DNA of 54,223 bases, taken from positions 7,210 through 61,432 of the IMG/VR virus record IMGVR_UViG_3300030380_005828. One strand, written 5' to 3'. The position numbers were made by a program, and so were the translations under genes. The first letter of the stretch is position 1, and each line of letters begins with the position of its first letter. The DNA comes from a virus. Below, one piece after another: positions 1-54,223 of this stretch. The notes under the pieces were generated by a model, which was not told the DNA's origin, made no database searches, and saw only the letters and a list, made by a program, of their open reading frames with translations.

Positions 1-32
1 AATTAGTATATAAGCAAAGGAGTTTCCCATCC

Positions 33-212
33 ATGTCAACACTACATCACGAAGCAATTTATGAGAGATGCTTAGATGAAGCATATGAAGAGTATTTAAA
101 AATTAGTGGTTTCACTAGTGATCAATTAGATCGTTTTATTAAAATCAACCCATTTGTTCAACTTTGGATGAATGACTATGCACAGCAAAAATTTGAGGAT
201 CTATGTCAGTAA
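33..212 (+). CDS. Small hypothetical protein (59 aa)
   Basis: I do not recognise this 59-residue protein. It begins MSTLHHEAIYERC and ends in EDLCQ. It is acidic, probably helical, and has no signal peptide or membrane segment. The start is supported by an AAGGAG ribosome-binding site at 17-22, ten bases before the ATG. It is the first of four overlapping small genes: the next gene starts at 203, inside its last codons, so they are almost certainly co-transcribed. The 5' side carries a partial copy of the TATAAT-type repeat found again near 630 and 1067. Small early genes of unknown function with this layout are usual in T4-like cyanophages. Confidence 0.6.
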   Translation: MSTLHHEAIYERCLDEAYEEYLKISGFTSDQLDRFIKINPFVQLWMNDYAQQKFEDLCQ

Positions 213-316
213 AAAAACTCACACCACAGCAGATCTATGAAATCTGCTTCTTAGGCATTCAACCTAATACAAACAACAACCCACGTTGCCCATACCCAAG
301 GAGAAAAGTAAAATGA
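203..316 (+). CDS. Very small basic protein (37 aa)
   Basis: This is a 37-residue open frame, MSVKKLTPQQIYEICF to PYPRRKVK. It overlaps the end of the preceding gene by ten bases, and its stop overlaps the next start (ATGA at 313). The C-terminal half is rich in Asn, Pro and basic residues. I recognise no family. The overlapping stop/start arrangement is the main support for it being translated. Its size makes this tentative. Confidence 0.4.
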   Translation: MSVKKLTPQQIYEICFLGIQPNTNNNPRCPYPRRKVK

Positions 317-456
317 ATAAACAAGTATATATTTACTTTGATCCACAGAATCCTGAGTTCTGTAAAAAAATGGTTGCAAAATATGGGGAGGATTGGAATA
401 TAGATGATTTCTCTAATGATACTTCAGATGATTTTATTTTAAAGGAGGTGCAGTAA
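313..456 (+). CDS. Small acidic hypothetical protein (47 aa)
   Basis: This is a 47-residue protein, starting MNKQVYIYFDPQNPEF and ending in an acidic stretch, SNDTSDDFILKEVQ. An AAGGAG motif about nine bases upstream supports the ATG. The start overlaps the previous stop (ATGA), and the stop overlaps the next start (TAATG). No domain is recognised. It belongs to the small co-transcribed early-type operon at 33-596. Confidence 0.5.
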   Translation: MNKQVYIYFDPQNPEFCKKMVAKYGEDWNIDDFSNDTSDDFILKEVQ

Positions 457-596
457 TGGAAATTTTAATTTTAGTCGGTGGTTGCTATGCTCTTTACACT
501 GTCGGAATGGCCATCGCAACTTCAATCGATTATTACACGTATAATAAAGAAGAGCAGTTAGTCAGAACAGCCAGACAGAGACAGTTTAGAAAGTGA
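456..596 (+). CDS. Small single-pass membrane protein (46 aa)
   Basis: This 46-residue protein has a hydrophobic N-terminal segment (about residues 2-23, MEILILVGGCYALYTVGMAI). A charged C-terminal tail rich in Arg and Gln follows, which predicts one membrane helix with a cytoplasmic tail. Its ribosome-binding site is unusually strong: AAAGGAGGTG at 441-450, lying inside the end of the preceding gene. The start overlaps the previous stop (TAATG). Membrane microproteins like this are common among phage early genes, but I cannot name a function. Confidence 0.55.
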   Translation: MEILILVGGCYALYTVGMAIATSIDYYTYNKEEQLVRTARQRQFRK

Positions 597-629
597 CACA
601 CACTCACTACACACCGTTGCTTATTCGGT

Positions 630-649
630 TATAATAAGTACATAAGCAA
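630..649 (+). promoter_or_regulatory. Repeated TATAAT element, copy 1 (probable early promoter)
   Basis: The 20-base block TATAATAAGTACATAAGCAA lies 21 bases upstream of the ATG at 671. It recurs exactly at 1067-1086, again just before a gene, and in partial form at the left edge of the window. TATAAT fits a sigma70 -10 box. No -35 box is seen at 16-18 bases upstream, so this may be a distinct promoter class or a promoter plus a conserved leader. Confidence 0.5.
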
Positions 650-670
650 ATTATTCCCCCCCTTCACAAC

Positions 671-1021
671 ATGAGACTTATTGAAAGAGAAATGAACCAC
701 GCAGTTAGAAACAAAATTGCATGGAGCAAAGACAATACAGTTACAACTTTCTCAAGTGATTTAAAAGAGTGCTTTATCTACCTACACGGAAACCACATCG
801 CAACTTACAATTACGTGCTTAAAGAGTTGGAGTTGTTTGACGGTGGTTGGCAATCCAATACCACAAAATCCAGACTCAATGCGTTGTTATTTGAGTTTGC
901 TTACGGTTTCAGTGTATTCCAAAAAAACTGGAGTTGGTTCGTAAGTGACAGGTTAGGCAACATCAAATCTTTTCACTCTGGATTCACAGTTGATCAGGAC
1001 TTTCTATTAGACTTTTGCTAG
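671..1021 (+). CDS. Conserved phage hypothetical protein (116 aa)
   Basis: This is a 116-residue protein. Its core pattern is FIYLHGNHIATY near residues 35-46, then GGWQSNTTKSRLNALL near 58-73 and FQKNWSWFV near 82-90. I recognise this pattern from small conserved proteins of many marine and enteric phages, which have no known function. The compact alpha/beta pattern suggests a small cytosolic protein. The gene follows a repeated TATAAT element and ends just before a strong terminator hairpin, so it forms its own transcription unit. The presence of the family motif makes it a real gene. Its function is unknown. Confidence 0.75.
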   Translation: MRLIEREMNHAVRNKIAWSKDNTVTTFSSDLKECFIYLHGNHIATYNYVLKELELFDGGWQSNTTKSRLNALLFEFAYGFSVFQKNWSWFVSDRLGNIKSFHSGFTVDQDFLLDFC

Positions 1022-1037
1022 TGTGAACTATTGTTTC

Positions 1038-1067
1038 AGATGCCCGCACTTCGTGGGCATCTCTTTT
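1038..1067 (+). terminator. Rho-independent terminator after the 116-aa gene
   Basis: The stem AGATGCCCGC (1038-1047) pairs with GTGGGCATCT (1053-1062), including one G-T wobble, around the five-base loop ACTTC. It is followed by CTTTT. It lies 16 bases after the stop at 1021. The last T of the T-run is the first base of the next TATAAT element, so terminator and promoter abut. Confidence 0.8.
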
Positions 1068-1086
1068 ATAATAAGTACATAAGCAA
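1067..1086 (+). promoter_or_regulatory. Repeated TATAAT element, copy 2 (probable early promoter)
   Basis: This is an exact 20-base copy of the element at 630-649, placed 17 bases before the ATG at 1104 and directly after the terminator hairpin. A -35 box at the usual spacing would fall inside the hairpin and shows no match. Identity over the transcribed part (AAGTACATAAGCAA) suggests selection beyond the -10 box alone. Confidence 0.5.
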
Positions 1087-1103
1087 TTAATCCCTTTCCC
1101 GTT

Positions 1104-1358
1104 ATGAACAGACCACAGGCAATCGCAAACAGAATACTTAAGAATGACAACTTTGAAAACGTGGCACACGTGTGTTGCGATTGGGAGGAGTTCGTGTTTG
1201 AAGTCGAAGAGTGGGGAGTCGATCACATCGCAACAGTTGACTTTGATGATCTCACACCTGATGAAGTAAATCAGTTAGATGAATTCATTGCTTCATTCGG
1301 TTGCTCACCTGAGAACCCACACCCATGCAGTAAGTATGCCACCCCCAAATACGTGTAG
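1104..1358 (+). CDS. Hypothetical acidic protein (84 aa)
   Basis: This is an 84-residue acidic protein with paired cysteines (CC near residue 24-25) and two C-terminal cysteines near 67 and 75. The middle is rich in Asp/Glu (VDFDDLTPDEVNQLDEF). I recognise no family. It is expressed from its own repeated TATAAT element, between two hairpins. The codon pattern and position match the neighbouring small early genes. It may be a host-modifying protein, but nothing in the sequence demonstrates that. Confidence 0.55.
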   Translation: MNRPQAIANRILKNDNFENVAHVCCDWEEFVFEVEEWGVDHIATVDFDDLTPDEVNQLDEFIASFGCSPENPHPCSKYATPKYV

Positions 1359-1518
1359 GGTCATTCGTTCGTGCATCAGCAGTGGGGGGCGTTGATGCCC
1401 CCCGTGTATAAAATCGCATGACACCCCTAGTCTACAAAGTGTTACGAAAGGCACAAATATATTCCACTTCTGAAAAAAAATTTTCGCATATATAAAATCA
1501 AGTGTAAGATTCACGATA
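1359..1518. other. Intergenic region between two small genes
   Basis: This 160-base gap holds the GC-rich hairpin at 1384-1403 and AT-rich sequence with two -10-like stretches (GTATAAAAT near 1406 and TATATAAAAT near 1485), which could serve the AbrB-like gene at 1519. No open frame or RNA gene is convincing. Confidence 0.5.
1384..1403 (+). terminator. GC-rich hairpin, possible terminator
   Basis: Seven perfect pairs (GGGGGGC/GCCCCCC) enclose a six-base loop, 25 bases after the stop at 1358. No T-run follows (GTGTATAAAA), so it may act as a weak terminator, an mRNA-end stabiliser or a processing structure. It is the most GC-rich short stretch in an otherwise AT-rich window. Confidence 0.5.
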
Positions 1519-1695
1519 ATGAAAAAAAATTTTGATGAAATTTTTTCGACCATAGAGATCGATCCAGTTACAGACAGATATCACATTACAATACCAGAGG
1601 AGATAATCAATGAATTTGATTGGTATGAAGATTTAAAATTAAAGTGGAATATTGATAGTAGTGGTGATCTGATTCTAACAGAGGAGTCTGATTGA
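1519..1695 (+). CDS. Small AbrB/MazE-like protein (58 aa)
   Basis: This is a 58-residue protein. Residues 21-54 read YHITIPEEIINEFDWYEDLKL followed by a strand, a turn and LILTEE. That pattern resembles the swapped-hairpin AbrB/SpoVT fold (typically V-x-I-P-x-E-I then a strand pair ending in I-x-L), which binds DNA in bacterial transition-state regulators and antitoxins. The resemblance is by eye and weak. The leader has TATATAAAAT near 1485 as a possible -10 region. The stop codon lies inside the -35 box of the promoter at 1692. If the fold is right, it could be a small regulator of the adjacent promoter; that is inference. Confidence 0.5.
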   Translation: MKKNFDEIFSTIEIDPVTDRYHITIPEEIINEFDWYEDLKLKWNIDSSGDLILTEESD

Positions 1696-1720
1696 CAAGC
1701 ACTATATAATAGTATATAAT
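1692..1720 (+). promoter_or_regulatory. Perfect consensus sigma70 promoter
   Basis: TTGACA (1692-1697), a 17-base spacer and TATAAT (1715-1720) match the bacterial vegetative consensus at every position. The ATG of the glycosyltransferase follows at 1741. The -35 box overlaps the stop codon of the preceding small gene. This should be read by unmodified host RNA polymerase. Confidence 0.85.
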
Positions 1721-1740
1721 TGAAATGAGTTACTTCTATT

Positions 1741-2517
1741 ATGGCAAAAGGATTTACAGTAAAGGCGGCACAACCTAAAGTGCAAAAGAAACCCGAATGG
1801 GATTATGAGAGAGCAAGAGAATTAATAAAAGGAAAGAAGATAGTATTTTGTCTACCAGGTCGAGGAGTATCATACATATACTTAAAGAATTTTGTACAGT
1901 TATGTTTTGATCTTGTACAATCAGGAGCAAGTATACAGATATCGCAGGATTATTCATCAATGGTGAATTTTGCCCGTTGCAAGTGTTTAGGTGCAAACGT
2001 CCTTCGAGGACCAAATCAAATTCCGTGGGATGGAAAGTTAGAGTATGATTATCAGTTATGGATTGACTCTGACATTGTTTTTAATTCTGAAAAGTTTTTC
2101 CAGTTAGTTCTTGATGCCAATCCAGAAGGAGAGAGTGAGAGAAGTATTGTTGCAGGTTGGTATTGCACCGAAGATGGTAAGACTACATCGGTGGCACATT
2201 GGTTAGAAGAAGAAGATTTTCGAAGCAATGGTGGTGTAATGAATCACGAAACAATCGAAAGTATTTCAAAACGACGCAAACCTTTCACCGTTGACTATAC
2301 AGGTTTCGGATGGTTACTTATAAGAAAAGGAGTCTTTGAGCACGAAGGATTACCATATCCGTGGTTTGCACCAAAGATGCAGGTCTTTGAGTCTGGTGAG
2401 GTACAGGATATGTGCGGCGAGGATGTCTCGTTTTGTCTCGATGCAATTGCAGCAGGGTTTAAGATATGGTGTGATCCAAGAATCAGAGTCGGACATGAAA
2501 AAACAAGAGTTATTTAA
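1741..2517 (+). CDS. Glycosyltransferase (GT-A type)
   Basis: This 258-residue protein probably transfers a sugar from a nucleotide-sugar donor. The key motif is a DxD metal-binding site, WIDSD, with aspartates at residues 109 and 111, at the end of a hydrophobic strand (YDYQLWIDSDIVF). Before it comes the N-terminal nucleotide-binding half (KKIVFCLPG near 32-40). A later ED near 227-228 (CGEDVSFCLDAIAAGF) fits the acceptor-side acidic pair of GT-A enzymes. The overall length fits a minimal GT-A domain without a membrane anchor. Such genes occur next to the baseplate block in cyanophages. The substrate could be phage structural protein, host surface glycan or phage DNA; the sequence does not decide. 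A perfect sigma70 promoter lies directly upstream. Confidence 0.8.
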   Translation: MAKGFTVKAAQPKVQKKPEWDYERARELIKGKKIVFCLPGRGVSYIYLKNFVQLCFDLVQSGASIQISQDYSSMVNFARCKCLGANVLRGPNQIPWDGKLEYDYQLWIDSDIVFNSEKFFQLVLDANPEGESERSIVAGWYCTEDGKTTSVAHWLEEEDFRSNGGVMNHETIESISKRRKPFTVDYTGFGWLLIRKGVFEHEGLPYPWFAPKMQVFESGEVQDMCGEDVSFCLDAIAAGFKIWCDPRIRVGHEKTRVI

Positions 2518-2668
2518 AGTTCGAAAAGGACAGGAGATTCTTGGTAAAAATCTTACTATGGAGGATTATTGTGACTTAATGGAAGATCTTGCTCAGGATT
2601 TTTATGAGGGTAAATTTCCAAACCCTCTCGATTTAACAACTGAAATACAGGAGGATTACGAAGAATGA
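2495..2668 (+). CDS. Small acidic hypothetical protein (57 aa)
   Basis: I chose the ATG at 2495, giving 57 residues from MKKQELFKVRKGQEIL to QEDYEE. The longer in-frame extension would run deep into the glycosyltransferase and has unphage-like composition. The gene overlaps the glycosyltransferase end by 23 bases, and its stop overlaps the next start (ATGA at 2665). The protein is acidic, probably helical (MEDYCDLMEDLAQDFYEG), and has no recognised family. Confidence 0.6.
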   Translation: MKKQELFKVRKGQEILGKNLTMEDYCDLMEDLAQDFYEGKFPNPLDLTTEIQEDYEE

Positions 2669-2817
2669 ACTGCTGGCACTGTAACACCGAATTAATATGG
2701 GGTGGGGATAACTCCATGGATGAATTAAATGATGGGGATGAATCTGAATATGATTTTTTTTCTAATTTTACTTGTCCAAAATGTCAATCTTATGTTGAAG
2801 TCTTTCATCACAAATAA
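2665..2817 (+). CDS. Small zinc-ribbon protein (50 aa)
   Basis: This 50-residue protein has two CxxC knuckles: CWHC at residues 3-6 and CPKC near 38-41. An acidic Asp/Glu/Asn linker separates them. This is the classic layout of a zinc ribbon that holds one structural zinc ion and often binds nucleic acid or a protein partner. Its start overlaps the previous stop (ATGA) and its stop overlaps the next start (TAATG), so it is translationally coupled on both sides. A specific function cannot be assigned. Confidence 0.65.
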   Translation: MNCWHCNTELIWGGDNSMDELNDGDESEYDFFSNFTCPKCQSYVEVFHHK

Positions 2818-3548
2818 TGTCTACACTAATTACAAACCTACCCTCATATGAAGTCTGGGTAAGAAAAGAATATTTAACTGACCATAAGAGTGGTCATGGT
2901 GAATTTGTCAAAGGAGTCTGGGTATCTGCCAAGAGTATACCTGGTCGTGCCTTTTACTTTGAAACTTATCTGCCAGAATATGCCGCCATGTTTGATAAGT
3001 TACCTATCTCTGCATTTCTATCGTCACCAGAATTACCCGATCCTGACATGACATTACATAACCTACAGTTTTGGAACTGTATGGACTATGGTGTGGTTGC
3101 CGTTCAGAAGCAATTTATCGGTTCAATGCACTATGAGATCTATACAAGAGATTATGGCAATCAGACAGGCACTTATATATGCACTTTAGATAATTATCAT
3201 GAGTGTGTAGATGCAATTGACTACTCAACAAGTGAGCAACCTGCCGAACATAAGTCTCATAACCTACTTGAACTCGATAATGGACAGTTTGCACTCTATC
3301 CAAACAACAGAATGAGGATATATGACAACAGTATCACTCCTGAGACACCTAAGATTCCTGATTTTAAAGTATCAACCGTGTATTATCAGGTGGAGAATGG
3401 TCATGATCGTGATGGATTAGGTTCAGAAGAGAATTATTTTTGGAAAACGGCAAAAGAAAGGTCGATTGACACTAATATTGGAGCAGGAAATACGTCAATT
3501 ACTGAAATAAACAGTGTAAATTTAAATATTGAACCAGAATTGGGATAA
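2817..3548 (+). CDS. Conserved cyanophage hypothetical upstream of gp25 (243 aa)
   Basis: This is a 243-residue soluble protein that I cannot assign to a characterised family. The first 150 residues are rich in aromatics (for example FYFETYLPEYAAMF and MHYEIYTRDYG), suggesting a beta-rich globular fold. The C-terminal 60 residues look disordered (Asn/Ser/Glu). It sits directly before the late box of gp25, coupled to the zinc-ribbon gene by a TAATG overlap. Position suggests a virion or assembly role, but it may equally belong to the accessory operon led by the glycosyltransferase. Confidence 0.6.
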   Translation: MSTLITNLPSYEVWVRKEYLTDHKSGHGEFVKGVWVSAKSIPGRAFYFETYLPEYAAMFDKLPISAFLSSPELPDPDMTLHNLQFWNCMDYGVVAVQKQFIGSMHYEIYTRDYGNQTGTYICTLDNYHECVDAIDYSTSEQPAEHKSHNLLELDNGQFALYPNNRMRIYDNSITPETPKIPDFKVSTVYYQVENGHDRDGLGSEENYFWKTAKERSIDTNIGAGNTSITEINSVNLNIEPELG

Positions 3549-3565
3549 ATTTGTCAAAAAACAGG

Positions 3566-3573
3566 TATAAATA
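3566..3573 (+). promoter_or_regulatory. Late promoter box before gp25
   Basis: TATAAATA lies 17 bases upstream of the gp25 ATG. This is the T4 late promoter consensus recognised by the gp55 sigma factor with its sliding-clamp activator. It opens the baseplate operon. Confidence 0.75.
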
Positions 3574-3590
3574 AATATAAAACTTGGTTC

Positions 3591-3992
3591 ATGGCAATTA
3601 AAAGGGTATCTAGAGCGTTTAAAGACATAAGTTTATCGTTTTCACCCCATCCAGTCACAAAGGATTTACCAATTCTCAAAAATGAGAGTGCAATTCGTCG
3701 ATCAGTACGTAATATTGTTGAAACAATACCTACTGAAAAGTTTTTTAATCCTGAATTTGGATCTGATGTGTATAAAAGTCTCTTTGATTTTGTAGATTTT
3801 GGTACCGCCAGCATAATTCAAGATCAAATTAAGACATCTGTTAACAATTTTGAACCAAGAGTAGATAATGTAAGGGTTGAAGTTGACCCAGAACCTGATT
3901 TAAATCAGTTTGAAGTCACTATCATATATGATATTGTCGGTCAAGAGTTCCCAACTCAAGAGTTTACATTTATATTAGAGGCAACAAGGTAA
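3591..3992 (+). CDS. gp25: Baseplate wedge subunit gp25
   Basis: This 133-residue protein has almost the length of T4 gp25 (132 aa). It is the small lysozyme-like wedge protein that joins gp6 and starts sheath polymerisation. The family features are visible: NESAIRRSVRNIVETIPTEKFFNPEFGSD (residues 31-58), then an F-D-x-D/x-T-A helix region and a C-terminal strand pair ending FTFILEA. The same fold occurs in contractile-injection and type VI secretion baseplates (GpW/gp25 family). It is followed after one base by gp6, the same neighbour partner it contacts in the wedge. Expression is from the late box at 3566. Confidence 0.93.
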   Translation: MAIKRVSRAFKDISLSFSPHPVTKDLPILKNESAIRRSVRNIVETIPTEKFFNPEFGSDVYKSLFDFVDFGTASIIQDQIKTSVNNFEPRVDNVRVEVDPEPDLNQFEVTIIYDIVGQEFPTQEFTFILEATR

Positions 3993-3993
3993 T

Positions 3994-5922
3994 ATGCCTT
4001 TTTCAAATTTCACAAATCTTGATTTCGATCAGATAAAAACATCAATTAAAGATTATCTTCGTGCAAATTCCACTTTTACGGACTTTGACTTTGATGGTTC
4101 AAACTTTTCTGTCTTAATTGATACACTTGCGTACAATACTTATATTACAGCCTTCAACTCAAATATGGTTGTAAATGAGTCTTTTTTAGATTCTGCGACT
4201 TTAAGACAAAATGTTGTATCATTAGCAAGTAATATAGGTTACACACCACGTTCTAAAACGGCAGCAAACGCACAGATATCCTTTGATGTAGAGATAAGTG
4301 ATGATGTAAGTTCAGTGACCTTAAAGGAGGGTTTGGTGTGTACTGGAGATGTCAATAATGAAACATATACCTTTGCAATAACTGAGCAGATTAGCACGAG
4401 TGTTGTTACTAATGTTGATGGTAGAAAAATTGCAAGTTTTGAAAATATTAATGTCTTTCAAGGAACTTACTTAGAAAAGAATTTTACATTCGATGGATCT
4501 CTTGATCAAAGATTTATTTTGGATAATGATTCAATTGACGCTTCTAAAATTGTCGTTTTTATATCAGAAGATGGTGAAAGTCGTGGTGTTCAGTATAATC
4601 TTGTAGATAATATTATCAATGTTAATTCTGAGTCAAAAATATTCTTACTCAATGAGATACAAGATGAAAGATATGAGTTAAAGTTCGGTGATGGATTTTT
4701 TGGTAAAAAATTAGGTACAACTACGAATGATGATGGAAATAAAATAAAAGTTAGCTACATTACTACTGACGGTAAAGATGGAAACGGTGCTCAGAGGTTT
4801 ACATGGAGTGGAAAATTAATCCACATAGAAGGAACTGATGAAAAACCAATAACACTATCAAAAGTTCCAGAAATTACAACAGTTGTAAAGGCACAAAACG
4901 GTGGAGACATTGAACCTATCGATTCTATTAAGTATTTTTCCCCATTAACATACGCAGCACAGAATAGAGCAGTAACTGCAAGAGATTATGAAGCAATTAT
5001 TAGAAAAATTTACCCAAATACAGAGTCTGTATCCGTTATTGGTGGTGAAGAACTTGATCCTCCAGAGTTTGGAACAGTTTCCATCAGTATAAAACCGAAA
5101 AATGGTAATTTAGTTTCGGATTTTGCAAAAAATCAAATTTTATCAGGATTAAAACAGTATACAATCTCAGGAATCAATCAAAAATTAATAGATTTAAAAT
5201 TATTATACATTGAAATAGTCTCAAATGTATATTATAATGATTCACTTGTCACAAATGTAAATACATTAAAAACAAATGTCATAAATTCTCTCACAACATA
5301 CTCAAAATCACTTAATTTAAATAAATTTGGTGGTAGACTTAAGTATAGTAAACTACTTAAAGTCATTGATGACACTGATACTTCAATTACATCAAATATC
5401 ACTCAAATTATTATTAGAAGAGATTTAAATGTATCAATAAATCAATTTGCTCAGTATGAACTATGTTTTGGAAATAAATTTTTTGTTAATAAAAACGGAT
5501 TTAACATAAAATCAACAGGATTTACTATTTTTGGACAATCAGGAACATTATATTTCTCCGACATACCTAACTCTGATTTGAAAACTGGTATTTTAAGAAT
5601 CATTAAAATACTAAATGATGGAACTGTCAAAAATATAGTTTCATCAGCTGGATCTGTTGATTATGAGAAAGGTGAAGTGAATGTATCAACAATTAATTTT
5701 TTATCTACAGAAAGACCAAATAACACAGTTGAAATTCAAGCATTTCCAAGATCAAATGATGTTGTTGGTTTGAAAGATCTTTATGTAGATTTGAACATTG
5801 AAAATAGTTCAATAAATATGATTAGGGATGTTATTTCATCGGGTGATGAAATATCTGGAGTTCAATTTGTCCGAGATTTTTATTCATCAAGTTACCCAAA
5901 TGGAGAAATAATTAGAAAATGA
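3994..5922 (+). CDS. gp6: Baseplate wedge subunit gp6
   Basis: This 642-residue protein is the homologue of T4 gp6 (660 aa), the ring-forming wedge protein of the inner baseplate, and is related to the J protein of P2-like phages. The N-terminus (FTNLDFDQIKTSIKDYLRAN, then FDGSNFSVLIDTLAYNTY) is the typical gp6/J start. It is followed by NMVVNESFLDSATLRQNVVSLASNIGYTPRS (residues about 55-85). A central KYFSPLTYAAQNRAVTARDYEAII (about 310-335) marks the conserved core. It overlaps the next gene by four bases (ATGA), which couples gp6 to gp7 translation. I see no truncation. Confidence 0.93.
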   Translation: MPFSNFTNLDFDQIKTSIKDYLRANSTFTDFDFDGSNFSVLIDTLAYNTYITAFNSNMVVNESFLDSATLRQNVVSLASNIGYTPRSKTAANAQISFDVEISDDVSSVTLKEGLVCTGDVNNETYTFAITEQISTSVVTNVDGRKIASFENINVFQGTYLEKNFTFDGSLDQRFILDNDSIDASKIVVFISEDGESRGVQYNLVDNIINVNSESKIFLLNEIQDERYELKFGDGFFGKKLGTTTNDDGNKIKVSYITTDGKDGNGAQRFTWSGKLIHIEGTDEKPITLSKVPEITTVVKAQNGGDIEPIDSIKYFSPLTYAAQNRAVTARDYEAIIRKIYPNTESVSVIGGEELDPPEFGTVSISIKPKNGNLVSDFAKNQILSGLKQYTISGINQKLIDLKLLYIEIVSNVYYNDSLVTNVNTLKTNVINSLTTYSKSLNLNKFGGRLKYSKLLKVIDDTDTSITSNITQIIIRRDLNVSINQFAQYELCFGNKFFVNKNGFNIKSTGFTIFGQSGTLYFSDIPNSDLKTGILRIIKILNDGTVKNIVSSAGSVDYEKGEVNVSTINFLSTERPNNTVEIQAFPRSNDVVGLKDLYVDLNIENSSINMIRDVISSGDEISGVQFVRDFYSSSYPNGEIIRK

Positions 5923-8900
5923 TAGAAACTAATTTTGTTAGTAAAGTAAAAGTACAAGATATTATCATAAATCAACTTCCCGATTTTATTCGGGATGAAA
6001 GTCCTAGGACGCAAGAATTTTTAAAACAATACTATATTTCTCAAGAGTTTAAAGGTGGATCAATTGATATTGTTGATAATTTAGAGAGTTATTTAAATGT
6101 AAATAATTTACTACCAGAAGTTATAGTTGATAGTGCCACTACATCTGGTATTACTACTGTTGGTGCTGGAATTGTAACTGTTACTAGTACAAAAGGATTT
6201 CCAAATCAATATGGTTTAATAAAGATTGATGATGAGATAATTACTTATACTGGAATCACCACAAATACTTTTACTGGATGTGTTCGTGGGTTTAGTGGTA
6301 TTACCAGTTATCATTCAGAGGTAAATAAAGAAGATTTAGTATTCAGTTCTTCATCTGCATCAGAACATGTAGATTCATCCATAGTTCAAAATTTAAGTTC
6401 TCTATTTTTAAAAGAATTTTATAAAAAATTCAAAAAAACGTTTTTACCAGGATTGGAAGAAACAGATTTTCAATCTAAATTGGACGTAGGAACATTTATA
6501 GGAGAGGCAAGATCATTATACGAATCAAAAGGAACAGAAGAATCATTTAGAATTTTGTTTAATGTTTTATATGGATTAACTCCAAAAATATTAAATTTAG
6601 AAAATAGATTGATTAAATCCTCATTTGCTAAGTATGTCAGAAGAAGAGTTTGTGTTGCTGAATTATTATCAGGAAATCCTGTTAAGTTAAAAGGTCAATC
6701 TTTATTAAAGGGTTTAACTGGTCAAGCTCTTTTTAGAAGTGATTTAGATTCAAATATAAATGCATCCATATCTGAAATAGAACCATTTGAAAGATTTAAT
6801 TCTGGTTTAACTGGTATCACAACATACTTTAAGATTGGTTTATTTATTGGGTATGACGAAAGTGGTGATGTTCAAAATGATTTTGTTATTGTACCAAATA
6901 CAAAATCATTAGAAACTGTATCAGTTGGTGCTAGTATTATCAGTGTCGATTCGACAGTTGGGTTTGCAACTGCGGGAACAATTATATCAGGTTCAAATAA
7001 TATAACTTACAGTGATAAAACTGTTAATCAATTTTTAAATTGTGAGGGGGTAGTAGAACCAATACAACCAATACAGAATATTAGATCAGATATATCATAT
7101 TTTGGATTTGAAGACGGTGATATTAATAAACGAGTCAATTTAAGATTAACTGGTGTATTATCAGACTTTGAACAAATTGAACAGATTGACGCTGAGGAGG
7201 GTGATGTAATATCTGTTTTGAGTTTAGGAGAAAAAGTTGAAAATAATAATTTAAATTATAAGCAAATATTTTCTAATTCATGGGTTTACAATACAAGTTC
7301 TTCTTATTTTATAAAAAGTATAAATGGAGCAATATATACTTTAAATAGTGAAATAGATAAATCAAGTTTAAAGGTTGGAGATTTTGTTGAAATAGTATCT
7401 GTAGATAATAATGAAGTGGTTGTACCAGTTGCAGGTGATACAGCACCTTATATTTTTGACATTGATTTAACTTTAGGTACGGTAACACTTAATGGTAACA
7501 ATGCATCTTCACAAAAATTAGAAAACTTAATTCCAAATTTTGACATTAAAAATTTCAAATTAAGAAAAATTCTTAATAAAGCATCAAGCAGTGGTGCACC
7601 CCTAGAGTATGGGAATGATAAAATTATCTCAGATATTCAAAATGTATATATTGAAAAAAATTCAGAAAATGCTTATGTAACATCTAATTCATTACCATCA
7701 TTTGTTAATAAAAATACTAATAACTCATCTAAGAAAAGTAAGGAAATTAATGTAAATGTAAATGAATCATCAGTTGATATATCAGATCCTAATAGTTTAT
7801 CTGGAAGCACAGATGATCAATTAGATTTTGATACGATAATTTTTTCAGAAAATGTTGGATTTATAACTGGTGATAAAGTCTTTTACTCACATACAAATGG
7901 AGGAGGACTTGTTGGTTTAGAAACAGGTGCCTACTTTGTTGATGTTATTGACGAAAAAAAGATAAAATTGTACTCTGCACCTACAAATATAGATGGTGGT
8001 AAAAATTTAAGATTTGGTAGAAGTACTGATAATGGACTAGTTAAATTTACTTTATTTTCTCAAAAATCATCTATAATTAGTCCACAAAAATTATTAAAGA
8101 AGTTCCCTTTAAATCAGGATATATCAAATGGTGAAAATGAAGAAACTCAGGAAGGACAAACAGGTATTTTAATTAATGGTGTTGAGATAACCAATTATAA
8201 ATCGTCAGATAAAATATATTTTGGTCCTATAAATGAATTCAATGTTTTAAATGGAGGAGATAATTATGATGTAATTAATTTACCTGAGATATCTGTATCT
8301 GCTGGAATAGGAACAACAGCTTTAGTTCAACCTGTAATTAGTGGAAAGATTAAAGAAGTATTCGTAGATCCTCAAAACTTTGATATAGATAGAGTTATTT
8401 CTGTAGAAGTGGTTGGAGGAAATGGAAATGGATGTGTTTTAGAACCTGTACTTGGAGAAAGATTTAGAGTAAATTTATTTGATACGAGATTATCTACATC
8501 TGGTGGTGGCATAGTAACAGATGCGAAGGATAGTAGTAACAATGATCTCCCTGATCGTATAAAATTTTTAGAAAATCATAATTTTGTTACTGGAGAACCT
8601 ATAATTTATGATTCCTTTAACAATCAAGGAATTGGAACAGGTTTCGCAAATACTTTAATTAACAAATCTATATATTATCCAAGAAAAATTAATTCTTCAG
8701 TTATTCAATTGCATACATCACCAGAGGATGCTTTGAATGACACAGGAGCGTTGTCGTTTAATGGTTCTAATGTTTCGGGTAGGCACTCCTTTAATGTAGG
8801 TATTCGAAATACATTAATTGACATCAAGGTGATAGATGAAGGTGATGGATATACAAATAGAAGATTAAGGGTAGATCCAAATATTGGAATTAATACAATA

Positions 8901-11900
8901 TTTAATTCAATCAACTTTAAAAATCATGGGTTTAATGATGGGGATATAATTGAGTATTCAACTGTTGGTACAAAAATTTCTGGATTGACAACATCAACAG
9001 GAATTACTACAACAACAAATAATTACAAAATTTTAAAAATTGATGATGATTCATTTAGAGTCGCAGATATTGGTATAGCAGCAACAGTGACTGAAAACTA
9101 TGAAAGGAGAAAGTTTGTTGAATTTTCTACCACTGGAACTGGAGAGCAGATTTTTTCATATCCAAATATTGAAGTTAATGTTCAATTTAACAAAGTAGGT
9201 GTTGCAACTACATCAATTACATCAATTGATTTAATACCTAAAGTGAGAGGTGGCATCAAACAGGTATATTTACATGAAAAAGGAACAGGTTATGGATCTA
9301 ACATTATTAATAATCATAAAAAACCATCTATAACACTTAAAAATGGTAAATTTGCATCATACAGACCAATCATATTAGATGGTAAAATTATAGATGTAGC
9401 TGTTGAAAATTTTGGAAAGGAATATTTTTCAGAACCAGATATTGAAGTCATTGATCCTACTGGATCAGGTATTGGTGCAAAATTAAGACCAATTATAGAG
9501 TTTAACACGAATGCAAATACTAATGTCTTAAATGATATTAAAATTGTAAACGCAGGTATTGGGTATTCAACTGATTCAGTAATAAGAATTAAATCATCTG
9601 GTCAGGATGCATTATTCGATACTGAAATAAGATCTTTAAATGTTAATAAATTTTTAAAATATGGTGAACCTAGAATTGCAAGTGATGAATATCAAATATT
9701 GGAGGATTCTGATAATAATTTAAAATATTCAATCATTGGATATACAACCTCATTACTTGATAGTAAATCTGGTTTAATAGGTTGGGCATATGATGGAAAT
9801 CCAATATATGGACCTTTTGGTAGTAGTAATCCACGACAATTTTCAGATACAAATACTAAATTAAAATCAAGTTATGAACTCAAACCTGAAAATGTAGAAG
9901 ATAGACCCACTGATAGACCAGATGGATTCTTTATTGAAGATTATGAATTTAATAAATCAGGTGATTTAGATGAGCATAATGGTAGATTTGAAAAAACACC
10001 AGAATTTCCTAATGGGGTTTATGCTTATCACGCTACATTTAGTGGTGGAGAAACTCCAGATTTTCCATATTTTATAGGTAATACTTATAGATCTAAAACA
10101 ATTGATCATAATTTAAGTAATATTCAGCAAACTAATTTTGATTTTAATACAAATGATGTATTAAGAAACACTTTGCCATATAAAGTTGCAGATAAATTTG
10201 CTAATAATGATTTTATAATTGAAACTAATGATCTGAGAAATCAAAAGATTGAAATTAAATCAATATCATCGGGTTCTATTTCAGATATTGATATAGTAAA
10301 TGGTGGTTTAAATTATAAAGTTAATGAATTTTTGAATTTTAACAATGATAATACATCAGGAAATGGGTTAATTTCTGTAATTTCAAGAATAGGTGGTAAA
10401 CGAATTTCTAATATACAGACAACTATAGATAAAAACGAAAATACAGTGCTAGAGTGGTCAGAGGATAAAATTAATTTTTATACTTCTGATAATCATAACT
10501 TAAATACAAATGATACTGTAACTATATCAGGTATATCCTCAGATTTATCATTTTTAAACGACTCATTTAAAATTACTGTAGATAGATTTGAAACTAAGAC
10601 AATATCAGCAATACCCAATGCAGTTGCTGGTGTTACAACTGAAATATTTGTTGCAAATATACCAAACTCAGTTTCTATCGGAAATAGTATTACCGTTGGT
10701 TCAGAAACTTTAAGAATACATGATATTTACAGAAATTTAAATATATTAACAGTAAGTAGATTATCAAATACTAATGTTCATCCAAAAGGAACACAAGTAA
10801 AATATCTTACCAATAAATTCAGTATTATTAAACAGTCACCTTTCTTTGAATCAAATAATGTTAAACAATTATATTTCAATGCAGATCAATCAATTGGTGT
10901 AGGATTTGAAGATGGTTCTGAACTCACTAAGACATTTTCTTTTGCTGGTAGAGATATAACAAGAAATATTCCTATAAAACAAATTTATATTGAAAATCAT
11001 GGTTTAACAACAAATCAAAAAATAAAACTCACTAAACCAACACCATCATCTCAAATTACGGTGTCTACGCAGAATAATGGTGCAAATCCTTTCGCCATTC
11101 CAGAAATACTATTTGCAGTGAATAAATCTATCGATACTATTGGTATAAAAACTGAAATAAATGCAAATGAAATTTATTTTTCCAGCTTAACACAAGGTGA
11201 TAATGATAATTTTAAATTAGAAACAATAGTTGATCAAATTACATGTAAAGCAGAAAAAATAAAATCAAAAGTAACAACGTCTAACAATCATGGGTTGGAA
11301 ACAGATGATAATATTTCGTTACTCGTTCAACCATCTCTATCTGTTGGAATTGGTACCTCAACATCTGTTAAAGTTGTTAGAGATGAGTTGACAAGTAATA
11401 TTTTAATTAATCAACTAGGATTTTCTTCAACAGGAATTAATACTACAACAAATACAATCACTATTTTAGATCATGAGTTAAAAACAGGTAACAAGGTAAA
11501 ATATAAAGCCTCAGTTTTACCAGAGGGTTTAGAAAATAAAAATTACTTTATTTACAAAATTGATGATGATAATTTTAAACTATGCGAAACATTTATTGAT
11601 ACTAAACAAATTATCCCTACTATTGTAGGATTAGGATCAACAGGAGGAGATTCACAATCAATTTCATTAATAAATCCAATAATCAATTCTGTCAAAAATA
11701 ATAATTTAACGTTTGATCTTTCAGACTCTTCATTAATTGGATATAATTTTAAATTATATTATGATAATAAATTTGAAAATGAATTTACATCTGATGGTAA
11801 AGGTTCCACCTTTAACATTTCTACACTTTCAGAACCAATTGGATCTGCAGGGGCGGCATTAACCATAGGATTTACAACTAATTTACCTAGTAAATTATAT

Positions 11901-14900
11901 TATAATCTTGAAAAATCAGGAATTATTGGCACTGTTGATAGTTCAGTTAATAAAAATAATCAAATATGTTTTGAAGATAGTGCTTATGTAGGAAATTATT
12001 CTATTACAAAAGATGGTGATAATACATTTGATATTAATTTAAAACGAAAACCAGAAAAATTATCTTATTCTCAAGCAGACTGTGATAATTTAAGTTATAA
12101 CACAAATTCAAAAACAGCATCTGGTTCTATAAACTCTATTAATATTCTCTCTGGAGGTTCTAATTATAAAAAATTACCACAATTCATTGGAATTGGTGGA
12201 AGTTCAATTGGTGTTGGTGCAGTTATCAAACTAAAATCTACTTCTGTCGGTAATGTTAGTAAAATCAGAGTCATAAATGAAGGATTTGAATATTCCTCTG
12301 ATAAAACTTTACAACCTGAAAGTTTGGTAGCTTCAACAATTAATATTATTAATGCAGATACTTTAGGTGTTGTTAGTGTAACTAATGGTGGATCAAATTA
12401 TGTAATTAAACCAAATGTCATCATTGTTGATAGTGATACAGGTCTTCGGATAGACAGTGGATTTTTAGATCCAGTTTTACTAGAAAATAGTATTCAATCT
12501 GTTAATATTGTAGAAACTCCAATTGGTTTACCAGCAAATCCAGTAACATTACGAACAACAAATAATACAAATGGTATAGTTATCGAAGAAGTAATATCTA
12601 ATAATAGTGGTATATTTACTTGTAGAATATCAACACCAAATTTTGGTTTTCCTATTGATCCATTCTCAATTAATGATAGAGTTTTTATTGAAGGTATACA
12701 AAAAATAGGATCAGATGGATCAGGGTTTAATTCATCTGATTATGGATTTAATCTGCTCAAAGTTACAGGTTATGAAGAGGGTGTAAACGGAAAAGATCAA
12801 GTTAAGATTGATGTTACTGAATTTACAAATAATACGGGAACTTCTGAGTCAACTCTTACTACATTTGCAACTATCATAAATGAAGATGATTATCCTAAAT
12901 TTGATGTAATTCAAAATCAATCTAGATTTATCGTTGGTGAGAAAATACTAATTAATAATAATGAAACAGATCTCACAATAACTAAAGTTGATATATCAAA
13001 ATTGAAAGTTTTTGGTGAAGATAATATAAAATCAACAGACATTATAAAAGGTAAAGTTTCTTTAAGTCAATGTGAAGTCAAAGATATTGTAAAAAATATT
13101 GCAAGATTAAAAACTGATTTTTCTGTTTTAAAAGATTTGGGTTGGGAAGATGATATTGGAAAATTAAATGAAGATTTTCAAGTTATTCCTGATAATGACT
13201 ATAATCAAAATATGTCATACTCTATCCAAAGTCCGATTGAGTGGGATGAGATGAGAACAGTAGTGAATAATTTAGTTCATATAAGTGGAATGAAAAATTT
13301 TGCAGATGTGGGAATCAAATCAAATACACAATCTGGAGTTTCAACTGATTTAAGTAATACTGAAGTTACAGTTATTATGGATTTATTTGGTAACAAAAGA
13401 GTAGATGAAGTGAAAGATATTGATACTGTCAGAGATATAGATGTTGTAGGAAATACAAGTAGATTTATTAAGTTTGATAATATAAGGTTATCTGACTTTA
13501 TAAACTGCAAAACAAATGATGTTCTTTTAATTGATGATTTATCAAATCAATTTAGTAATATAGATACAAATGTTAATGATTTTGTAGAAATACTTGAATT
13601 TTCCAATTTAACATCTACAGAGTTTTTCAATAATTTAATAATAATTTCATCCACCAATCCAAGTGAAAAAATAGAAATATCGGAGTTATTAACAATAAGT
13701 AATGGATCTGAAAATATTTTAGTCAAGAAAGCAAATTTAATAAACTCAGGTGAAGGTTTAAACACTGCTGAAGATAATCTTGTAGAATTTAATCTACATG
13801 ATAACCCTCTCACAAGTAAACAATCATTAAGATTCCGTCCAATAATAGACCCAATTCCAGGTAATGAACGTGATTTTGACCTTAAAATTTTTAAATCAGA
13901 ATTCAATACTAATTCAAATGGAAATGGGACTCTTTCAATAGGACCAATTACTTTAAATTCTAAAATTCAACAATGTGCCGTTGGTATTACAACTGAAATT
14001 ATAAGTGTGCCAGTTGATAAGTTTGAATCTTTATATTCTACAATTTTTGTATTTAATAATTCTACAAGAGAAATGAATTTGATAGAAAATTATGTATCTC
14101 ATAAAGATTCCGATACTTTCATAGTAGAGTCATATTTCAATGGAGATAAAAATAATATATCTCTCAATAAATTAGGAAATATTACATCAAATATATCTTC
14201 AGGTAACTTAATATTAAACTTTGAAAATACACAATCAAATACTTTAAAATTAAAATCAAAAGTAGTAGGAATAGGTACAACTGGTGAAACTGATGGTATA
14301 TACCGATTTAAAGCTCAAGGACAATTGGATGGTAGTGAGAGATTCTCAATATATACTGGAATCAGTTCTAGTAAAATTGGAGTCTCTACATTTGAAATTT
14401 TAAATGCAAATCAATTTAATGCAGTAAAATCAGTTGTAGAAGTGAGTATTGGATCTTCTAAAGCTGTTAGTGAAGTATTATTTTTACATGATGGAGATGA
14501 TGCATACTCACAAAGATCGGGGTCTTTATCTTTGACAAAAGATCAAAATAGTAATTTTGACACTTCTGCTGGACTTGGAACTTTTGGTGCATCTATTTCA
14601 GGAAATGATTTTAATTTGGAATTTTATCCAGATAATACAACTGGAGTATGTACAGCTGTTGCATTAAATCATTGTTTTTATGCATTAGTAGATTCTGAAA
14701 ATATAGCAGTTGATTTGGATTATGGTGTCATCAGTGAAAGTAATACAGTTAATTTTTATAATTCACCCTTTGGAAATAGACTCATTAGAACCAAATTTAC
14801 ACCAAAAGTGAATGGCATAGAAATTTACGGTAAATCTTTTAATCCCTCAAATTCATCAATAGTTAATTTATCAACAGGTAAATTTTCAATCAATGATCAC

Positions 14901-17900
14901 TTTTTTAGAAATGCAGAAGAATTAATATATGAACCAAAATCTACTTTTATTGGAGTTGGATTTACACCAATGCAATTTAAGGGTGCATCTGGAGGTATTG
15001 GATCTTTAACCTCTCCAGTTTTTGCAATTGTTGGTGATGATAAAAATTCATTCTCAATAGCAACAACAAGGGCAGATGCAATATCTGGAGCAGCAGTGAC
15101 ATTTGTTAGTATTGGTGAGGGTAATGCTCATCAATTTAGTATGGCCAAGGCAAATGAAAAATCTTTGTTTATTATAGATGATATAGTTCAATATCCATTA
15201 ATTAGAAGTGATGTAGAATACACCTTAAAAAATAATTTGGATGGAGAAGTTGGTTTAACGACTGATATAATTCACTTAAGTGGGATTAGTACAATAACAT
15301 CATCTGATTTATTAAAAATAGATAATGAATTTGTCGAAGTGGTTAATGTGGGATTTGCAACAACTGGGGGTGCTCCAGTAGGAACATCTGGAACATTTAA
15401 CACAGTTCAAGTTAAACGTGCTTTTGTTGGATCTGCTTCAACAACTCATAATGACGGAACTACTGTAACAAGATTTAGAGGATCTTATCATATTAACGGT
15501 AAAGATCTACATTTTACTAGAGCTCCTAGAGGTGATTTGACTGGTGAAAAAACTATAAATGATTTAAATCCACCTACCTCTGAGTTTTCTGGTAGAGTGT
15601 ATTTAAGAAATAATTATGAAACCAATCAAATATTTGATGATATTTCAGATTCATTTACAGGAATAAAATCTGATTTTATATTAAAAGTTGGTGGAGCTAA
15701 TACTGTGGGATTAGGATCAACTGGTGGAAGTGGTATATTATTGATTAATGGAATATTCCAATCACCTTCAACTGAATTTAATCAAAATAAAAACTTTAAA
15801 ATTTTAGAAAGTGGCACTGGTGCCTCTGGAGTTACAACAATATTATTCACTGGTATTACTGATGAAAATGGAAATCCTTTCATATCTAATAATATTAATA
15901 ATAATCAATTGCCAAGAGGTGGTGTACCCATAGCAATAGGTAACACTGTCAATGGTTTGGGATATGCTCCTTTAGTAGGTTCAGAAGTTAAACCACTAAC
16001 AAATGCATCAGGACAAATAACAAGCATAGTCGGAACTCCATATAGTTCTTCTGATATCGGTGTGATTAGTGCGGATTATACAAATACTACAGGTATCATG
16101 ACAGTCACCACTCTTAATGAACATCCATTTAATGGATCAGGTGATTTTGTTTTACTTAATAATTTGACCTTTAATCCTGCTTTCCCAAGTGGATTTATAA
16201 GAAATAATGAATATGAGGTTATTTCTATAGCAGCAACTAATGTATTTACAGTATCAATTGGAAAGAGTTCTACATCAAATTCATATACTTCGGGTGGAAA
16301 TATATATCCATATTATCCTAATTTAACCTTTGGTTCGGGATATAGTGATGTTGTTTCTATAGGAGTTACCGTCCGAGATCCTGGATATGAACATCGTTTT
16401 ATAAATGCAAATCCAAATGCAATAACAATTACTTCTGGAGGGTCAGGTAATTTAACACCTTCTGATGCATCATATGATCCTGTAAATGGAACTTTAACAA
16501 TAACTTCTGATAATCATGGATTAGAGAATACTAGTGTTATTACACTCTCAGATAATAGTTTTTTCTTTACATGTTCGAAAGATGCCTTTAAAACAACTCA
16601 TTCATATCCAAGATCAACAGATCCTGCATCGACAAGTAATTCACAATTAAACAATGGTCAGTTATCAGTGACAAAAATAAGTGAAGATGTATTTAGTGTT
16701 GATGTTGGTGAGAATGTAGGTAGTGGTGCAGATATTTCTGCTGTAGCGGGAGTTGGTGGTACTGCTATATTCACTATTAATTCTGGAGGTTCTGGTTATA
16801 AAACTCCTCAGATATTTGTTTCTGAACCATCTTACTCAAATCTATCAATTAAAGGTATCTCTAGACTAGGAATTGGTCCTACAACTGATACTGGAACTGA
16901 TTTGAGAGTGACAGCAAAAGTTAAAGCTGCCACAGGTATTGGAAGCACCATGTTTGAAATATCTGAATATGAAATAGAAAATTCAGGTTTTGGATTTAAA
17001 AAGGGAGATGTTGTAGAAGCAGTTGGATTAGTAACAAGTGGTAAATTAAGTCAATTAGAATCAAAATCTACATTAACTATTGAAAAAATTTATAATGACA
17101 GTTTTGCTTTATGGCAGTTTGGTAAATTTGAATATATTGATTCTATTGAAAATTTACAAGATGGGATACGTTCTAGTTTTCCTTTAAAAATTAATAATCA
17201 ACTTATAAGTGTTGAAAAAGATGATGACACTATTGATAAAAATGTAAACTTGGAAAATTTCTTTATTGTAACTGTAAATGGTATAATACAAGAACCATCA
17301 AAAGCTTACACTATTGTTGGTGGTAGTGTATTAAGTTTTAAAGAACCATTACTTGGTAAAACAATTGATGAAACTGGTGCTAGTCAGGGTGATGATGTTA
17401 GTATTTTATTCTACAGGGGAACTGCTGGTGAAGACTCTACTATAAATCTTGCTCAAAAACTAATTATAGAACCAGGTGATGAAGTGCAAATTAAAAAAGG
17501 TGAAGAAGTTGTTGAACAGAGCCGTAGAACAGTTTATAATTTAAATACATCACAAACATTAGAAACAAATCCTTATGTAGAATTAGGTATTAGTGAACAG
17601 GTAAGCAGACCTTTGAATTTATTGAAACAGAAAGAGGATAAAATAATAAATAAAATTCTTATTTCTAAAAAAAGGTCAAGTATTGAACCTAGAATAACAC
17701 CTGTTGCCAAAATAATTTCCGATATTACTTCATCATCAACATCTATTTTTGTAGATAATACAAGATTATTTGAATATGAGGCGACGGCATCAAATGATGA
17801 TCCTAAACAATCTTTACAAATATTTGATTCAAAATTTAAAGATACGACTAAAGCATCTGCAACTGCTAATGTTTCAACAGCAGGAACTGTGACGGGATTT

Positions 17901-18701
17901 AACATTATTAATTCTGGATTGGGTTATGATTCAGATATTACTATCAAACTATCAGCACCACCAGTAATTGGTGTTGGAGTGGGTACAACAGCAACTGCTA
18001 CAGCAACTATTAATGCTAGTGGTTCTATCACGGATATATTAGTTGTTAACCCTGGTTTGGGATATACAATAAAACCTCAAGTTCTAATCAGTAGTCCTAA
18101 TGAATTATTTGAAATTTCTGAAGTGGTATCCACTACAAAAGAGGAAGGAGGTTCATCTAATACAGTAATATTAGAAAACTCTGGTGTAATCACGGGTATA
18201 GGAACTACCATATTTGATGGTAAATTAGGAATTAAATTTAATTTAAAGACTTATCAAAGTGGTATCCACCCAGTTTCATTTGGTATTGTTGAGAATGTTG
18301 GAAATCCAATCTACGTGTTTGATACAAGGTCTGGTAATGGTGTCATATCAATTAATCAAAATGATTCCAATGTCATTGGAATTGGAACAACTTTTGTTGA
18401 TAACATTTATACTGTAGCTGCCTTTACAAAATCTGGATCGACTGGAATCTTAACATCATTGATTAAATCTGATACTGTAGTTACTGGTATTGAGATAACA
18501 GGATCTACGAATCAACCTGTTGGTAAATATTCAGTTGGATCTATTACGAATGTTATAAGGGGATCAAATCCAATATCAATTGGAGTAACTGGTTCAACTG
18601 TTGGATTAACCACAGCACTTGGAATATCAACATTCCCAACTTTAAAGAGAGTAGCAGGAGACAAAACATTCGAACAAACAGGTGCCATAATTCCAGAATA
18701 A
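5919..18701 (+). CDS. gp7: Giant gp7-type baseplate wedge protein with repeat modules and a YHYH-like domain
   Basis: This is an uninterrupted 4260-residue protein, about four times T4 gp7 (1032 aa). The assignment rests on position between gp6 and gp8 and on an N-terminal core. That core includes PDFIRDESPRTQEFLKQYY (about 16-34), FLKEFYKKFKKTFLP (about 163-177) and LYESKGTEESFRILFNVLYG (200-219), and it resembles the C-terminal conserved part of T4 gp7. An inserted module (residues about 75-145, with CVRGFSG) splits this core. Repeat units with a GGxGY/NxGxGY signature recur near 775, 971, 1118-1237, 1458, 2075, 2118, 2154, 3621 and 3995-4059. A YHYH-like domain spans about 1285-1395. A further motif (FTCSKDAF...YPRSTDPAS) lies near 3545-3575. 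It probably forms the outer wedge arm and a host-contact surface. Confidence 0.85.
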   Translation: MIETNFVSKVKVQDIIINQLPDFIRDESPRTQEFLKQYYISQEFKGGSIDIVDNLESYLNVNNLLPEVIVDSATTSGITTVGAGIVTVTSTKGFPNQYGLIKIDDEIITYTGITTNTFTGCVRGFSGITSYHSEVNKEDLVFSSSSASEHVDSSIVQNLSSLFLKEFYKKFKKTFLPGLEETDFQSKLDVGTFIGEARSLYESKGTEESFRILFNVLYGLTPKILNLENRLIKSSFAKYVRRRVCVAELLSGNPVKLKGQSLLKGLTGQALFRSDLDSNINASISEIEPFERFNSGLTGITTYFKIGLFIGYDESGDVQNDFVIVPNTKSLETVSVGASIISVDSTVGFATAGTIISGSNNITYSDKTVNQFLNCEGVVEPIQPIQNIRSDISYFGFEDGDINKRVNLRLTGVLSDFEQIEQIDAEEGDVISVLSLGEKVENNNLNYKQIFSNSWVYNTSSSYFIKSINGAIYTLNSEIDKSSLKVGDFVEIVSVDNNEVVVPVAGDTAPYIFDIDLTLGTVTLNGNNASSQKLENLIPNFDIKNFKLRKILNKASSSGAPLEYGNDKIISDIQNVYIEKNSENAYVTSNSLPSFVNKNTNNSSKKSKEINVNVNESSVDISDPNSLSGSTDDQLDFDTIIFSENVGFITGDKVFYSHTNGGGLVGLETGAYFVDVIDEKKIKLYSAPTNIDGGKNLRFGRSTDNGLVKFTLFSQKSSIISPQKLLKKFPLNQDISNGENEETQEGQTGILINGVEITNYKSSDKIYFGPINEFNVLNGGDNYDVINLPEISVSAGIGTTALVQPVISGKIKEVFVDPQNFDIDRVISVEVVGGNGNGCVLEPVLGERFRVNLFDTRLSTSGGGIVTDAKDSSNNDLPDRIKFLENHNFVTGEPIIYDSFNNQGIGTGFANTLINKSIYYPRKINSSVIQLHTSPEDALNDTGALSFNGSNVSGRHSFNVGIRNTLIDIKVIDEGDGYTNRRLRVDPNIGINTIFNSINFKNHGFNDGDIIEYSTVGTKISGLTTSTGITTTTNNYKILKIDDDSFRVADIGIAATVTENYERRKFVEFSTTGTGEQIFSYPNIEVNVQFNKVGVATTSITSIDLIPKVRGGIKQVYLHEKGTGYGSNIINNHKKPSITLKNGKFASYRPIILDGKIIDVAVENFGKEYFSEPDIEVIDPTGSGIGAKLRPIIEFNTNANTNVLNDIKIVNAGIGYSTDSVIRIKSSGQDALFDTEIRSLNVNKFLKYGEPRIASDEYQILEDSDNNLKYSIIGYTTSLLDSKSGLIGWAYDGNPIYGPFGSSNPRQFSDTNTKLKSSYELKPENVEDRPTDRPDGFFIEDYEFNKSGDLDEHNGRFEKTPEFPNGVYAYHATFSGGETPDFPYFIGNTYRSKTIDHNLSNIQQTNFDFNTNDVLRNTLPYKVADKFANNDFIIETNDLRNQKIEIKSISSGSISDIDIVNGGLNYKVNEFLNFNNDNTSGNGLISVISRIGGKRISNIQTTIDKNENTVLEWSEDKINFYTSDNHNLNTNDTVTISGISSDLSFLNDSFKITVDRFETKTISAIPNAVAGVTTEIFVANIPNSVSIGNSITVGSETLRIHDIYRNLNILTVSRLSNTNVHPKGTQVKYLTNKFSIIKQSPFFESNNVKQLYFNADQSIGVGFEDGSELTKTFSFAGRDITRNIPIKQIYIENHGLTTNQKIKLTKPTPSSQITVSTQNNGANPFAIPEILFAVNKSIDTIGIKTEINANEIYFSSLTQGDNDNFKLETIVDQITCKAEKIKSKVTTSNNHGLETDDNISLLVQPSLSVGIGTSTSVKVVRDELTSNILINQLGFSSTGINTTTNTITILDHELKTGNKVKYKASVLPEGLENKNYFIYKIDDDNFKLCETFIDTKQIIPTIVGLGSTGGDSQSISLINPIINSVKNNNLTFDLSDSSLIGYNFKLYYDNKFENEFTSDGKGSTFNISTLSEPIGSAGAALTIGFTTNLPSKLYYNLEKSGIIGTVDSSVNKNNQICFEDSAYVGNYSITKDGDNTFDINLKRKPEKLSYSQADCDNLSYNTNSKTASGSINSINILSGGSNYKKLPQFIGIGGSSIGVGAVIKLKSTSVGNVSKIRVINEGFEYSSDKTLQPESLVASTINIINADTLGVVSVTNGGSNYVIKPNVIIVDSDTGLRIDSGFLDPVLLENSIQSVNIVETPIGLPANPVTLRTTNNTNGIVIEEVISNNSGIFTCRISTPNFGFPIDPFSINDRVFIEGIQKIGSDGSGFNSSDYGFNLLKVTGYEEGVNGKDQVKIDVTEFTNNTGTSESTLTTFATIINEDDYPKFDVIQNQSRFIVGEKILINNNETDLTITKVDISKLKVFGEDNIKSTDIIKGKVSLSQCEVKDIVKNIARLKTDFSVLKDLGWEDDIGKLNEDFQVIPDNDYNQNMSYSIQSPIEWDEMRTVVNNLVHISGMKNFADVGIKSNTQSGVSTDLSNTEVTVIMDLFGNKRVDEVKDIDTVRDIDVVGNTSRFIKFDNIRLSDFINCKTNDVLLIDDLSNQFSNIDTNVNDFVEILEFSNLTSTEFFNNLIIISSTNPSEKIEISELLTISNGSENILVKKANLINSGEGLNTAEDNLVEFNLHDNPLTSKQSLRFRPIIDPIPGNERDFDLKIFKSEFNTNSNGNGTLSIGPITLNSKIQQCAVGITTEIISVPVDKFESLYSTIFVFNNSTREMNLIENYVSHKDSDTFIVESYFNGDKNNISLNKLGNITSNISSGNLILNFENTQSNTLKLKSKVVGIGTTGETDGIYRFKAQGQLDGSERFSIYTGISSSKIGVSTFEILNANQFNAVKSVVEVSIGSSKAVSEVLFLHDGDDAYSQRSGSLSLTKDQNSNFDTSAGLGTFGASISGNDFNLEFYPDNTTGVCTAVALNHCFYALVDSENIAVDLDYGVISESNTVNFYNSPFGNRLIRTKFTPKVNGIEIYGKSFNPSNSSIVNLSTGKFSINDHFFRNAEELIYEPKSTFIGVGFTPMQFKGASGGIGSLTSPVFAIVGDDKNSFSIATTRADAISGAAVTFVSIGEGNAHQFSMAKANEKSLFIIDDIVQYPLIRSDVEYTLKNNLDGEVGLTTDIIHLSGISTITSSDLLKIDNEFVEVVNVGFATTGGAPVGTSGTFNTVQVKRAFVGSASTTHNDGTTVTRFRGSYHINGKDLHFTRAPRGDLTGEKTINDLNPPTSEFSGRVYLRNNYETNQIFDDISDSFTGIKSDFILKVGGANTVGLGSTGGSGILLINGIFQSPSTEFNQNKNFKILESGTGASGVTTILFTGITDENGNPFISNNINNNQLPRGGVPIAIGNTVNGLGYAPLVGSEVKPLTNASGQITSIVGTPYSSSDIGVISADYTNTTGIMTVTTLNEHPFNGSGDFVLLNNLTFNPAFPSGFIRNNEYEVISIAATNVFTVSIGKSSTSNSYTSGGNIYPYYPNLTFGSGYSDVVSIGVTVRDPGYEHRFINANPNAITITSGGSGNLTPSDASYDPVNGTLTITSDNHGLENTSVITLSDNSFFFTCSKDAFKTTHSYPRSTDPASTSNSQLNNGQLSVTKISEDVFSVDVGENVGSGADISAVAGVGGTAIFTINSGGSGYKTPQIFVSEPSYSNLSIKGISRLGIGPTTDTGTDLRVTAKVKAATGIGSTMFEISEYEIENSGFGFKKGDVVEAVGLVTSGKLSQLESKSTLTIEKIYNDSFALWQFGKFEYIDSIENLQDGIRSSFPLKINNQLISVEKDDDTIDKNVNLENFFIVTVNGIIQEPSKAYTIVGGSVLSFKEPLLGKTIDETGASQGDDVSILFYRGTAGEDSTINLAQKLIIEPGDEVQIKKGEEVVEQSRRTVYNLNTSQTLETNPYVELGISEQVSRPLNLLKQKEDKIINKILISKKRSSIEPRITPVAKIISDITSSSTSIFVDNTRLFEYEATASNDDPKQSLQIFDSKFKDTTKASATANVSTAGTVTGFNIINSGLGYDSDITIKLSAPPVIGVGVGTTATATATINASGSITDILVVNPGLGYTIKPQVLISSPNELFEISEVVSTTKEEGGSSNTVILENSGVITGIGTTIFDGKLGIKFNLKTYQSGIHPVSFGIVENVGNPIYVFDTRSGNGVISINQNDSNVIGIGTTFVDNIYTVAAFTKSGSTGILTSLIKSDTVVTGIEITGSTNQPVGKYSVGSITNVIRGSNPISIGVTGSTVGLTTALGISTFPTLKRVAGDKTFEQTGAIIPE
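9775..10105 (+). other. YHYH-like domain inside the giant gp7-type protein
   Basis: Residues about 1285-1395 of the giant protein contain GWAYDGNPIYGPFG (from 1288), then LDEHNGRFEKTPEFPNG, VYAYHATF (1367-1374) and FPYFIGNTYRS (to about 1392). This order (DGxPIYGP, L-D-E-x-N-G-R, TPEFP-G-Y-Y-H, FPY-x-I-G) is the signature of the YHYH domain family of secreted and surface proteins. The role of the family is not established. The flanking sequence is beta-repeat modules, so the domain looks inserted. Confidence 0.75.
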
Positions 18702-18721
18702 TGACTTATTTAAAAATCTTG

Positions 18722-18729
18722 TATAAATA
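18722..18729 (+). promoter_or_regulatory. Late promoter box before gp8
   Basis: TATAAATA lies in the 45-base gap between the giant gene and gp8, 17 bases before the ATG. It matches the T4 late consensus. A separate promoter here would keep gp8 and downstream genes expressed despite the 12.8-kb gene upstream. Confidence 0.75.
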
Positions 18730-18746
18730 TCTAAAAAACTAATAAT

Positions 18747-20366
18747 ATGCCAGCAGTAGTAACAGATCAATTTAGAATAACGAATGCAGGTAATTTTGTA
18801 GAATCTGTCTTGAATGAGAACAATTCGTACTATGTATTTTTAGGATTACCAAATCCTCAAGGAAAAACTGGAGAAACACCAGAAGTTGGATTTGGAAGAA
18901 CAAGTACTTGGAATACGGAAGGTGCACCAGATCCTGTAGATAATTTACAATATTTAACTCACTATCGAGATACTTCGTTATTTGGTAAAAAAATAAATTC
19001 TTCAAATATAAGAAGGGTGGTAAAAAAACATAGTTGGATTGCAAACAAAAGTTATGACATGTATAGACATGATTATTCTTTGAGTGAAAATAATCCAACA
19101 CCTAATGGACAAGGTGGTCTTTACGGAACAAATTATTATGTTATTACGTCAGAATTTAAAGTTTATATATGTCTACAGAATGGTGGATTTGGAACTGGAA
19201 ATGAAGCAAAGGGAAATGCAAGTAAAGATGAACCCACGTTTACCGATTTAGAACCAGCACCAGCAGGGACAAGTAATGATGGATACATATGGAAATACTT
19301 ATTTACAGTTGATCCAAGTGATGTTATAAAATTTGATTCAATTGAATATATTGTATTACCTAATGACTGGTCAACATCAAGTGATTCACAAATACAATCC
19401 GTAAGAGAATCTGGTGACTCTGATATAAATAAAAACCAAATTAAAACAGTTTATATAAAAAAGGCAGGAGCTAATTATGGTAATTTAGATAAATCATATG
19501 TATGCAATATTCTTGGTGATGGTACTGGTGCTAGAGCATTAGTGACTGTTACTGGTGGAATAATTACAGATGTTGTTGTAACATCTGGGGGATCTGGTTA
19601 TACCTTTGCACAAGTTGATTTAAGTAGTTTACCTTTTGGAGGAACAGACGATAATAGAGCTATTTTAATACCAATCATTCCTCCTTCAAAAGGTCATGGA
19701 TTTGATATTTATACTGAATTAGGTGCAGATAAGGTTTTAATATATTCTAGATTTGACGACTCTACTAAAGATTTTCCTACTGATACCCATTTTGCTCAGG
19801 TTGGTATTATTAAAAATCCTACAGGACAAGATAATACAGGTATTTTAACAACAACACAATTTTCATCAGTATCATCTATCAAATTTAAAACAGGTATTAA
19901 TGCTCCAAGTGGGGGATTTGATGAATTAATTGGTATAGGTATAAAGCAAGATCGTGTCATTGATAATGTAGGTGTTACTGCAAGAGGGATAATAACCTCT
20001 TATGATGAAGAAACATTTGTATTAAAATATATTCAAGATCGAAGTTTGAATTTAAACCCAGTTACAAATGATACAACAGATTTTTCTGATATTGATAAAA
20101 GGGGACAAGTAATCGATTTTGGATCAACAGATGATATAGAAGCAACAGGTGGTCTTTTTTCAAATAAAACACCCGATAGTAATTTTTCAGGAATTACAAC
20201 AACTGTTAATAATAAACAAATAAATTTAGGTGTTGATTTTAAAAATGGTTTAGCTGCTCCTGAAATAAATAAAAAGACTGGTGATATTATTTACATTGAT
20301 AATCGTAAAGAAGTAACAAGAAACATCAGACAAAAAGAAGATGTTAAAATCATTCTGGAATTCTAA
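18747..20366 (+). CDS. gp8: Baseplate wedge subunit gp8
   Basis: This 539-residue protein corresponds to T4 gp8 (334 aa). The shared features are an N-terminal YYVFLGLPNP...VGFGRTSTWNTEG (about residues 28-60), HDYSLSENNPTPNG..GLYGTNYYVITSEFKVYICL (about 108-147) and PAGTSNDGYIWKYLFTVDPSD (about 173-193). It ends KTGDIIYIDNRKEVTRN...KIILEF, like the T4 C-terminus. The extra length is largely an inserted segment at about 230-295. There a GGxGY-type repeat unit (KKAGANYG..., then TSGGSGYTFAQV) identical in style to those in the gp7-type protein interrupts the gp8 fold. gp8 binds gp7 and gp10 in the wedge. Expression is from the late box at 18722, with 5 bases to the next gene. Confidence 0.88.
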   Translation: MPAVVTDQFRITNAGNFVESVLNENNSYYVFLGLPNPQGKTGETPEVGFGRTSTWNTEGAPDPVDNLQYLTHYRDTSLFGKKINSSNIRRVVKKHSWIANKSYDMYRHDYSLSENNPTPNGQGGLYGTNYYVITSEFKVYICLQNGGFGTGNEAKGNASKDEPTFTDLEPAPAGTSNDGYIWKYLFTVDPSDVIKFDSIEYIVLPNDWSTSSDSQIQSVRESGDSDINKNQIKTVYIKKAGANYGNLDKSYVCNILGDGTGARALVTVTGGIITDVVVTSGGSGYTFAQVDLSSLPFGGTDDNRAILIPIIPPSKGHGFDIYTELGADKVLIYSRFDDSTKDFPTDTHFAQVGIIKNPTGQDNTGILTTTQFSSVSSIKFKTGINAPSGGFDELIGIGIKQDRVIDNVGVTARGIITSYDEETFVLKYIQDRSLNLNPVTNDTTDFSDIDKRGQVIDFGSTDDIEATGGLFSNKTPDSNFSGITTTVNNKQINLGVDFKNGLAAPEINKKTGDIIYIDNRKEVTRNIRQKEDVKIILEF

Positions 20367-20371
20367 GAAAA

Positions 20372-23300
20372 ATGACCCAAAAAATTAATTTAAATGCAAG
20401 CCCATATTATGATGATTATGATAGTTCAAAAAACTTTCATAAAGTATTATATAAACCTGGATTTCCAGTACAGGCAAGAGAATTAACATCACAACAATCA
20501 ATATTACAAAATCAAATAGAAAAATTTGGTGATCATATATTTAAAGAAGGATCTGTGGTGATTCCTGGAGGAATTCTTTTTGATAATCAATTTAGTGCTG
20601 TAAAATTAAATGCAACTAATTTTAATGTTGATATTTCTGTATATATTAATAATTACTTAGGAAAAAAAATTGTAGGAAGTGAATCTGGAGTAGAAGCGAT
20701 TGTTAAATTTATTGCTTTACCAGATGAAATTAATGTAAGTGATGTCACTTTATATGTTAATTACTTAAGTGGAAATAAAAATTCAGAATTTAGTACATTT
20801 ACTGATGGTGAATCATTAAGTTCTAATGAATCAGTATTGTATGGAAACACAACAATAAATGCCAATACACCATTTGCATCTTTAGTGTCCACAGATGCGA
20901 CTGCGATTGGATCAGCTGCTTTTATTTCTCAGGGTGTATACTTTATAAGAGGATTTTTTGTCAATGTTTCAGATCAAACTTTAATATTAGATCATTATAC
21001 TAATAATTCTTCTTACAGAATTGGATTGCAAATAAATGAGTTATTAGTAAATGCAAAAGAAGATAGTAGTTTATTTGATAATGCAAAGGGATTTACTAAT
21101 TTTGCTGCACCAGGTGCTGATAGATTAAAAATAGAATTAATTTTAAGTAAAAAATTATTAAGTGATAAAAATGATACTGATTTCGTCGAACTCATGAGAG
21201 TCGATGAAGGTAAAATTAAAAAAATAATTGTTAAAAGTGATTATAATAAAATAAGAGATTGGATTGCAGAGAGAACTTTTGAGGAGTCGGGTGATTATAG
21301 TGTAGATCAATATAGAATAGGTTTGTTTAATTCTTTAAATGATAACCAAGGTAATAACGGATTATTTTTTGCAGATGATACTACTGATCAGGGTAATGAT
21401 CCATCTGATGATTTAATGTGTGTAAAAATAAGTGCTGGTCAGGCATATGTGAGAGGATATAATGTTGAAAATACAGGCACAGAAATAGTAGATGTTGAAA
21501 AACCAAGAGAAGTTGGAATAAGAAGTGATGTTGGTGTTGGATTTGAGATGGGTAATATTTTAAAGTTAAACAATGTAACAAAGGGTTTTGCTGTACAGGG
21601 AAGCACCATTCAATTATTTGATAATTTTAAGGGAGAAGGTGAAAATATTGGAAGTGCAAGAGTATATTCATTTAATTTAGAAGACGCATCTTATGTCAAT
21701 GTAACAACTAGATGGGAATTAAGATTATATGACATACAAACAAATACAAATTTAACCTTAAATCAACCAATTAGTAACACAGAACTACCTTCTGGATCAT
21801 TTGTTAAAGGAAAAAATAGTGGAGCAAGTGGATTTGCTGTTCAAGATGGTGATAATTCACCGTTAATTAAATTAAATGATACATCAGGATCTTTTGTAAG
21901 AGGTGAACAGATACAAATTAACGGTATAGATTTTCCTAGAATAGTTGGTATTGTAACGGCATTTACAACTCAAAGCATTAAATCTGTAAAAGATGGTGCT
22001 AAATTTTTAGCAGATACGGTTCCAGAAAAATTTAGATTACCCAATAATGTAACAGAGGTTATAATAAGTAATAACGGTCAAACAGCCACTCCTATATCAG
22101 GCAGTTTTTCTGGACTCAGAAAAGGATCCATGGTTGTGTTTACGGAACCAGGTGCAGATGTGAGTACTTTCAATAAAGTAACAAGTGTAAATGCAAATGG
22201 TTCAATAACATTAACTTTCTCTGGAGATAATAATGATGTATCTGGAGTGCGTAATGAAGGACTCCTTGTAGCAGGTGGCACAGTGCAAATGTTTGCAGCT
22301 GCACCCATAATCAGGGGAGTTGGTAAGTTATATGCTCCACTTGATAATCAAAATATATCGAAAGTAGATTTATCAGATTCTAGTATCAAAATATCAACAC
22401 AACTAATAGGTAAAAGTGTGTCTGGTAATACGTTGTCATTGAATAGTCAGAATGATTTTTCACCCGCCATACCTAATGTAATATTTGAAACTTTTGATCA
22501 GGAAAGATATTCTGTATTTAAAAATTCTGACGGAGCACCACAACCATTATCAAAGGAGAGGTTTAAATACAATAATAATGGTGCCGATATTCAATTTACA
22601 AATTTAACTCAAACTAATGTTGATGTAAACGTAACTCTTATAAAAACAAAGATAAGGTCAAAGTTAAAAGAATATGTTAGAAGTAGAAAATTAATTATTA
22701 ATAAATCAAGAAAATCAATATCTGGTGCTACTGCATCAGGTAATGGGGGTTCAATATCGGATGGTTTAACATTTGATAAAAGATATGGATTAAGAGTTCA
22801 GGATGAAGAAATATCATTGAATCTTCCTGATGTTGTTAAATTTTTAGCTGTATATGAATCAACAAACACATCTGCACCAACATTAGATAAATTGGTATTT
22901 CCTGCTTCTATTAGTGCAAGTGATAATATAATTGTTGGTGAAAATATCTTATCATCCGACTCGCAAATAGTTGCAAGGGTGGTTTCATCTAACGTTGGTG
23001 GAGATCCAAATGCCTTAGAGATTGTTTATATTTCAAGTGGTAAATTTAGTTCTGGAGATTCAGTTAAATTTTCCGAATCAAATGTAGCAACAAATATTGA
23101 ATCAATAGAACTTGGAAAATTTAAAAATATTACAAATTCATTTACGTTGGATAAAGGTCAAAGAAATGAATTTTACGATTATTCAAGACTTGTAAGAAAT
23201 AAAAATGTACCTGAACCAAGTGGTCAATTATTAGTAGTATTTGATTTTTATTCAGTTTCGTCAGATGACGGTGATGTATTCACCGTAGAAAGTTACGATG

Positions 23301-26300
23301 ATGATAGATTCTCTAAAGATATACCATCCATAGGTTCAGAAAATATAAGAGCTACAGACACTTTAGATTTTAGACCAAGAGTGTCAGAATATATCGTCGG
23401 TTCAAACACTGGATCACCTTTCCATTTTAATCAAAGAGGTTTTAGTGCCACATCTATTTTAAGGTATATAACTCCTAATGAATCTTCTATCGTCAGTTAT
23501 AATCATTATCTTCCTAGAATAGATAAATTATATCTTAATAAATTTGGTAAGTTTATTTACGAAAAGGGTGTCCCCTCATTAAATCCTAAACCACCAGTAA
23601 ATTCTGGTGAATCAATGGAATTGGCGACAATATTATTGCCATCTTACTTATTTAATCCACAGGATGGGACAGTGGTATTGACTGATAATCGTAGATTTAC
23701 TATGAGAGATATAGGAGATATTGAAGATAGAGTAACCAACTTGGAGGAAGTGACCACTTTATCATTACTAGAAACAAATGCTCAAAGTTTGCAAGTATTA
23801 GATGAAGAGGGAAGAAATAGATTTAAAACAGGATTCTTTGTAGATGCATTCAAAAATTATAATTTTATTAATCGTAATCTATCATCAATACAAGTAAATC
23901 CAAATGCTCAAGAACTTATACCCTTTAGAACAAGAGATACATTAGCTTCTCAAATAACTCCAGCTGCATCAGTTGATATATCCAAACTAGATTTTAATAC
24001 AAACTTTGACTTATTGGATTCAAATGTTAGAAAAACTGGAGATTCTGTAACATTAAATTATGAAGAGGTTGAGTGGATATCTCAACCATATGCAACAGAG
24101 AGCAATGGTGAAGATGATGTTATTAATGTAAATCCATATGAATTGCCCGTGTTTAGAGGTTCTATACAATTAGATCCAAGATCTGATGTTTGGACAAGAA
24201 CCATACAACTTCCTAATCAAAATATACAACAGACAGGTTCTAACAATGTACAGAATCTATCTTTAAACTTTGATATTGGAAGACAAGTTATTAATCTACA
24301 TTCTAGAGAAGATGTAGATCCTTTTTTCTTACCAGGTGGAGGACACACTCTTTTCGATAGCGAAACAATTAATTTTAATGCTTCCACTGGAGATAGTGCT
24401 ACTTTTAGCAATACAGATACTACTATCCAAAATAATTTAGTTTCTTCATCCAGTGATGATTTTATGAGATCTAGAAACATACAATTTGTATCTGGAGGAT
24501 TTTCAAATCATTTACGTCTATATTTGTTTATAGACGGTCAGAAAATATTTGATATAGTTCCTAAATTATTGGAAATAGTTAAACAACCAGGTGGAACTGA
24601 AAATGGTTCAAGTGGTACGTTTACAATTGGAGAAACTGTCGTTGCATACGATTCAAATAGTAATATTATTGCAAGATTTAGAATATGTCAACCAAATCAT
24701 AAATCTGGTTCATTCTCAAATCCCACCGAAACTTATCTAAAAAATCCATATACAAAAGGCACTGGATTATTGGATATACCTAGTGCGTATACTCCTTCTA
24801 TAGAAGTGTTAAACATTGATACAAAATCATTGTCAGAAGAAGCTCAAGGAGATTTCTACGGATACCTTACTGTAGGATCGAAGTTAGTTGGAACTGAAAG
24901 TCAGGCAGAGGCATATGTAAAAGATTTAAAATTGGTTACGGATGATTTTGGTGATTTAATTGGATCATGCTTTATTCGTGATCCACATTCACAACCTGCT
25001 CCAACTGTTAAAATACAAACAGGTTCTAAAAGTTTTCAATTAACATCTAGTTCTACAAATGAAAACGTGGGTCCTGCAGAAAAATTTGGTGTAATCGCTG
25101 CAGAAACAAGGTATGACGCTCTTGGAACCGTTGAAGAGTGGCAGGATACTATAACAACAACAACCACCACAAATACAACAAATATTAATGGTGTTTTATC
25201 AGGTTCTGTTACTGCTAATTCTGTACATGAGGTTGTAGAACGTGAGTATGATGATCCCTTGGCACAAACCTTTGTAGTTGGTGGTAATGTCAATTCACCT
25301 AGTGCAGTGGGTGCAAACAAAGACTTAAATGGTGCATTTATTACCTCTGTGGAAGTTTTCTTTGCTACAGTGGATACTGTAACTAATTCACCAATTAGAT
25401 GTGAGATAAGGACTGTAACTGGTGATGCTAGACCATCTAGAGTAGTATTAGGTAAAAGTGTAACTTTAAGACCAAGAGGAACTGATGCGAATGGAAATGA
25501 AGTTACTTTAATCCAATCGGATCCAGAGAGTGCAAGTGTAGGAACCAAATTTACCTTCCCAGAACCAATATATCTATCACCAGGTAGTTCTTATGCCTTC
25601 GTTTTACTAGCTCCTCAAAGCACTGCGTATAGAGTTTGGACTGGTAGACATGGTGGAAACGCAGTTAATGCAGCAACTATTCAAAATGTTGATTCAGGTG
25701 CAAGTCTTCAGTACAATACTCAATATGGTGCAGGTGCAATATTCAAATCTCAAAATGGTGCACTTTGGACTGAAGATCAATCTCAAGATATAACATTTAA
25801 TTTATACAAAGCTAAATTTACTTCACAATCAGGGTCAGTATTCTTTAATAATCCAAAGTTAAGTGATAGTAATGGATACGTTCCAGTATTATTAGATAAT
25901 CCAATTGAAACCTTCCCCAAAACAGGATTCATAGGTATCAATACTGTTACAAACTCAACATTGGCAGGTAAATTGGTTGCAGGTAGAAAAATTAGTGTTA
26001 CATACAATTCAAGCACTGCTGTCATAACAGGAACAGGTGCCTCTGTTGTAAGTGCTAGTGCAGTTACAAACTTTGAAGGAACCAACTATACCGATGGAAA
26101 TAACATCGAGACATCTGCAATTACAGGTAGAGGTACTGGATTAAAAGTTAATATTGCTGTAAACGGCACCGCGATTGATAGTGTTACAGTTGCAGAGGGT
26201 GGAACTGGTTATCAAATTGGTGATATAGTTAGTGTTGATGGAACAAATGTTGGTAACGGAGAGGGTGCTAGAGTAAGTGTTGGAAGCACAGGAGATATTA

Positions 26301-27820
26301 ATACATTATACTTAACAAATATTCAAGCAAACACAGATTCATTCCAACCTAATAGTACGATAGTTAAATACTTTGAAAATAGTGATACAGATACTCCAAG
26401 TGGAACAGTAGGAACTCTTTTAAGCAAGACTTTTGATGCTGGTGAAAATGCTGGTAATGTGATGAAGGTAAACCATTTTAACCATGGAATGTATTCATCT
26501 TTAGATAAAGTTTCTATGCAAAATATAGAGTCTGATGTTGAACCAACAGTGCTTAGTGCAAATCTTTCTAGAACAGAATCTAATATTATTAGTGTAGCAT
26601 CGACATCTCAATTTGCAAAATTTGAAGGAATTAATGTTGAAGCAACAAATCCAGGTTATGTTAAAATTGGAAATGAAATTATCGAATATTCAGGAGTGGG
26701 TGTTGGAGCATTAACGATTACTGCATCTGGTGGAAGAGGTAAAGACAATACTGTATCTACTTCACATGTAAATGGAAGTGTTGTAACTAAACATGAAGTT
26801 AGTGGAGTATCAATCAGAAGACTTGAAGTAGCACAAAATGTTGCATCATCTCCATCACCAAACCTTGATGATTATCATATCATATTTGATAGATCTTCAA
26901 ATGGTAAAGATAGATCAGTAGATGCTGATGGTGTACCAGAATTATCATTCAATCAACAATCTCTCGTTGGTGGATCCAATGCGAGAGCATCTCAAAATAT
27001 CTTGTATAGTGCCTTAGTTCCAAGATATGATGTATTGACACCTTCAGGTGCAGATGGGTCTACAACAACCGTATCAGCATCAATTAGAGGAGTGACAGGA
27101 ACAAGTGTTGATGGATCTGAATCATCATATAATGATGATGGTTTTGAACAAGTACAACTTAATACTATTAATTCATTTGAAAATGTAAAAATAGTTGCTT
27201 CTAAAGTTAATGAAGACGCTTATTTAACGAGTTTACCATCTAATAAATCATTCACAACTTTACTTAATTTAAATTCAACTGATGAAAACATATCTCCAAT
27301 AATAAGATTGAGTAGTGGTTCAGAAACTGAATTTATAAATCATAGATTGAATAGACCAATTGATTTAGAAAATTATGACTCTGATAATCGTGTGGATTCC
27401 ATATTAAATGATCCTCATGCAGCAAGTTATGTGTCAAATACTGTAAGATTGACAAAACCTGCTAATTCATTAAAAGTTTTATTAACTGCCTTCAGACCAG
27501 AGTCTTCTGATTTTAGAGTCTTATATAGTCTAATAAGACCAGATTCAGGAGAGGTAAGTCAAGCATTTGAATTATTTCCTGGTTTCAAAAACGTGACTAA
27601 AATTGATGGTGAAGGATTCCAAGTTGTTGATGATTCAAAAAATGATGGTAGACCTGATACAATTGTTACTCCTAGTTTAGAAAATCAATTTAAAGAATAT
27701 CAATTTACAGTAGATAATTTACCTGAGTTTACTGGATATACAATTAAAATTGTGATGTCTGGTACAAATCAGGCTCGTCCACCAAGAATAAAAGAACTAA
27801 GAACTATTGCAATCAAATGA
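20372..27820 (+). CDS. Giant DUF4815-type baseplate/tail structural protein (gp9/gp10 position)
   Basis: This is a 2482-residue virion protein. The N-terminus (NASPYYDDYDSSKNFHKVLY, then KPGFPVQARELTSQQSILQNQIEKFGDHIFKEGSVVIPGG, residues 7-68) is the DUF4815 signature known from tail/baseplate proteins of marine T4-like phages. The conserved C-terminus (VLLTAFRPESSDFRVLYSLIRP to PPRIKELRTIAIK) is also typical. Inserted modules are visible: a GGTGY repeat unit at about 1895-1971 and an IGNEIIEY...GGRGKDN unit at 2094-2153. There is a Thr-rich linker near 1592-1605. T4 has gp9 and gp10 here, and this single protein occupies their place. Details of its fold cannot be judged by eye. It overlaps the next start by four bases (ATGA). 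Confidence 0.82.
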   Translation: MTQKINLNASPYYDDYDSSKNFHKVLYKPGFPVQARELTSQQSILQNQIEKFGDHIFKEGSVVIPGGILFDNQFSAVKLNATNFNVDISVYINNYLGKKIVGSESGVEAIVKFIALPDEINVSDVTLYVNYLSGNKNSEFSTFTDGESLSSNESVLYGNTTINANTPFASLVSTDATAIGSAAFISQGVYFIRGFFVNVSDQTLILDHYTNNSSYRIGLQINELLVNAKEDSSLFDNAKGFTNFAAPGADRLKIELILSKKLLSDKNDTDFVELMRVDEGKIKKIIVKSDYNKIRDWIAERTFEESGDYSVDQYRIGLFNSLNDNQGNNGLFFADDTTDQGNDPSDDLMCVKISAGQAYVRGYNVENTGTEIVDVEKPREVGIRSDVGVGFEMGNILKLNNVTKGFAVQGSTIQLFDNFKGEGENIGSARVYSFNLEDASYVNVTTRWELRLYDIQTNTNLTLNQPISNTELPSGSFVKGKNSGASGFAVQDGDNSPLIKLNDTSGSFVRGEQIQINGIDFPRIVGIVTAFTTQSIKSVKDGAKFLADTVPEKFRLPNNVTEVIISNNGQTATPISGSFSGLRKGSMVVFTEPGADVSTFNKVTSVNANGSITLTFSGDNNDVSGVRNEGLLVAGGTVQMFAAAPIIRGVGKLYAPLDNQNISKVDLSDSSIKISTQLIGKSVSGNTLSLNSQNDFSPAIPNVIFETFDQERYSVFKNSDGAPQPLSKERFKYNNNGADIQFTNLTQTNVDVNVTLIKTKIRSKLKEYVRSRKLIINKSRKSISGATASGNGGSISDGLTFDKRYGLRVQDEEISLNLPDVVKFLAVYESTNTSAPTLDKLVFPASISASDNIIVGENILSSDSQIVARVVSSNVGGDPNALEIVYISSGKFSSGDSVKFSESNVATNIESIELGKFKNITNSFTLDKGQRNEFYDYSRLVRNKNVPEPSGQLLVVFDFYSVSSDDGDVFTVESYDDDRFSKDIPSIGSENIRATDTLDFRPRVSEYIVGSNTGSPFHFNQRGFSATSILRYITPNESSIVSYNHYLPRIDKLYLNKFGKFIYEKGVPSLNPKPPVNSGESMELATILLPSYLFNPQDGTVVLTDNRRFTMRDIGDIEDRVTNLEEVTTLSLLETNAQSLQVLDEEGRNRFKTGFFVDAFKNYNFINRNLSSIQVNPNAQELIPFRTRDTLASQITPAASVDISKLDFNTNFDLLDSNVRKTGDSVTLNYEEVEWISQPYATESNGEDDVINVNPYELPVFRGSIQLDPRSDVWTRTIQLPNQNIQQTGSNNVQNLSLNFDIGRQVINLHSREDVDPFFLPGGGHTLFDSETINFNASTGDSATFSNTDTTIQNNLVSSSSDDFMRSRNIQFVSGGFSNHLRLYLFIDGQKIFDIVPKLLEIVKQPGGTENGSSGTFTIGETVVAYDSNSNIIARFRICQPNHKSGSFSNPTETYLKNPYTKGTGLLDIPSAYTPSIEVLNIDTKSLSEEAQGDFYGYLTVGSKLVGTESQAEAYVKDLKLVTDDFGDLIGSCFIRDPHSQPAPTVKIQTGSKSFQLTSSSTNENVGPAEKFGVIAAETRYDALGTVEEWQDTITTTTTTNTTNINGVLSGSVTANSVHEVVEREYDDPLAQTFVVGGNVNSPSAVGANKDLNGAFITSVEVFFATVDTVTNSPIRCEIRTVTGDARPSRVVLGKSVTLRPRGTDANGNEVTLIQSDPESASVGTKFTFPEPIYLSPGSSYAFVLLAPQSTAYRVWTGRHGGNAVNAATIQNVDSGASLQYNTQYGAGAIFKSQNGALWTEDQSQDITFNLYKAKFTSQSGSVFFNNPKLSDSNGYVPVLLDNPIETFPKTGFIGINTVTNSTLAGKLVAGRKISVTYNSSTAVITGTGASVVSASAVTNFEGTNYTDGNNIETSAITGRGTGLKVNIAVNGTAIDSVTVAEGGTGYQIGDIVSVDGTNVGNGEGARVSVGSTGDINTLYLTNIQANTDSFQPNSTIVKYFENSDTDTPSGTVGTLLSKTFDAGENAGNVMKVNHFNHGMYSSLDKVSMQNIESDVEPTVLSANLSRTESNIISVASTSQFAKFEGINVEATNPGYVKIGNEIIEYSGVGVGALTITASGGRGKDNTVSTSHVNGSVVTKHEVSGVSIRRLEVAQNVASSPSPNLDDYHIIFDRSSNGKDRSVDADGVPELSFNQQSLVGGSNARASQNILYSALVPRYDVLTPSGADGSTTTVSASIRGVTGTSVDGSESSYNDDGFEQVQLNTINSFENVKIVASKVNEDAYLTSLPSNKSFTTLLNLNSTDENISPIIRLSSGSETEFINHRLNRPIDLENYDSDNRVDSILNDPHAASYVSNTVRLTKPANSLKVLLTAFRPESSDFRVLYSLIRPDSGEVSQAFELFPGFKNVTKIDGEGFQVVDDSKNDGRPDTIVTPSLENQFKEYQFTVDNLPEFTGYTIKIVMSGTNQARPPRIKELRTIAIK

Positions 27821-28023
27821 TAAAAGTAGAAGGTCACCCACATTTATACAGAGATCCTAAAACAGGTGCGATTGTTAATGAGGATGATGCTGGATATGAT
27901 CAATATCTAAAATCTTTAGAATCTAGAAAAAAACAAAAAGATGAAATTAAAAGATTGAGGGAAGAATTGGATGAAATCAAGTCATTGCTTGCAGTTTTTG
28001 TGGAGGGCAACAATAAGACATAA
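27817..28023 (+). CDS. Small coiled-coil structural/assembly protein (68 aa)
   Basis: This is a 68-residue protein. An N-terminal patch (GHPHLYRDPKTGAIVNEDDAGYDQYLKS) is followed by a predicted coiled coil with heptads (KKQKDEIKRLREELDEIKSLL, about 39-60). It is translationally coupled to the DUF4815 gene by an ATGA overlap. Small coiled-coil proteins at this point are usual in cyanophages and may help trimerise fibres or attach them. No T4 counterpart can be assigned confidently. Its last bases overlap the late box for the next gene. Confidence 0.7.
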   Translation: MIKVEGHPHLYRDPKTGAIVNEDDAGYDQYLKSLESRKKQKDEIKRLREELDEIKSLLAVFVEGNNKT

Positions 28024-28026
28024 ATA
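28019..28026 (+). promoter_or_regulatory. Late promoter-like box before the 113-aa gene
   Basis: CATAAATA, one base from the TATAAATA consensus, spans the end of the 68-aa gene and lies 26 bases before the ATG at 28053. Spacing fits the other late boxes in the window. Confidence 0.5.
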
Positions 28027-28052
28027 TAATTAGAAAATATTATTTTAAGTAG

Positions 28053-28394
28053 ATGGCAGCTGTATATGTTTCAAATTTAGTGATTAATGCAGGATCAGAT
28101 TTTAGCCAATCTTTTAGTTTGGTGGAGTCTGATGATTCAGGACCATTAAATTTGTCTGGATTTACAATTGCTGCTCAGTTTAGAAAACATGCTGGTAGTT
28201 CATCAAAACATGATTTCACAGCAAATGTATTAGATGCGACTAATGGAGAATTGTTAATTTCTCTATCAGCAGCAGCATCTAATGTGCCAAAACCAGGTCG
28301 ATATGTGTATGATATTGTAATAACAAATGCAGCAAGTGAAAAAACAAGAGTCGTAGAGGGTTCAGTCCTCTTAAGAGAAGGAGTCACTCGATAA
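28053..28394 (+). CDS. BppU-N-like beta-sandwich structural protein (113 aa)
   Basis: This is a 113-residue, wholly beta-type protein. The pattern MAAVYVSNLVINAGSDFSQSF...LNLSGFTIAAQFRKH, ending in GRYVYDIVITNAASEKTRVVEGSVLLREGVTR, matches small phage proteins related to the N-terminal domain of baseplate upper proteins. In those proteins it adapts a receptor-binding fibre to the baseplate. It is the immediate upstream partner of a fibre-like gene, with stop and start overlapping (TAATG at 28392-28396). An adaptor or chaperone role for that fibre is the likely reading. The family call is by eye. Confidence 0.65.
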   Translation: MAAVYVSNLVINAGSDFSQSFSLVESDDSGPLNLSGFTIAAQFRKHAGSSSKHDFTANVLDATNGELLISLSAAASNVPKPGRYVYDIVITNAASEKTRVVEGSVLLREGVTR

Positions 28395-29335
28395 TGCCAA
28401 TTAAAGTCAGAGTTGGACAATCAGATGCAATAAAAATACTATCCAGTGCAGGTGGTGGTTCGATTAATGCACAAACCGCCAAAAATGTTATTGGTGGTAT
28501 TGCTTCAGTCACTCAACTGAGTGTATCTGGAATATCGACTTTAGGAAATGTTGATGCAGGTATAATCACCGCAACATCATTTGTAGGACCTCTCACTGGT
28601 GATGTGACTGGGACTGCTGATTTAGCACTTGGTTTAAGTGGAACACCAAATATCAATGTTGGAGCAGTAAATGCTGGTTCTATACGAGTTGCAGGATTAT
28701 CAACATTTGTAGGTGTAGTTACTACAACAAATGATTTATTTGTTGGTGGTAATCTTTTTGTTAATGAGGATATTACTCTAGATGAAATAAATGCTAGAAA
28801 TCTAAATATCACAGGGTTATCCACTTTTAAAGAAGATGCTGAATTTAAGGCAAATGTTTCTATAGGTGGAACACTTACTTTTGAAGATGTTACTAACGTT
28901 GATTCTGTTGGTCTTATAACTGCCAGAGAAGGTATTGTAATAGATTCTAAAGGACTCATTGTTACTGCTGGTGTTTCTACTTTCAACGATAATTTAGTAT
29001 TAAAAGGTCAAAATACTAACGCAAGGTGGAATTATTCAACAAGTGATTTAACCTTATTTGATAATACCCGATTGGTATTTGGAGATAACACTGATTTTCA
29101 AATATGGCATGGAGGTGCTCACACCTTCCTGAAAAATACTGGTGGTGATCTCAGAATTCGTGGTAACAAGATTTTACTCAAAACAGAAGATGATGGTGAG
29201 ACATATATTGAAGCTAACGCCAATCAAGATGTAAAACTATTTTATAATAATAATGAAAAACTTGCTACTGCTTCAGATGGTGTAAATATAACTGGAACAC
29301 TTACTGCAGGACTTATAGATGGAGGATCATTCTGA
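28394..29335 (+). CDS. Short tail-fibre-like protein (313 aa)
   Basis: This 313-residue protein occupies the position of the T4 short tail fibre/whisker genes. The first 190 residues are repeats of short strands (ISTLGNVDAGIITATSF, VAGLSTFVGVVTTTNDLF, ITGLSTFKEDAEF, ITAREGIVIDSKGLIVTAGVSTF) that suggest a triple beta-helix. The C-terminal part carries the marine-phage fibre motif: RLVFGDNTDFQIWHGG, then TGGDLRIRGNKILL and VKLFYNNNEKLATASDGVNITGTL. The motif occurs once, so the protein is short for a receptor-binding fibre. It might be a whisker or a minimal fibre. It overlaps the previous gene by one base and gp13 by one base. Confidence 0.7.
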   Translation: MPIKVRVGQSDAIKILSSAGGGSINAQTAKNVIGGIASVTQLSVSGISTLGNVDAGIITATSFVGPLTGDVTGTADLALGLSGTPNINVGAVNAGSIRVAGLSTFVGVVTTTNDLFVGGNLFVNEDITLDEINARNLNITGLSTFKEDAEFKANVSIGGTLTFEDVTNVDSVGLITAREGIVIDSKGLIVTAGVSTFNDNLVLKGQNTNARWNYSTSDLTLFDNTRLVFGDNTDFQIWHGGAHTFLKNTGGDLRIRGNKILLKTEDDGETYIEANANQDVKLFYNNNEKLATASDGVNITGTLTAGLIDGGSF

Positions 29336-30180
29336 TGGCAAAACCAAGCACTAGACAAGAATTAATTGATTACTGTTTTCGCAAGTTAGGTGCACCAGTA
29401 TTAGAAATTAACGTGGATGATGATCAGGCAGATGATTTAGTCGATGATGCTCTTCAACTGTTTGGGGAAAGACATTTTGATGGTATTGAGAGGATGTATC
29501 TCAAGTATGAATTAACTCAAGAAGACATAGATCGTGGAAAGGCAGCAGGAACAACAGGAGTAGGAATTGTCACTACAACTGGTAACTCAACTGAAGTGAG
29601 TGGATTAGGTACAGTTACATCTAAATTCTATGAAACATCGAACTTTATACAAGTCCCTGACTCAGTTGTGGGAATTGATAAGATATTTAAATTTGATACA
29701 AGTTCAATATCTGGAGGGATGTTTAGTATCAAGTATCAATTATTTTTAAATGATTTATATTACTTTAATTCAATCAATCTTTTACAATACTCAATGACCA
29801 AAAGGTATTTGGAAGATATAGATTTTCTACTGACTACAGATAAACAAATAAGATTTAATAAAAGACAAAATAGATTATATCTAGATATAGATTGGAAAGC
29901 ACAAGAAGTGGGTACATTCCTTGTAATTCAATGTGATAGAATTTTAAATCCAGATGATTTTACTGGTGTTTATAATGATAGTTTTCTTAAATTGTATCTT
30001 ACATCATTGATAAAAAGACAGTGGGGACAAAATTTAATTAAGTTTCAAGGTGTTAAATTACCTGGTGGGTTGGAAATGAATGGAAGACAAATATACGACG
30101 ATGCAGAAAGAGAATTAGAAAGTATAAGATCAAGATTAATTTCAGAGTATGAATTACCACCTCTTGATTTCATAGGTTAA
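29335..30180 (+). CDS. gp13: Neck protein gp13
   Basis: This 281-residue protein is the homologue of T4 gp13 (309 aa), the head-closure protein of the neck that joins portal vertex and tail. Recognised features are the start TRQELIDYCFRKLGAPVLEINVDDDQADDLVDDALQLFGERHFDGIERMYLKYELTQEDI (residues 5-64), IQVPDSVVGIDKIFKF, and a C-terminal LYLDIDWKAQEVGTFLVIQCDRILNPD then LKLYLTSLIKRQWGQNLIKF. It ends with PPLDFIG. Its position directly before gp14 is the T4 order. Nothing appears broken. Confidence 0.93.
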   Translation: MAKPSTRQELIDYCFRKLGAPVLEINVDDDQADDLVDDALQLFGERHFDGIERMYLKYELTQEDIDRGKAAGTTGVGIVTTTGNSTEVSGLGTVTSKFYETSNFIQVPDSVVGIDKIFKFDTSSISGGMFSIKYQLFLNDLYYFNSINLLQYSMTKRYLEDIDFLLTTDKQIRFNKRQNRLYLDIDWKAQEVGTFLVIQCDRILNPDDFTGVYNDSFLKLYLTSLIKRQWGQNLIKFQGVKLPGGLEMNGRQIYDDAERELESIRSRLISEYELPPLDFIG

Positions 30181-30185
30181 TTGTA

Positions 30186-31616
30186 ATGGCATTAAATCCC
30201 TTTTTTCTACAAGGATCACAAAGCGAGCAAAGACTTGTTCAGGACTTAATTAATGAACAATTAAAAATATATGGTGTTGAGGTAAAATATCTACCTCGAA
30301 GAATTGTTAATAAAGATAATATTTTTACTGAAATACAATCATCCAGATTTGGTGATAATTTTTCTATCGAGGCATATGTAAATACGTTTGATGGTTATGG
30401 TGGAGCTGGTGATATAATGACAAAATTTGGTATGAGTTTAAAAGATGAATTGATAGTGACAATATCAAGGGAAAGATTTGAGGATTTCATATCACCGTTT
30501 TTAGTGGGATTACCAGAGGGAGAAATTGAGGTTACAAGTAGACCAAGTGAAGGAGACTTAATATTTTTCCCATTAGGACAAAGACTTTTTGAGATAAAAT
30601 TTGTAGAACACGAAAAACCTTTTTATCAATTAGGTAAAAATTATGTCTATGAACTCAGATGTGAACTATTCGAACTTGAGGATGAATTAGGTGGTTGGAA
30701 TCAACTTAGCACAACAACTGAAGAAATTGATGATGCTCTTGTAGATCAAGGTTATATAACTTCACTTAAACTGATATCTAGTGGTTCAACCGCAACACTA
30801 GGAGTAACTACTTCAACTGGATATGTTCGTAAAATATTTCTCAATGATGATGGATTTGATTATGATAAAGTCCCCACCGTAGCCATTGGAACTGCACCTG
30901 CAGGTGGTGTTGATGCGACTGCTGTTGCGATTACTACATCAATAAATGGTGTTAATTCTGTAAAAGAAATATTACTTACAAATGCTGGTGCTGGATATAC
31001 TGTGCCTCCAACAGTTACAATTGTAAGTGCAACAGAAGTAATTAAAGGAGTTGGATCCGTATCATATGGTGTTGGTGCGGCTGCCACTGCATTAGTGGTT
31101 ACAAATTCTTCTGGTATCAGAGACGTATCAATAACATCTGCTGGTGATGGATATCCAACTGCACCTACTTTATTTTTTGATACTCCTGCCTCTGGTATAA
31201 ACACTGCAACAGGTAGAGTATTGGTAAGTGCTGCTAATACCGTATCGCAAGTTTTAATTTCTGATGCTGGTCTTGGATATGACAGCACCACTGGAGTTGC
31301 GACTGTATCTCCACCACCAATTACTACTGGTATTGGCACCTTTAAATTTAATGAGGTTGTCACAGGTTCAGTGTCCAATGCAACTGCAAGAGTTAAGTCT
31401 TGGAATGTTACCACTAATGTATTAAAACTAGGAACGACGAATGGTACGTTTGTATCTGGTGATATAATAACTGGTGCAGATTCAAATGCCTCTTATACTA
31501 TTGATTTCGTTGAGTCAGCAGAATTTGCTGATAAATATGATAAAAGTGATGAAATTGAAAAGGAAGCAGATGCAATCATCGATTTCTCAGAAAATAATCC
31601 ATTTGGTACATTTTAA
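30186..31616 (+). CDS. gp14: Neck protein gp14 with inserted repeat domain
   Basis: This 476-residue protein corresponds to T4 gp14 (256 aa), which seals the filled head together with gp13. The conserved first 180 residues include SEQRLVQDLINEQLKIYGVEVKYLPRRIVNKDNIFTE (12-48), FEAYVNTFDGYGGAGDIMTKFG-like sequence (about 57-79) and FEIKFVEHEKPFYQLGKNYVYELRCELFEL (about 135-165). The last 25 residues, ending NNPFGTF, are also conserved in cyanophage gp14. Between them, about residues 195-420, is a run of four or more GGxGY/NAGAGY-type repeat units with strongly Thr/Val/Ala-rich composition. These units account for nearly all the excess length and closely resemble those in the gp7-type and gp8 proteins. 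Confidence 0.9.
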   Translation: MALNPFFLQGSQSEQRLVQDLINEQLKIYGVEVKYLPRRIVNKDNIFTEIQSSRFGDNFSIEAYVNTFDGYGGAGDIMTKFGMSLKDELIVTISRERFEDFISPFLVGLPEGEIEVTSRPSEGDLIFFPLGQRLFEIKFVEHEKPFYQLGKNYVYELRCELFELEDELGGWNQLSTTTEEIDDALVDQGYITSLKLISSGSTATLGVTTSTGYVRKIFLNDDGFDYDKVPTVAIGTAPAGGVDATAVAITTSINGVNSVKEILLTNAGAGYTVPPTVTIVSATEVIKGVGSVSYGVGAAATALVVTNSSGIRDVSITSAGDGYPTAPTLFFDTPASGINTATGRVLVSAANTVSQVLISDAGLGYDSTTGVATVSPPPITTGIGTFKFNEVVTGSVSNATARVKSWNVTTNVLKLGTTNGTFVSGDIITGADSNASYTIDFVESAEFADKYDKSDEIEKEADAIIDFSENNPFGTF

Positions 31617-32413
31617 TGTTAGGAACTTATTACTATCACGAAATAATTAGAAAAACGATTGTTTCGTTTGGAACTTTATTCAATGCTATTAGTATTCGAC
31701 ATGATGATAAGTCGGGTAATACTTATAGTGAATTAAAAGTTCCTTTGGCATACGGACCATCACAAAAGTTTCTTGCTAGATTAGAGCAACAAGCAGAATT
31801 AAATAAACCTGTTGGAATTACACTTCCACGAATGTCATTTGAAATGAATAGTGTCTCATATGATTCTTCAAGAAAAAGTGGAGTCACACAAACATTTAAA
31901 ACATCTGATGGAACTAATGTAAAAAAAGTTTTTATGCCAGTTCCTTATAACATTGGATTTGAATTAAATATATTGGCGAAATTAAATGATGATGCTTTAC
32001 AAATTATCGAACAAATTTTACCATATTTTCAACCTTCATTTAATCTAACGGTAGATTTAGTAAAATCAATTGGAGAGAAGAGAGACATACCAATCGTATT
32101 AGATAGTATTAACTTTCAAGACGATTATGAGGGTGATTTTTCCACAAGAAGAGCACTTATATACACTCTAGGATTTACGGCAAAGACATATCTATTTGGT
32201 CCTATTGCAGAATCATCATCAGGACTTATCAAGAAAGTTCAGATTGATTATGCTACTGACACTGATACTAAAAATGCAAAACGTGAAGTTAGATATACAG
32301 TTACTCCAAAACCTGCTGATGCAGGTCCAGATGATGATTTTGGATTTAGTGAAACCACTTCATTCTTCTCTGATTCTAAATCTTATAGTCCAACAAGACA
32401 AACTGATATCTAA
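31616..32413 (+). CDS. gp15: Tail sheath terminator gp15
   Basis: This 265-residue protein is close to T4 gp15 (272 aa), the hexameric ring that caps and stabilises the sheath and connects tail to neck. Recognised features are YYHEIIRKTIVSFGTLFNAISIRH (residues 5-28), VPLAYGPSQKFLARLEQQAEL (about 42-62) and LPRMSFEMNSVSYDSSRK. A further one is FMPVPYNIGFELNILAKLNDDALQIIEQILPYFQPSFNLTVDLV (about 107-150). The disordered C-terminal 30 residues are Asp/Ser-rich. It overlaps gp14 and gp16 by one base each, an arrangement that favours equal synthesis. Confidence 0.93.
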   Translation: MLGTYYYHEIIRKTIVSFGTLFNAISIRHDDKSGNTYSELKVPLAYGPSQKFLARLEQQAELNKPVGITLPRMSFEMNSVSYDSSRKSGVTQTFKTSDGTNVKKVFMPVPYNIGFELNILAKLNDDALQIIEQILPYFQPSFNLTVDLVKSIGEKRDIPIVLDSINFQDDYEGDFSTRRALIYTLGFTAKTYLFGPIAESSSGLIKKVQIDYATDTDTKNAKREVRYTVTPKPADAGPDDDFGFSETTSFFSDSKSYSPTRQTDI

Positions 32414-32868
32414 TGACTAACTATGATCCTATTGACGAGGCTTTAAATGTAAAGTCCGAAATCATTCCAACACCAGAGGATGTTGTTTCTAAAAAGAAAA
32501 AAGAAATTAAAAAGGTTGAGGGAGAGGATATTGGAAAAGATTATGATTACACAAGAGGTAATTTATACTCTCTGATTGAGAAGGGACAGGAAGCAATTAA
32601 TGGTATTATGGAGGTAGCTGGTGAAACCGCAAGTCCAAGAGCATATGAAGTTGCTGGACAGTTAATTAAATCAGTTGCTGATACCACTGATAAACTTATG
32701 GATTTGCAGAAAAAGGTAAAAGAAGTTGATGAAGATGTAAATAAAACAACAAACAATGTCACGAATAATGCATTATTTGTTGGTTCTACTTCAGAATTAT
32801 CAAAGATACTGAAAAAAGGTTTTCTAAATAATAAAGAGGCACCGAATCCAAAGAATGAAAAAGTGTAA
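32413..32868 (+). CDS. gp16: Small terminase subunit gp16
   Basis: This 151-residue protein is the homologue of T4 gp16 (164 aa). The small terminase binds concatemeric DNA and stimulates the gp17 motor. The central region, YDYTRGNLYSLIEKGQEAINGIMEVAGETASPRAYEVAGQLIKSVADTTDKLMDLQKKVKEVDED (about 43-108), is the conserved helical core. It has a central coiled-coil oligomerisation helix pair. The N-terminus is rich in Lys/Glu and the C-terminus is a disordered tail with a TSELSKILKKGF patch. It is separated from gp17 by the 688-aa gene, whose start overlaps its last 14 bases. Confidence 0.92.
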   Translation: MTNYDPIDEALNVKSEIIPTPEDVVSKKKKEIKKVEGEDIGKDYDYTRGNLYSLIEKGQEAINGIMEVAGETASPRAYEVAGQLIKSVADTTDKLMDLQKKVKEVDEDVNKTTNNVTNNALFVGSTSELSKILKKGFLNNKEAPNPKNEKV

Positions 32869-34921
32869 ATCTGGATACTATTATTGCAACACCGATAAGA
32901 AATGCAAACCAATTCCAAAGGGTTATCGCATTGGTTATGGTGGATATTTACGTCATGATAAAGATGATGATGACAGTAATGGTAAAAAGAAAAATGGTAA
33001 TGGTAATGGCAACGGAGGAAACGGAAATGGTGGCAATGGCGGTAATGGTAATGGTAATGGTTCTGGCGGGAATGGCGGTGGCAATGGTGGATCCAACGGT
33101 GGTGGAGGAGGAATGAGTGAAGGATCACTTCATAAGTGGTTTAAAGGTTCCAAATCTAAAGATGGAAAAGGTGGTTGGGTCAACGTCGTTACGGGTGGAA
33201 CCTGTGCGAGTGATGAACCTGGTGAAGGAACACCTAAATGTGTATCTTCCTCAAAGAGAGCAAGTATGACAAAGGCAGAAAGATTATCTGCTGCACGTCG
33301 TAAAAAGAAAGCAGATCCTGGTCAGCAATCTAAATCTGGTGCTGCGAAACCAACATACGTATCAACTGACAAACCTAAGAAGAAAATGAAAGAAACTTAT
33401 TCAAACTGGAGAACTGATTTTGAAGAGGCATACGGTGGAGCAGGTGTGTCAAGAAAAGCAAAATTAGCATCAACACATCCACCAACAGCACAAGCAGCAG
33501 TCAAGAATATTCCAACAGAGACTGATAGAGGTGCAGGAAATAAGGCAATGCGTAGAGCAGGTAAACCAGTTGAGAAGAAGAGTCCTAATTATAAGGCATA
33601 TACCATGAATAAAGAAGAGAAGGAAATGCCTAAGAATGTAAAAGGTATTGCAAAGGAATTAGATAAGGCAGTTGAGATGCATAAGAGTCAAGCAAAGAGA
33701 TTAAGAAAAGCAGGAGTAAGTGAAGAAGTTGTAACAGAAGGAGATAAGAAAGGTAAGGGAAGTGGTAGTAAGGATGCCTGTTATCATAAGGTTAAGTCAA
33801 GGTATTCAGTATGGCCAAGTGCTTATGCATCAGGTGCATTAGTTAAGTGTCGTAAGGTAGGTGCTGCGAACTGGGGTAATAGCAGTAAGAAAGAAGAGTT
33901 CGAACCAACTGGTGTATCATTCCAACATTTCTCAGAAAAATGCTGGAAGGGATATGAGAAGAAAGGTATGAAGACAATGTTTGGTAAGAGGTATCCAAAC
34001 TGCGTAAAAAAGGAGGAAGTAGAAGTTCTTGATGAAAGGCAAAAGGATAGTGATAATCAAAGGTTAAGTCAAGAACGTGGACGTTCTAACTATGGTAAAG
34101 CATCTATTCGTAATGTAAGAGCAACAGGTATGGGTGGTAACGCTGCTGATCCTGCTGAAAGAGGTGCTGTAATCGACGCAAGACACAAAGCACATAAAGA
34201 AAAACGAGGTGTAAAAACCAAGGGAATGAGTGAAGCAAAGGTGGATGATAAAAAAGTATTTGGTGTGACAGCAGACCGAAATGAAAGAAGGTTTGGTAAA
34301 AAAGGTGCCTTTGATATGCAGGGATCTGGTTCTCGTGGGCAAGACCCATCAGAAAGAGCAAAACTTGCAGCAAAAAGAGGAGAAGAGCACAGAGCAAGAA
34401 GAGGTGTAAAGACTAAGGGTGTGAAAGAAGAGGTTGGAGTAAGCACCAATGCTGCAATGATGAAGGCAAGAAAGGAGGCAGAACTTCGCAAAAAAGAACA
34501 GGATGCTGTTGCTAAAAAAATGAGGAAGGAGGAAATCACAACATTACAGGATGCAAATGGTAATGATTTTGTGCAAGTAATTGATGTGATATCATCAAAG
34601 AAAGTGATGTCTGATTGGAGAAATGAATTAAGTGAAGATGATATGAAAGGAATGAGTGTTAAGTCAGGTCATAAAAGACCTACAAAATCTGGTGCTGGTA
34701 TGACAAAGAAAGGTGTTGAGGCATATCGTCGTAGAAATCCTGGTTCTAAATTAAAAACTGCAGTGACTACAGAACCATCCAAGTTAAAGAAAGGTTCAAA
34801 AGATGCAAATCGTAGAAAGAGTTATTGTGCAAGAAGTGCAGGACAAATGAAAAAGTTTCCAAAGGCAGCTAAAGATCCAAATAGTCGATTAAGACAAGCA
34901 CGTCGTCGTTGGAATTGCTGA
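32855..34921 (+). CDS. Modular Cys-motif, Gly/Asn-linker protein between the terminase genes (688 aa)
   Basis: This is a 688-residue, highly basic protein made of short motifs joined by disordered linkers. In order: a cysteine cluster CKSGYYYCNTDKKCKPIP (C4, C11, C17); an Asn/Gly low-complexity linker (about 47-86); and a HKWFKGSKSKDGKGGWVN...C...CVSSSKRASMTKAERLSAARRKKK module (93-152) resembling DUF5872. These are followed by DACYHKVKSRYSVWPSAYASGALVKC (about 307-332), CWKGYEKKGMKTMFGKRYPNCV (about 363-385), and a duplicated segment DPxER...RGVKTKG at 432-457 and 497-522. The C-terminal module (about 605-688, KRRKSYCAR-type, ending RRWNC) resembles DUF6321. The function is unknown. Basic charge suggests DNA or RNA binding, and position suggests packaging or virion association. 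Both are inference. Confidence 0.75.
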   Translation: MKKCKSGYYYCNTDKKCKPIPKGYRIGYGGYLRHDKDDDDSNGKKKNGNGNGNGGNGNGGNGGNGNGNGSGGNGGGNGGSNGGGGGMSEGSLHKWFKGSKSKDGKGGWVNVVTGGTCASDEPGEGTPKCVSSSKRASMTKAERLSAARRKKKADPGQQSKSGAAKPTYVSTDKPKKKMKETYSNWRTDFEEAYGGAGVSRKAKLASTHPPTAQAAVKNIPTETDRGAGNKAMRRAGKPVEKKSPNYKAYTMNKEEKEMPKNVKGIAKELDKAVEMHKSQAKRLRKAGVSEEVVTEGDKKGKGSGSKDACYHKVKSRYSVWPSAYASGALVKCRKVGAANWGNSSKKEEFEPTGVSFQHFSEKCWKGYEKKGMKTMFGKRYPNCVKKEEVEVLDERQKDSDNQRLSQERGRSNYGKASIRNVRATGMGGNAADPAERGAVIDARHKAHKEKRGVKTKGMSEAKVDDKKVFGVTADRNERRFGKKGAFDMQGSGSRGQDPSERAKLAAKRGEEHRARRGVKTKGVKEEVGVSTNAAMMKARKEAELRKKEQDAVAKKMRKEEITTLQDANGNDFVQVIDVISSKKVMSDWRNELSEDDMKGMSVKSGHKRPTKSGAGMTKKGVEAYRRRNPGSKLKTAVTTEPSKLKKGSKDANRRKSYCARSAGQMKKFPKAAKDPNSRLRQARRRWNC
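32990..33113 (+). repeat. Asn/Gly-coding low-complexity repeat
   Basis: About 125 bases are built from degenerate AATGG(T/C) and GG(C/A/T) units coding alternating Asn-Gly and Gly-Gly. It forms the flexible linker between the N-terminal cysteine cluster and the first basic module of the 688-aa protein. Such tracts expand and contract by slippage. Confidence 0.85.
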
Positions 34922-34928
34922 TTAAATT

Positions 34929-36575
34929 ATGTCTGATAATGTTTATCTTGGAAATCCGAATCTAAAAAAGGCAAATACACAGATAGAATTCACTGAAGAG
35001 AATGTCATTGAGTTCATGAAGTGTAAGGATGATCCTGTTTATTTTGCAAAGAAATATATAAAGATAGTATCACTTGATGAAGGACTAGTTCCTTTTAATT
35101 TATATCCATTTCAAGAAAAACTCGTTAGGAATTTCCATGAAAACAGGTTTAATATCTGCAAGATGCCAAGACAGACTGGTAAATCTACTACTGTGGTATC
35201 TTATCTTTTACACTATGCGGTATTCAATGACAACGTTAATATAGGTATTCTTGCGAACAAAGCAAAGATTGCCATGGATCTACTTGGTAGATTGCAGACT
35301 GCATATGAAAACTTACCAAAATGGATGCAACAGGGTATTATTGCATGGAATAAAGGATCATTAGAATTAGAGAACGGATCGAAAATATTAGCAGCATCCA
35401 CATCTGCAAGTGCGGTTCGTGGTATGTCATTTAATATATTATTCTTGGATGAATTTGCTTTTGTTCCAAATCATGTAGCAGAAGATTTCTTTGCATCTGT
35501 ATATCCTACAATTTCGTCTGGTACACAAACAAAGGTCATAATCGTTTCTACCCCTCGTGGTATGAATCATTTTTATCGTATGTGGCATGATGCTGAACGA
35601 AATAAAAATGAATATATACCGACTGATGTTCATTGGTCAGAGGTACCAGGTAGAGATGAATATTGGAAGCAACAAACCATTGCAAACACATCAGAACAAC
35701 AGTTTAAGGTTGAGTTTGAGTGTGAGTTTTTAGGATCTGTTAATACACTAATCAATCCTGCAAAGTTAAGAAATCTTGTTTATGAAAATCCGAGAACAAG
35801 AAACGCTGGATTGGATATTTACGAAAATGTATTAAAAGATCATAATTATATGATAACCGTTGATGTGGCAAGGGGTTTAGGTAATGATTACTCTGCATTT
35901 ATAGTATTTGATATTACACAGTTCCCATACAAAGTAGTTGCAAAATATCGAAACAATGAAATAAAACCAATGTTATTTCCAAATATAATTCATAACGTGG
36001 CAAAAGGATATAACAATGCTTTTCTTTTAGTAGAGGTAAATGATATCGGAGATCAGGTTGCAAGCATCATACAGTATGATTTGGAATATGAAAACTTACT
36101 CATGGCATCTATGAGAGGTCGTGCAGGACAAGTCGTGGGTCAAGGATTTAGTGGAAAGAAAACACAACTTGGTGTGCGTATGACATCTGCAGTTAAAAAA
36201 CTTGGGTGTAGTAATCTCAAAGCTATGATGGAGGATGATAAACTCTTAACTTGTGATTATGAAATTATATCTGAGTTGACAACATTTGCACAGAAACACA
36301 ATTCATTTGAGGCAGAGGAAGGATGTAATGATGATTTAGCAATGTGTCTTGTAATATTTGCATGGTTAGTTGCACAGGATTACTTCAAGGAGATGACAGA
36401 TAATGATATTCGTAAGAGGATGTATGAGGAGCAAAAAAATCAAATTGAGCAGGATATGGCACCTTTCGGATTCATAAATGATGGATTAGAAGATACAGTC
36501 ACAGTTGACGCAAACGGAGATAGATGGTATGCTGATGAATATGGAGATCGTTCCTATATGTGGGACTATATGTGA
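34929..36575 (+). CDS. gp17: Large terminase subunit gp17
   Basis: This 548-residue protein is the DNA-packaging motor ATPase and headful nuclease (T4 gp17, 610 aa). The ATPase half has a Walker A site RQTGKST (residues 81-87; lysine 85), a Walker B/catalytic pair FLDEF (Asp174, Glu175), and the coupling motif VSTPRG (206-211). The nuclease half has an RNase-H-like acidic site beginning VDVARG (Asp312) with Asp320 nearby, and later NDD (near 470). It lacks the N-terminal extension of T4 gp17, which explains the shorter length. No intron or intein interrupts it. It lies 7 bases after the 688-aa gene. Confidence 0.96.
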   Translation: MSDNVYLGNPNLKKANTQIEFTEENVIEFMKCKDDPVYFAKKYIKIVSLDEGLVPFNLYPFQEKLVRNFHENRFNICKMPRQTGKSTTVVSYLLHYAVFNDNVNIGILANKAKIAMDLLGRLQTAYENLPKWMQQGIIAWNKGSLELENGSKILAASTSASAVRGMSFNILFLDEFAFVPNHVAEDFFASVYPTISSGTQTKVIIVSTPRGMNHFYRMWHDAERNKNEYIPTDVHWSEVPGRDEYWKQQTIANTSEQQFKVEFECEFLGSVNTLINPAKLRNLVYENPRTRNAGLDIYENVLKDHNYMITVDVARGLGNDYSAFIVFDITQFPYKVVAKYRNNEIKPMLFPNIIHNVAKGYNNAFLLVEVNDIGDQVASIIQYDLEYENLLMASMRGRAGQVVGQGFSGKKTQLGVRMTSAVKKLGCSNLKAMMEDDKLLTCDYEIISELTTFAQKHNSFEAEEGCNDDLAMCLVIFAWLVAQDYFKEMTDNDIRKRMYEEQKNQIEQDMAPFGFINDGLEDTVTVDANGDRWYADEYGDRSYMWDYM

Positions 36576-36625
36576 GTTTCCAAATCTAAAGCAAACATTA
36601 AATGATTAAATAATTTTTGTAAGGC

Positions 36626-36805
36626 ATGATGGATTGGGATAAAGAATCAAAATTAGAAAATTTGGAAAACATGATTACTGTTTACGAAAAACACATTATC
36701 GAACTTGAGCAAGAGAATAAAAGTTTAAAACTGCAGGTTGATTTTTTGAAAGAACAATTAGCATACAAAACTTTTGGAAAACCCAATTATGAGGAGGAAA
36801 AATGA
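36626..36805 (+). CDS. Small coiled-coil protein (59 aa)
   Basis: This 59-residue protein starts at the first of two adjacent ATG codons (36626, 36629). Residues about 8-48 form a strong heptad pattern (LENLENMITVYEKHIIELEQENKSLKLQVDFLKEQL), predicting a parallel coiled-coil dimer. I do not recognise a named family. Its stop overlaps the next start (ATGA), placing it in the small-gene operon between gp17 and gp18. Confidence 0.6.
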   Translation: MMDWDKESKLENLENMITVYEKHIIELEQENKSLKLQVDFLKEQLAYKTFGKPNYEEEK

Positions 36806-36957
36806 GTGGAGACACAGGATTGCAAGATGATAATATCATCTTCTATTGTAAAGAAATGACAGAAGCAAAATTAGTGCTTCTAGCGCACAAAGGTATCAAA
36901 TTGGATTGGAAAGAATATGACTCTTACTCCTCAACAAGTAAACGAATCACTGAATGA
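36802..36957 (+). CDS. Small hypothetical protein (51 aa)
   Basis: This is a 51-residue protein, MSGDTGLQDDNIIFYCKEM to SSTSKRITE. Its start overlaps the previous stop (ATGA), with GGAGGAAAA upstream as ribosome-binding site. Its last 41 bases overlap the NifU-like gene in another frame. No family is recognised. The clear ribosome-binding site and coupling favour real translation. Confidence 0.55.
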   Translation: MSGDTGLQDDNIIFYCKEMTEAKLVLLAHKGIKLDWKEYDSYSSTSKRITE

Positions 36958-37201
36958 TATCAGACCATACATCGAAGCAGATGGTGGTTATCTTGAATTT
37001 ATAGAATTAGATTATGATTTAGATGAAGATATTAGAATGTATTACGGTGTTAAGCAAGATGAAAAAGCAGCAATTGCTAAAGTTAGATTAAGTGGTGCAT
37101 GTGAGTCTTGTGCAATGAGTTCCCAAACTTTAAGAATGGGAATTGAACGACATCTTACACAACAGTTCCCAGAAATAGTTGGAGTGATACAAGTTTTATG
37201 A
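36917..37201 (+). CDS. NifU-like Fe-S cluster scaffold
   Basis: This 94-residue single-domain protein is homologous to the NifU C-terminal (Nfu) domain, which assembles and hands on 4Fe-4S clusters. The start is typical (TLTPQQVNESLNDIRPYIEADGGYLEFIEL, residues 2-31). The two cluster cysteines lie in SGACESCAMSSQTLRMGIERHL (Cys62, Cys65). The C-terminus VGVIQVL also matches the family. An insertion of about 20 residues (31-51, DYDLDEDIRMYYGVKQDEKA) separates the first strands, unlike the usual compact bacterial form. NifU-like genes are typical of T4-like cyanophages, where they may support Fe-S enzymes or virion iron. No Fe-S enzyme gene is adjacent. Confidence 0.9.
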   Translation: MTLTPQQVNESLNDIRPYIEADGGYLEFIELDYDLDEDIRMYYGVKQDEKAAIAKVRLSGACESCAMSSQTLRMGIERHLTQQFPEIVGVIQVL

Positions 37202-37404
37202 AAGATTTTATTTTAGTAGCATGTTTTTTTCCACTTGCTGCCATTTTTATAATCATGAAACTGATATTATGGTTATCGGCAACCGAAGCTGAGTCAAAGT
37301 ATGTTAAAGAAGAATCTAAAAAACCTCATGGACCATATCTGGCAGACGCATATGCAGACGTTGATGAAGAGAAAGAGGAATATTGGAATATCTCAGGAGA
37401 TTAA
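37198..37404 (+). CDS. Small membrane protein (68 aa)
   Basis: This 68-residue protein has one membrane helix (about residues 4-27, ILVACFFPLAAIFIIMKLILWL) and a charged, acidic C-terminal tail (EEKEEYWNISGD). The positive residue K2 before the helix and mixed charges after it leave topology open. It overlaps the NifU gene stop by four bases (ATGA). It is not recognised beyond being a small phage membrane protein. Candidates for such proteins include superinfection exclusion or membrane tethering, with no direct evidence here. Confidence 0.6.
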   Translation: MKDFILVACFFPLAAIFIIMKLILWLSATEAESKYVKEESKKPHGPYLADAYADVDEEKEEYWNISGD

Positions 37405-37522
37405 TGCCATAATATTTGAATGGTATTCTGAAAGAGGGATGGATGTGCCAAAATGGAAAATGAAGAAAGATCCTGATTGGTGGATAGATTATTTAAAAGA
37501 ACTTGATACAAATGGAATTTGA
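37364..37522 (+). CDS. Small basic hypothetical protein (52 aa, start uncertain)
   Basis: The likely core is EINAIIFEWYSERGMDVPKWKMKKDPDWWIDYLKELDTNGI, a Trp-rich basic protein. The start is unclear. I give the ATG at 37364 (MKRKRNIGISQEINAI). This overlaps the membrane-protein gene by 41 bases. An ATG at 37301 would lengthen the protein with sequence of shadow-like composition. A non-standard ATT start after CAGGAG near 37399 is also possible. Its end overlaps the next gene. Confidence 0.5.
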   Translation: MKRKRNIGISQEINAIIFEWYSERGMDVPKWKMKKDPDWWIDYLKELDTNGI

Positions 37523-37739
37523 TGAGCAGATAGAATTAGAACATTTACTTTTTTCTGAGAGAAAATGTAGGGTCTGTGGTAAGATAAAAAATCTAATAGA
37601 AGATTTTTATTTGACAAGAAAATATAAAGGCACACTTCCGTCAGCATATTCTTATGAATGTAAAACCTGTACGGTAAAAAGAATTAAGAAAAGTAGAAAA
37701 ATAAAAATATTAGTAGAAGATATATATCCAGATTGGTGA
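37512..37739 (+). CDS. Small zinc-knuckle protein, endonuclease VII-like N-terminus (75 aa)
   Basis: This 75-residue protein has two knuckles: RKCRVCGKIKN (cysteines near 20 and 23) and YECKTCTVKRIKK (cysteines near 50 and 53). The 27-residue spacing and the DFYLTRKYK between them resemble the zinc-binding part of recombination endonuclease VII-like and HNH phage proteins. The catalytic part is missing. It could bind zinc and nucleic acid without cleaving. I prefer the ATG at 37512 to an upstream TTG. It overlaps the preceding gene by 11 bases. Confidence 0.6.
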   Translation: MEFDEQIELEHLLFSERKCRVCGKIKNLIEDFYLTRKYKGTLPSAYSYECKTCTVKRIKKSRKIKILVEDIYPDW

Positions 37740-37777
37740 TGTTCACGCATTGTTTCCCCGTCGTAAATACCCTTTTA

Positions 37778-37785
37778 CATAAATA
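37778..37785 (+). promoter_or_regulatory. Late promoter-like box before gp18
   Basis: CATAAATA, one base from the late consensus, lies 34 bases before the gp18 ATG, with GAGGAG as a strong ribosome-binding site in between. It sits in the 80-base gap after the small accessory genes and likely drives sheath and tube synthesis. Confidence 0.6.
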
Positions 37786-37819
37786 TTTTTAGATAATTTT
37801 GGATTACGAGGAGTAAGGG

Positions 37820-40504
37820 ATGGCCTTAAATTTAGCATCTCCAGGTATTCTTATAAGAGAGGTTGATCTAACGATTGGAAGGATCGATGGAACAACTGGA
37901 AAAGTTGGTGGAATTGTGGGTTCTTTTGAGAAAGGACCTGTCGGTCAACCAACAGTGATAACTGGAGAAAATGATTTATTTGACCTATTTGGTCAACCAT
38001 ATAATACAGATAAACAGTTCGAACCATGGTTAGTTGCATCTTCATACTTATCGTATGGAGGCACTTTAAGTGTTGTTAGAGCAGATGATTTTAATTCAAC
38101 CACTGGAGTTGGTCTTAAAAATGCTTTTGACAAGACTGATACTAGTGCACCAGATAATGTTGGATCTGCATCAAGTATAAGAATTTTAAGCAGTGAAAAC
38201 TATCAGGAGTTAGGATATCAGGAGAATGTTCTTTCAACTGCAACTGTTGCAGCAAAAAATCCTGGCACTTGGGCAGACGGAATTAGGATCGCAATCATAG
38301 ACAGTCAGGCAGATCAAAGAATTACATTAACTGGTACATCAGGTTTATCTGTTGGTCTAGGTGTTACACAAGCAATTACCGTAACAGATCCTGCTTCAGG
38401 AAGTTTAACTGGTCATCTTAAGGGAATCATCACAGGTATAAATGATAAAAATATTGATGTCAAAGTTGTAGGTATCGTCACCACTGGTGAAGAAACTGCT
38501 AAAGATTATAACAGTCTTTACAAATTTACAACAGGAGGACTTGATTTTCCAAATAGTGGAGCAGGAACAACATCTGCCAATATGTCAAGAGCATTTGGAG
38601 GAACAACTGCAGCATCACATAATGCTGGTGCTAGTATCAATTCATTCTTTAAGACTGGAACAAAGGTTCTTGATGAACAGGGTGGAGAACCTTTAGCATC
38701 AGGTGCTACAGAAATTGGTGTTGAGACTACTGGTATTTCAGCTGGTGCAAATAAATTCCTTGTAATTGGTTCTGAAATTATTTCATTAAATGGTGCAACT
38801 GTTGCATCTGGAAAAATCACTGGTGTTACCAGAGGTCAACAGGGAACATCAGCAGCAGCGCATGATGATGGAGCACCGATTACACTTCTAGATTTAAATA
38901 CCTCAGTAGGAACTGTTAAAGTCACTATAAACAATAGTGTGACAAATGTTCAGATAGAAGCAAGTTCTGACATTAGTGATAAAGTAAATCCTGGTGGATT
39001 CTTAAAAATTGGAACTGAATTGTTGTCAGTGTCTGCATTTTTCAATGGACAATCAGGTGCATTTGACGCCACAGCAGTAGTTGATTGGTTTGATCAACAA
39101 CAATATGAAGTCACAACTGGTATTGGAACAACAGTCGTAAAAGCAGATTGGAATGCAATAGCTGATCGACCAGGCACATCTGAGTATGTATCCGATAGAG
39201 GTGGTAGATTTGATGAGGTTCACATACTAGTAATTGATGCAAAAGGAAAAGTTACAGGAAATGCAGGAACAATTTTAGAAAAACATCTTAATCTATCAAA
39301 AGCTAAAGATGCAAAATTCTCTGCAGGTTCCCCATCTTATTGGAGAAGTTACCTTTATACAAACTCACAAAACTTATTTGGTTTGAGTGGTGGAGGAATT
39401 GGTACTATTGTAACTGGATTTGATGGTGCTAACTTTACTCCCAACACTGCTGGTGAATGGGATAAAGATGCTGAAGGAATTACATTTAATGCCTCAGGAC
39501 CTAAAAATTTAATATTAAAAGGTGGTAACAATTATGGTGGTAAGACAGACTTAACAACAGCAGGTTCACTAGATGCTGGTGTCGGTGATATAAAAGCAGG
39601 TTATAATATATTTAAAAATGATGGAGTGAATAACGTTGATTTCTTACTAGCAGGTGGAGGTAATCTATCTAAAGATGATACTAGATCATTAGCAAATACT
39701 TTAATAACTGTTGCTGAAGAAAGAAAAGATGCAGTTGCATTCATTTCACCTTCTAGAAACTCAATTATTTCAGATAGTGGAAGTCAATCATCACCAGTAG
39801 TTCTTGATGATGAGACAATAACAAATAATATTATTGATTTCTTTGATCCAATTGCATCAACAACCTTTGCAGTATTTGACAGTGGATACAAATACGTGTA
39901 TGATAGGTTTAATGAAGTGTTCCGTTACATCCCATTAAATGGTGATATTGCGGGATTATGTGCAAGAAACGACATTAATGATTTCCCTTGGTTCTCACCA
40001 GCAGGTACAGATAGAGGAGCAATCTTAAATGCAGTTAAACTTCCTTACAATCCAACCAGATTACAGAGGGACAAACTTTATTCTAACAGAATAAATCCAG
40101 TTATTAACTCACCTGGTGCTGGAATTATATTATTCGGAGATAAGACTGGTTTTGCAAAAGCATCTGCATTCGATAGAATCAACGTTCGTCGATTATTCAT
40201 ATTCCTAGAACAAGGAATTGCAGCTGCTGCGAAAGATCAATTATTTGAATTCAACGATGAGATAACAAGGGCAAACTTTGTGAACATTGTTGAACCTTTC
40301 TTAAGAGATGTTCAATCCAAGAGAGGTATTCAAGATTACGTTGTTATCTGTGATGAGACAAATAACACTGCTGCTGTTATCGATAGTAACGAATTTATAG
40401 CAGACATCTTCATCAAACCAGCAAGATCAATTAACTTCATTGGTCTTACATTTGTTGCCACTCGAACTGGCATCTCATTCGAAGAAGTTATCGGTTCCGT
40501 TTAA
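37820..40504 (+). CDS. gp18: Tail sheath protein gp18
   Basis: This 894-residue contractile sheath protein is well above T4 gp18 (659 aa). The N-terminus ASPGILIREVDLT...GGIVGSFEKGPVGQPTVITGENDLFDLFGQP (7-57) and C-terminal domain (from about 690, SGYKYVYDRFNEVFRYIPLNGDIAGLCAR... to GISFEEVIGSV) are typical of sheath proteins. The extra length lies in the middle (about 170-480), the surface-exposed protease-resistant region of sheath proteins. One inserted unit there (about 293-357) has VIGSEIISLNG...VTRGQQGTSAAAHDDGAPI. This is the same module type as in the gp7-type and DUF4815 proteins. A second ILKIGTELLSV unit follows near 393. Confidence 0.93.
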   Translation: MALNLASPGILIREVDLTIGRIDGTTGKVGGIVGSFEKGPVGQPTVITGENDLFDLFGQPYNTDKQFEPWLVASSYLSYGGTLSVVRADDFNSTTGVGLKNAFDKTDTSAPDNVGSASSIRILSSENYQELGYQENVLSTATVAAKNPGTWADGIRIAIIDSQADQRITLTGTSGLSVGLGVTQAITVTDPASGSLTGHLKGIITGINDKNIDVKVVGIVTTGEETAKDYNSLYKFTTGGLDFPNSGAGTTSANMSRAFGGTTAASHNAGASINSFFKTGTKVLDEQGGEPLASGATEIGVETTGISAGANKFLVIGSEIISLNGATVASGKITGVTRGQQGTSAAAHDDGAPITLLDLNTSVGTVKVTINNSVTNVQIEASSDISDKVNPGGFLKIGTELLSVSAFFNGQSGAFDATAVVDWFDQQQYEVTTGIGTTVVKADWNAIADRPGTSEYVSDRGGRFDEVHILVIDAKGKVTGNAGTILEKHLNLSKAKDAKFSAGSPSYWRSYLYTNSQNLFGLSGGGIGTIVTGFDGANFTPNTAGEWDKDAEGITFNASGPKNLILKGGNNYGGKTDLTTAGSLDAGVGDIKAGYNIFKNDGVNNVDFLLAGGGNLSKDDTRSLANTLITVAEERKDAVAFISPSRNSIISDSGSQSSPVVLDDETITNNIIDFFDPIASTTFAVFDSGYKYVYDRFNEVFRYIPLNGDIAGLCARNDINDFPWFSPAGTDRGAILNAVKLPYNPTRLQRDKLYSNRINPVINSPGAGIILFGDKTGFAKASAFDRINVRRLFIFLEQGIAAAAKDQLFEFNDEITRANFVNIVEPFLRDVQSKRGIQDYVVICDETNNTAAVIDSNEFIADIFIKPARSINFIGLTFVATRTGISFEEVIGSV

Positions 40505-40525
40505 TTAATTTAGAGGTTTAAAACA

Positions 40526-41119
40526 ATGCCTTCACGTCAACAAATCAACAATATTCCTTTAAGGAAGATTCAAGATTTTAAAAGTAGATTGTCTGGTGGT
40601 GGTGCTAGACCAAACCTCTTTGAGGTAGAGTTAGCATTCCCAGATGCCGTTGCAATCGCAAACGATGTCTTACAGAAATCTAGATTTTTAGTTAAAGCAG
40701 CAGCACTTCCTGCTTCAACAATTGCTCCAGTCGAAATACCCTTCAGAGGTCGTATTTTAAAAGTTGCTGGAGACAGAACATTCGAAACTTGGACTATCAC
40801 AGTCATTAACGATACAGACTTTGTTATCAGATCTGCGATGGAAAAATGGATGAATGTAATTAACAAACTAGAAGATGCCACAGGATTAACAGATCCAGAT
40901 GCATATCATAAAGATGCATTTGTTCACCAGTTAGATCGTGATGGTTCGATTCTACGTTCGTATAAATTCTGGGATATTTTTCCAACCAACATTTCCACAA
41001 TTGACCTAAACTACGAAACAACTGACACAATTGAACAGTTCGATGTAGAAATGCAGGTTCACTGGTGGGAAGCATTTAAGGGAACTAGTTCTCAAGCTGG
41101 TGGTGAAAATATCAGATAA
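40526..41119 (+). CDS. gp19: Tail tube protein gp19
   Basis: This 197-residue inner tail tube protein (T4 gp19, 163 aa) forms hexameric rings around which the sheath assembles. It shows the tube-fold pattern: NLFEVELAFPDAVAIANDV (26-44), FLVKAAALPASTIAPVEIPFRGRILKVAGDRTFETWTITVINDTDF (about 49-94), and the C-terminal RSYKFWDIFPTNISTIDLNYETTDTIEQFDVEMQVHWWEA (about 144-183). It follows gp18 by 21 bases with a GAGGTT ribosome-binding region, the standard sheath-tube pairing. Confidence 0.95.
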   Translation: MPSRQQINNIPLRKIQDFKSRLSGGGARPNLFEVELAFPDAVAIANDVLQKSRFLVKAAALPASTIAPVEIPFRGRILKVAGDRTFETWTITVINDTDFVIRSAMEKWMNVINKLEDATGLTDPDAYHKDAFVHQLDRDGSILRSYKFWDIFPTNISTIDLNYETTDTIEQFDVEMQVHWWEAFKGTSSQAGGENIR

Positions 41120-41122
41120 ATA
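41115..41122 (+). promoter_or_regulatory. Possible late promoter box before gp20
   Basis: GATAAATA, one base off consensus, overlaps the gp19 stop codon and lies 24 bases before the gp20 ATG. Confidence 0.45.
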
Positions 41123-41146
41123 GTAAAATACTAGTACAATTATAAT

Positions 41147-42811
41147 ATGGCACGGCTATTTGGTTTTTCTGTTGAGGATAACGAAAAAAAATCACCGTCG
41201 ATAGTTTCACCCGTTCCTGAGAATAATCAGGACGGGTCAGACTTTTATATACAGAGTGGTTTTTATGGATCATATGTAGATATCGAAGGTGTATATCGAA
41301 ACGAATTCGATTTAATTAAAAGATATAGAGAAATGGCACTTCATCCAGAGGTTGATGGTGCAATTGAAGATATTGTTAATGAAGCAATCGTAAGTGATTT
41401 ATATGATTCACCTGTAGAAATAGAATTATCTAATCTAAACGCAAGTGATAAGTTAAAGAAAATAATACGAGAAGAATTTAAAAATATCAAAGAGATATTA
41501 GACTTTGATCGAAAGGCTCATGAAATATTTCGTAATTGGTATGTGGATGGTAAATTAGTTTATCTTAAAGTTATTGATCAGAAAAGACCACAAGATGGTA
41601 TTCAAGATTTAAGATATATTGATTCACTTAAAATAAAATATATTCGCAAAGAAAAGAAACAAGATCGAAATGATTACGTAAATGTAAATAGCAATCGTGA
41701 TAATCCATCAACTCTCAATCCTCAGATTGATGAGTATTTTATGTACACACCTGCACCAGCATATCCATCAAATCTTGCAACAGGTGGTGGTGGAAGTAAA
41801 GGGATTAAAATTGCAAAAGATGCGATCACATATTGCACATCTGGTTTAATAGATCGAAATCGTGGTAGTGTTTTATCATATTTACATAAGGCAATTAAAG
41901 GATTAAATCAATTAAGAATGATTGAGGATAGTCTTGTAATTTATAGATTATCAAGGGCACCAGAAAGAAGAATATTTTATATTGACGTTGGTAATCTTCC
42001 AAAGATAAAGGCGGAACAATATCTAAAAGAAGTGATGTATCGTTATCGTAATAAGTTAACTTACAATGCACAGACAGGTGAAGTCCGTGATGATCGTAAG
42101 TTTATGTCAATGATGGAAGATTTCTGGTTACCAAGAAGAGAAGGTGGTAGGGGAACTGAAATCACAACTTTACCTGGTGGTCAAAATTTAGGGGAACTTT
42201 CAGATATTGAATACTTCCAGAAAAAATTATATCGTGCATTAGCTGTTCCAGAATCACGTATTGCATCTGATGGTGGATTTAACTTGGGTCGTTCATCTGA
42301 GATATTAAGAGATGAACTTAAGTTTGCAAAGTTTGTTGGACGTTTGAGAAAGAGATTTGCTCAGATGTTTAATGATATGTTAAAGACTCAATTGCTACTT
42401 AAAAATATAATTACACCTGAAGATTGGGAATCTATCAGAGAACATATCCAGTATGATTTCTTGTATGATAATCAGTTCGCAGAACTTAAAGAATCAGAAT
42501 TAATGAATGAAAGACTTGCAACTCTGGCAACAATCGAACCTTATGTAGGTAAGTATTATTCAAATGATTTTGTAAGAAGAAAAGTATTACGTCAGACTGA
42601 TAGTGAGATCATCGAAATTGATGAACAGATCGAACAAGAAATTAAAGATGGTATCATTCCAGATCCAAATGCAGTAGATCCAATTACAGGAGAACCACTC
42701 GAAGGTGGTGGTGAAGATTTAGGTGATGTTCCACAAGAACCAGACCTAGAAAAATCTGCTGCGGTAACTGATGCACAGTTAAGTAAAGATACCAAAACGG
42801 CGGAGATATAA
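41147..42811 (+). CDS. gp20: Portal vertex protein gp20
   Basis: This 554-residue dodecameric portal protein (T4 gp20, 524 aa) initiates prohead assembly and is the DNA gateway. Recognised segments are MALHPEVDGAIEDIVNEAIV (about 63-82), FRNWYVDGKLVYLKVIDQKRP (about 127-147), and SVLSYLHKAIKGLNQLRMIEDSLVIYRLSRAPERRIFYIDVGNLPKIKAEQYL (about 240-292). Another is DDRKFMSMMEDFWLPRREGGRGTEITTLPGGQNLGELSDIEYFQKKLYRALAVPESRI (about 315-372). The C-terminus is acidic and disordered. This gene is the common marker for cyanomyovirus diversity. Confidence 0.96.
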   Translation: MARLFGFSVEDNEKKSPSIVSPVPENNQDGSDFYIQSGFYGSYVDIEGVYRNEFDLIKRYREMALHPEVDGAIEDIVNEAIVSDLYDSPVEIELSNLNASDKLKKIIREEFKNIKEILDFDRKAHEIFRNWYVDGKLVYLKVIDQKRPQDGIQDLRYIDSLKIKYIRKEKKQDRNDYVNVNSNRDNPSTLNPQIDEYFMYTPAPAYPSNLATGGGGSKGIKIAKDAITYCTSGLIDRNRGSVLSYLHKAIKGLNQLRMIEDSLVIYRLSRAPERRIFYIDVGNLPKIKAEQYLKEVMYRYRNKLTYNAQTGEVRDDRKFMSMMEDFWLPRREGGRGTEITTLPGGQNLGELSDIEYFQKKLYRALAVPESRIASDGGFNLGRSSEILRDELKFAKFVGRLRKRFAQMFNDMLKTQLLLKNIITPEDWESIREHIQYDFLYDNQFAELKESELMNERLATLATIEPYVGKYYSNDFVRRKVLRQTDSEIIEIDEQIEQEIKDGIIPDPNAVDPITGEPLEGGGEDLGDVPQEPDLEKSAAVTDAQLSKDTKTAEI

Positions 42812-42814
42812 ATA
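42807..42814 (+). promoter_or_regulatory. Late promoter box before the gp67-like gene
   Basis: An exact TATAAATA overlaps the gp20 stop and lies 23 bases before the ATG at 42838. It would raise expression of the prohead core genes above that of the portal. Confidence 0.7.
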
Positions 42815-42837
42815 CATTATAACGTTATAACTAAAAT

Positions 42838-43029
42838 ATGGACGACATCATCGATTTGATAGCAACAGATTCTGCTGCTTCCGAGGTTACTGACAAACTC
42901 AAAGATATTCTTTTTACAAAATCTGCCGAAAGAATAGAGGGTCAGAGACCGAATGTTTCTGCATCTATGTTTGATGAACCAGAATATGAAGTGGAAGAGG
43001 AACCTGAAACAGAAGAGGAAACAGAGTAA
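42838..43029 (+). CDS. gp67: Prohead core protein, gp67-like (63 aa)
   Basis: This 63-residue protein has a helical N-terminal half (DDIIDLIATDSAASEVTDKLKDILFTKSAERIE) and a strongly acidic C-terminal tail (about 45-63, Glu-rich). This layout is that of T4 gp67, the small internal prohead core protein that is degraded by gp21 during maturation. It has the same position after the portal. Sequence identity to T4 looks low, so the call rests mainly on architecture and synteny. The stop overlaps the next start by one base (TAATGG). Confidence 0.7.
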   Translation: MDDIIDLIATDSAASEVTDKLKDILFTKSAERIEGQRPNVSASMFDEPEYEVEEEPETEEETE

Positions 43030-43298
43030 TGGTAATTAAACCACTTAGTCTTGGTAAAGATCTTAAGACTGCATCTGCTGATTTAGATTCTGCAAGATTA
43101 ATATCAATCATTAATACAAATGCCGTGGCAATAAAAGTAGTTGTTGCAGGAACTGCAACTTCTGAACTTCATATGGCAGGAGGAGAAAGACTTTCTGTCG
43201 AAAAAGATATTGGTGCAAATGTTACAGTAGAATTAGCAGCAGGTGGTGCGGTTAATGCTGCAACGGTATTTGGTTCTCAGATAGCATTCACAAACTAG
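43029..43298 (+). CDS. Small beta-rich hypothetical virion protein (89 aa)
   Basis: This 89-residue protein of alternating strands is rich in Ala, Val and Gly (ISIINTNAVAIKVVVAGTATSELHMAGGERLSVEKDIGANVTVELAAGGAVNAATVFGSQIAFTN). It has no charged tail or membrane segment. It occupies the T4 gp68 position but does not resemble a core protein, which is normally helical and charged. The compact beta composition would fit a capsid decoration or stabilising protein. That is inference. It overlaps the gp67-like stop by one base. Confidence 0.65.
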   Translation: MVIKPLSLGKDLKTASADLDSARLISIINTNAVAIKVVVAGTATSELHMAGGERLSVEKDIGANVTVELAAGGAVNAATVFGSQIAFTN

Positions 43299-43302
43299 AA
43301 CA

Positions 43303-43953
43303 ATGAAACTAATCACAGAAGAAATTTCAACCGTTAAATTTATCACCGAAGGAAAAGGTGCTAAAAAGAAAATGTATATTGAGGGTGTTTTCCTACAAGG
43401 TGACATCAAAAATCGTAATGGTAGAATGTATCCAGTAAATACTCTTGCAAAAGAGGTTGGTAGATACAATGAATCTTTTGTAAAGAAAGGTCGTGCACTC
43501 GGTGAACTTGGACATCCAGACGGACCGACAGTAAACTTAGATCGTGTTTCTCATAAGATTACATCACTTCGTCAGGAAGGAAATAATTTTGTGGGCAAGG
43601 CACAACTTCTTGATACACCAATGGGTAAGATTGCAAAGTCACTTATTGGTGAAGGTGTAACACTCGGAGTCTCGTCTCGTGGTGTTGGATCTTTAAAAGA
43701 AAGTGGAAATGGGTGCAAAGTAGTTGGTGAAGATTTTATGTTAGCAACTGCTGCAGATATTGTTGCTGATCCATCTGCTCCTGATGCATTTGTGTCTGGA
43801 ATTATGGAAGGAAAAGAGTGGGTTTGGGAAGGAGGAATTCTTCGTGAACAACAAGCAACAATCACAAAAAAGAGAATTAACACTCTTGTAGATCAAGGTA
43901 GATTAGAAGAGCATAAACTTAACTTGTTTACTGATTTCTTATCAAATCTATAA
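43303..43953 (+). CDS. gp21: Prohead core protease gp21
   Basis: This 216-residue serine protease matures the prohead (T4 gp21, 212 aa). It cleaves scaffold, core and capsid proteins after Glu. The fold pattern of the herpesvirus-like assemblin/gp21 family is visible: YIEGVFLQGDIKNRNGRMYPVNTL (25-48), the histidine motif LGELGHPDG (His71), and the serine motif LGVSSRGVGS (catalytic serine 124 or 125). It follows the 89-aa gene by four bases and precedes its main substrate, gp22. Confidence 0.93.
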   Translation: MKLITEEISTVKFITEGKGAKKKMYIEGVFLQGDIKNRNGRMYPVNTLAKEVGRYNESFVKKGRALGELGHPDGPTVNLDRVSHKITSLRQEGNNFVGKAQLLDTPMGKIAKSLIGEGVTLGVSSRGVGSLKESGNGCKVVGEDFMLATAADIVADPSAPDAFVSGIMEGKEWVWEGGILREQQATITKKRINTLVDQGRLEEHKLNLFTDFLSNL

Positions 43954-43957
43954 GTTC

Positions 43958-43965
43958 TATAAATA
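43958..43965 (+). promoter_or_regulatory. Late promoter box before gp22
   Basis: TATAAATA, preceded by C, lies 38 bases before the gp22 ATG and just after the gp21 stop. It is an exact late-consensus match and should boost scaffold and capsid synthesis. Confidence 0.75.
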
Positions 43966-44003
43966 ATAACAGACTAATATCCGACGGTAACAATTTACAC
44001 AAC

Positions 44004-45146
44004 ATGGAAAACGTAGTAACCAAAGGAGCTAAACCTGCAGAACCAATGCAGAAGCTTACCACAGGTGGAACACCACCAACAGTAGAAGACCTAGGAGGTC
44101 CTACACCAGAAAATTACAAACCAGATGACGACTCAGCAAAACTCAAAGATGCTGGTGCGATCCTCAAGCAAGTTAAAGACATCGTAAACAAAGGTGCTAA
44201 ACCTGCAGAGCCTATGAAATCATCAGGCATGAAAGAGGAAGAAGAGGTCGAAGGTGAAGTAGTTGCTGAAGATGAGCAATCTACTGAAGATGTTGTTTCT
44301 GAAGAAGAAACTACAACCGATGAAGTGGTATCAGAAGAAGAAACCACAGAAGAGGAAGTTGTTGCTGAAGAGGAGCAGACAGAGGAAGAGGTTGTTACCG
44401 AAACCATAGTCAATGTAGACGAAGATATCGAGGCACTCTTAGAAGGAGAAGAACTATCTGAAGAGTTCCAAGAGAAAGCAAAAACAATCTTCGAAGCTGC
44501 TATTAGATCTAAAATCGCAGAAGTTAAATCAGAACTTCAAGAGCAATACGAAGCAACTATTGTAGAAGAAGTTGCTACAGTAAAAGCAGAATTAACAGAA
44601 AGACTCGACGCATACCTTGAGTATGTTGCCGATGAATGGATGTCCGAAAATCAACTTGCAGTTGAAGCAGGACTAAAAACTGAAATGACAGAATCATTCC
44701 TTGAAGGAATGAAGACACTTTTTGAAGAACATTATGTAACTATTCCTGAAGAAAAATACAATGTACTCGATAGTATGGTAGATAAACTTGATGAAATGGA
44801 AGGAAAACTCAACGAGCAAATCAATAAAAACATCGCTCTTACAAAGAGATTATCAGAATCTACTTCTGATGTAATCTTTGCAGATGTCACTGAAGGTCTT
44901 GCTGTAACACAGAAAGACAAGTTGGCAAAACTTGCAGAGAATGTTGAGTTTGATAGTGAAGACGCATACCGTGAGAAATTAGTAACATTAAGGGAGTCTT
45001 ATTTCCCAACTAATGGAACTACTGTTCAAAGGAACGAAACTGAGACGTTAACTGAAGGTACAGAAACAGGTCATCAAGAACCAGCAGTCACTGGATTGAT
45101 GGAATCTTACCTTAAGACTCTAGGAAGATCAGTTCCTAAAAAATGA
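44004..45146 (+). CDS. gp22: Prohead scaffold protein gp22
   Basis: This 380-residue acidic protein (T4 gp22, 269 aa) forms the core on which the capsid assembles and is then proteolysed. The body (about 140-310) is helical and Glu/Lys-rich (EELSEEFQEKAKTIFEAAIRSKIAEVKSELQEQYEATIVEEVATVKAEL). It continues with DEWMSENQLAVEAGLKTEMTESFLEGMKTLFEEHYVTIPEEKYNVLDSMVDKLDEMEGKLNEQI, which is characteristic of gp22. The N-terminal 135 residues are extra. They contain a duplicated KGAKPAEPM (7-15 and 63-71) and Glu/Thr-rich tandem units around EEVVSEEETT (about 93-132). These look like flexible, protease-accessible segments. Confidence 0.92.
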   Translation: MENVVTKGAKPAEPMQKLTTGGTPPTVEDLGGPTPENYKPDDDSAKLKDAGAILKQVKDIVNKGAKPAEPMKSSGMKEEEEVEGEVVAEDEQSTEDVVSEEETTTDEVVSEEETTEEEVVAEEEQTEEEVVTETIVNVDEDIEALLEGEELSEEFQEKAKTIFEAAIRSKIAEVKSELQEQYEATIVEEVATVKAELTERLDAYLEYVADEWMSENQLAVEAGLKTEMTESFLEGMKTLFEEHYVTIPEEKYNVLDSMVDKLDEMEGKLNEQINKNIALTKRLSESTSDVIFADVTEGLAVTQKDKLAKLAENVEFDSEDAYREKLVTLRESYFPTNGTTVQRNETETLTEGTETGHQEPAVTGLMESYLKTLGRSVPKK

Positions 45147-45155
45147 TTTTTATAT

Positions 45156-45163
45156 CATAAATT
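45156..45163 (+). promoter_or_regulatory. Weak late-like box before gp23
   Basis: CATAAATT, two bases off the late consensus, lies 32 bases before the gp23 ATG. An AAAGAGG ribosome-binding site follows. Because gp23 must be the most abundant product, an internal promoter is expected, but this match is weak. Confidence 0.35.
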
Positions 45164-45194
45164 CAAACTAAACTTTTAAAGAGGTAAATTTCAA

Positions 45195-46649
45195 ATGAGA
45201 GCTCCAATTAATCACGAGCATCTTCAGGAGAAGTGGGCACCATTACTTGATTACGATGGACTAGATCCAATCAAGGATAATCACAAGAGAATGGTTACCG
45301 CACAACTTTTGGAGAACCAAGAGACAGCAATTAGAGAAGAAAGAGAATTTCTTTCCGAAGCATCACCAACACAAAATACAGGTTCAAGTGGTACAACAGC
45401 AGGTTTCTCTGCTGGAGCAGACTCACCTGTAGCAGGTTTCGACCCTGTTCTCATCAGTTTAATCCGTCGTTCAATGCCTAACTTGGTCGCATATGACCTA
45501 GCAGGTGTTCAACCAATGACTGGTCCTACTGGATTGATCTTTGCAATGAGATCTAAGTTCACTCAAATGGACGGAACAGAGGCACTATTTAACGAAGCAG
45601 ACACAGCATTCTCTGGTAGAGGTGCAACTGGCACAGATATCGGTTCAGGATATGCTACTGGTTCTGACGGTTCAACTGTTGGTTTTGGTACAACTACACA
45701 AAAACCAGCATTATCAGGTGGAGTATCAGTTGGAAACCCTGGATTACTCAACCCAACATCAGGATCTCCTGCTAACCAACTTGCTTATAACGTTGGTCAG
45801 GGTATGGATACCGAGAAGTCTGAAGCACTCGGAACAAGTGGATCTCCAGCCTTCAACGAAATGGCATTCTCAATCGAGAAGGTCACCGTTACTGCGAAAT
45901 CCAGAGCACTAAAGGCAGAGTACAGTTTAGAACTTGCTCAAGACCTTAAGGCAATTCACGGTCTAAACGCAGAAGCAGAATTAGCAAACATTCTCTCAAC
46001 AGAGATTCTTGCTGAGATCAACAGAGAAGTTATTAGAACTATCTACAAAACTGCAGAAGCAGGTGCTGCTACTAACGTTGCTTCAGCGGGTACATTCGAT
46101 CTTGATACCGACTCAAATGGTAGGTGGTCAGTTGAGAAGTTCAAGGGACTTATCTTCCAGATCGAAAGAGACGCAAACCGAATCGCACAGAGAACTCGTA
46201 GAGGAAAGGGTAACATGATCCTTTGTTCTGCTGACGTTGCTTCTGCACTTACAATGGCAGGTGTATTGGATTACACTCCAGCACTTAATGCTAATCTTAA
46301 CGTTGATGACACAGGCAACACATTTGCTGGTGTTCTTCAAGGTAAGTACAGAGTATACATCGACCCATTCTCTGCTAACTCACCAGCAGCTCCAGGTAAT
46401 CAGTACTATGTTGTAGGATACAAAGGTACTTCACCATATGACGCAGGATTATTCTACTGCCCATATGTACCACTACAGATGGTACGTGCTGTCGGAGAAA
46501 ACAGCTTCCAGCCAAAAATCGGCTTTAAGACTCGTTACGGTATCGTTGCAAACCCATTTGCAGAAGGTACTAACGAAACTAATACTGGTAGACTTAAAGC
46601 TAACTCCAACAGATACTATCAGAGAGTTACTGTTGCAAACCTTATGTAA
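45195..46649 (+). CDS. gp23: Major capsid protein gp23
   Basis: This 484-residue HK97-fold capsid subunit (T4 gp23, 521 aa) is recognised by FDPVLISLIRRSMPNLVAYDLAGVQPMTGPTGLIFAMRSKF (about 82-122), FNEMAFSIEKVTVTAKSRALKAEYSLELAQDLKAIHGLNAEAELANILSTEILAEINREVIRTIY (about 219-284), and a C-terminal YYQRVTVANLM. A likely maturation site is LSE followed by Ala at residues 53-56, matching the gp21 rule of cleavage after Glu in an L/I-x-E context. This would remove a 55-residue N-terminal region. A terminator follows directly. Confidence 0.96.
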   Translation: MRAPINHEHLQEKWAPLLDYDGLDPIKDNHKRMVTAQLLENQETAIREEREFLSEASPTQNTGSSGTTAGFSAGADSPVAGFDPVLISLIRRSMPNLVAYDLAGVQPMTGPTGLIFAMRSKFTQMDGTEALFNEADTAFSGRGATGTDIGSGYATGSDGSTVGFGTTTQKPALSGGVSVGNPGLLNPTSGSPANQLAYNVGQGMDTEKSEALGTSGSPAFNEMAFSIEKVTVTAKSRALKAEYSLELAQDLKAIHGLNAEAELANILSTEILAEINREVIRTIYKTAEAGAATNVASAGTFDLDTDSNGRWSVEKFKGLIFQIERDANRIAQRTRRGKGNMILCSADVASALTMAGVLDYTPALNANLNVDDTGNTFAGVLQGKYRVYIDPFSANSPAAPGNQYYVVGYKGTSPYDAGLFYCPYVPLQMVRAVGENSFQPKIGFKTRYGIVANPFAEGTNETNTGRLKANSNRYYQRVTVANLM

Positions 46650-46667
46650 TATTCATTACATATTTCC

Positions 46668-46695
46668 AAAAGACTCCTTCGGGGGTCTTTTTTTT
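46668..46695 (+). terminator. Strong rho-independent terminator after gp23
   Basis: AAAAGACTCC pairs with GGGGTCTTTT around a TTCG tetraloop, with one T-G wobble. A run of eight T follows. It starts 19 bases after the gp23 stop and is immediately followed by a late box. It is the clearest terminator in the window. Confidence 0.92.
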
Positions 46696-46698
46696 GTG

Positions 46699-46706
46699 TA
46701 TAAATA
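46699..46706 (+). promoter_or_regulatory. Late promoter box after the gp23 terminator
   Basis: An exact TATAAATA begins four bases after the T-run of the terminator. It lies only 6 bases before the ATG at 46712, so the leader would be very short; the next ATG genes (46859) may be its main clients. Confidence 0.65.
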
Positions 46707-46711
46707 CTCAT

Positions 46712-46846
46712 ATGAATGATAAAGAAGCAGTAAAAAAATTATTAAAAAGAGCTAAGAAACATCCATCATTGTATTCGAAACTTGATGTAAAATATGCTAA
46801 AATGATAAAGAAACGTTTAAAGAATAAGAAAAACTCTTCTAAATAA
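46712..46846 (+). CDS. Small basic protein after gp23 (44 aa)
   Basis: This 44-residue, extremely basic protein is MNDKEAVKKLLKRAKKHPSL to KKRLKNKKNSSK, with 17 Lys/Arg. It is probably helical with a KKHPSLYSKLDVKYAKM core. The gene lies between terminator and the next small gene, directly behind a late box. Start distance from that box is short, so initiation is uncertain. A nucleic-acid-binding or internal head protein would fit the charge. No family is recognised. Confidence 0.55.
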   Translation: MNDKEAVKKLLKRAKKHPSLYSKLDVKYAKMIKKRLKNKKNSSK

Positions 46847-46858
46847 TTAAAAACCAAT

Positions 46859-47080
46859 ATGAAAAATTTTAAAGAGTTTATGGAAGATGTTGATTCATCT
46901 GATGATGAAGAATCAGTGGCATCAGATAAAGCATCTGTAGCTAAAAAGAAATTTGCTGCATCAAAAAATAAAAGTACATCAAGGTCAAGTGGTGGTTCTA
47001 ATGTTATAGACAAAGGTGGTGCGAATATGCCAAGCACTAAATATAGACCAAGAAATCAAGTAAATACTGATACGGATTAA
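46859..47080 (+). CDS. Small disordered acidic-to-basic protein (73 aa)
   Basis: This 73-residue protein opens with MKNFKEFMEDVDSSDDEESV, an acidic patch. It then becomes basic and Ser/Lys-rich (KKKFAASKNKSTSRSSGGSNV) and ends with YRPRNQVNTDTD. The MKNFKEFxED start is a recurring N-terminus in cyanophage virion-associated proteins, as I recall them. Otherwise it is likely disordered. It sits 12 bases after the 44-aa gene and 5 before the next. Confidence 0.55.
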   Translation: MKNFKEFMEDVDSSDDEESVASDKASVAKKKFAASKNKSTSRSSGGSNVIDKGGANMPSTKYRPRNQVNTDTD

Positions 47081-47085
47081 TTATT

Positions 47086-47319
47086 ATGCCATACCATATT
47101 AAAAAGTTAAGTACTTTAGGTTCTTCGGTTCCTACAAATGGTGGTGAATACTATGCAGGAGATAATCGTTGGACAAACATCTATGAAAATAGAAAGATTT
47201 ATACAAATAAAACAGATGCTGATGCAGTAAAAGCAACTACAGTCACAAAAAATTTAGGAAGTGTAACTTACACTTACCAACCTAATTGGTGGAAAAATAG
47301 TACAGTGGTAGAGGAATAA
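47086..47319 (+). CDS. Small hypothetical virion-type protein (77 aa)
   Basis: This 77-residue protein is beta-rich with many Tyr/Trp/Asn (GGEYYAGDNRWTNIYENRKIY, and GSVTYTYQPNWWKNSTVVEE). It has no membrane segment. The stop/start overlap with the next gene (TAATGG) couples it to the tube-family tail protein. It may be an accessory tail or head-completion component. I do not recognise its family. Confidence 0.6.
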   Translation: MPYHIKKLSTLGSSVPTNGGEYYAGDNRWTNIYENRKIYTNKTDADAVKATTVTKNLGSVTYTYQPNWWKNSTVVEE

Positions 47320-47867
47320 TGGCAAGAATATACGAAAATCAAATTGAGAATCGTAATTTTTTATCTCCGATAGGTTTTAAGTTTACATTATCAAAAATAC
47401 CAAAGGCAACTTTCTTTTCAAACTCAAGTCGTATACCTGAGATATCACTTGGCACTGCTCTACAACCAAGTTATCTTAAAGACATTGATGTTCCTGGTGA
47501 TAAGTTACAGTATGGAGAATTTTCTTTACGATTTTTGGTTGATGAAAATTTAGAAAATTATATGTCAGTGCATAATTGGTTAACTGGACTTGGATATCCA
47601 GAAACGACAGAACAATTTAAAAAGGCTACAACCAATGAAGATGGTCAAAGAGATCAAGAATTAATATTTAGTGATGGTAATCTTCATATATTGAATAGTA
47701 ATTTTAATACAACTGCGATTGTAAAATTTTCTGATTTATTTCCTATCAGTCTATCCTCTCTCGAATTTGAAGCAACAGATACGGATATCAACTATTTTAC
47801 AGCAGATGCAATTTTTCGATATACAGTGTATAATATAGTTAAACCAGACGGAAGAACTCCTTTATGA
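47319..47867 (+). CDS. Tail tube-family protein (gp3 position; gp54/gp19-like fold)
   Basis: This 182-residue protein lies where cyanophages carry the tail-completion gene gp3. Its sequence has the tail-tube pattern seen in gp19, gp48 and gp54. It includes FFSNSSRIPEISLGTALQPSYLKDIDVPGDKLQYGEFSLRFLVDENLENYMSVHNWLTGLGYPE (about 31-95), then IVKFSDLFPISLSSLEFEATDTDINYFTADAIFRYTVYNI (about 135-175). The motif order, FPISLSSLEF followed by a strand with F-x-Y, mirrors the gp54 baseplate-tube initiator as I recall it. Either a tail-tube terminator (gp3) or an initiator is possible. Synteny favours gp3. It overlaps UvsY by four bases (ATGA). Confidence 0.65.
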   Translation: MARIYENQIENRNFLSPIGFKFTLSKIPKATFFSNSSRIPEISLGTALQPSYLKDIDVPGDKLQYGEFSLRFLVDENLENYMSVHNWLTGLGYPETTEQFKKATTNEDGQRDQELIFSDGNLHILNSNFNTTAIVKFSDLFPISLSSLEFEATDTDINYFTADAIFRYTVYNIVKPDGRTPL

Positions 47868-48295
47868 ATCTTGATGAGATTCAGGAGATGTGGGAGCGTG
47901 ATGCTGTCATTGATCCTGATAACCTACATGATGAGTCACTAAAAATACCACAGTTACACTCAAAGTATTATACAATATATAATACCATCACTTTGATGCG
48001 CGAGAAGGCAAGAGATCAAAAAGCAAAAGTTAAATTGGAAAGATATAATTATTACACAGGAAAGGCAGATCCAAAGGTTTATGAAGAAGAACCATTTCCG
48101 TATAAGGTAAGAGAGAAGGACGCAATACAGAGGCACCTAGATGCCGATGAAAGGATGACAAAGATAGATTTAAAGATAAGATACTATGATACAACACTTA
48201 AGTTTCTGGAAGAGATAATTAGAATCGTATCAAATCGCACATATCAAATTAAAAATGCCATCGAATGGCACCGTTTTCAGTCTGGATTTACCTAA
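47864..48295 (+). CDS. uvsY: Recombination mediator UvsY
   Basis: This 143-residue protein (T4 UvsY, 137 aa) loads the UvsX recombinase onto single-stranded DNA covered by gp32. The pattern LDEIQEMWERDAVIDPDNLHDESLKIPQLHSKYYTIYNT (2-41), then LERYNYYTGKADPKVYEEEPF (about 60-80), and a helical C-terminus LKIRYYDTTLKFLEEIIRIVSNRTYQIKNAIEWHRFQSG (about 104-141), matches the family. The last part mirrors T4 UvsY, where the C-terminal helices form the hexamer. It overlaps the tail gene by four bases and precedes UvsW, as in other cyanophages. Confidence 0.9.
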   Translation: MNLDEIQEMWERDAVIDPDNLHDESLKIPQLHSKYYTIYNTITLMREKARDQKAKVKLERYNYYTGKADPKVYEEEPFPYKVREKDAIQRHLDADERMTKIDLKIRYYDTTLKFLEEIIRIVSNRTYQIKNAIEWHRFQSGFT

Positions 48296-48322
48296 CTAAA
48301 TATAATCAAATGACCATATTTA

Positions 48323-49789
48323 ATGTCACATTTGATTATATCAAAGAAGAATGAAGTGTATCTCAAGATACATGCGGAACCTCATATCTACTATGAGTTG
48401 TCCGATCAATTCACCTTTGATATTCCAAATGCAAAGTTTTCACCAGCATATAAGAAGAAATATTGGGACGGTAAGATAAGACTTTTTAATACGCAGAAGG
48501 GAGAGATATACGTAGGATTACTTGATCGCATTATACAATTTTGTAAGGATCACGCATACACATACGAATTCATAGACAGTGAATATTTTGGATTACCTTT
48601 CGAAGTGAATGAAATGATATCACTTGAGGGTGTCAAAGATTATATGAACGCAATATCTAAATTTAAACCTAGAGATTATCAAGTAGATGGAGTATACGAC
48701 GCTCTAAGACATAATAGAAAATTATTGATATCTCCAACTGCTTCGGGTAAATCGTTGATGATATATTCGATTGTTCGATACTATGTTGGTAATAAGAAAA
48801 ATATTTTGATAGTCGTTCCGACGACATCGTTAGTAGAACAGATGTATAAAGATTTTGCAGATTATGGTTGGGACGTTGGTTCATTTTGCCACAAGGTATA
48901 TGCTGGTAAAGAAAGAGAGACTGACTCTCAGGTGATTATTACAACTTGGCAATCAATCTACAAACTCCCCAGAAAGTATTTTGAGAGATTCTCTGTGGTA
49001 ATTGGGGATGAGGCACACCAGTTTAAATCAAAGTCATTAATATCTATAATGACAAAACTTGATGGTGCAAAGTATCGATTCGGATTTACTGGCACATTAG
49101 ACGGAAGTGAGACTCACAAATGGGTTCTTGAGGGATTGTTCGGGACTTCCTATAAGATCATTAAAACTGACGAGCTTATGAAGAAAGGGCACCTTGCAAA
49201 ACTAGATATCAACGTGCTTCTATTGAAACACCCACCGAATAAATTTGAGAATTTTGAGGAAGAGGTTCAGTATATTATTGGTCATACAAAACGAAATAAC
49301 TTTATCAAAAACCTTGCATTGGATCTCAAGGGTAACACTTTGATACTCTTTGCCAGAGTTGAAAAGCACGGAGAACCTCTTTACAATTTGATAAATAATA
49401 GTAATATTATTGAGAATCGCAATGTCTTTTTTATTCATGGTGGAGTGGACACCGAAGACAGAGAGAAAGTTCGAGAAATCACTGAGCAGGAGAGTGATGC
49501 TATTATCGTTGCCTCGTACGGGACTTTTTCCACTGGGATTAATATCAAAAATTTACACAATATAATTTTTGCATCCCCCTCTAAATCAAGAATACGTAAT
49601 TTACAGTCTATCGGAAGAGTTCTTCGTAAAGGAAATCAAAAGACAAGAGCAACTCTTTATGATATTGCTGATGACATTAGTTATAAATCTCGAAAAAATT
49701 ATACACTCAATCACCTTATTGAAAGAATCAAAATCTATAATGAAGAAAATTTTGATTATGATATAGTCAACATACCACTTAAAAAATAA
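48323..49789 (+). CDS. uvsW: DNA/RNA helicase UvsW
   Basis: This 488-residue superfamily 2 helicase resolves branched DNA and R-loops and switches replication to the recombination-dependent mode. Walker A is SPTASGKS (Lys143), the DEAH-type box is IGDEAHQFK (229-232), and motif VI is QSIGRVLRKGNQKTR near the C-terminus. The N-terminal 115 residues (DIPNAKFSPAYKKKYWDGKIRLFNTQKG) form the UvsW-specific domain that binds branched DNA. The length equals T4 UvsW within a few percent. It starts 28 bases after UvsY and overlaps the next gene by one base. Confidence 0.95.
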   Translation: MSHLIISKKNEVYLKIHAEPHIYYELSDQFTFDIPNAKFSPAYKKKYWDGKIRLFNTQKGEIYVGLLDRIIQFCKDHAYTYEFIDSEYFGLPFEVNEMISLEGVKDYMNAISKFKPRDYQVDGVYDALRHNRKLLISPTASGKSLMIYSIVRYYVGNKKNILIVVPTTSLVEQMYKDFADYGWDVGSFCHKVYAGKERETDSQVIITTWQSIYKLPRKYFERFSVVIGDEAHQFKSKSLISIMTKLDGAKYRFGFTGTLDGSETHKWVLEGLFGTSYKIIKTDELMKKGHLAKLDINVLLLKHPPNKFENFEEEVQYIIGHTKRNNFIKNLALDLKGNTLILFARVEKHGEPLYNLINNSNIIENRNVFFIHGGVDTEDREKVREITEQESDAIIVASYGTFSTGINIKNLHNIIFASPSKSRIRNLQSIGRVLRKGNQKTRATLYDIADDISYKSRKNYTLNHLIERIKIYNEENFDYDIVNIPLKK

Positions 49790-50193
49790 TGGGAGACGAA
49801 TTTTACGCAATACTTAAGTTAGTTTCTGGAGAAGAAATCTTCTCACTTATTCTTGTGGATAATGATCAAGAAGATGATACTATCATAGTACTTCAAAATC
49901 CAGTTATAATGTGGACAGTTGCAACTCCCAACGGAACTTTTATTAAAGTTAAACCATGGATGGAGTTACCAAATGAAGATATTTTTATGATACGACTTGA
50001 TAAAGTTATTACTATGACTGAATCTGATGATAAGAAATTGATTAAATTATATAATCACTATATTAATGGAGAAGAATCAGAATATGATATAAATGGACTT
50101 ACTAAACCAGATTCTGAAATGGGTTACATATCTTCTGTAACAGAAGCACGTAAAAAACTAGAAATGCTTTTTAAGCTTAATAAAGAAACTTAG
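49789..50193 (+). CDS. LSm-like conserved cyanophage protein (134 aa)
   Basis: This 134-residue protein starts with a small beta-barrel-like segment, YAILKLVSGEEIFSLILVDNDQEDDTIIVLQNPVIM (residues 5-40). It continues KVKPWMELPNEDIFMIRLDKVITMTE and ends with a helical tail (LIKLYNHYI, then VTEARKKLEMLFKL). The first part resembles the Sm1/Sm2 pattern of LSm/Hfq RNA-binding proteins: a Gly followed by two hydrophobic strands, a turn, and N-P at strand end. The resemblance is by eye only. It lies between UvsW and the gp55 promoter. A role in RNA handling near the late switch is possible but not shown. Confidence 0.55.
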   Translation: MGDEFYAILKLVSGEEIFSLILVDNDQEDDTIIVLQNPVIMWTVATPNGTFIKVKPWMELPNEDIFMIRLDKVITMTESDDKKLIKLYNHYINGEESEYDINGLTKPDSEMGYISSVTEARKKLEMLFKLNKET

Positions 50194-50302
50194 ATAACTT
50201 ATATCCCTTTGAACCCTTACAGAGTTATTGTACATATATTTACACGACTTGTCAAGTATTCAAAATATGTTATAATATTATTATGAAAAAGACAAAAACC
50301 TT
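50194..50302. other. Regulatory gap upstream of gp55
   Basis: The gap contains the sigma70 promoter at 50249-50276 and AT-rich leader sequence. A 16-codon micro-frame from the ATG at 50283 overlaps the gp55 start in another frame. No terminator is seen after the upstream gene. Confidence 0.5.
50249..50276 (+). promoter_or_regulatory. Host-type sigma70 promoter before gp55
   Basis: TTGTCA (50249-50254), a 16-base spacer and a perfect TATAAT (50271-50276) lie 27 bases before the gp55 ATG, in the 109-base gap after the LSm-like gene. One mismatch in the -35 box. No late box is present. This gives gp55 its own promoter independent of late transcription. Confidence 0.75.
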
Positions 50303-50824
50303 ATGCCTAGAAAAAAGTCAGAACACTATGTAAATAATAAGGAGTTACTGCAGGCTATAACTGTTTATCGAGGTAAGGCATTACTGGCAAAGGCAGCATA
50401 CTTTAAGAAGCATGGACAAGATCCACCAAAGTCAGGACCATGGGAGGGTAAACCCCCCATCTCAAACTATCTCGGTTCTTGTTTCTTAAAGATTGCAACA
50501 CACTTGTCGTACAAACCGAACTTTGTTAACTATATGTTTAGGGAGGATATGATCTCTGATGGAATCGAAAATTGCGTTCAGTACATACATAACTTTGATC
50601 CTGAGAAATCCAAAAATCCTTTTGCTTACTTTACGCAGGTCATACATTATGCGTTTCTCAGAAGAATACAAAAAGAAAAGAAACAATTAGATATCAAGAC
50701 AAAGATTATTGAGAGAACAGGATTCGATGAGGTGATGATGGTAGATGAAAACTCATTGGCAGGGAGTAGTTCTGATTACAATACCATTAAAGATAATATT
50801 CAGTATCGAAACAATAATAGATGA
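50303..50824 (+). CDS. gp55: Late-transcription sigma factor gp55
   Basis: This 173-residue protein is the homologue of T4 gp55 (185 aa), the minimal sigma that directs RNA polymerase to TATAAATA late promoters. The central core matches the family and sigma region 2: PPISNYLGSCFLKIATHLSYKPNFVNYMFREDMISDGIENCVQYIHNFDPEKSKNPFAYFTQVIHYAFLRRIQKEKKQL (about 50-129). Sigma regions 3 and 4 are absent, as in T4 gp55. The C-terminus is short and Asn-rich. Eight late-type boxes in this window are its likely targets. It overlaps gp47 by four bases (ATGA). Confidence 0.94.
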   Translation: MPRKKSEHYVNNKELLQAITVYRGKALLAKAAYFKKHGQDPPKSGPWEGKPPISNYLGSCFLKIATHLSYKPNFVNYMFREDMISDGIENCVQYIHNFDPEKSKNPFAYFTQVIHYAFLRRIQKEKKQLDIKTKIIERTGFDEVMMVDENSLAGSSSDYNTIKDNIQYRNNNR

Positions 50825-51855
50825 AGATAGCAATTATCACAGACACTCATATGGGTGCGAGAAAGGGTTCTGCACACTTACATAATTATTTTGAGTTATT
50901 CTATAAGGATGTATTCTTTCCTGCACTGGAGGAGCACGGAATTGATACTATCATTCATATGGGTGATGTATTTGATAGTCGTAAGTCAATTGACTATCAA
51001 AGTTTGGAATGGTCGAAACAAGTTGTATTCGAACCATTAAAGAAGTATAAGGTCTATGCCATCACTGGTAATCATGATTGTTATTACAAAAATACTAATT
51101 ATGTAAATTCACCAGAACTTTTATTAACATCGTATGATAATTGGGAAATATATTCGAGTCCAACAGAAATTAATATTGATGGATTAAATATATTGCTTCT
51201 ACCTTGGATTAATTCAGAAAACTATGAGACATCAGTAAATGCAATAAATTCTAGCAAGTGTAAAGTTGCAATGGGTCATTTAGAAATTAATGGATTCAGA
51301 GCTACTCGTGGGCATATGATGGAAACTGGAATGGATGTTGATGTCTTCAATAAGTTTGATGTAGTTTACTCTGGACATTTTCATACACGTTCTACAAATG
51401 GGAAGATACATTACTTGGGTAATCCATATGAGATGTTTTGGAATGATGTGAATGATACAAGAGGGTTTCATCTATTTGATACGGATACCCGCATTCATAC
51501 TCCAATTAATAATCCTTATAAATTATTTTATAATGTATATTATGAAGATACGAATCATAAATTGTACAATACTACTCCATTAAAGAATAAAATTGTTAAA
51601 TTAATTGTTCGTAAAAAATCTGATTCTAAACAATTTGAAAAATTTATTGATAAACTTTATTCTTCTGGCATACAAGATTTAAAAATTATTGAAAACTTTG
51701 CAATTGAAGAAAGTGAAAGTTTTGAGATAGAAGAAGAGGAGAGTACAATTTCAATATTGAATCGTTACATTGATGAATCTGATATTGAATTTGATAAAAA
51801 TATAATTAAAAATATATTTCAAGATCTTTATCGACAAGCTTGCGAGGTAGAATAA
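50821..51855 (+). CDS. gp47: Recombination nuclease subunit gp47
   Basis: This 344-residue Mre11/SbcD-type metallophosphoesterase (T4 gp47, 339 aa) resects DNA ends with gp46. Metal-binding motifs are present in order: DTHMG (Asp8, His10), GDVFDS (Asp49), GNHD (83-86), MGHLEINGF with its histidine, and GHFHTR (His186, His188). The C-terminal capping domain (about 230-340) is Lys/Glu-rich and binds the base of the gp46 coiled coil. It overlaps gp55 upstream by four bases and the DUF3110-like gene downstream by one base. Confidence 0.95.
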   Translation: MKIAIITDTHMGARKGSAHLHNYFELFYKDVFFPALEEHGIDTIIHMGDVFDSRKSIDYQSLEWSKQVVFEPLKKYKVYAITGNHDCYYKNTNYVNSPELLLTSYDNWEIYSSPTEINIDGLNILLLPWINSENYETSVNAINSSKCKVAMGHLEINGFRATRGHMMETGMDVDVFNKFDVVYSGHFHTRSTNGKIHYLGNPYEMFWNDVNDTRGFHLFDTDTRIHTPINNPYKLFYNVYYEDTNHKLYNTTPLKNKIVKLIVRKKSDSKQFEKFIDKLYSSGIQDLKIIENFAIEESESFEIEEEESTISILNRYIDESDIEFDKNIIKNIFQDLYRQACEVE

Positions 51856-52112
51856 TGTTTCTTCTTACACTTAAAAACAGAAGAGATGAGGGAGTCTATG
51901 CTGTAGATGATCAGTATGGAAATCTTGTTTTGTTTTTATTTGAGCAGGAAGATGATGCCACTCGATATGCTATGATGTTAGAGGAAGATGAAAATAAAGA
52001 AATGATTGTAGTTGAAATTGACGATGATCTTGCACTGAAAACATGCAAAATGAATAATTACAAATACGCAGTAATTACACCTGATGACATTATTATTCCA
52101 CCTAAAAAATGA
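51855..52112 (+). CDS. DUF3110-like protein between gp47 and gp46 (85 aa)
   Basis: This 85-residue protein, from MFLLTLKNRRDEGVYAVDDQYGNLVLFLFEQEDDATRYAMMLEEDENKEMIVVEIDDDLALKTCKMNNY to the C-terminus, has the DUF3110 pattern. The domain is otherwise typical of cyanobacteria and plastids: a strand, G-x-Y, a strand, then F-E-x-E-D-D-A-x-R-Y-A-x-M-L-E and a final I-x-x-D-D. Presence in the SbcCD-like operon is specific to cyanophages in my recollection. The start I chose overlaps the gp47 stop (TAATG), with GAGG just upstream, in place of an upstream TTG. It overlaps gp46 by four bases. Confidence 0.75.
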   Translation: MFLLTLKNRRDEGVYAVDDQYGNLVLFLFEQEDDATRYAMMLEEDENKEMIVVEIDDDLALKTCKMNNYKYAVITPDDIIIPPKK

Positions 52113-53836
52113 TAATTTTTAAAACTATAAAATGGAAAAACTTTCTTTCGACTGGTGATCATTGGAATGAAATTAATTTTCTAGAAAAAAATACAAACTT
52201 AATAATTGGTACAAATGGATCAGGTAAGTCTACAATGTTAGATGCACTGACTTTTGCTTTGTTTAATAAACCTTTTCGTAAAATAAACAAATCACAGTTA
52301 ATGAATACTGTGAATGAAAAGGACTGCCTCGTTGAATTAGAATTCTCTGTGAATAATCGAGATTATATTGTTCGTCGGGGAATGAAACCAAATATATTTG
52401 ATATCGAAGTAAATGGTAATTTGATGCATCGACAGGCAGATGATCGATCTAATCAAAAAATATTAGAAGAAAGTATATTAAAAGTTAATTATAAATCTTT
52501 TACACAAATTGTGATACTTGGTAGTAGTACATTTGTCCCATTTATGCAGTTAAGTGGATCAAATCGAAGAGAAGTGATTGAAGATCTACTTGATATACGT
52601 ATTTTTTCTGCAATGAATCACCTAATCAAAGATCAGATTAGGGAAAAGAAAGAAAAGGTTCGATCTCTAGACCTCAAAAAAGATAACTTAAAAGATAAAA
52701 TGACAATGCAAAAGAATTTTATTAAAGAGTTAGAGGATAGGGGAAAGAATAATATTTCTATTAGTAAAGAAAAAATTAATACTTTGATTGTAGATACTGA
52801 AGAATGTGTAGTATTAAATGATTCTTTGCAGAGTGATGTTTTTAATCTCACCAAAGAGCAAGAAAAGGTGACAGGTGCAAATCAAAAGTTAAAGAAATTA
52901 AACAATTTGAAGGGTAAACTATCTAATAAAGTATCGGTTATTACGAAAGAACATAAGTTTTTTACCGATAATGTTACATGTCCTACATGTACTCAACCTA
53001 TAGAAGAATCATTTCGTTTAAATAGAATTAATGACGCTCAAGATAAAGCAAAGGAGTTGCAGTCAGGTTATAATGACCTTAAAGACGCAATTCAAAAAGA
53101 AGAAGATAGAGAGCGTCTCTTCACCAAACTATCAAAGGAGATTACTAAACTCAATAATGACATTTCTCAAAATAACACTCGCATCTCTCTTAACCAAAGA
53201 CAAGTCAGAGATCTTGAATCAGAAATTCAAACTATTACCGAACAATTTAAAAACAGAAATACTGAAAATGAGAAACTAGCAGAGTTTAAAAGTAGTCTTA
53301 AAGATACAATCGATGAACTGGCAGTTCAGAGAGAAGATATTAATCACCATGATTTTGCATATTCTTTACTTAAAGATGATGGTGTAAAGACGAAAATTAT
53401 AAAAAAATATCTACCATTTATTAATCAACAGGTAAATCGATACCTTCAGTTGATGGATTTCTATATCAATTTTACTTTAGATGAGGAGTTTAAAGAAACT
53501 GTAAAGTCTCCAATACATGAAGACTTTTCATATGCCTCTTTCAGTGAAGGAGAGAAGATGCGTATTGATTTGGCACTTTTGTTTACATGGAGAGAAGTTG
53601 CAAGAGTTAAAAACTCTGTCAATACAAACCTATTAATTATGGATGAAGTATTCGATTCATCTCTTGATGGATTTGGAACTGATGAGTTTCTTAAAATTAT
53701 TCGATATATTATAAAAGGTGCTAATATATTTGTAATATCTCATAAGTCAGACTTAAATGATAAGTTTGAGAATGTAATTCAGTTCGATAAAATTAAAGGA
53801 TTTTCTAAATGTTCCTCTCAACACTATGAACAATAA
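52109..53836 (+). CDS. gp46: Recombination nuclease ATPase gp46
   Basis: This 575-residue Rad50/SbcC-type ABC ATPase (T4 gp46, 560 aa) is the partner of gp47 in DNA-end processing and recombination-dependent replication. Walker A is GTNGSGKST (34-42, Lys40). The long coiled coil (about 180-390) is interrupted by a zinc hook, CPTC (Cys291, Cys294). The ABC signature is FSEGEK (478-483), and Walker B is LLIMDEVFD (Asp512, Glu513). All catalytic elements are present. The start overlaps the DUF3110-like stop by four bases. Confidence 0.96.
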   Translation: MIIFKTIKWKNFLSTGDHWNEINFLEKNTNLIIGTNGSGKSTMLDALTFALFNKPFRKINKSQLMNTVNEKDCLVELEFSVNNRDYIVRRGMKPNIFDIEVNGNLMHRQADDRSNQKILEESILKVNYKSFTQIVILGSSTFVPFMQLSGSNRREVIEDLLDIRIFSAMNHLIKDQIREKKEKVRSLDLKKDNLKDKMTMQKNFIKELEDRGKNNISISKEKINTLIVDTEECVVLNDSLQSDVFNLTKEQEKVTGANQKLKKLNNLKGKLSNKVSVITKEHKFFTDNVTCPTCTQPIEESFRLNRINDAQDKAKELQSGYNDLKDAIQKEEDRERLFTKLSKEITKLNNDISQNNTRISLNQRQVRDLESEIQTITEQFKNRNTENEKLAEFKSSLKDTIDELAVQREDINHHDFAYSLLKDDGVKTKIIKKYLPFINQQVNRYLQLMDFYINFTLDEEFKETVKSPIHEDFSYASFSEGEKMRIDLALLFTWREVARVKNSVNTNLLIMDEVFDSSLDGFGTDEFLKIIRYIIKGANIFVISHKSDLNDKFENVIQFDKIKGFSKCSSQHYEQ

Positions 53837-53839
53837 CGT

Positions 53840-54223
53840 ATGAATGCAACTCGAATACAATTATTTCCAACTTTAATTTATGATGTAGAGTGTCCAGAGT
53901 TAATTGATGATGTTCTTGAAGAATTGGATAAAACAACATGGAAAACTGATTGGCATAATAGAAATGATAATGTTTTTACTTTAAAAAATAATAAAAAATT
54001 AATAAAAAAAATTGAAGATATAGTTAATGAAGCATTATCTGAGATAGAATATACTGTGCCCCTTAAAATGTCTACAAGTTGGTTTACTCGTATTTTACCT
54101 GGTGATTTGGGTAGAAATCATTATCATACAAATTCTTTTTACAGTGCAATATTTTATCCTGAAGATAATAATTCTAGATTAGTTGTTGCGAAGGAATTAC
54201 CTCAAATTAATGTCCCATTTAAA
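53840..54223 (+). CDS. 2OG-Fe(II) oxygenase, phage type (partial, 3' cut by window end)
   Basis: The first 128 residues are present and remain open at the window edge. The pattern QLFPTLIYDVECPELID (7-23), then MSTSWFTRILPGDLGRNHYHTNSFYSAIFYPED (77-109), is that of the phage 2-oxoglutarate/iron oxygenase family (TIGR02466-like). Iron-binding histidines are His94 and His96 in NHYHTNS. In this family a third histidine near the C-terminus, beyond the window, completes the site. The substrate is unknown. It begins three bases after gp46. Such oxygenases are frequent in marine T4-like phages. Confidence 0.8.
   Translation, partial: MNATRIQLFPTLIYDVECPELIDDVLEELDKTTWKTDWHNRNDNVFTLKNNKKLIKKIEDIVNEALSEIEYTVPLKMSTSWFTRILPGDLGRNHYHTNSFYSAIFYPEDNNSRLVVAKELPQINVPFK

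Follow-up and report, generated by a model that had tools for sequence, protein, structure and literature searches.

A giant gp7-type protein with its baseplate wedge core at the N-terminus in a virus resembling marine T4-like myoviruses

T4 gp7 has been stated to be absent from pelagi- and cyanomyophages, in which VrlC apparently substitutes for it (PMC7029224). A second study placed gp7 under the non-cyanophage core and called it highly divergent, although mass spectrometry of purified S-SM1 virions in that work detected T4-GC 969 (PMC3037559). T4-GC 969 is SSM1_102, the protein of 6,180 residues at the gp7 position of S-SM1. Solved wedges of the type (gp6-like)2-gp7-like contain XM1 gp17 and A-1(L) gp32. 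Both proteins have N-terminal cores, and spikes or fibres are held by the remainder of each protein (PMC10457771, PMC10966104).

The locus described here lies in a viral DNA of 54,223 nucleotides, referred to below as the window (IMG/VR record IMGVR_UViG_3300030380_005828, positions 7,210 to 61,432). It contains the following genes:

3591..3992, + strand: gp25 homologue, sheath initiator / wedge subunit (Pfam GPW_gp25, E 1.5e-14; PHROG 261)
3994..5922, + strand: gp6 homologue (PHROG 219, E 7e-190; Pfam Gp6-like_1st, E 5e-17)
5919..18701, + strand: giant gp7-type baseplate wedge protein, 4,260 aa, 463 kDa (PHROG 2885 and open frame)
18747..20366, + strand: gp8 homologue, wedge subunit (PHROG 438, E 3e-144; Pfam Phage-Gp8, E 4e-12)
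20372..27820, + strand: VrlC-type protein, 2,482 aa (PHROG 358, E 0; DUF4815)

The order gp25-gp6-gp7-gp8-VrlC is that of P-HM2, S-SM2 and phiN3, and the VrlC-type gene occupies the position of the genes annotated VrlC in these three phages. In tblastn searches gp6 matched gp6 of T4-like phages with identities down to about 25%; it is the expected partner of gp7 in a (gp6)2-gp7 wedge. An initial look in the contig for Baseplate_J found none.

Several other genes of the window are worth recording. The gene at 2817-3548 has a conflicting annotation: PHROG 3704 says ferredoxin, and the genes at the corresponding place before gp25 are called PurM in S-SKS1 and purM/ferredoxin in S-SM2. Between VrlC and gp13 just one gene is obviously of the fibre type, an ORF of 313 residues (28394-29335) that partially matches many families of tail fibres and wedge proteins. 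The genes for the small and the large terminase are separated by an ORF of 688 residues with no assigned function (32855-34921). The tail sheath protein (37820-40504, 894 residues) matches PHROG 7578 with residues 290-375, and the same PHROG also matches part of the gp7-type protein of S-PM2.

A preliminary description of this DNA had reported a frame open for 12.8 kb, and 5919-18701 indeed comprises 4,260 codons without an internal stop. The start codon overlaps the stop codon of gp6 (ATGA at 5919-5922). Of about 70 metagenomic relatives, nearly all have a stop in frame 1-4 codons before the gp7 start. No N-terminal part of the protein has therefore been overlooked, in agreement with the earlier statement that nothing precedes the core and about 4000 residues follow it. 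The same description had named an assembly fusion of two genes as a possible source of the frame. This can be ruled out. In 32 of the relatives the frame is open across all of the approximately 3,600 codons available for comparison, and in most of the others it is open up to the contig end. Third codon positions are the most frequent differences between giant gp7 and its relatives in every 400-codon block checked. Moreover, a single CDS of 3,048-6,180 aa is found at the same position in six complete cyanophage records (P-HM2, S-PM2, S-SM1, P-SSM2, S-SM2 and S-CAM4). These observations together indicate a real frame.

The record of S-SKS1 is an exception: several frame changes interrupt its gp7 gene (15001-27387), part of which is unannotated. 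The gene also has an extra stretch of about 790 nt (about 260 codons) at the equivalent of window residue ~1864. An intein or intron was considered for this stretch and the idea was abandoned, because its translation reads as repeats of the beta-propeller type.

Residues 3-4244 of the protein match positions 3-4177 of the 4179 in the profile of PHROG 2885, 'baseplate wedge subunit' (E 0, 3106 bits). tblastn with the first 264 residues returned 179 phage records, nearly all from cyanophages, many of which are annotated 'baseplate wedge initiator' or gp7. Clearly this family was already known. By its sequence the protein belongs to this catalogued family and is orthologous to gp7, in a T4-like marine myovirus of the cyanophage type.

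The relationship to T4 gp7 itself is distant. Searches with the single sequence, phmmer of residues 1-264 against PDB entries and blastp against T4 gp7, yielded nothing or marginal matches, the blastp match showing 44% identity over 32-34 residues. A Pfam scan found none of the T4 gp7 domains in giant gp7, domains V and VI (PF21427, PF21456) included, though both are detected in T4 gp7. Profiles aligned the two proteins. The hhalign comparison of a profile of closer relatives with the T4 gp7 family scored 46 (E 3.6e-5), and 20 column shuffles did not exceed 26; a profile of 80 diverse cores, built with the beta insert left out, scored 64 (E 1.5e-7 to 5e-8), with 100 shuffles at 25 or below. 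When all PDB sequences were searched by hmmsearch with an HMM of 78 cores, only T4-type gp7 fell below E = 0.001 (6e-4 and 8e-4), the next best match having an E-value of 0.27. T4 gp7, scanned against the PHROGs, matches PHROG 2885 (E 1.3e-4) and also a bridging family, PHROG 17744, which has the core at its residues 12-121; T4's own PHROG 964 is matched by 31 of 78 family members (best E 1.8e-7). The register is consistent among the profile tests, in which the KGT helix at residues 199-219 is aligned with T4 ~733-753. It should be noted that the tests are not fully independent of each other, and that the pairwise profile E-values refer to a single comparison while the PDB and PHROG searches are on the scale of a database. 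Strong alignment is limited to a short segment of 30-65 residues, and the first helical hairpin is colinear but weakly aligned.

In T4 gp7 the Pfam domain Gp7_helical spans residues 643-689 and the KGT helix lies at ~723-758. Judged from the agreement of hhalign, the PDB search and the PHROG matches, the N-terminal region of the giant protein is homologous to the T4 gp7 core, which follows T4 residue ~640. This bears out the identification of the core in the preliminary description, whose three quoted segments occupy residues 29-39, 163-173 and 199-219. It had also put about 700 residues before the core in T4; the extension exists, but the match starts at ~643, so that the figure should be ~640. 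Structure prediction spoke neither for nor against this match. AlphaFold models of residues 1-640 (44 sequences) and 1-331 (78 sequences) had a mean pLDDT of 60 and 65, respectively, and no gp7 was among the Foldseek matches of these low-confidence models. Only the beta-barrel insert resembled known folds, namely small barrels of the F1-ATPase type. The explanation for this may lie in the nature of the core, a helical bundle which needs two gp6 partners and alone is a poor target for AlphaFold.

The core region can be divided as follows:

5937..6110, + strand: first core half, helices within residues 7-64, colinear with T4 gp7 from ~643 (predicted helices)
6114..6368, + strand: beta-barrel inserted in the core, residues about 66-150 (predicted strands; Foldseek likeness to small beta-barrels)
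6381..6608, + strand: second core half, helices within ~155-230, with the KGTEESFRILFNVLYG motif (predicted helices, conservation)
6501..6713, + strand: segment aligned with T4 gp7 ~729-789, residues 195-265 (hhalign, PDB hmmsearch)

Many positions of the second half are invariant or nearly so among 78 sequences. The AlphaFold model, at low confidence, places helices 7-64 and 162-218 on either side of a beta-barrel at 72-158. This barrel is absent from T4, from phiN3 and from Pseudomonas phage pf16. In phiN3 this core runs without a break through residues 9-160 (hhalign E about 1e-17) and aligns with T4 too (E 5e-5); in pf16 the core occupies residues 5-156. In Melnitz-3 it is split (residues 9-44 and 160-259), and in S-SM1 about 590 residues stand between the two halves. 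In XM1 gp17 a loop inside the core domain, residues 80-106, holds one tail spike and the C-terminus holds another (PMC10457771). The core thus has a site that tolerates insertions, taking from none to several hundred residues, and a comparable site in the solved XM1 structure attaches a receptor-binding spike.

It might be asked whether the core was moved to the front in giant gp7. The core is first in phiN3 (1,006 aa), pf16 (523 aa) and Melnitz-3 (896 aa), which are related to the window phage through gp6, and in all cyanophages compared. The position in giant gp7 (residues 7-265) is also that of minimal wedge proteins of the XM1 gp17, A-1(L) gp32 and P2 gpI kind. Proteins of 284-315 aa that follow gp6 in Ackermannviridae gave weak core matches (E 1e-4 in a search of seven proteins). 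About 640 residues precede the core in T4 and about 700 in Vibrio phage D527. In other words, an N-terminal core is the usual plan, from which T4 and its close kin depart by an extension at the front. The preliminary description had the wedge initiator 'rebuilt' from a T4-like state, which is not supported in view of the core-first proteins of phiN3, pf16, Melnitz-3, XM1 and A-1(L). A permutation that would have carried the front domains of T4 to a place behind the core was also rejected: in profile comparisons with T4 1-642 no segment of the arm (the long part behind the core) scored above shuffled controls, so nothing has been permuted. There was likewise no convincing match of the arm to T4 766-900 or 861-1032; the two best scores, near residue 4110, were weak. 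On an unrooted comparison, it is simplest to assume that front domains were acquired by T4 and its kin, and a long rear arm by the marine group. The gp7 family can thereby be ordered, with the core first in most lineages examined and last in T4 and its kin, and a single baseplate gene ranges from about 500 to more than 6,000 residues while its core stays constant at ~160-180 residues. Together with the insertion site in the core, this gives cryo-EM of cyanophage tails a clear map of the places to examine.

Behind the core, the following modules were recognised:

6885..7058, + strand: second beta-barrel-type module, residues 323-380 (insert HMM, i-E 2e-6)
9762..10040, + strand: YHYH domain, residues 1282-1374 (Pfam PF14240, 84.6 bits against a cut-off of 25)
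16455..16706, + strand: copy-variable module, single copy, residues 3513-3596 (module HMM, E 1e-28)
17838..18131, + strand: stretch similar to a head-closure protein module, residues 3974-4071 (PHROG 460, E 1e-19)

The arm is rich in beta structure. Most of its length is colinear among near relatives, with less than 10% gaps and about 50-70% identity; identity is 74-86% in the first 300 residues of the protein. The region 3401-3600 has low identity and is the most gapped part of the arm, and the C-terminal stretch of 430 residues is conserved, within this gene, across cyanophages. The copy-variable module, about 77 residues long with the pattern HGL...SLTFTC...YPR..DP, is found inside gp7 of cyanophages; whole or partial matches number 12 in P-SSM2, 7 in P-HM2 and 2 in S-SM1. 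YHYH has been proposed as a metal-dependent hydrolase on the basis of its histidines (PMC7824862). Its namesake motif is degenerate, reading YAYH in the window and YAYF or YCYF in four isolates, so that the proposed metal site is perhaps not intact and enzymatic activity here seems doubtful.

What might such a protein do in the virion? The helical core would assemble with gp6 in the wedge, and the chain of beta-rich modules, some 4,000 residues long, would run outward from there. The arm would most likely build the baseplate's peripheral framework, where gp8, VrlC and fibres would attach, and would take the place of the domains found before the core in T4 gp7. The core homology, its N-terminal place, the module composition and the family-wide conservation are observed; assembly with gp6 and the place and role of the arm we infer. 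Taken as a whole, an orthologue of gp7 with its core in the wedge and its arm as an outward framework is the probable explanation of this ORF; for the framework role by itself we would put the chances at about even. The arm could be cleaved or could carry receptor-binding tips.

Several observations speak for an arm mainly devoted to host contact, flexible and with the gp7 core as anchor, in which distal modules would bind the surface of the cyanobacterium. One arm module is common to tail-fibre families and varies in copy number between phages, the YHYH domain has been linked to tail and lectin-type proteins (PMC7824862, PMC7029224), S-SKS1 carries the beta-propeller-like insertion, the stretch near residues 3401-3600 is divergent and gapped, and XM1 gp17 holds tail spikes through its core loop and C-terminus. 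However, for most of its length the arm is colinear among near relatives, which have fewer than 10% gaps and ~50-65% identity there, unlike mosaic receptor-binding tips, and this argues against a mainly hypervariable tip, as does the conserved C-terminus. We regard such an apparatus as rather unlikely; a structural framework with a limited number of adaptable sites would fit the arm better. Of the 'large arm or host-contact apparatus' suggested earlier, the long arm remains and a tip mainly for host contact is argued against. It is less likely still that the product undergoes processing in the virion, with its core retained in the wedge and the remainder cleaved into separate structural proteins. 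The great length of giant gp7 would suit processing, as would S-PM2, where a shorter protein (3,048 aa) is followed by an extra gene for a 175-residue virion protein before gp8. On the other hand, in analyses not aimed at cleavage no pointer to a protease or cleavage site turned up incidentally, and apart from the S-SKS1 record with its frame changes there is one continuous gene in the complete isolates compared.

Finally, the published view would make the ORF an unrelated virion protein between gp6 and gp8, gp7 being absent and its role taken by VrlC. The lack of T4 gp7 domains in the Pfam scan and the marginal BLAST match to T4 gp7 speak for this reading. It is nevertheless very hard to reconcile with core homology found by several routes together with gene position, and with the presence of VrlC in the same phages (P-HM2, S-SM2); in phiN3 the core is in a gp7 of 1,006 aa alongside VrlC. 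A search with the phiN3 core gave 452 records, three of them named Pelagibacter. The occurrence of the gp7 core beside gp6 in cyanophages that also have VrlC contradicts, as far as sequence comparison goes, the stated absence of gp7 from cyano- and pelagimyophages (PMC7029224). A group of abundant marine myoviruses thus keeps a gp7 orthologue and has not had it replaced by VrlC.

Returning to the arm as a framework, a more far-reaching proposal is possible, though we put it forward tentatively. Six copies of a gp7 arm of 3,000-6,200 residues, together with VrlC, might form most of the periphery of the cyanophage baseplate in place of T4 gp9-gp12, with insertions and changes in copy number setting reach or host contact. 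If true, this would be a baseplate design that, to our knowledge, has not yet been seen in any solved structure.

Compared with known systems, giant gp7 is closest to the proteins of cyanophages. Like PHM2_086 of P-HM2, SSM2_097 of S-SM2 and gp7 of P-SSM2 it matches the PHROG 2885 profile over its whole length, has the same gp25-gp6-gp7-gp8-VrlC neighbours, an N-terminal core split by a beta insertion and a YHYH domain. Identity over residues 9 to ~3400 is about 28% (S-SM2) to 38% (P-SSM2), and the variable module is present once, in contrast to several copies in P-SSM2 and P-HM2. The Sinorhizobium phage phiN3, pf16 and Melnitz-3 likewise have an N-terminal core directly after gp6, but their C-terminal part comprises only about 370-850 residues, and in phiN3 and pf16 the core is uninterrupted. 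XM1 gp17 and A-1(L) gp32, whose published descriptions indicate an N-terminal helical core in a wedge heterotrimer, are small proteins (242 residues in XM1 gp17). T4 gp7 (PHROG 964; PDB 5hx2, 5iv5) has the same gene position as giant gp7 and shares the helical core (T4 ~643-790) with its KG-T/I-E-S-F/Y...LF..LY motif. While T4 gp7 has about 640 residues before this core and domains V-VI after it, giant gp7 has nothing before it, a beta-barrel splitting it and about 4,000 residues behind.
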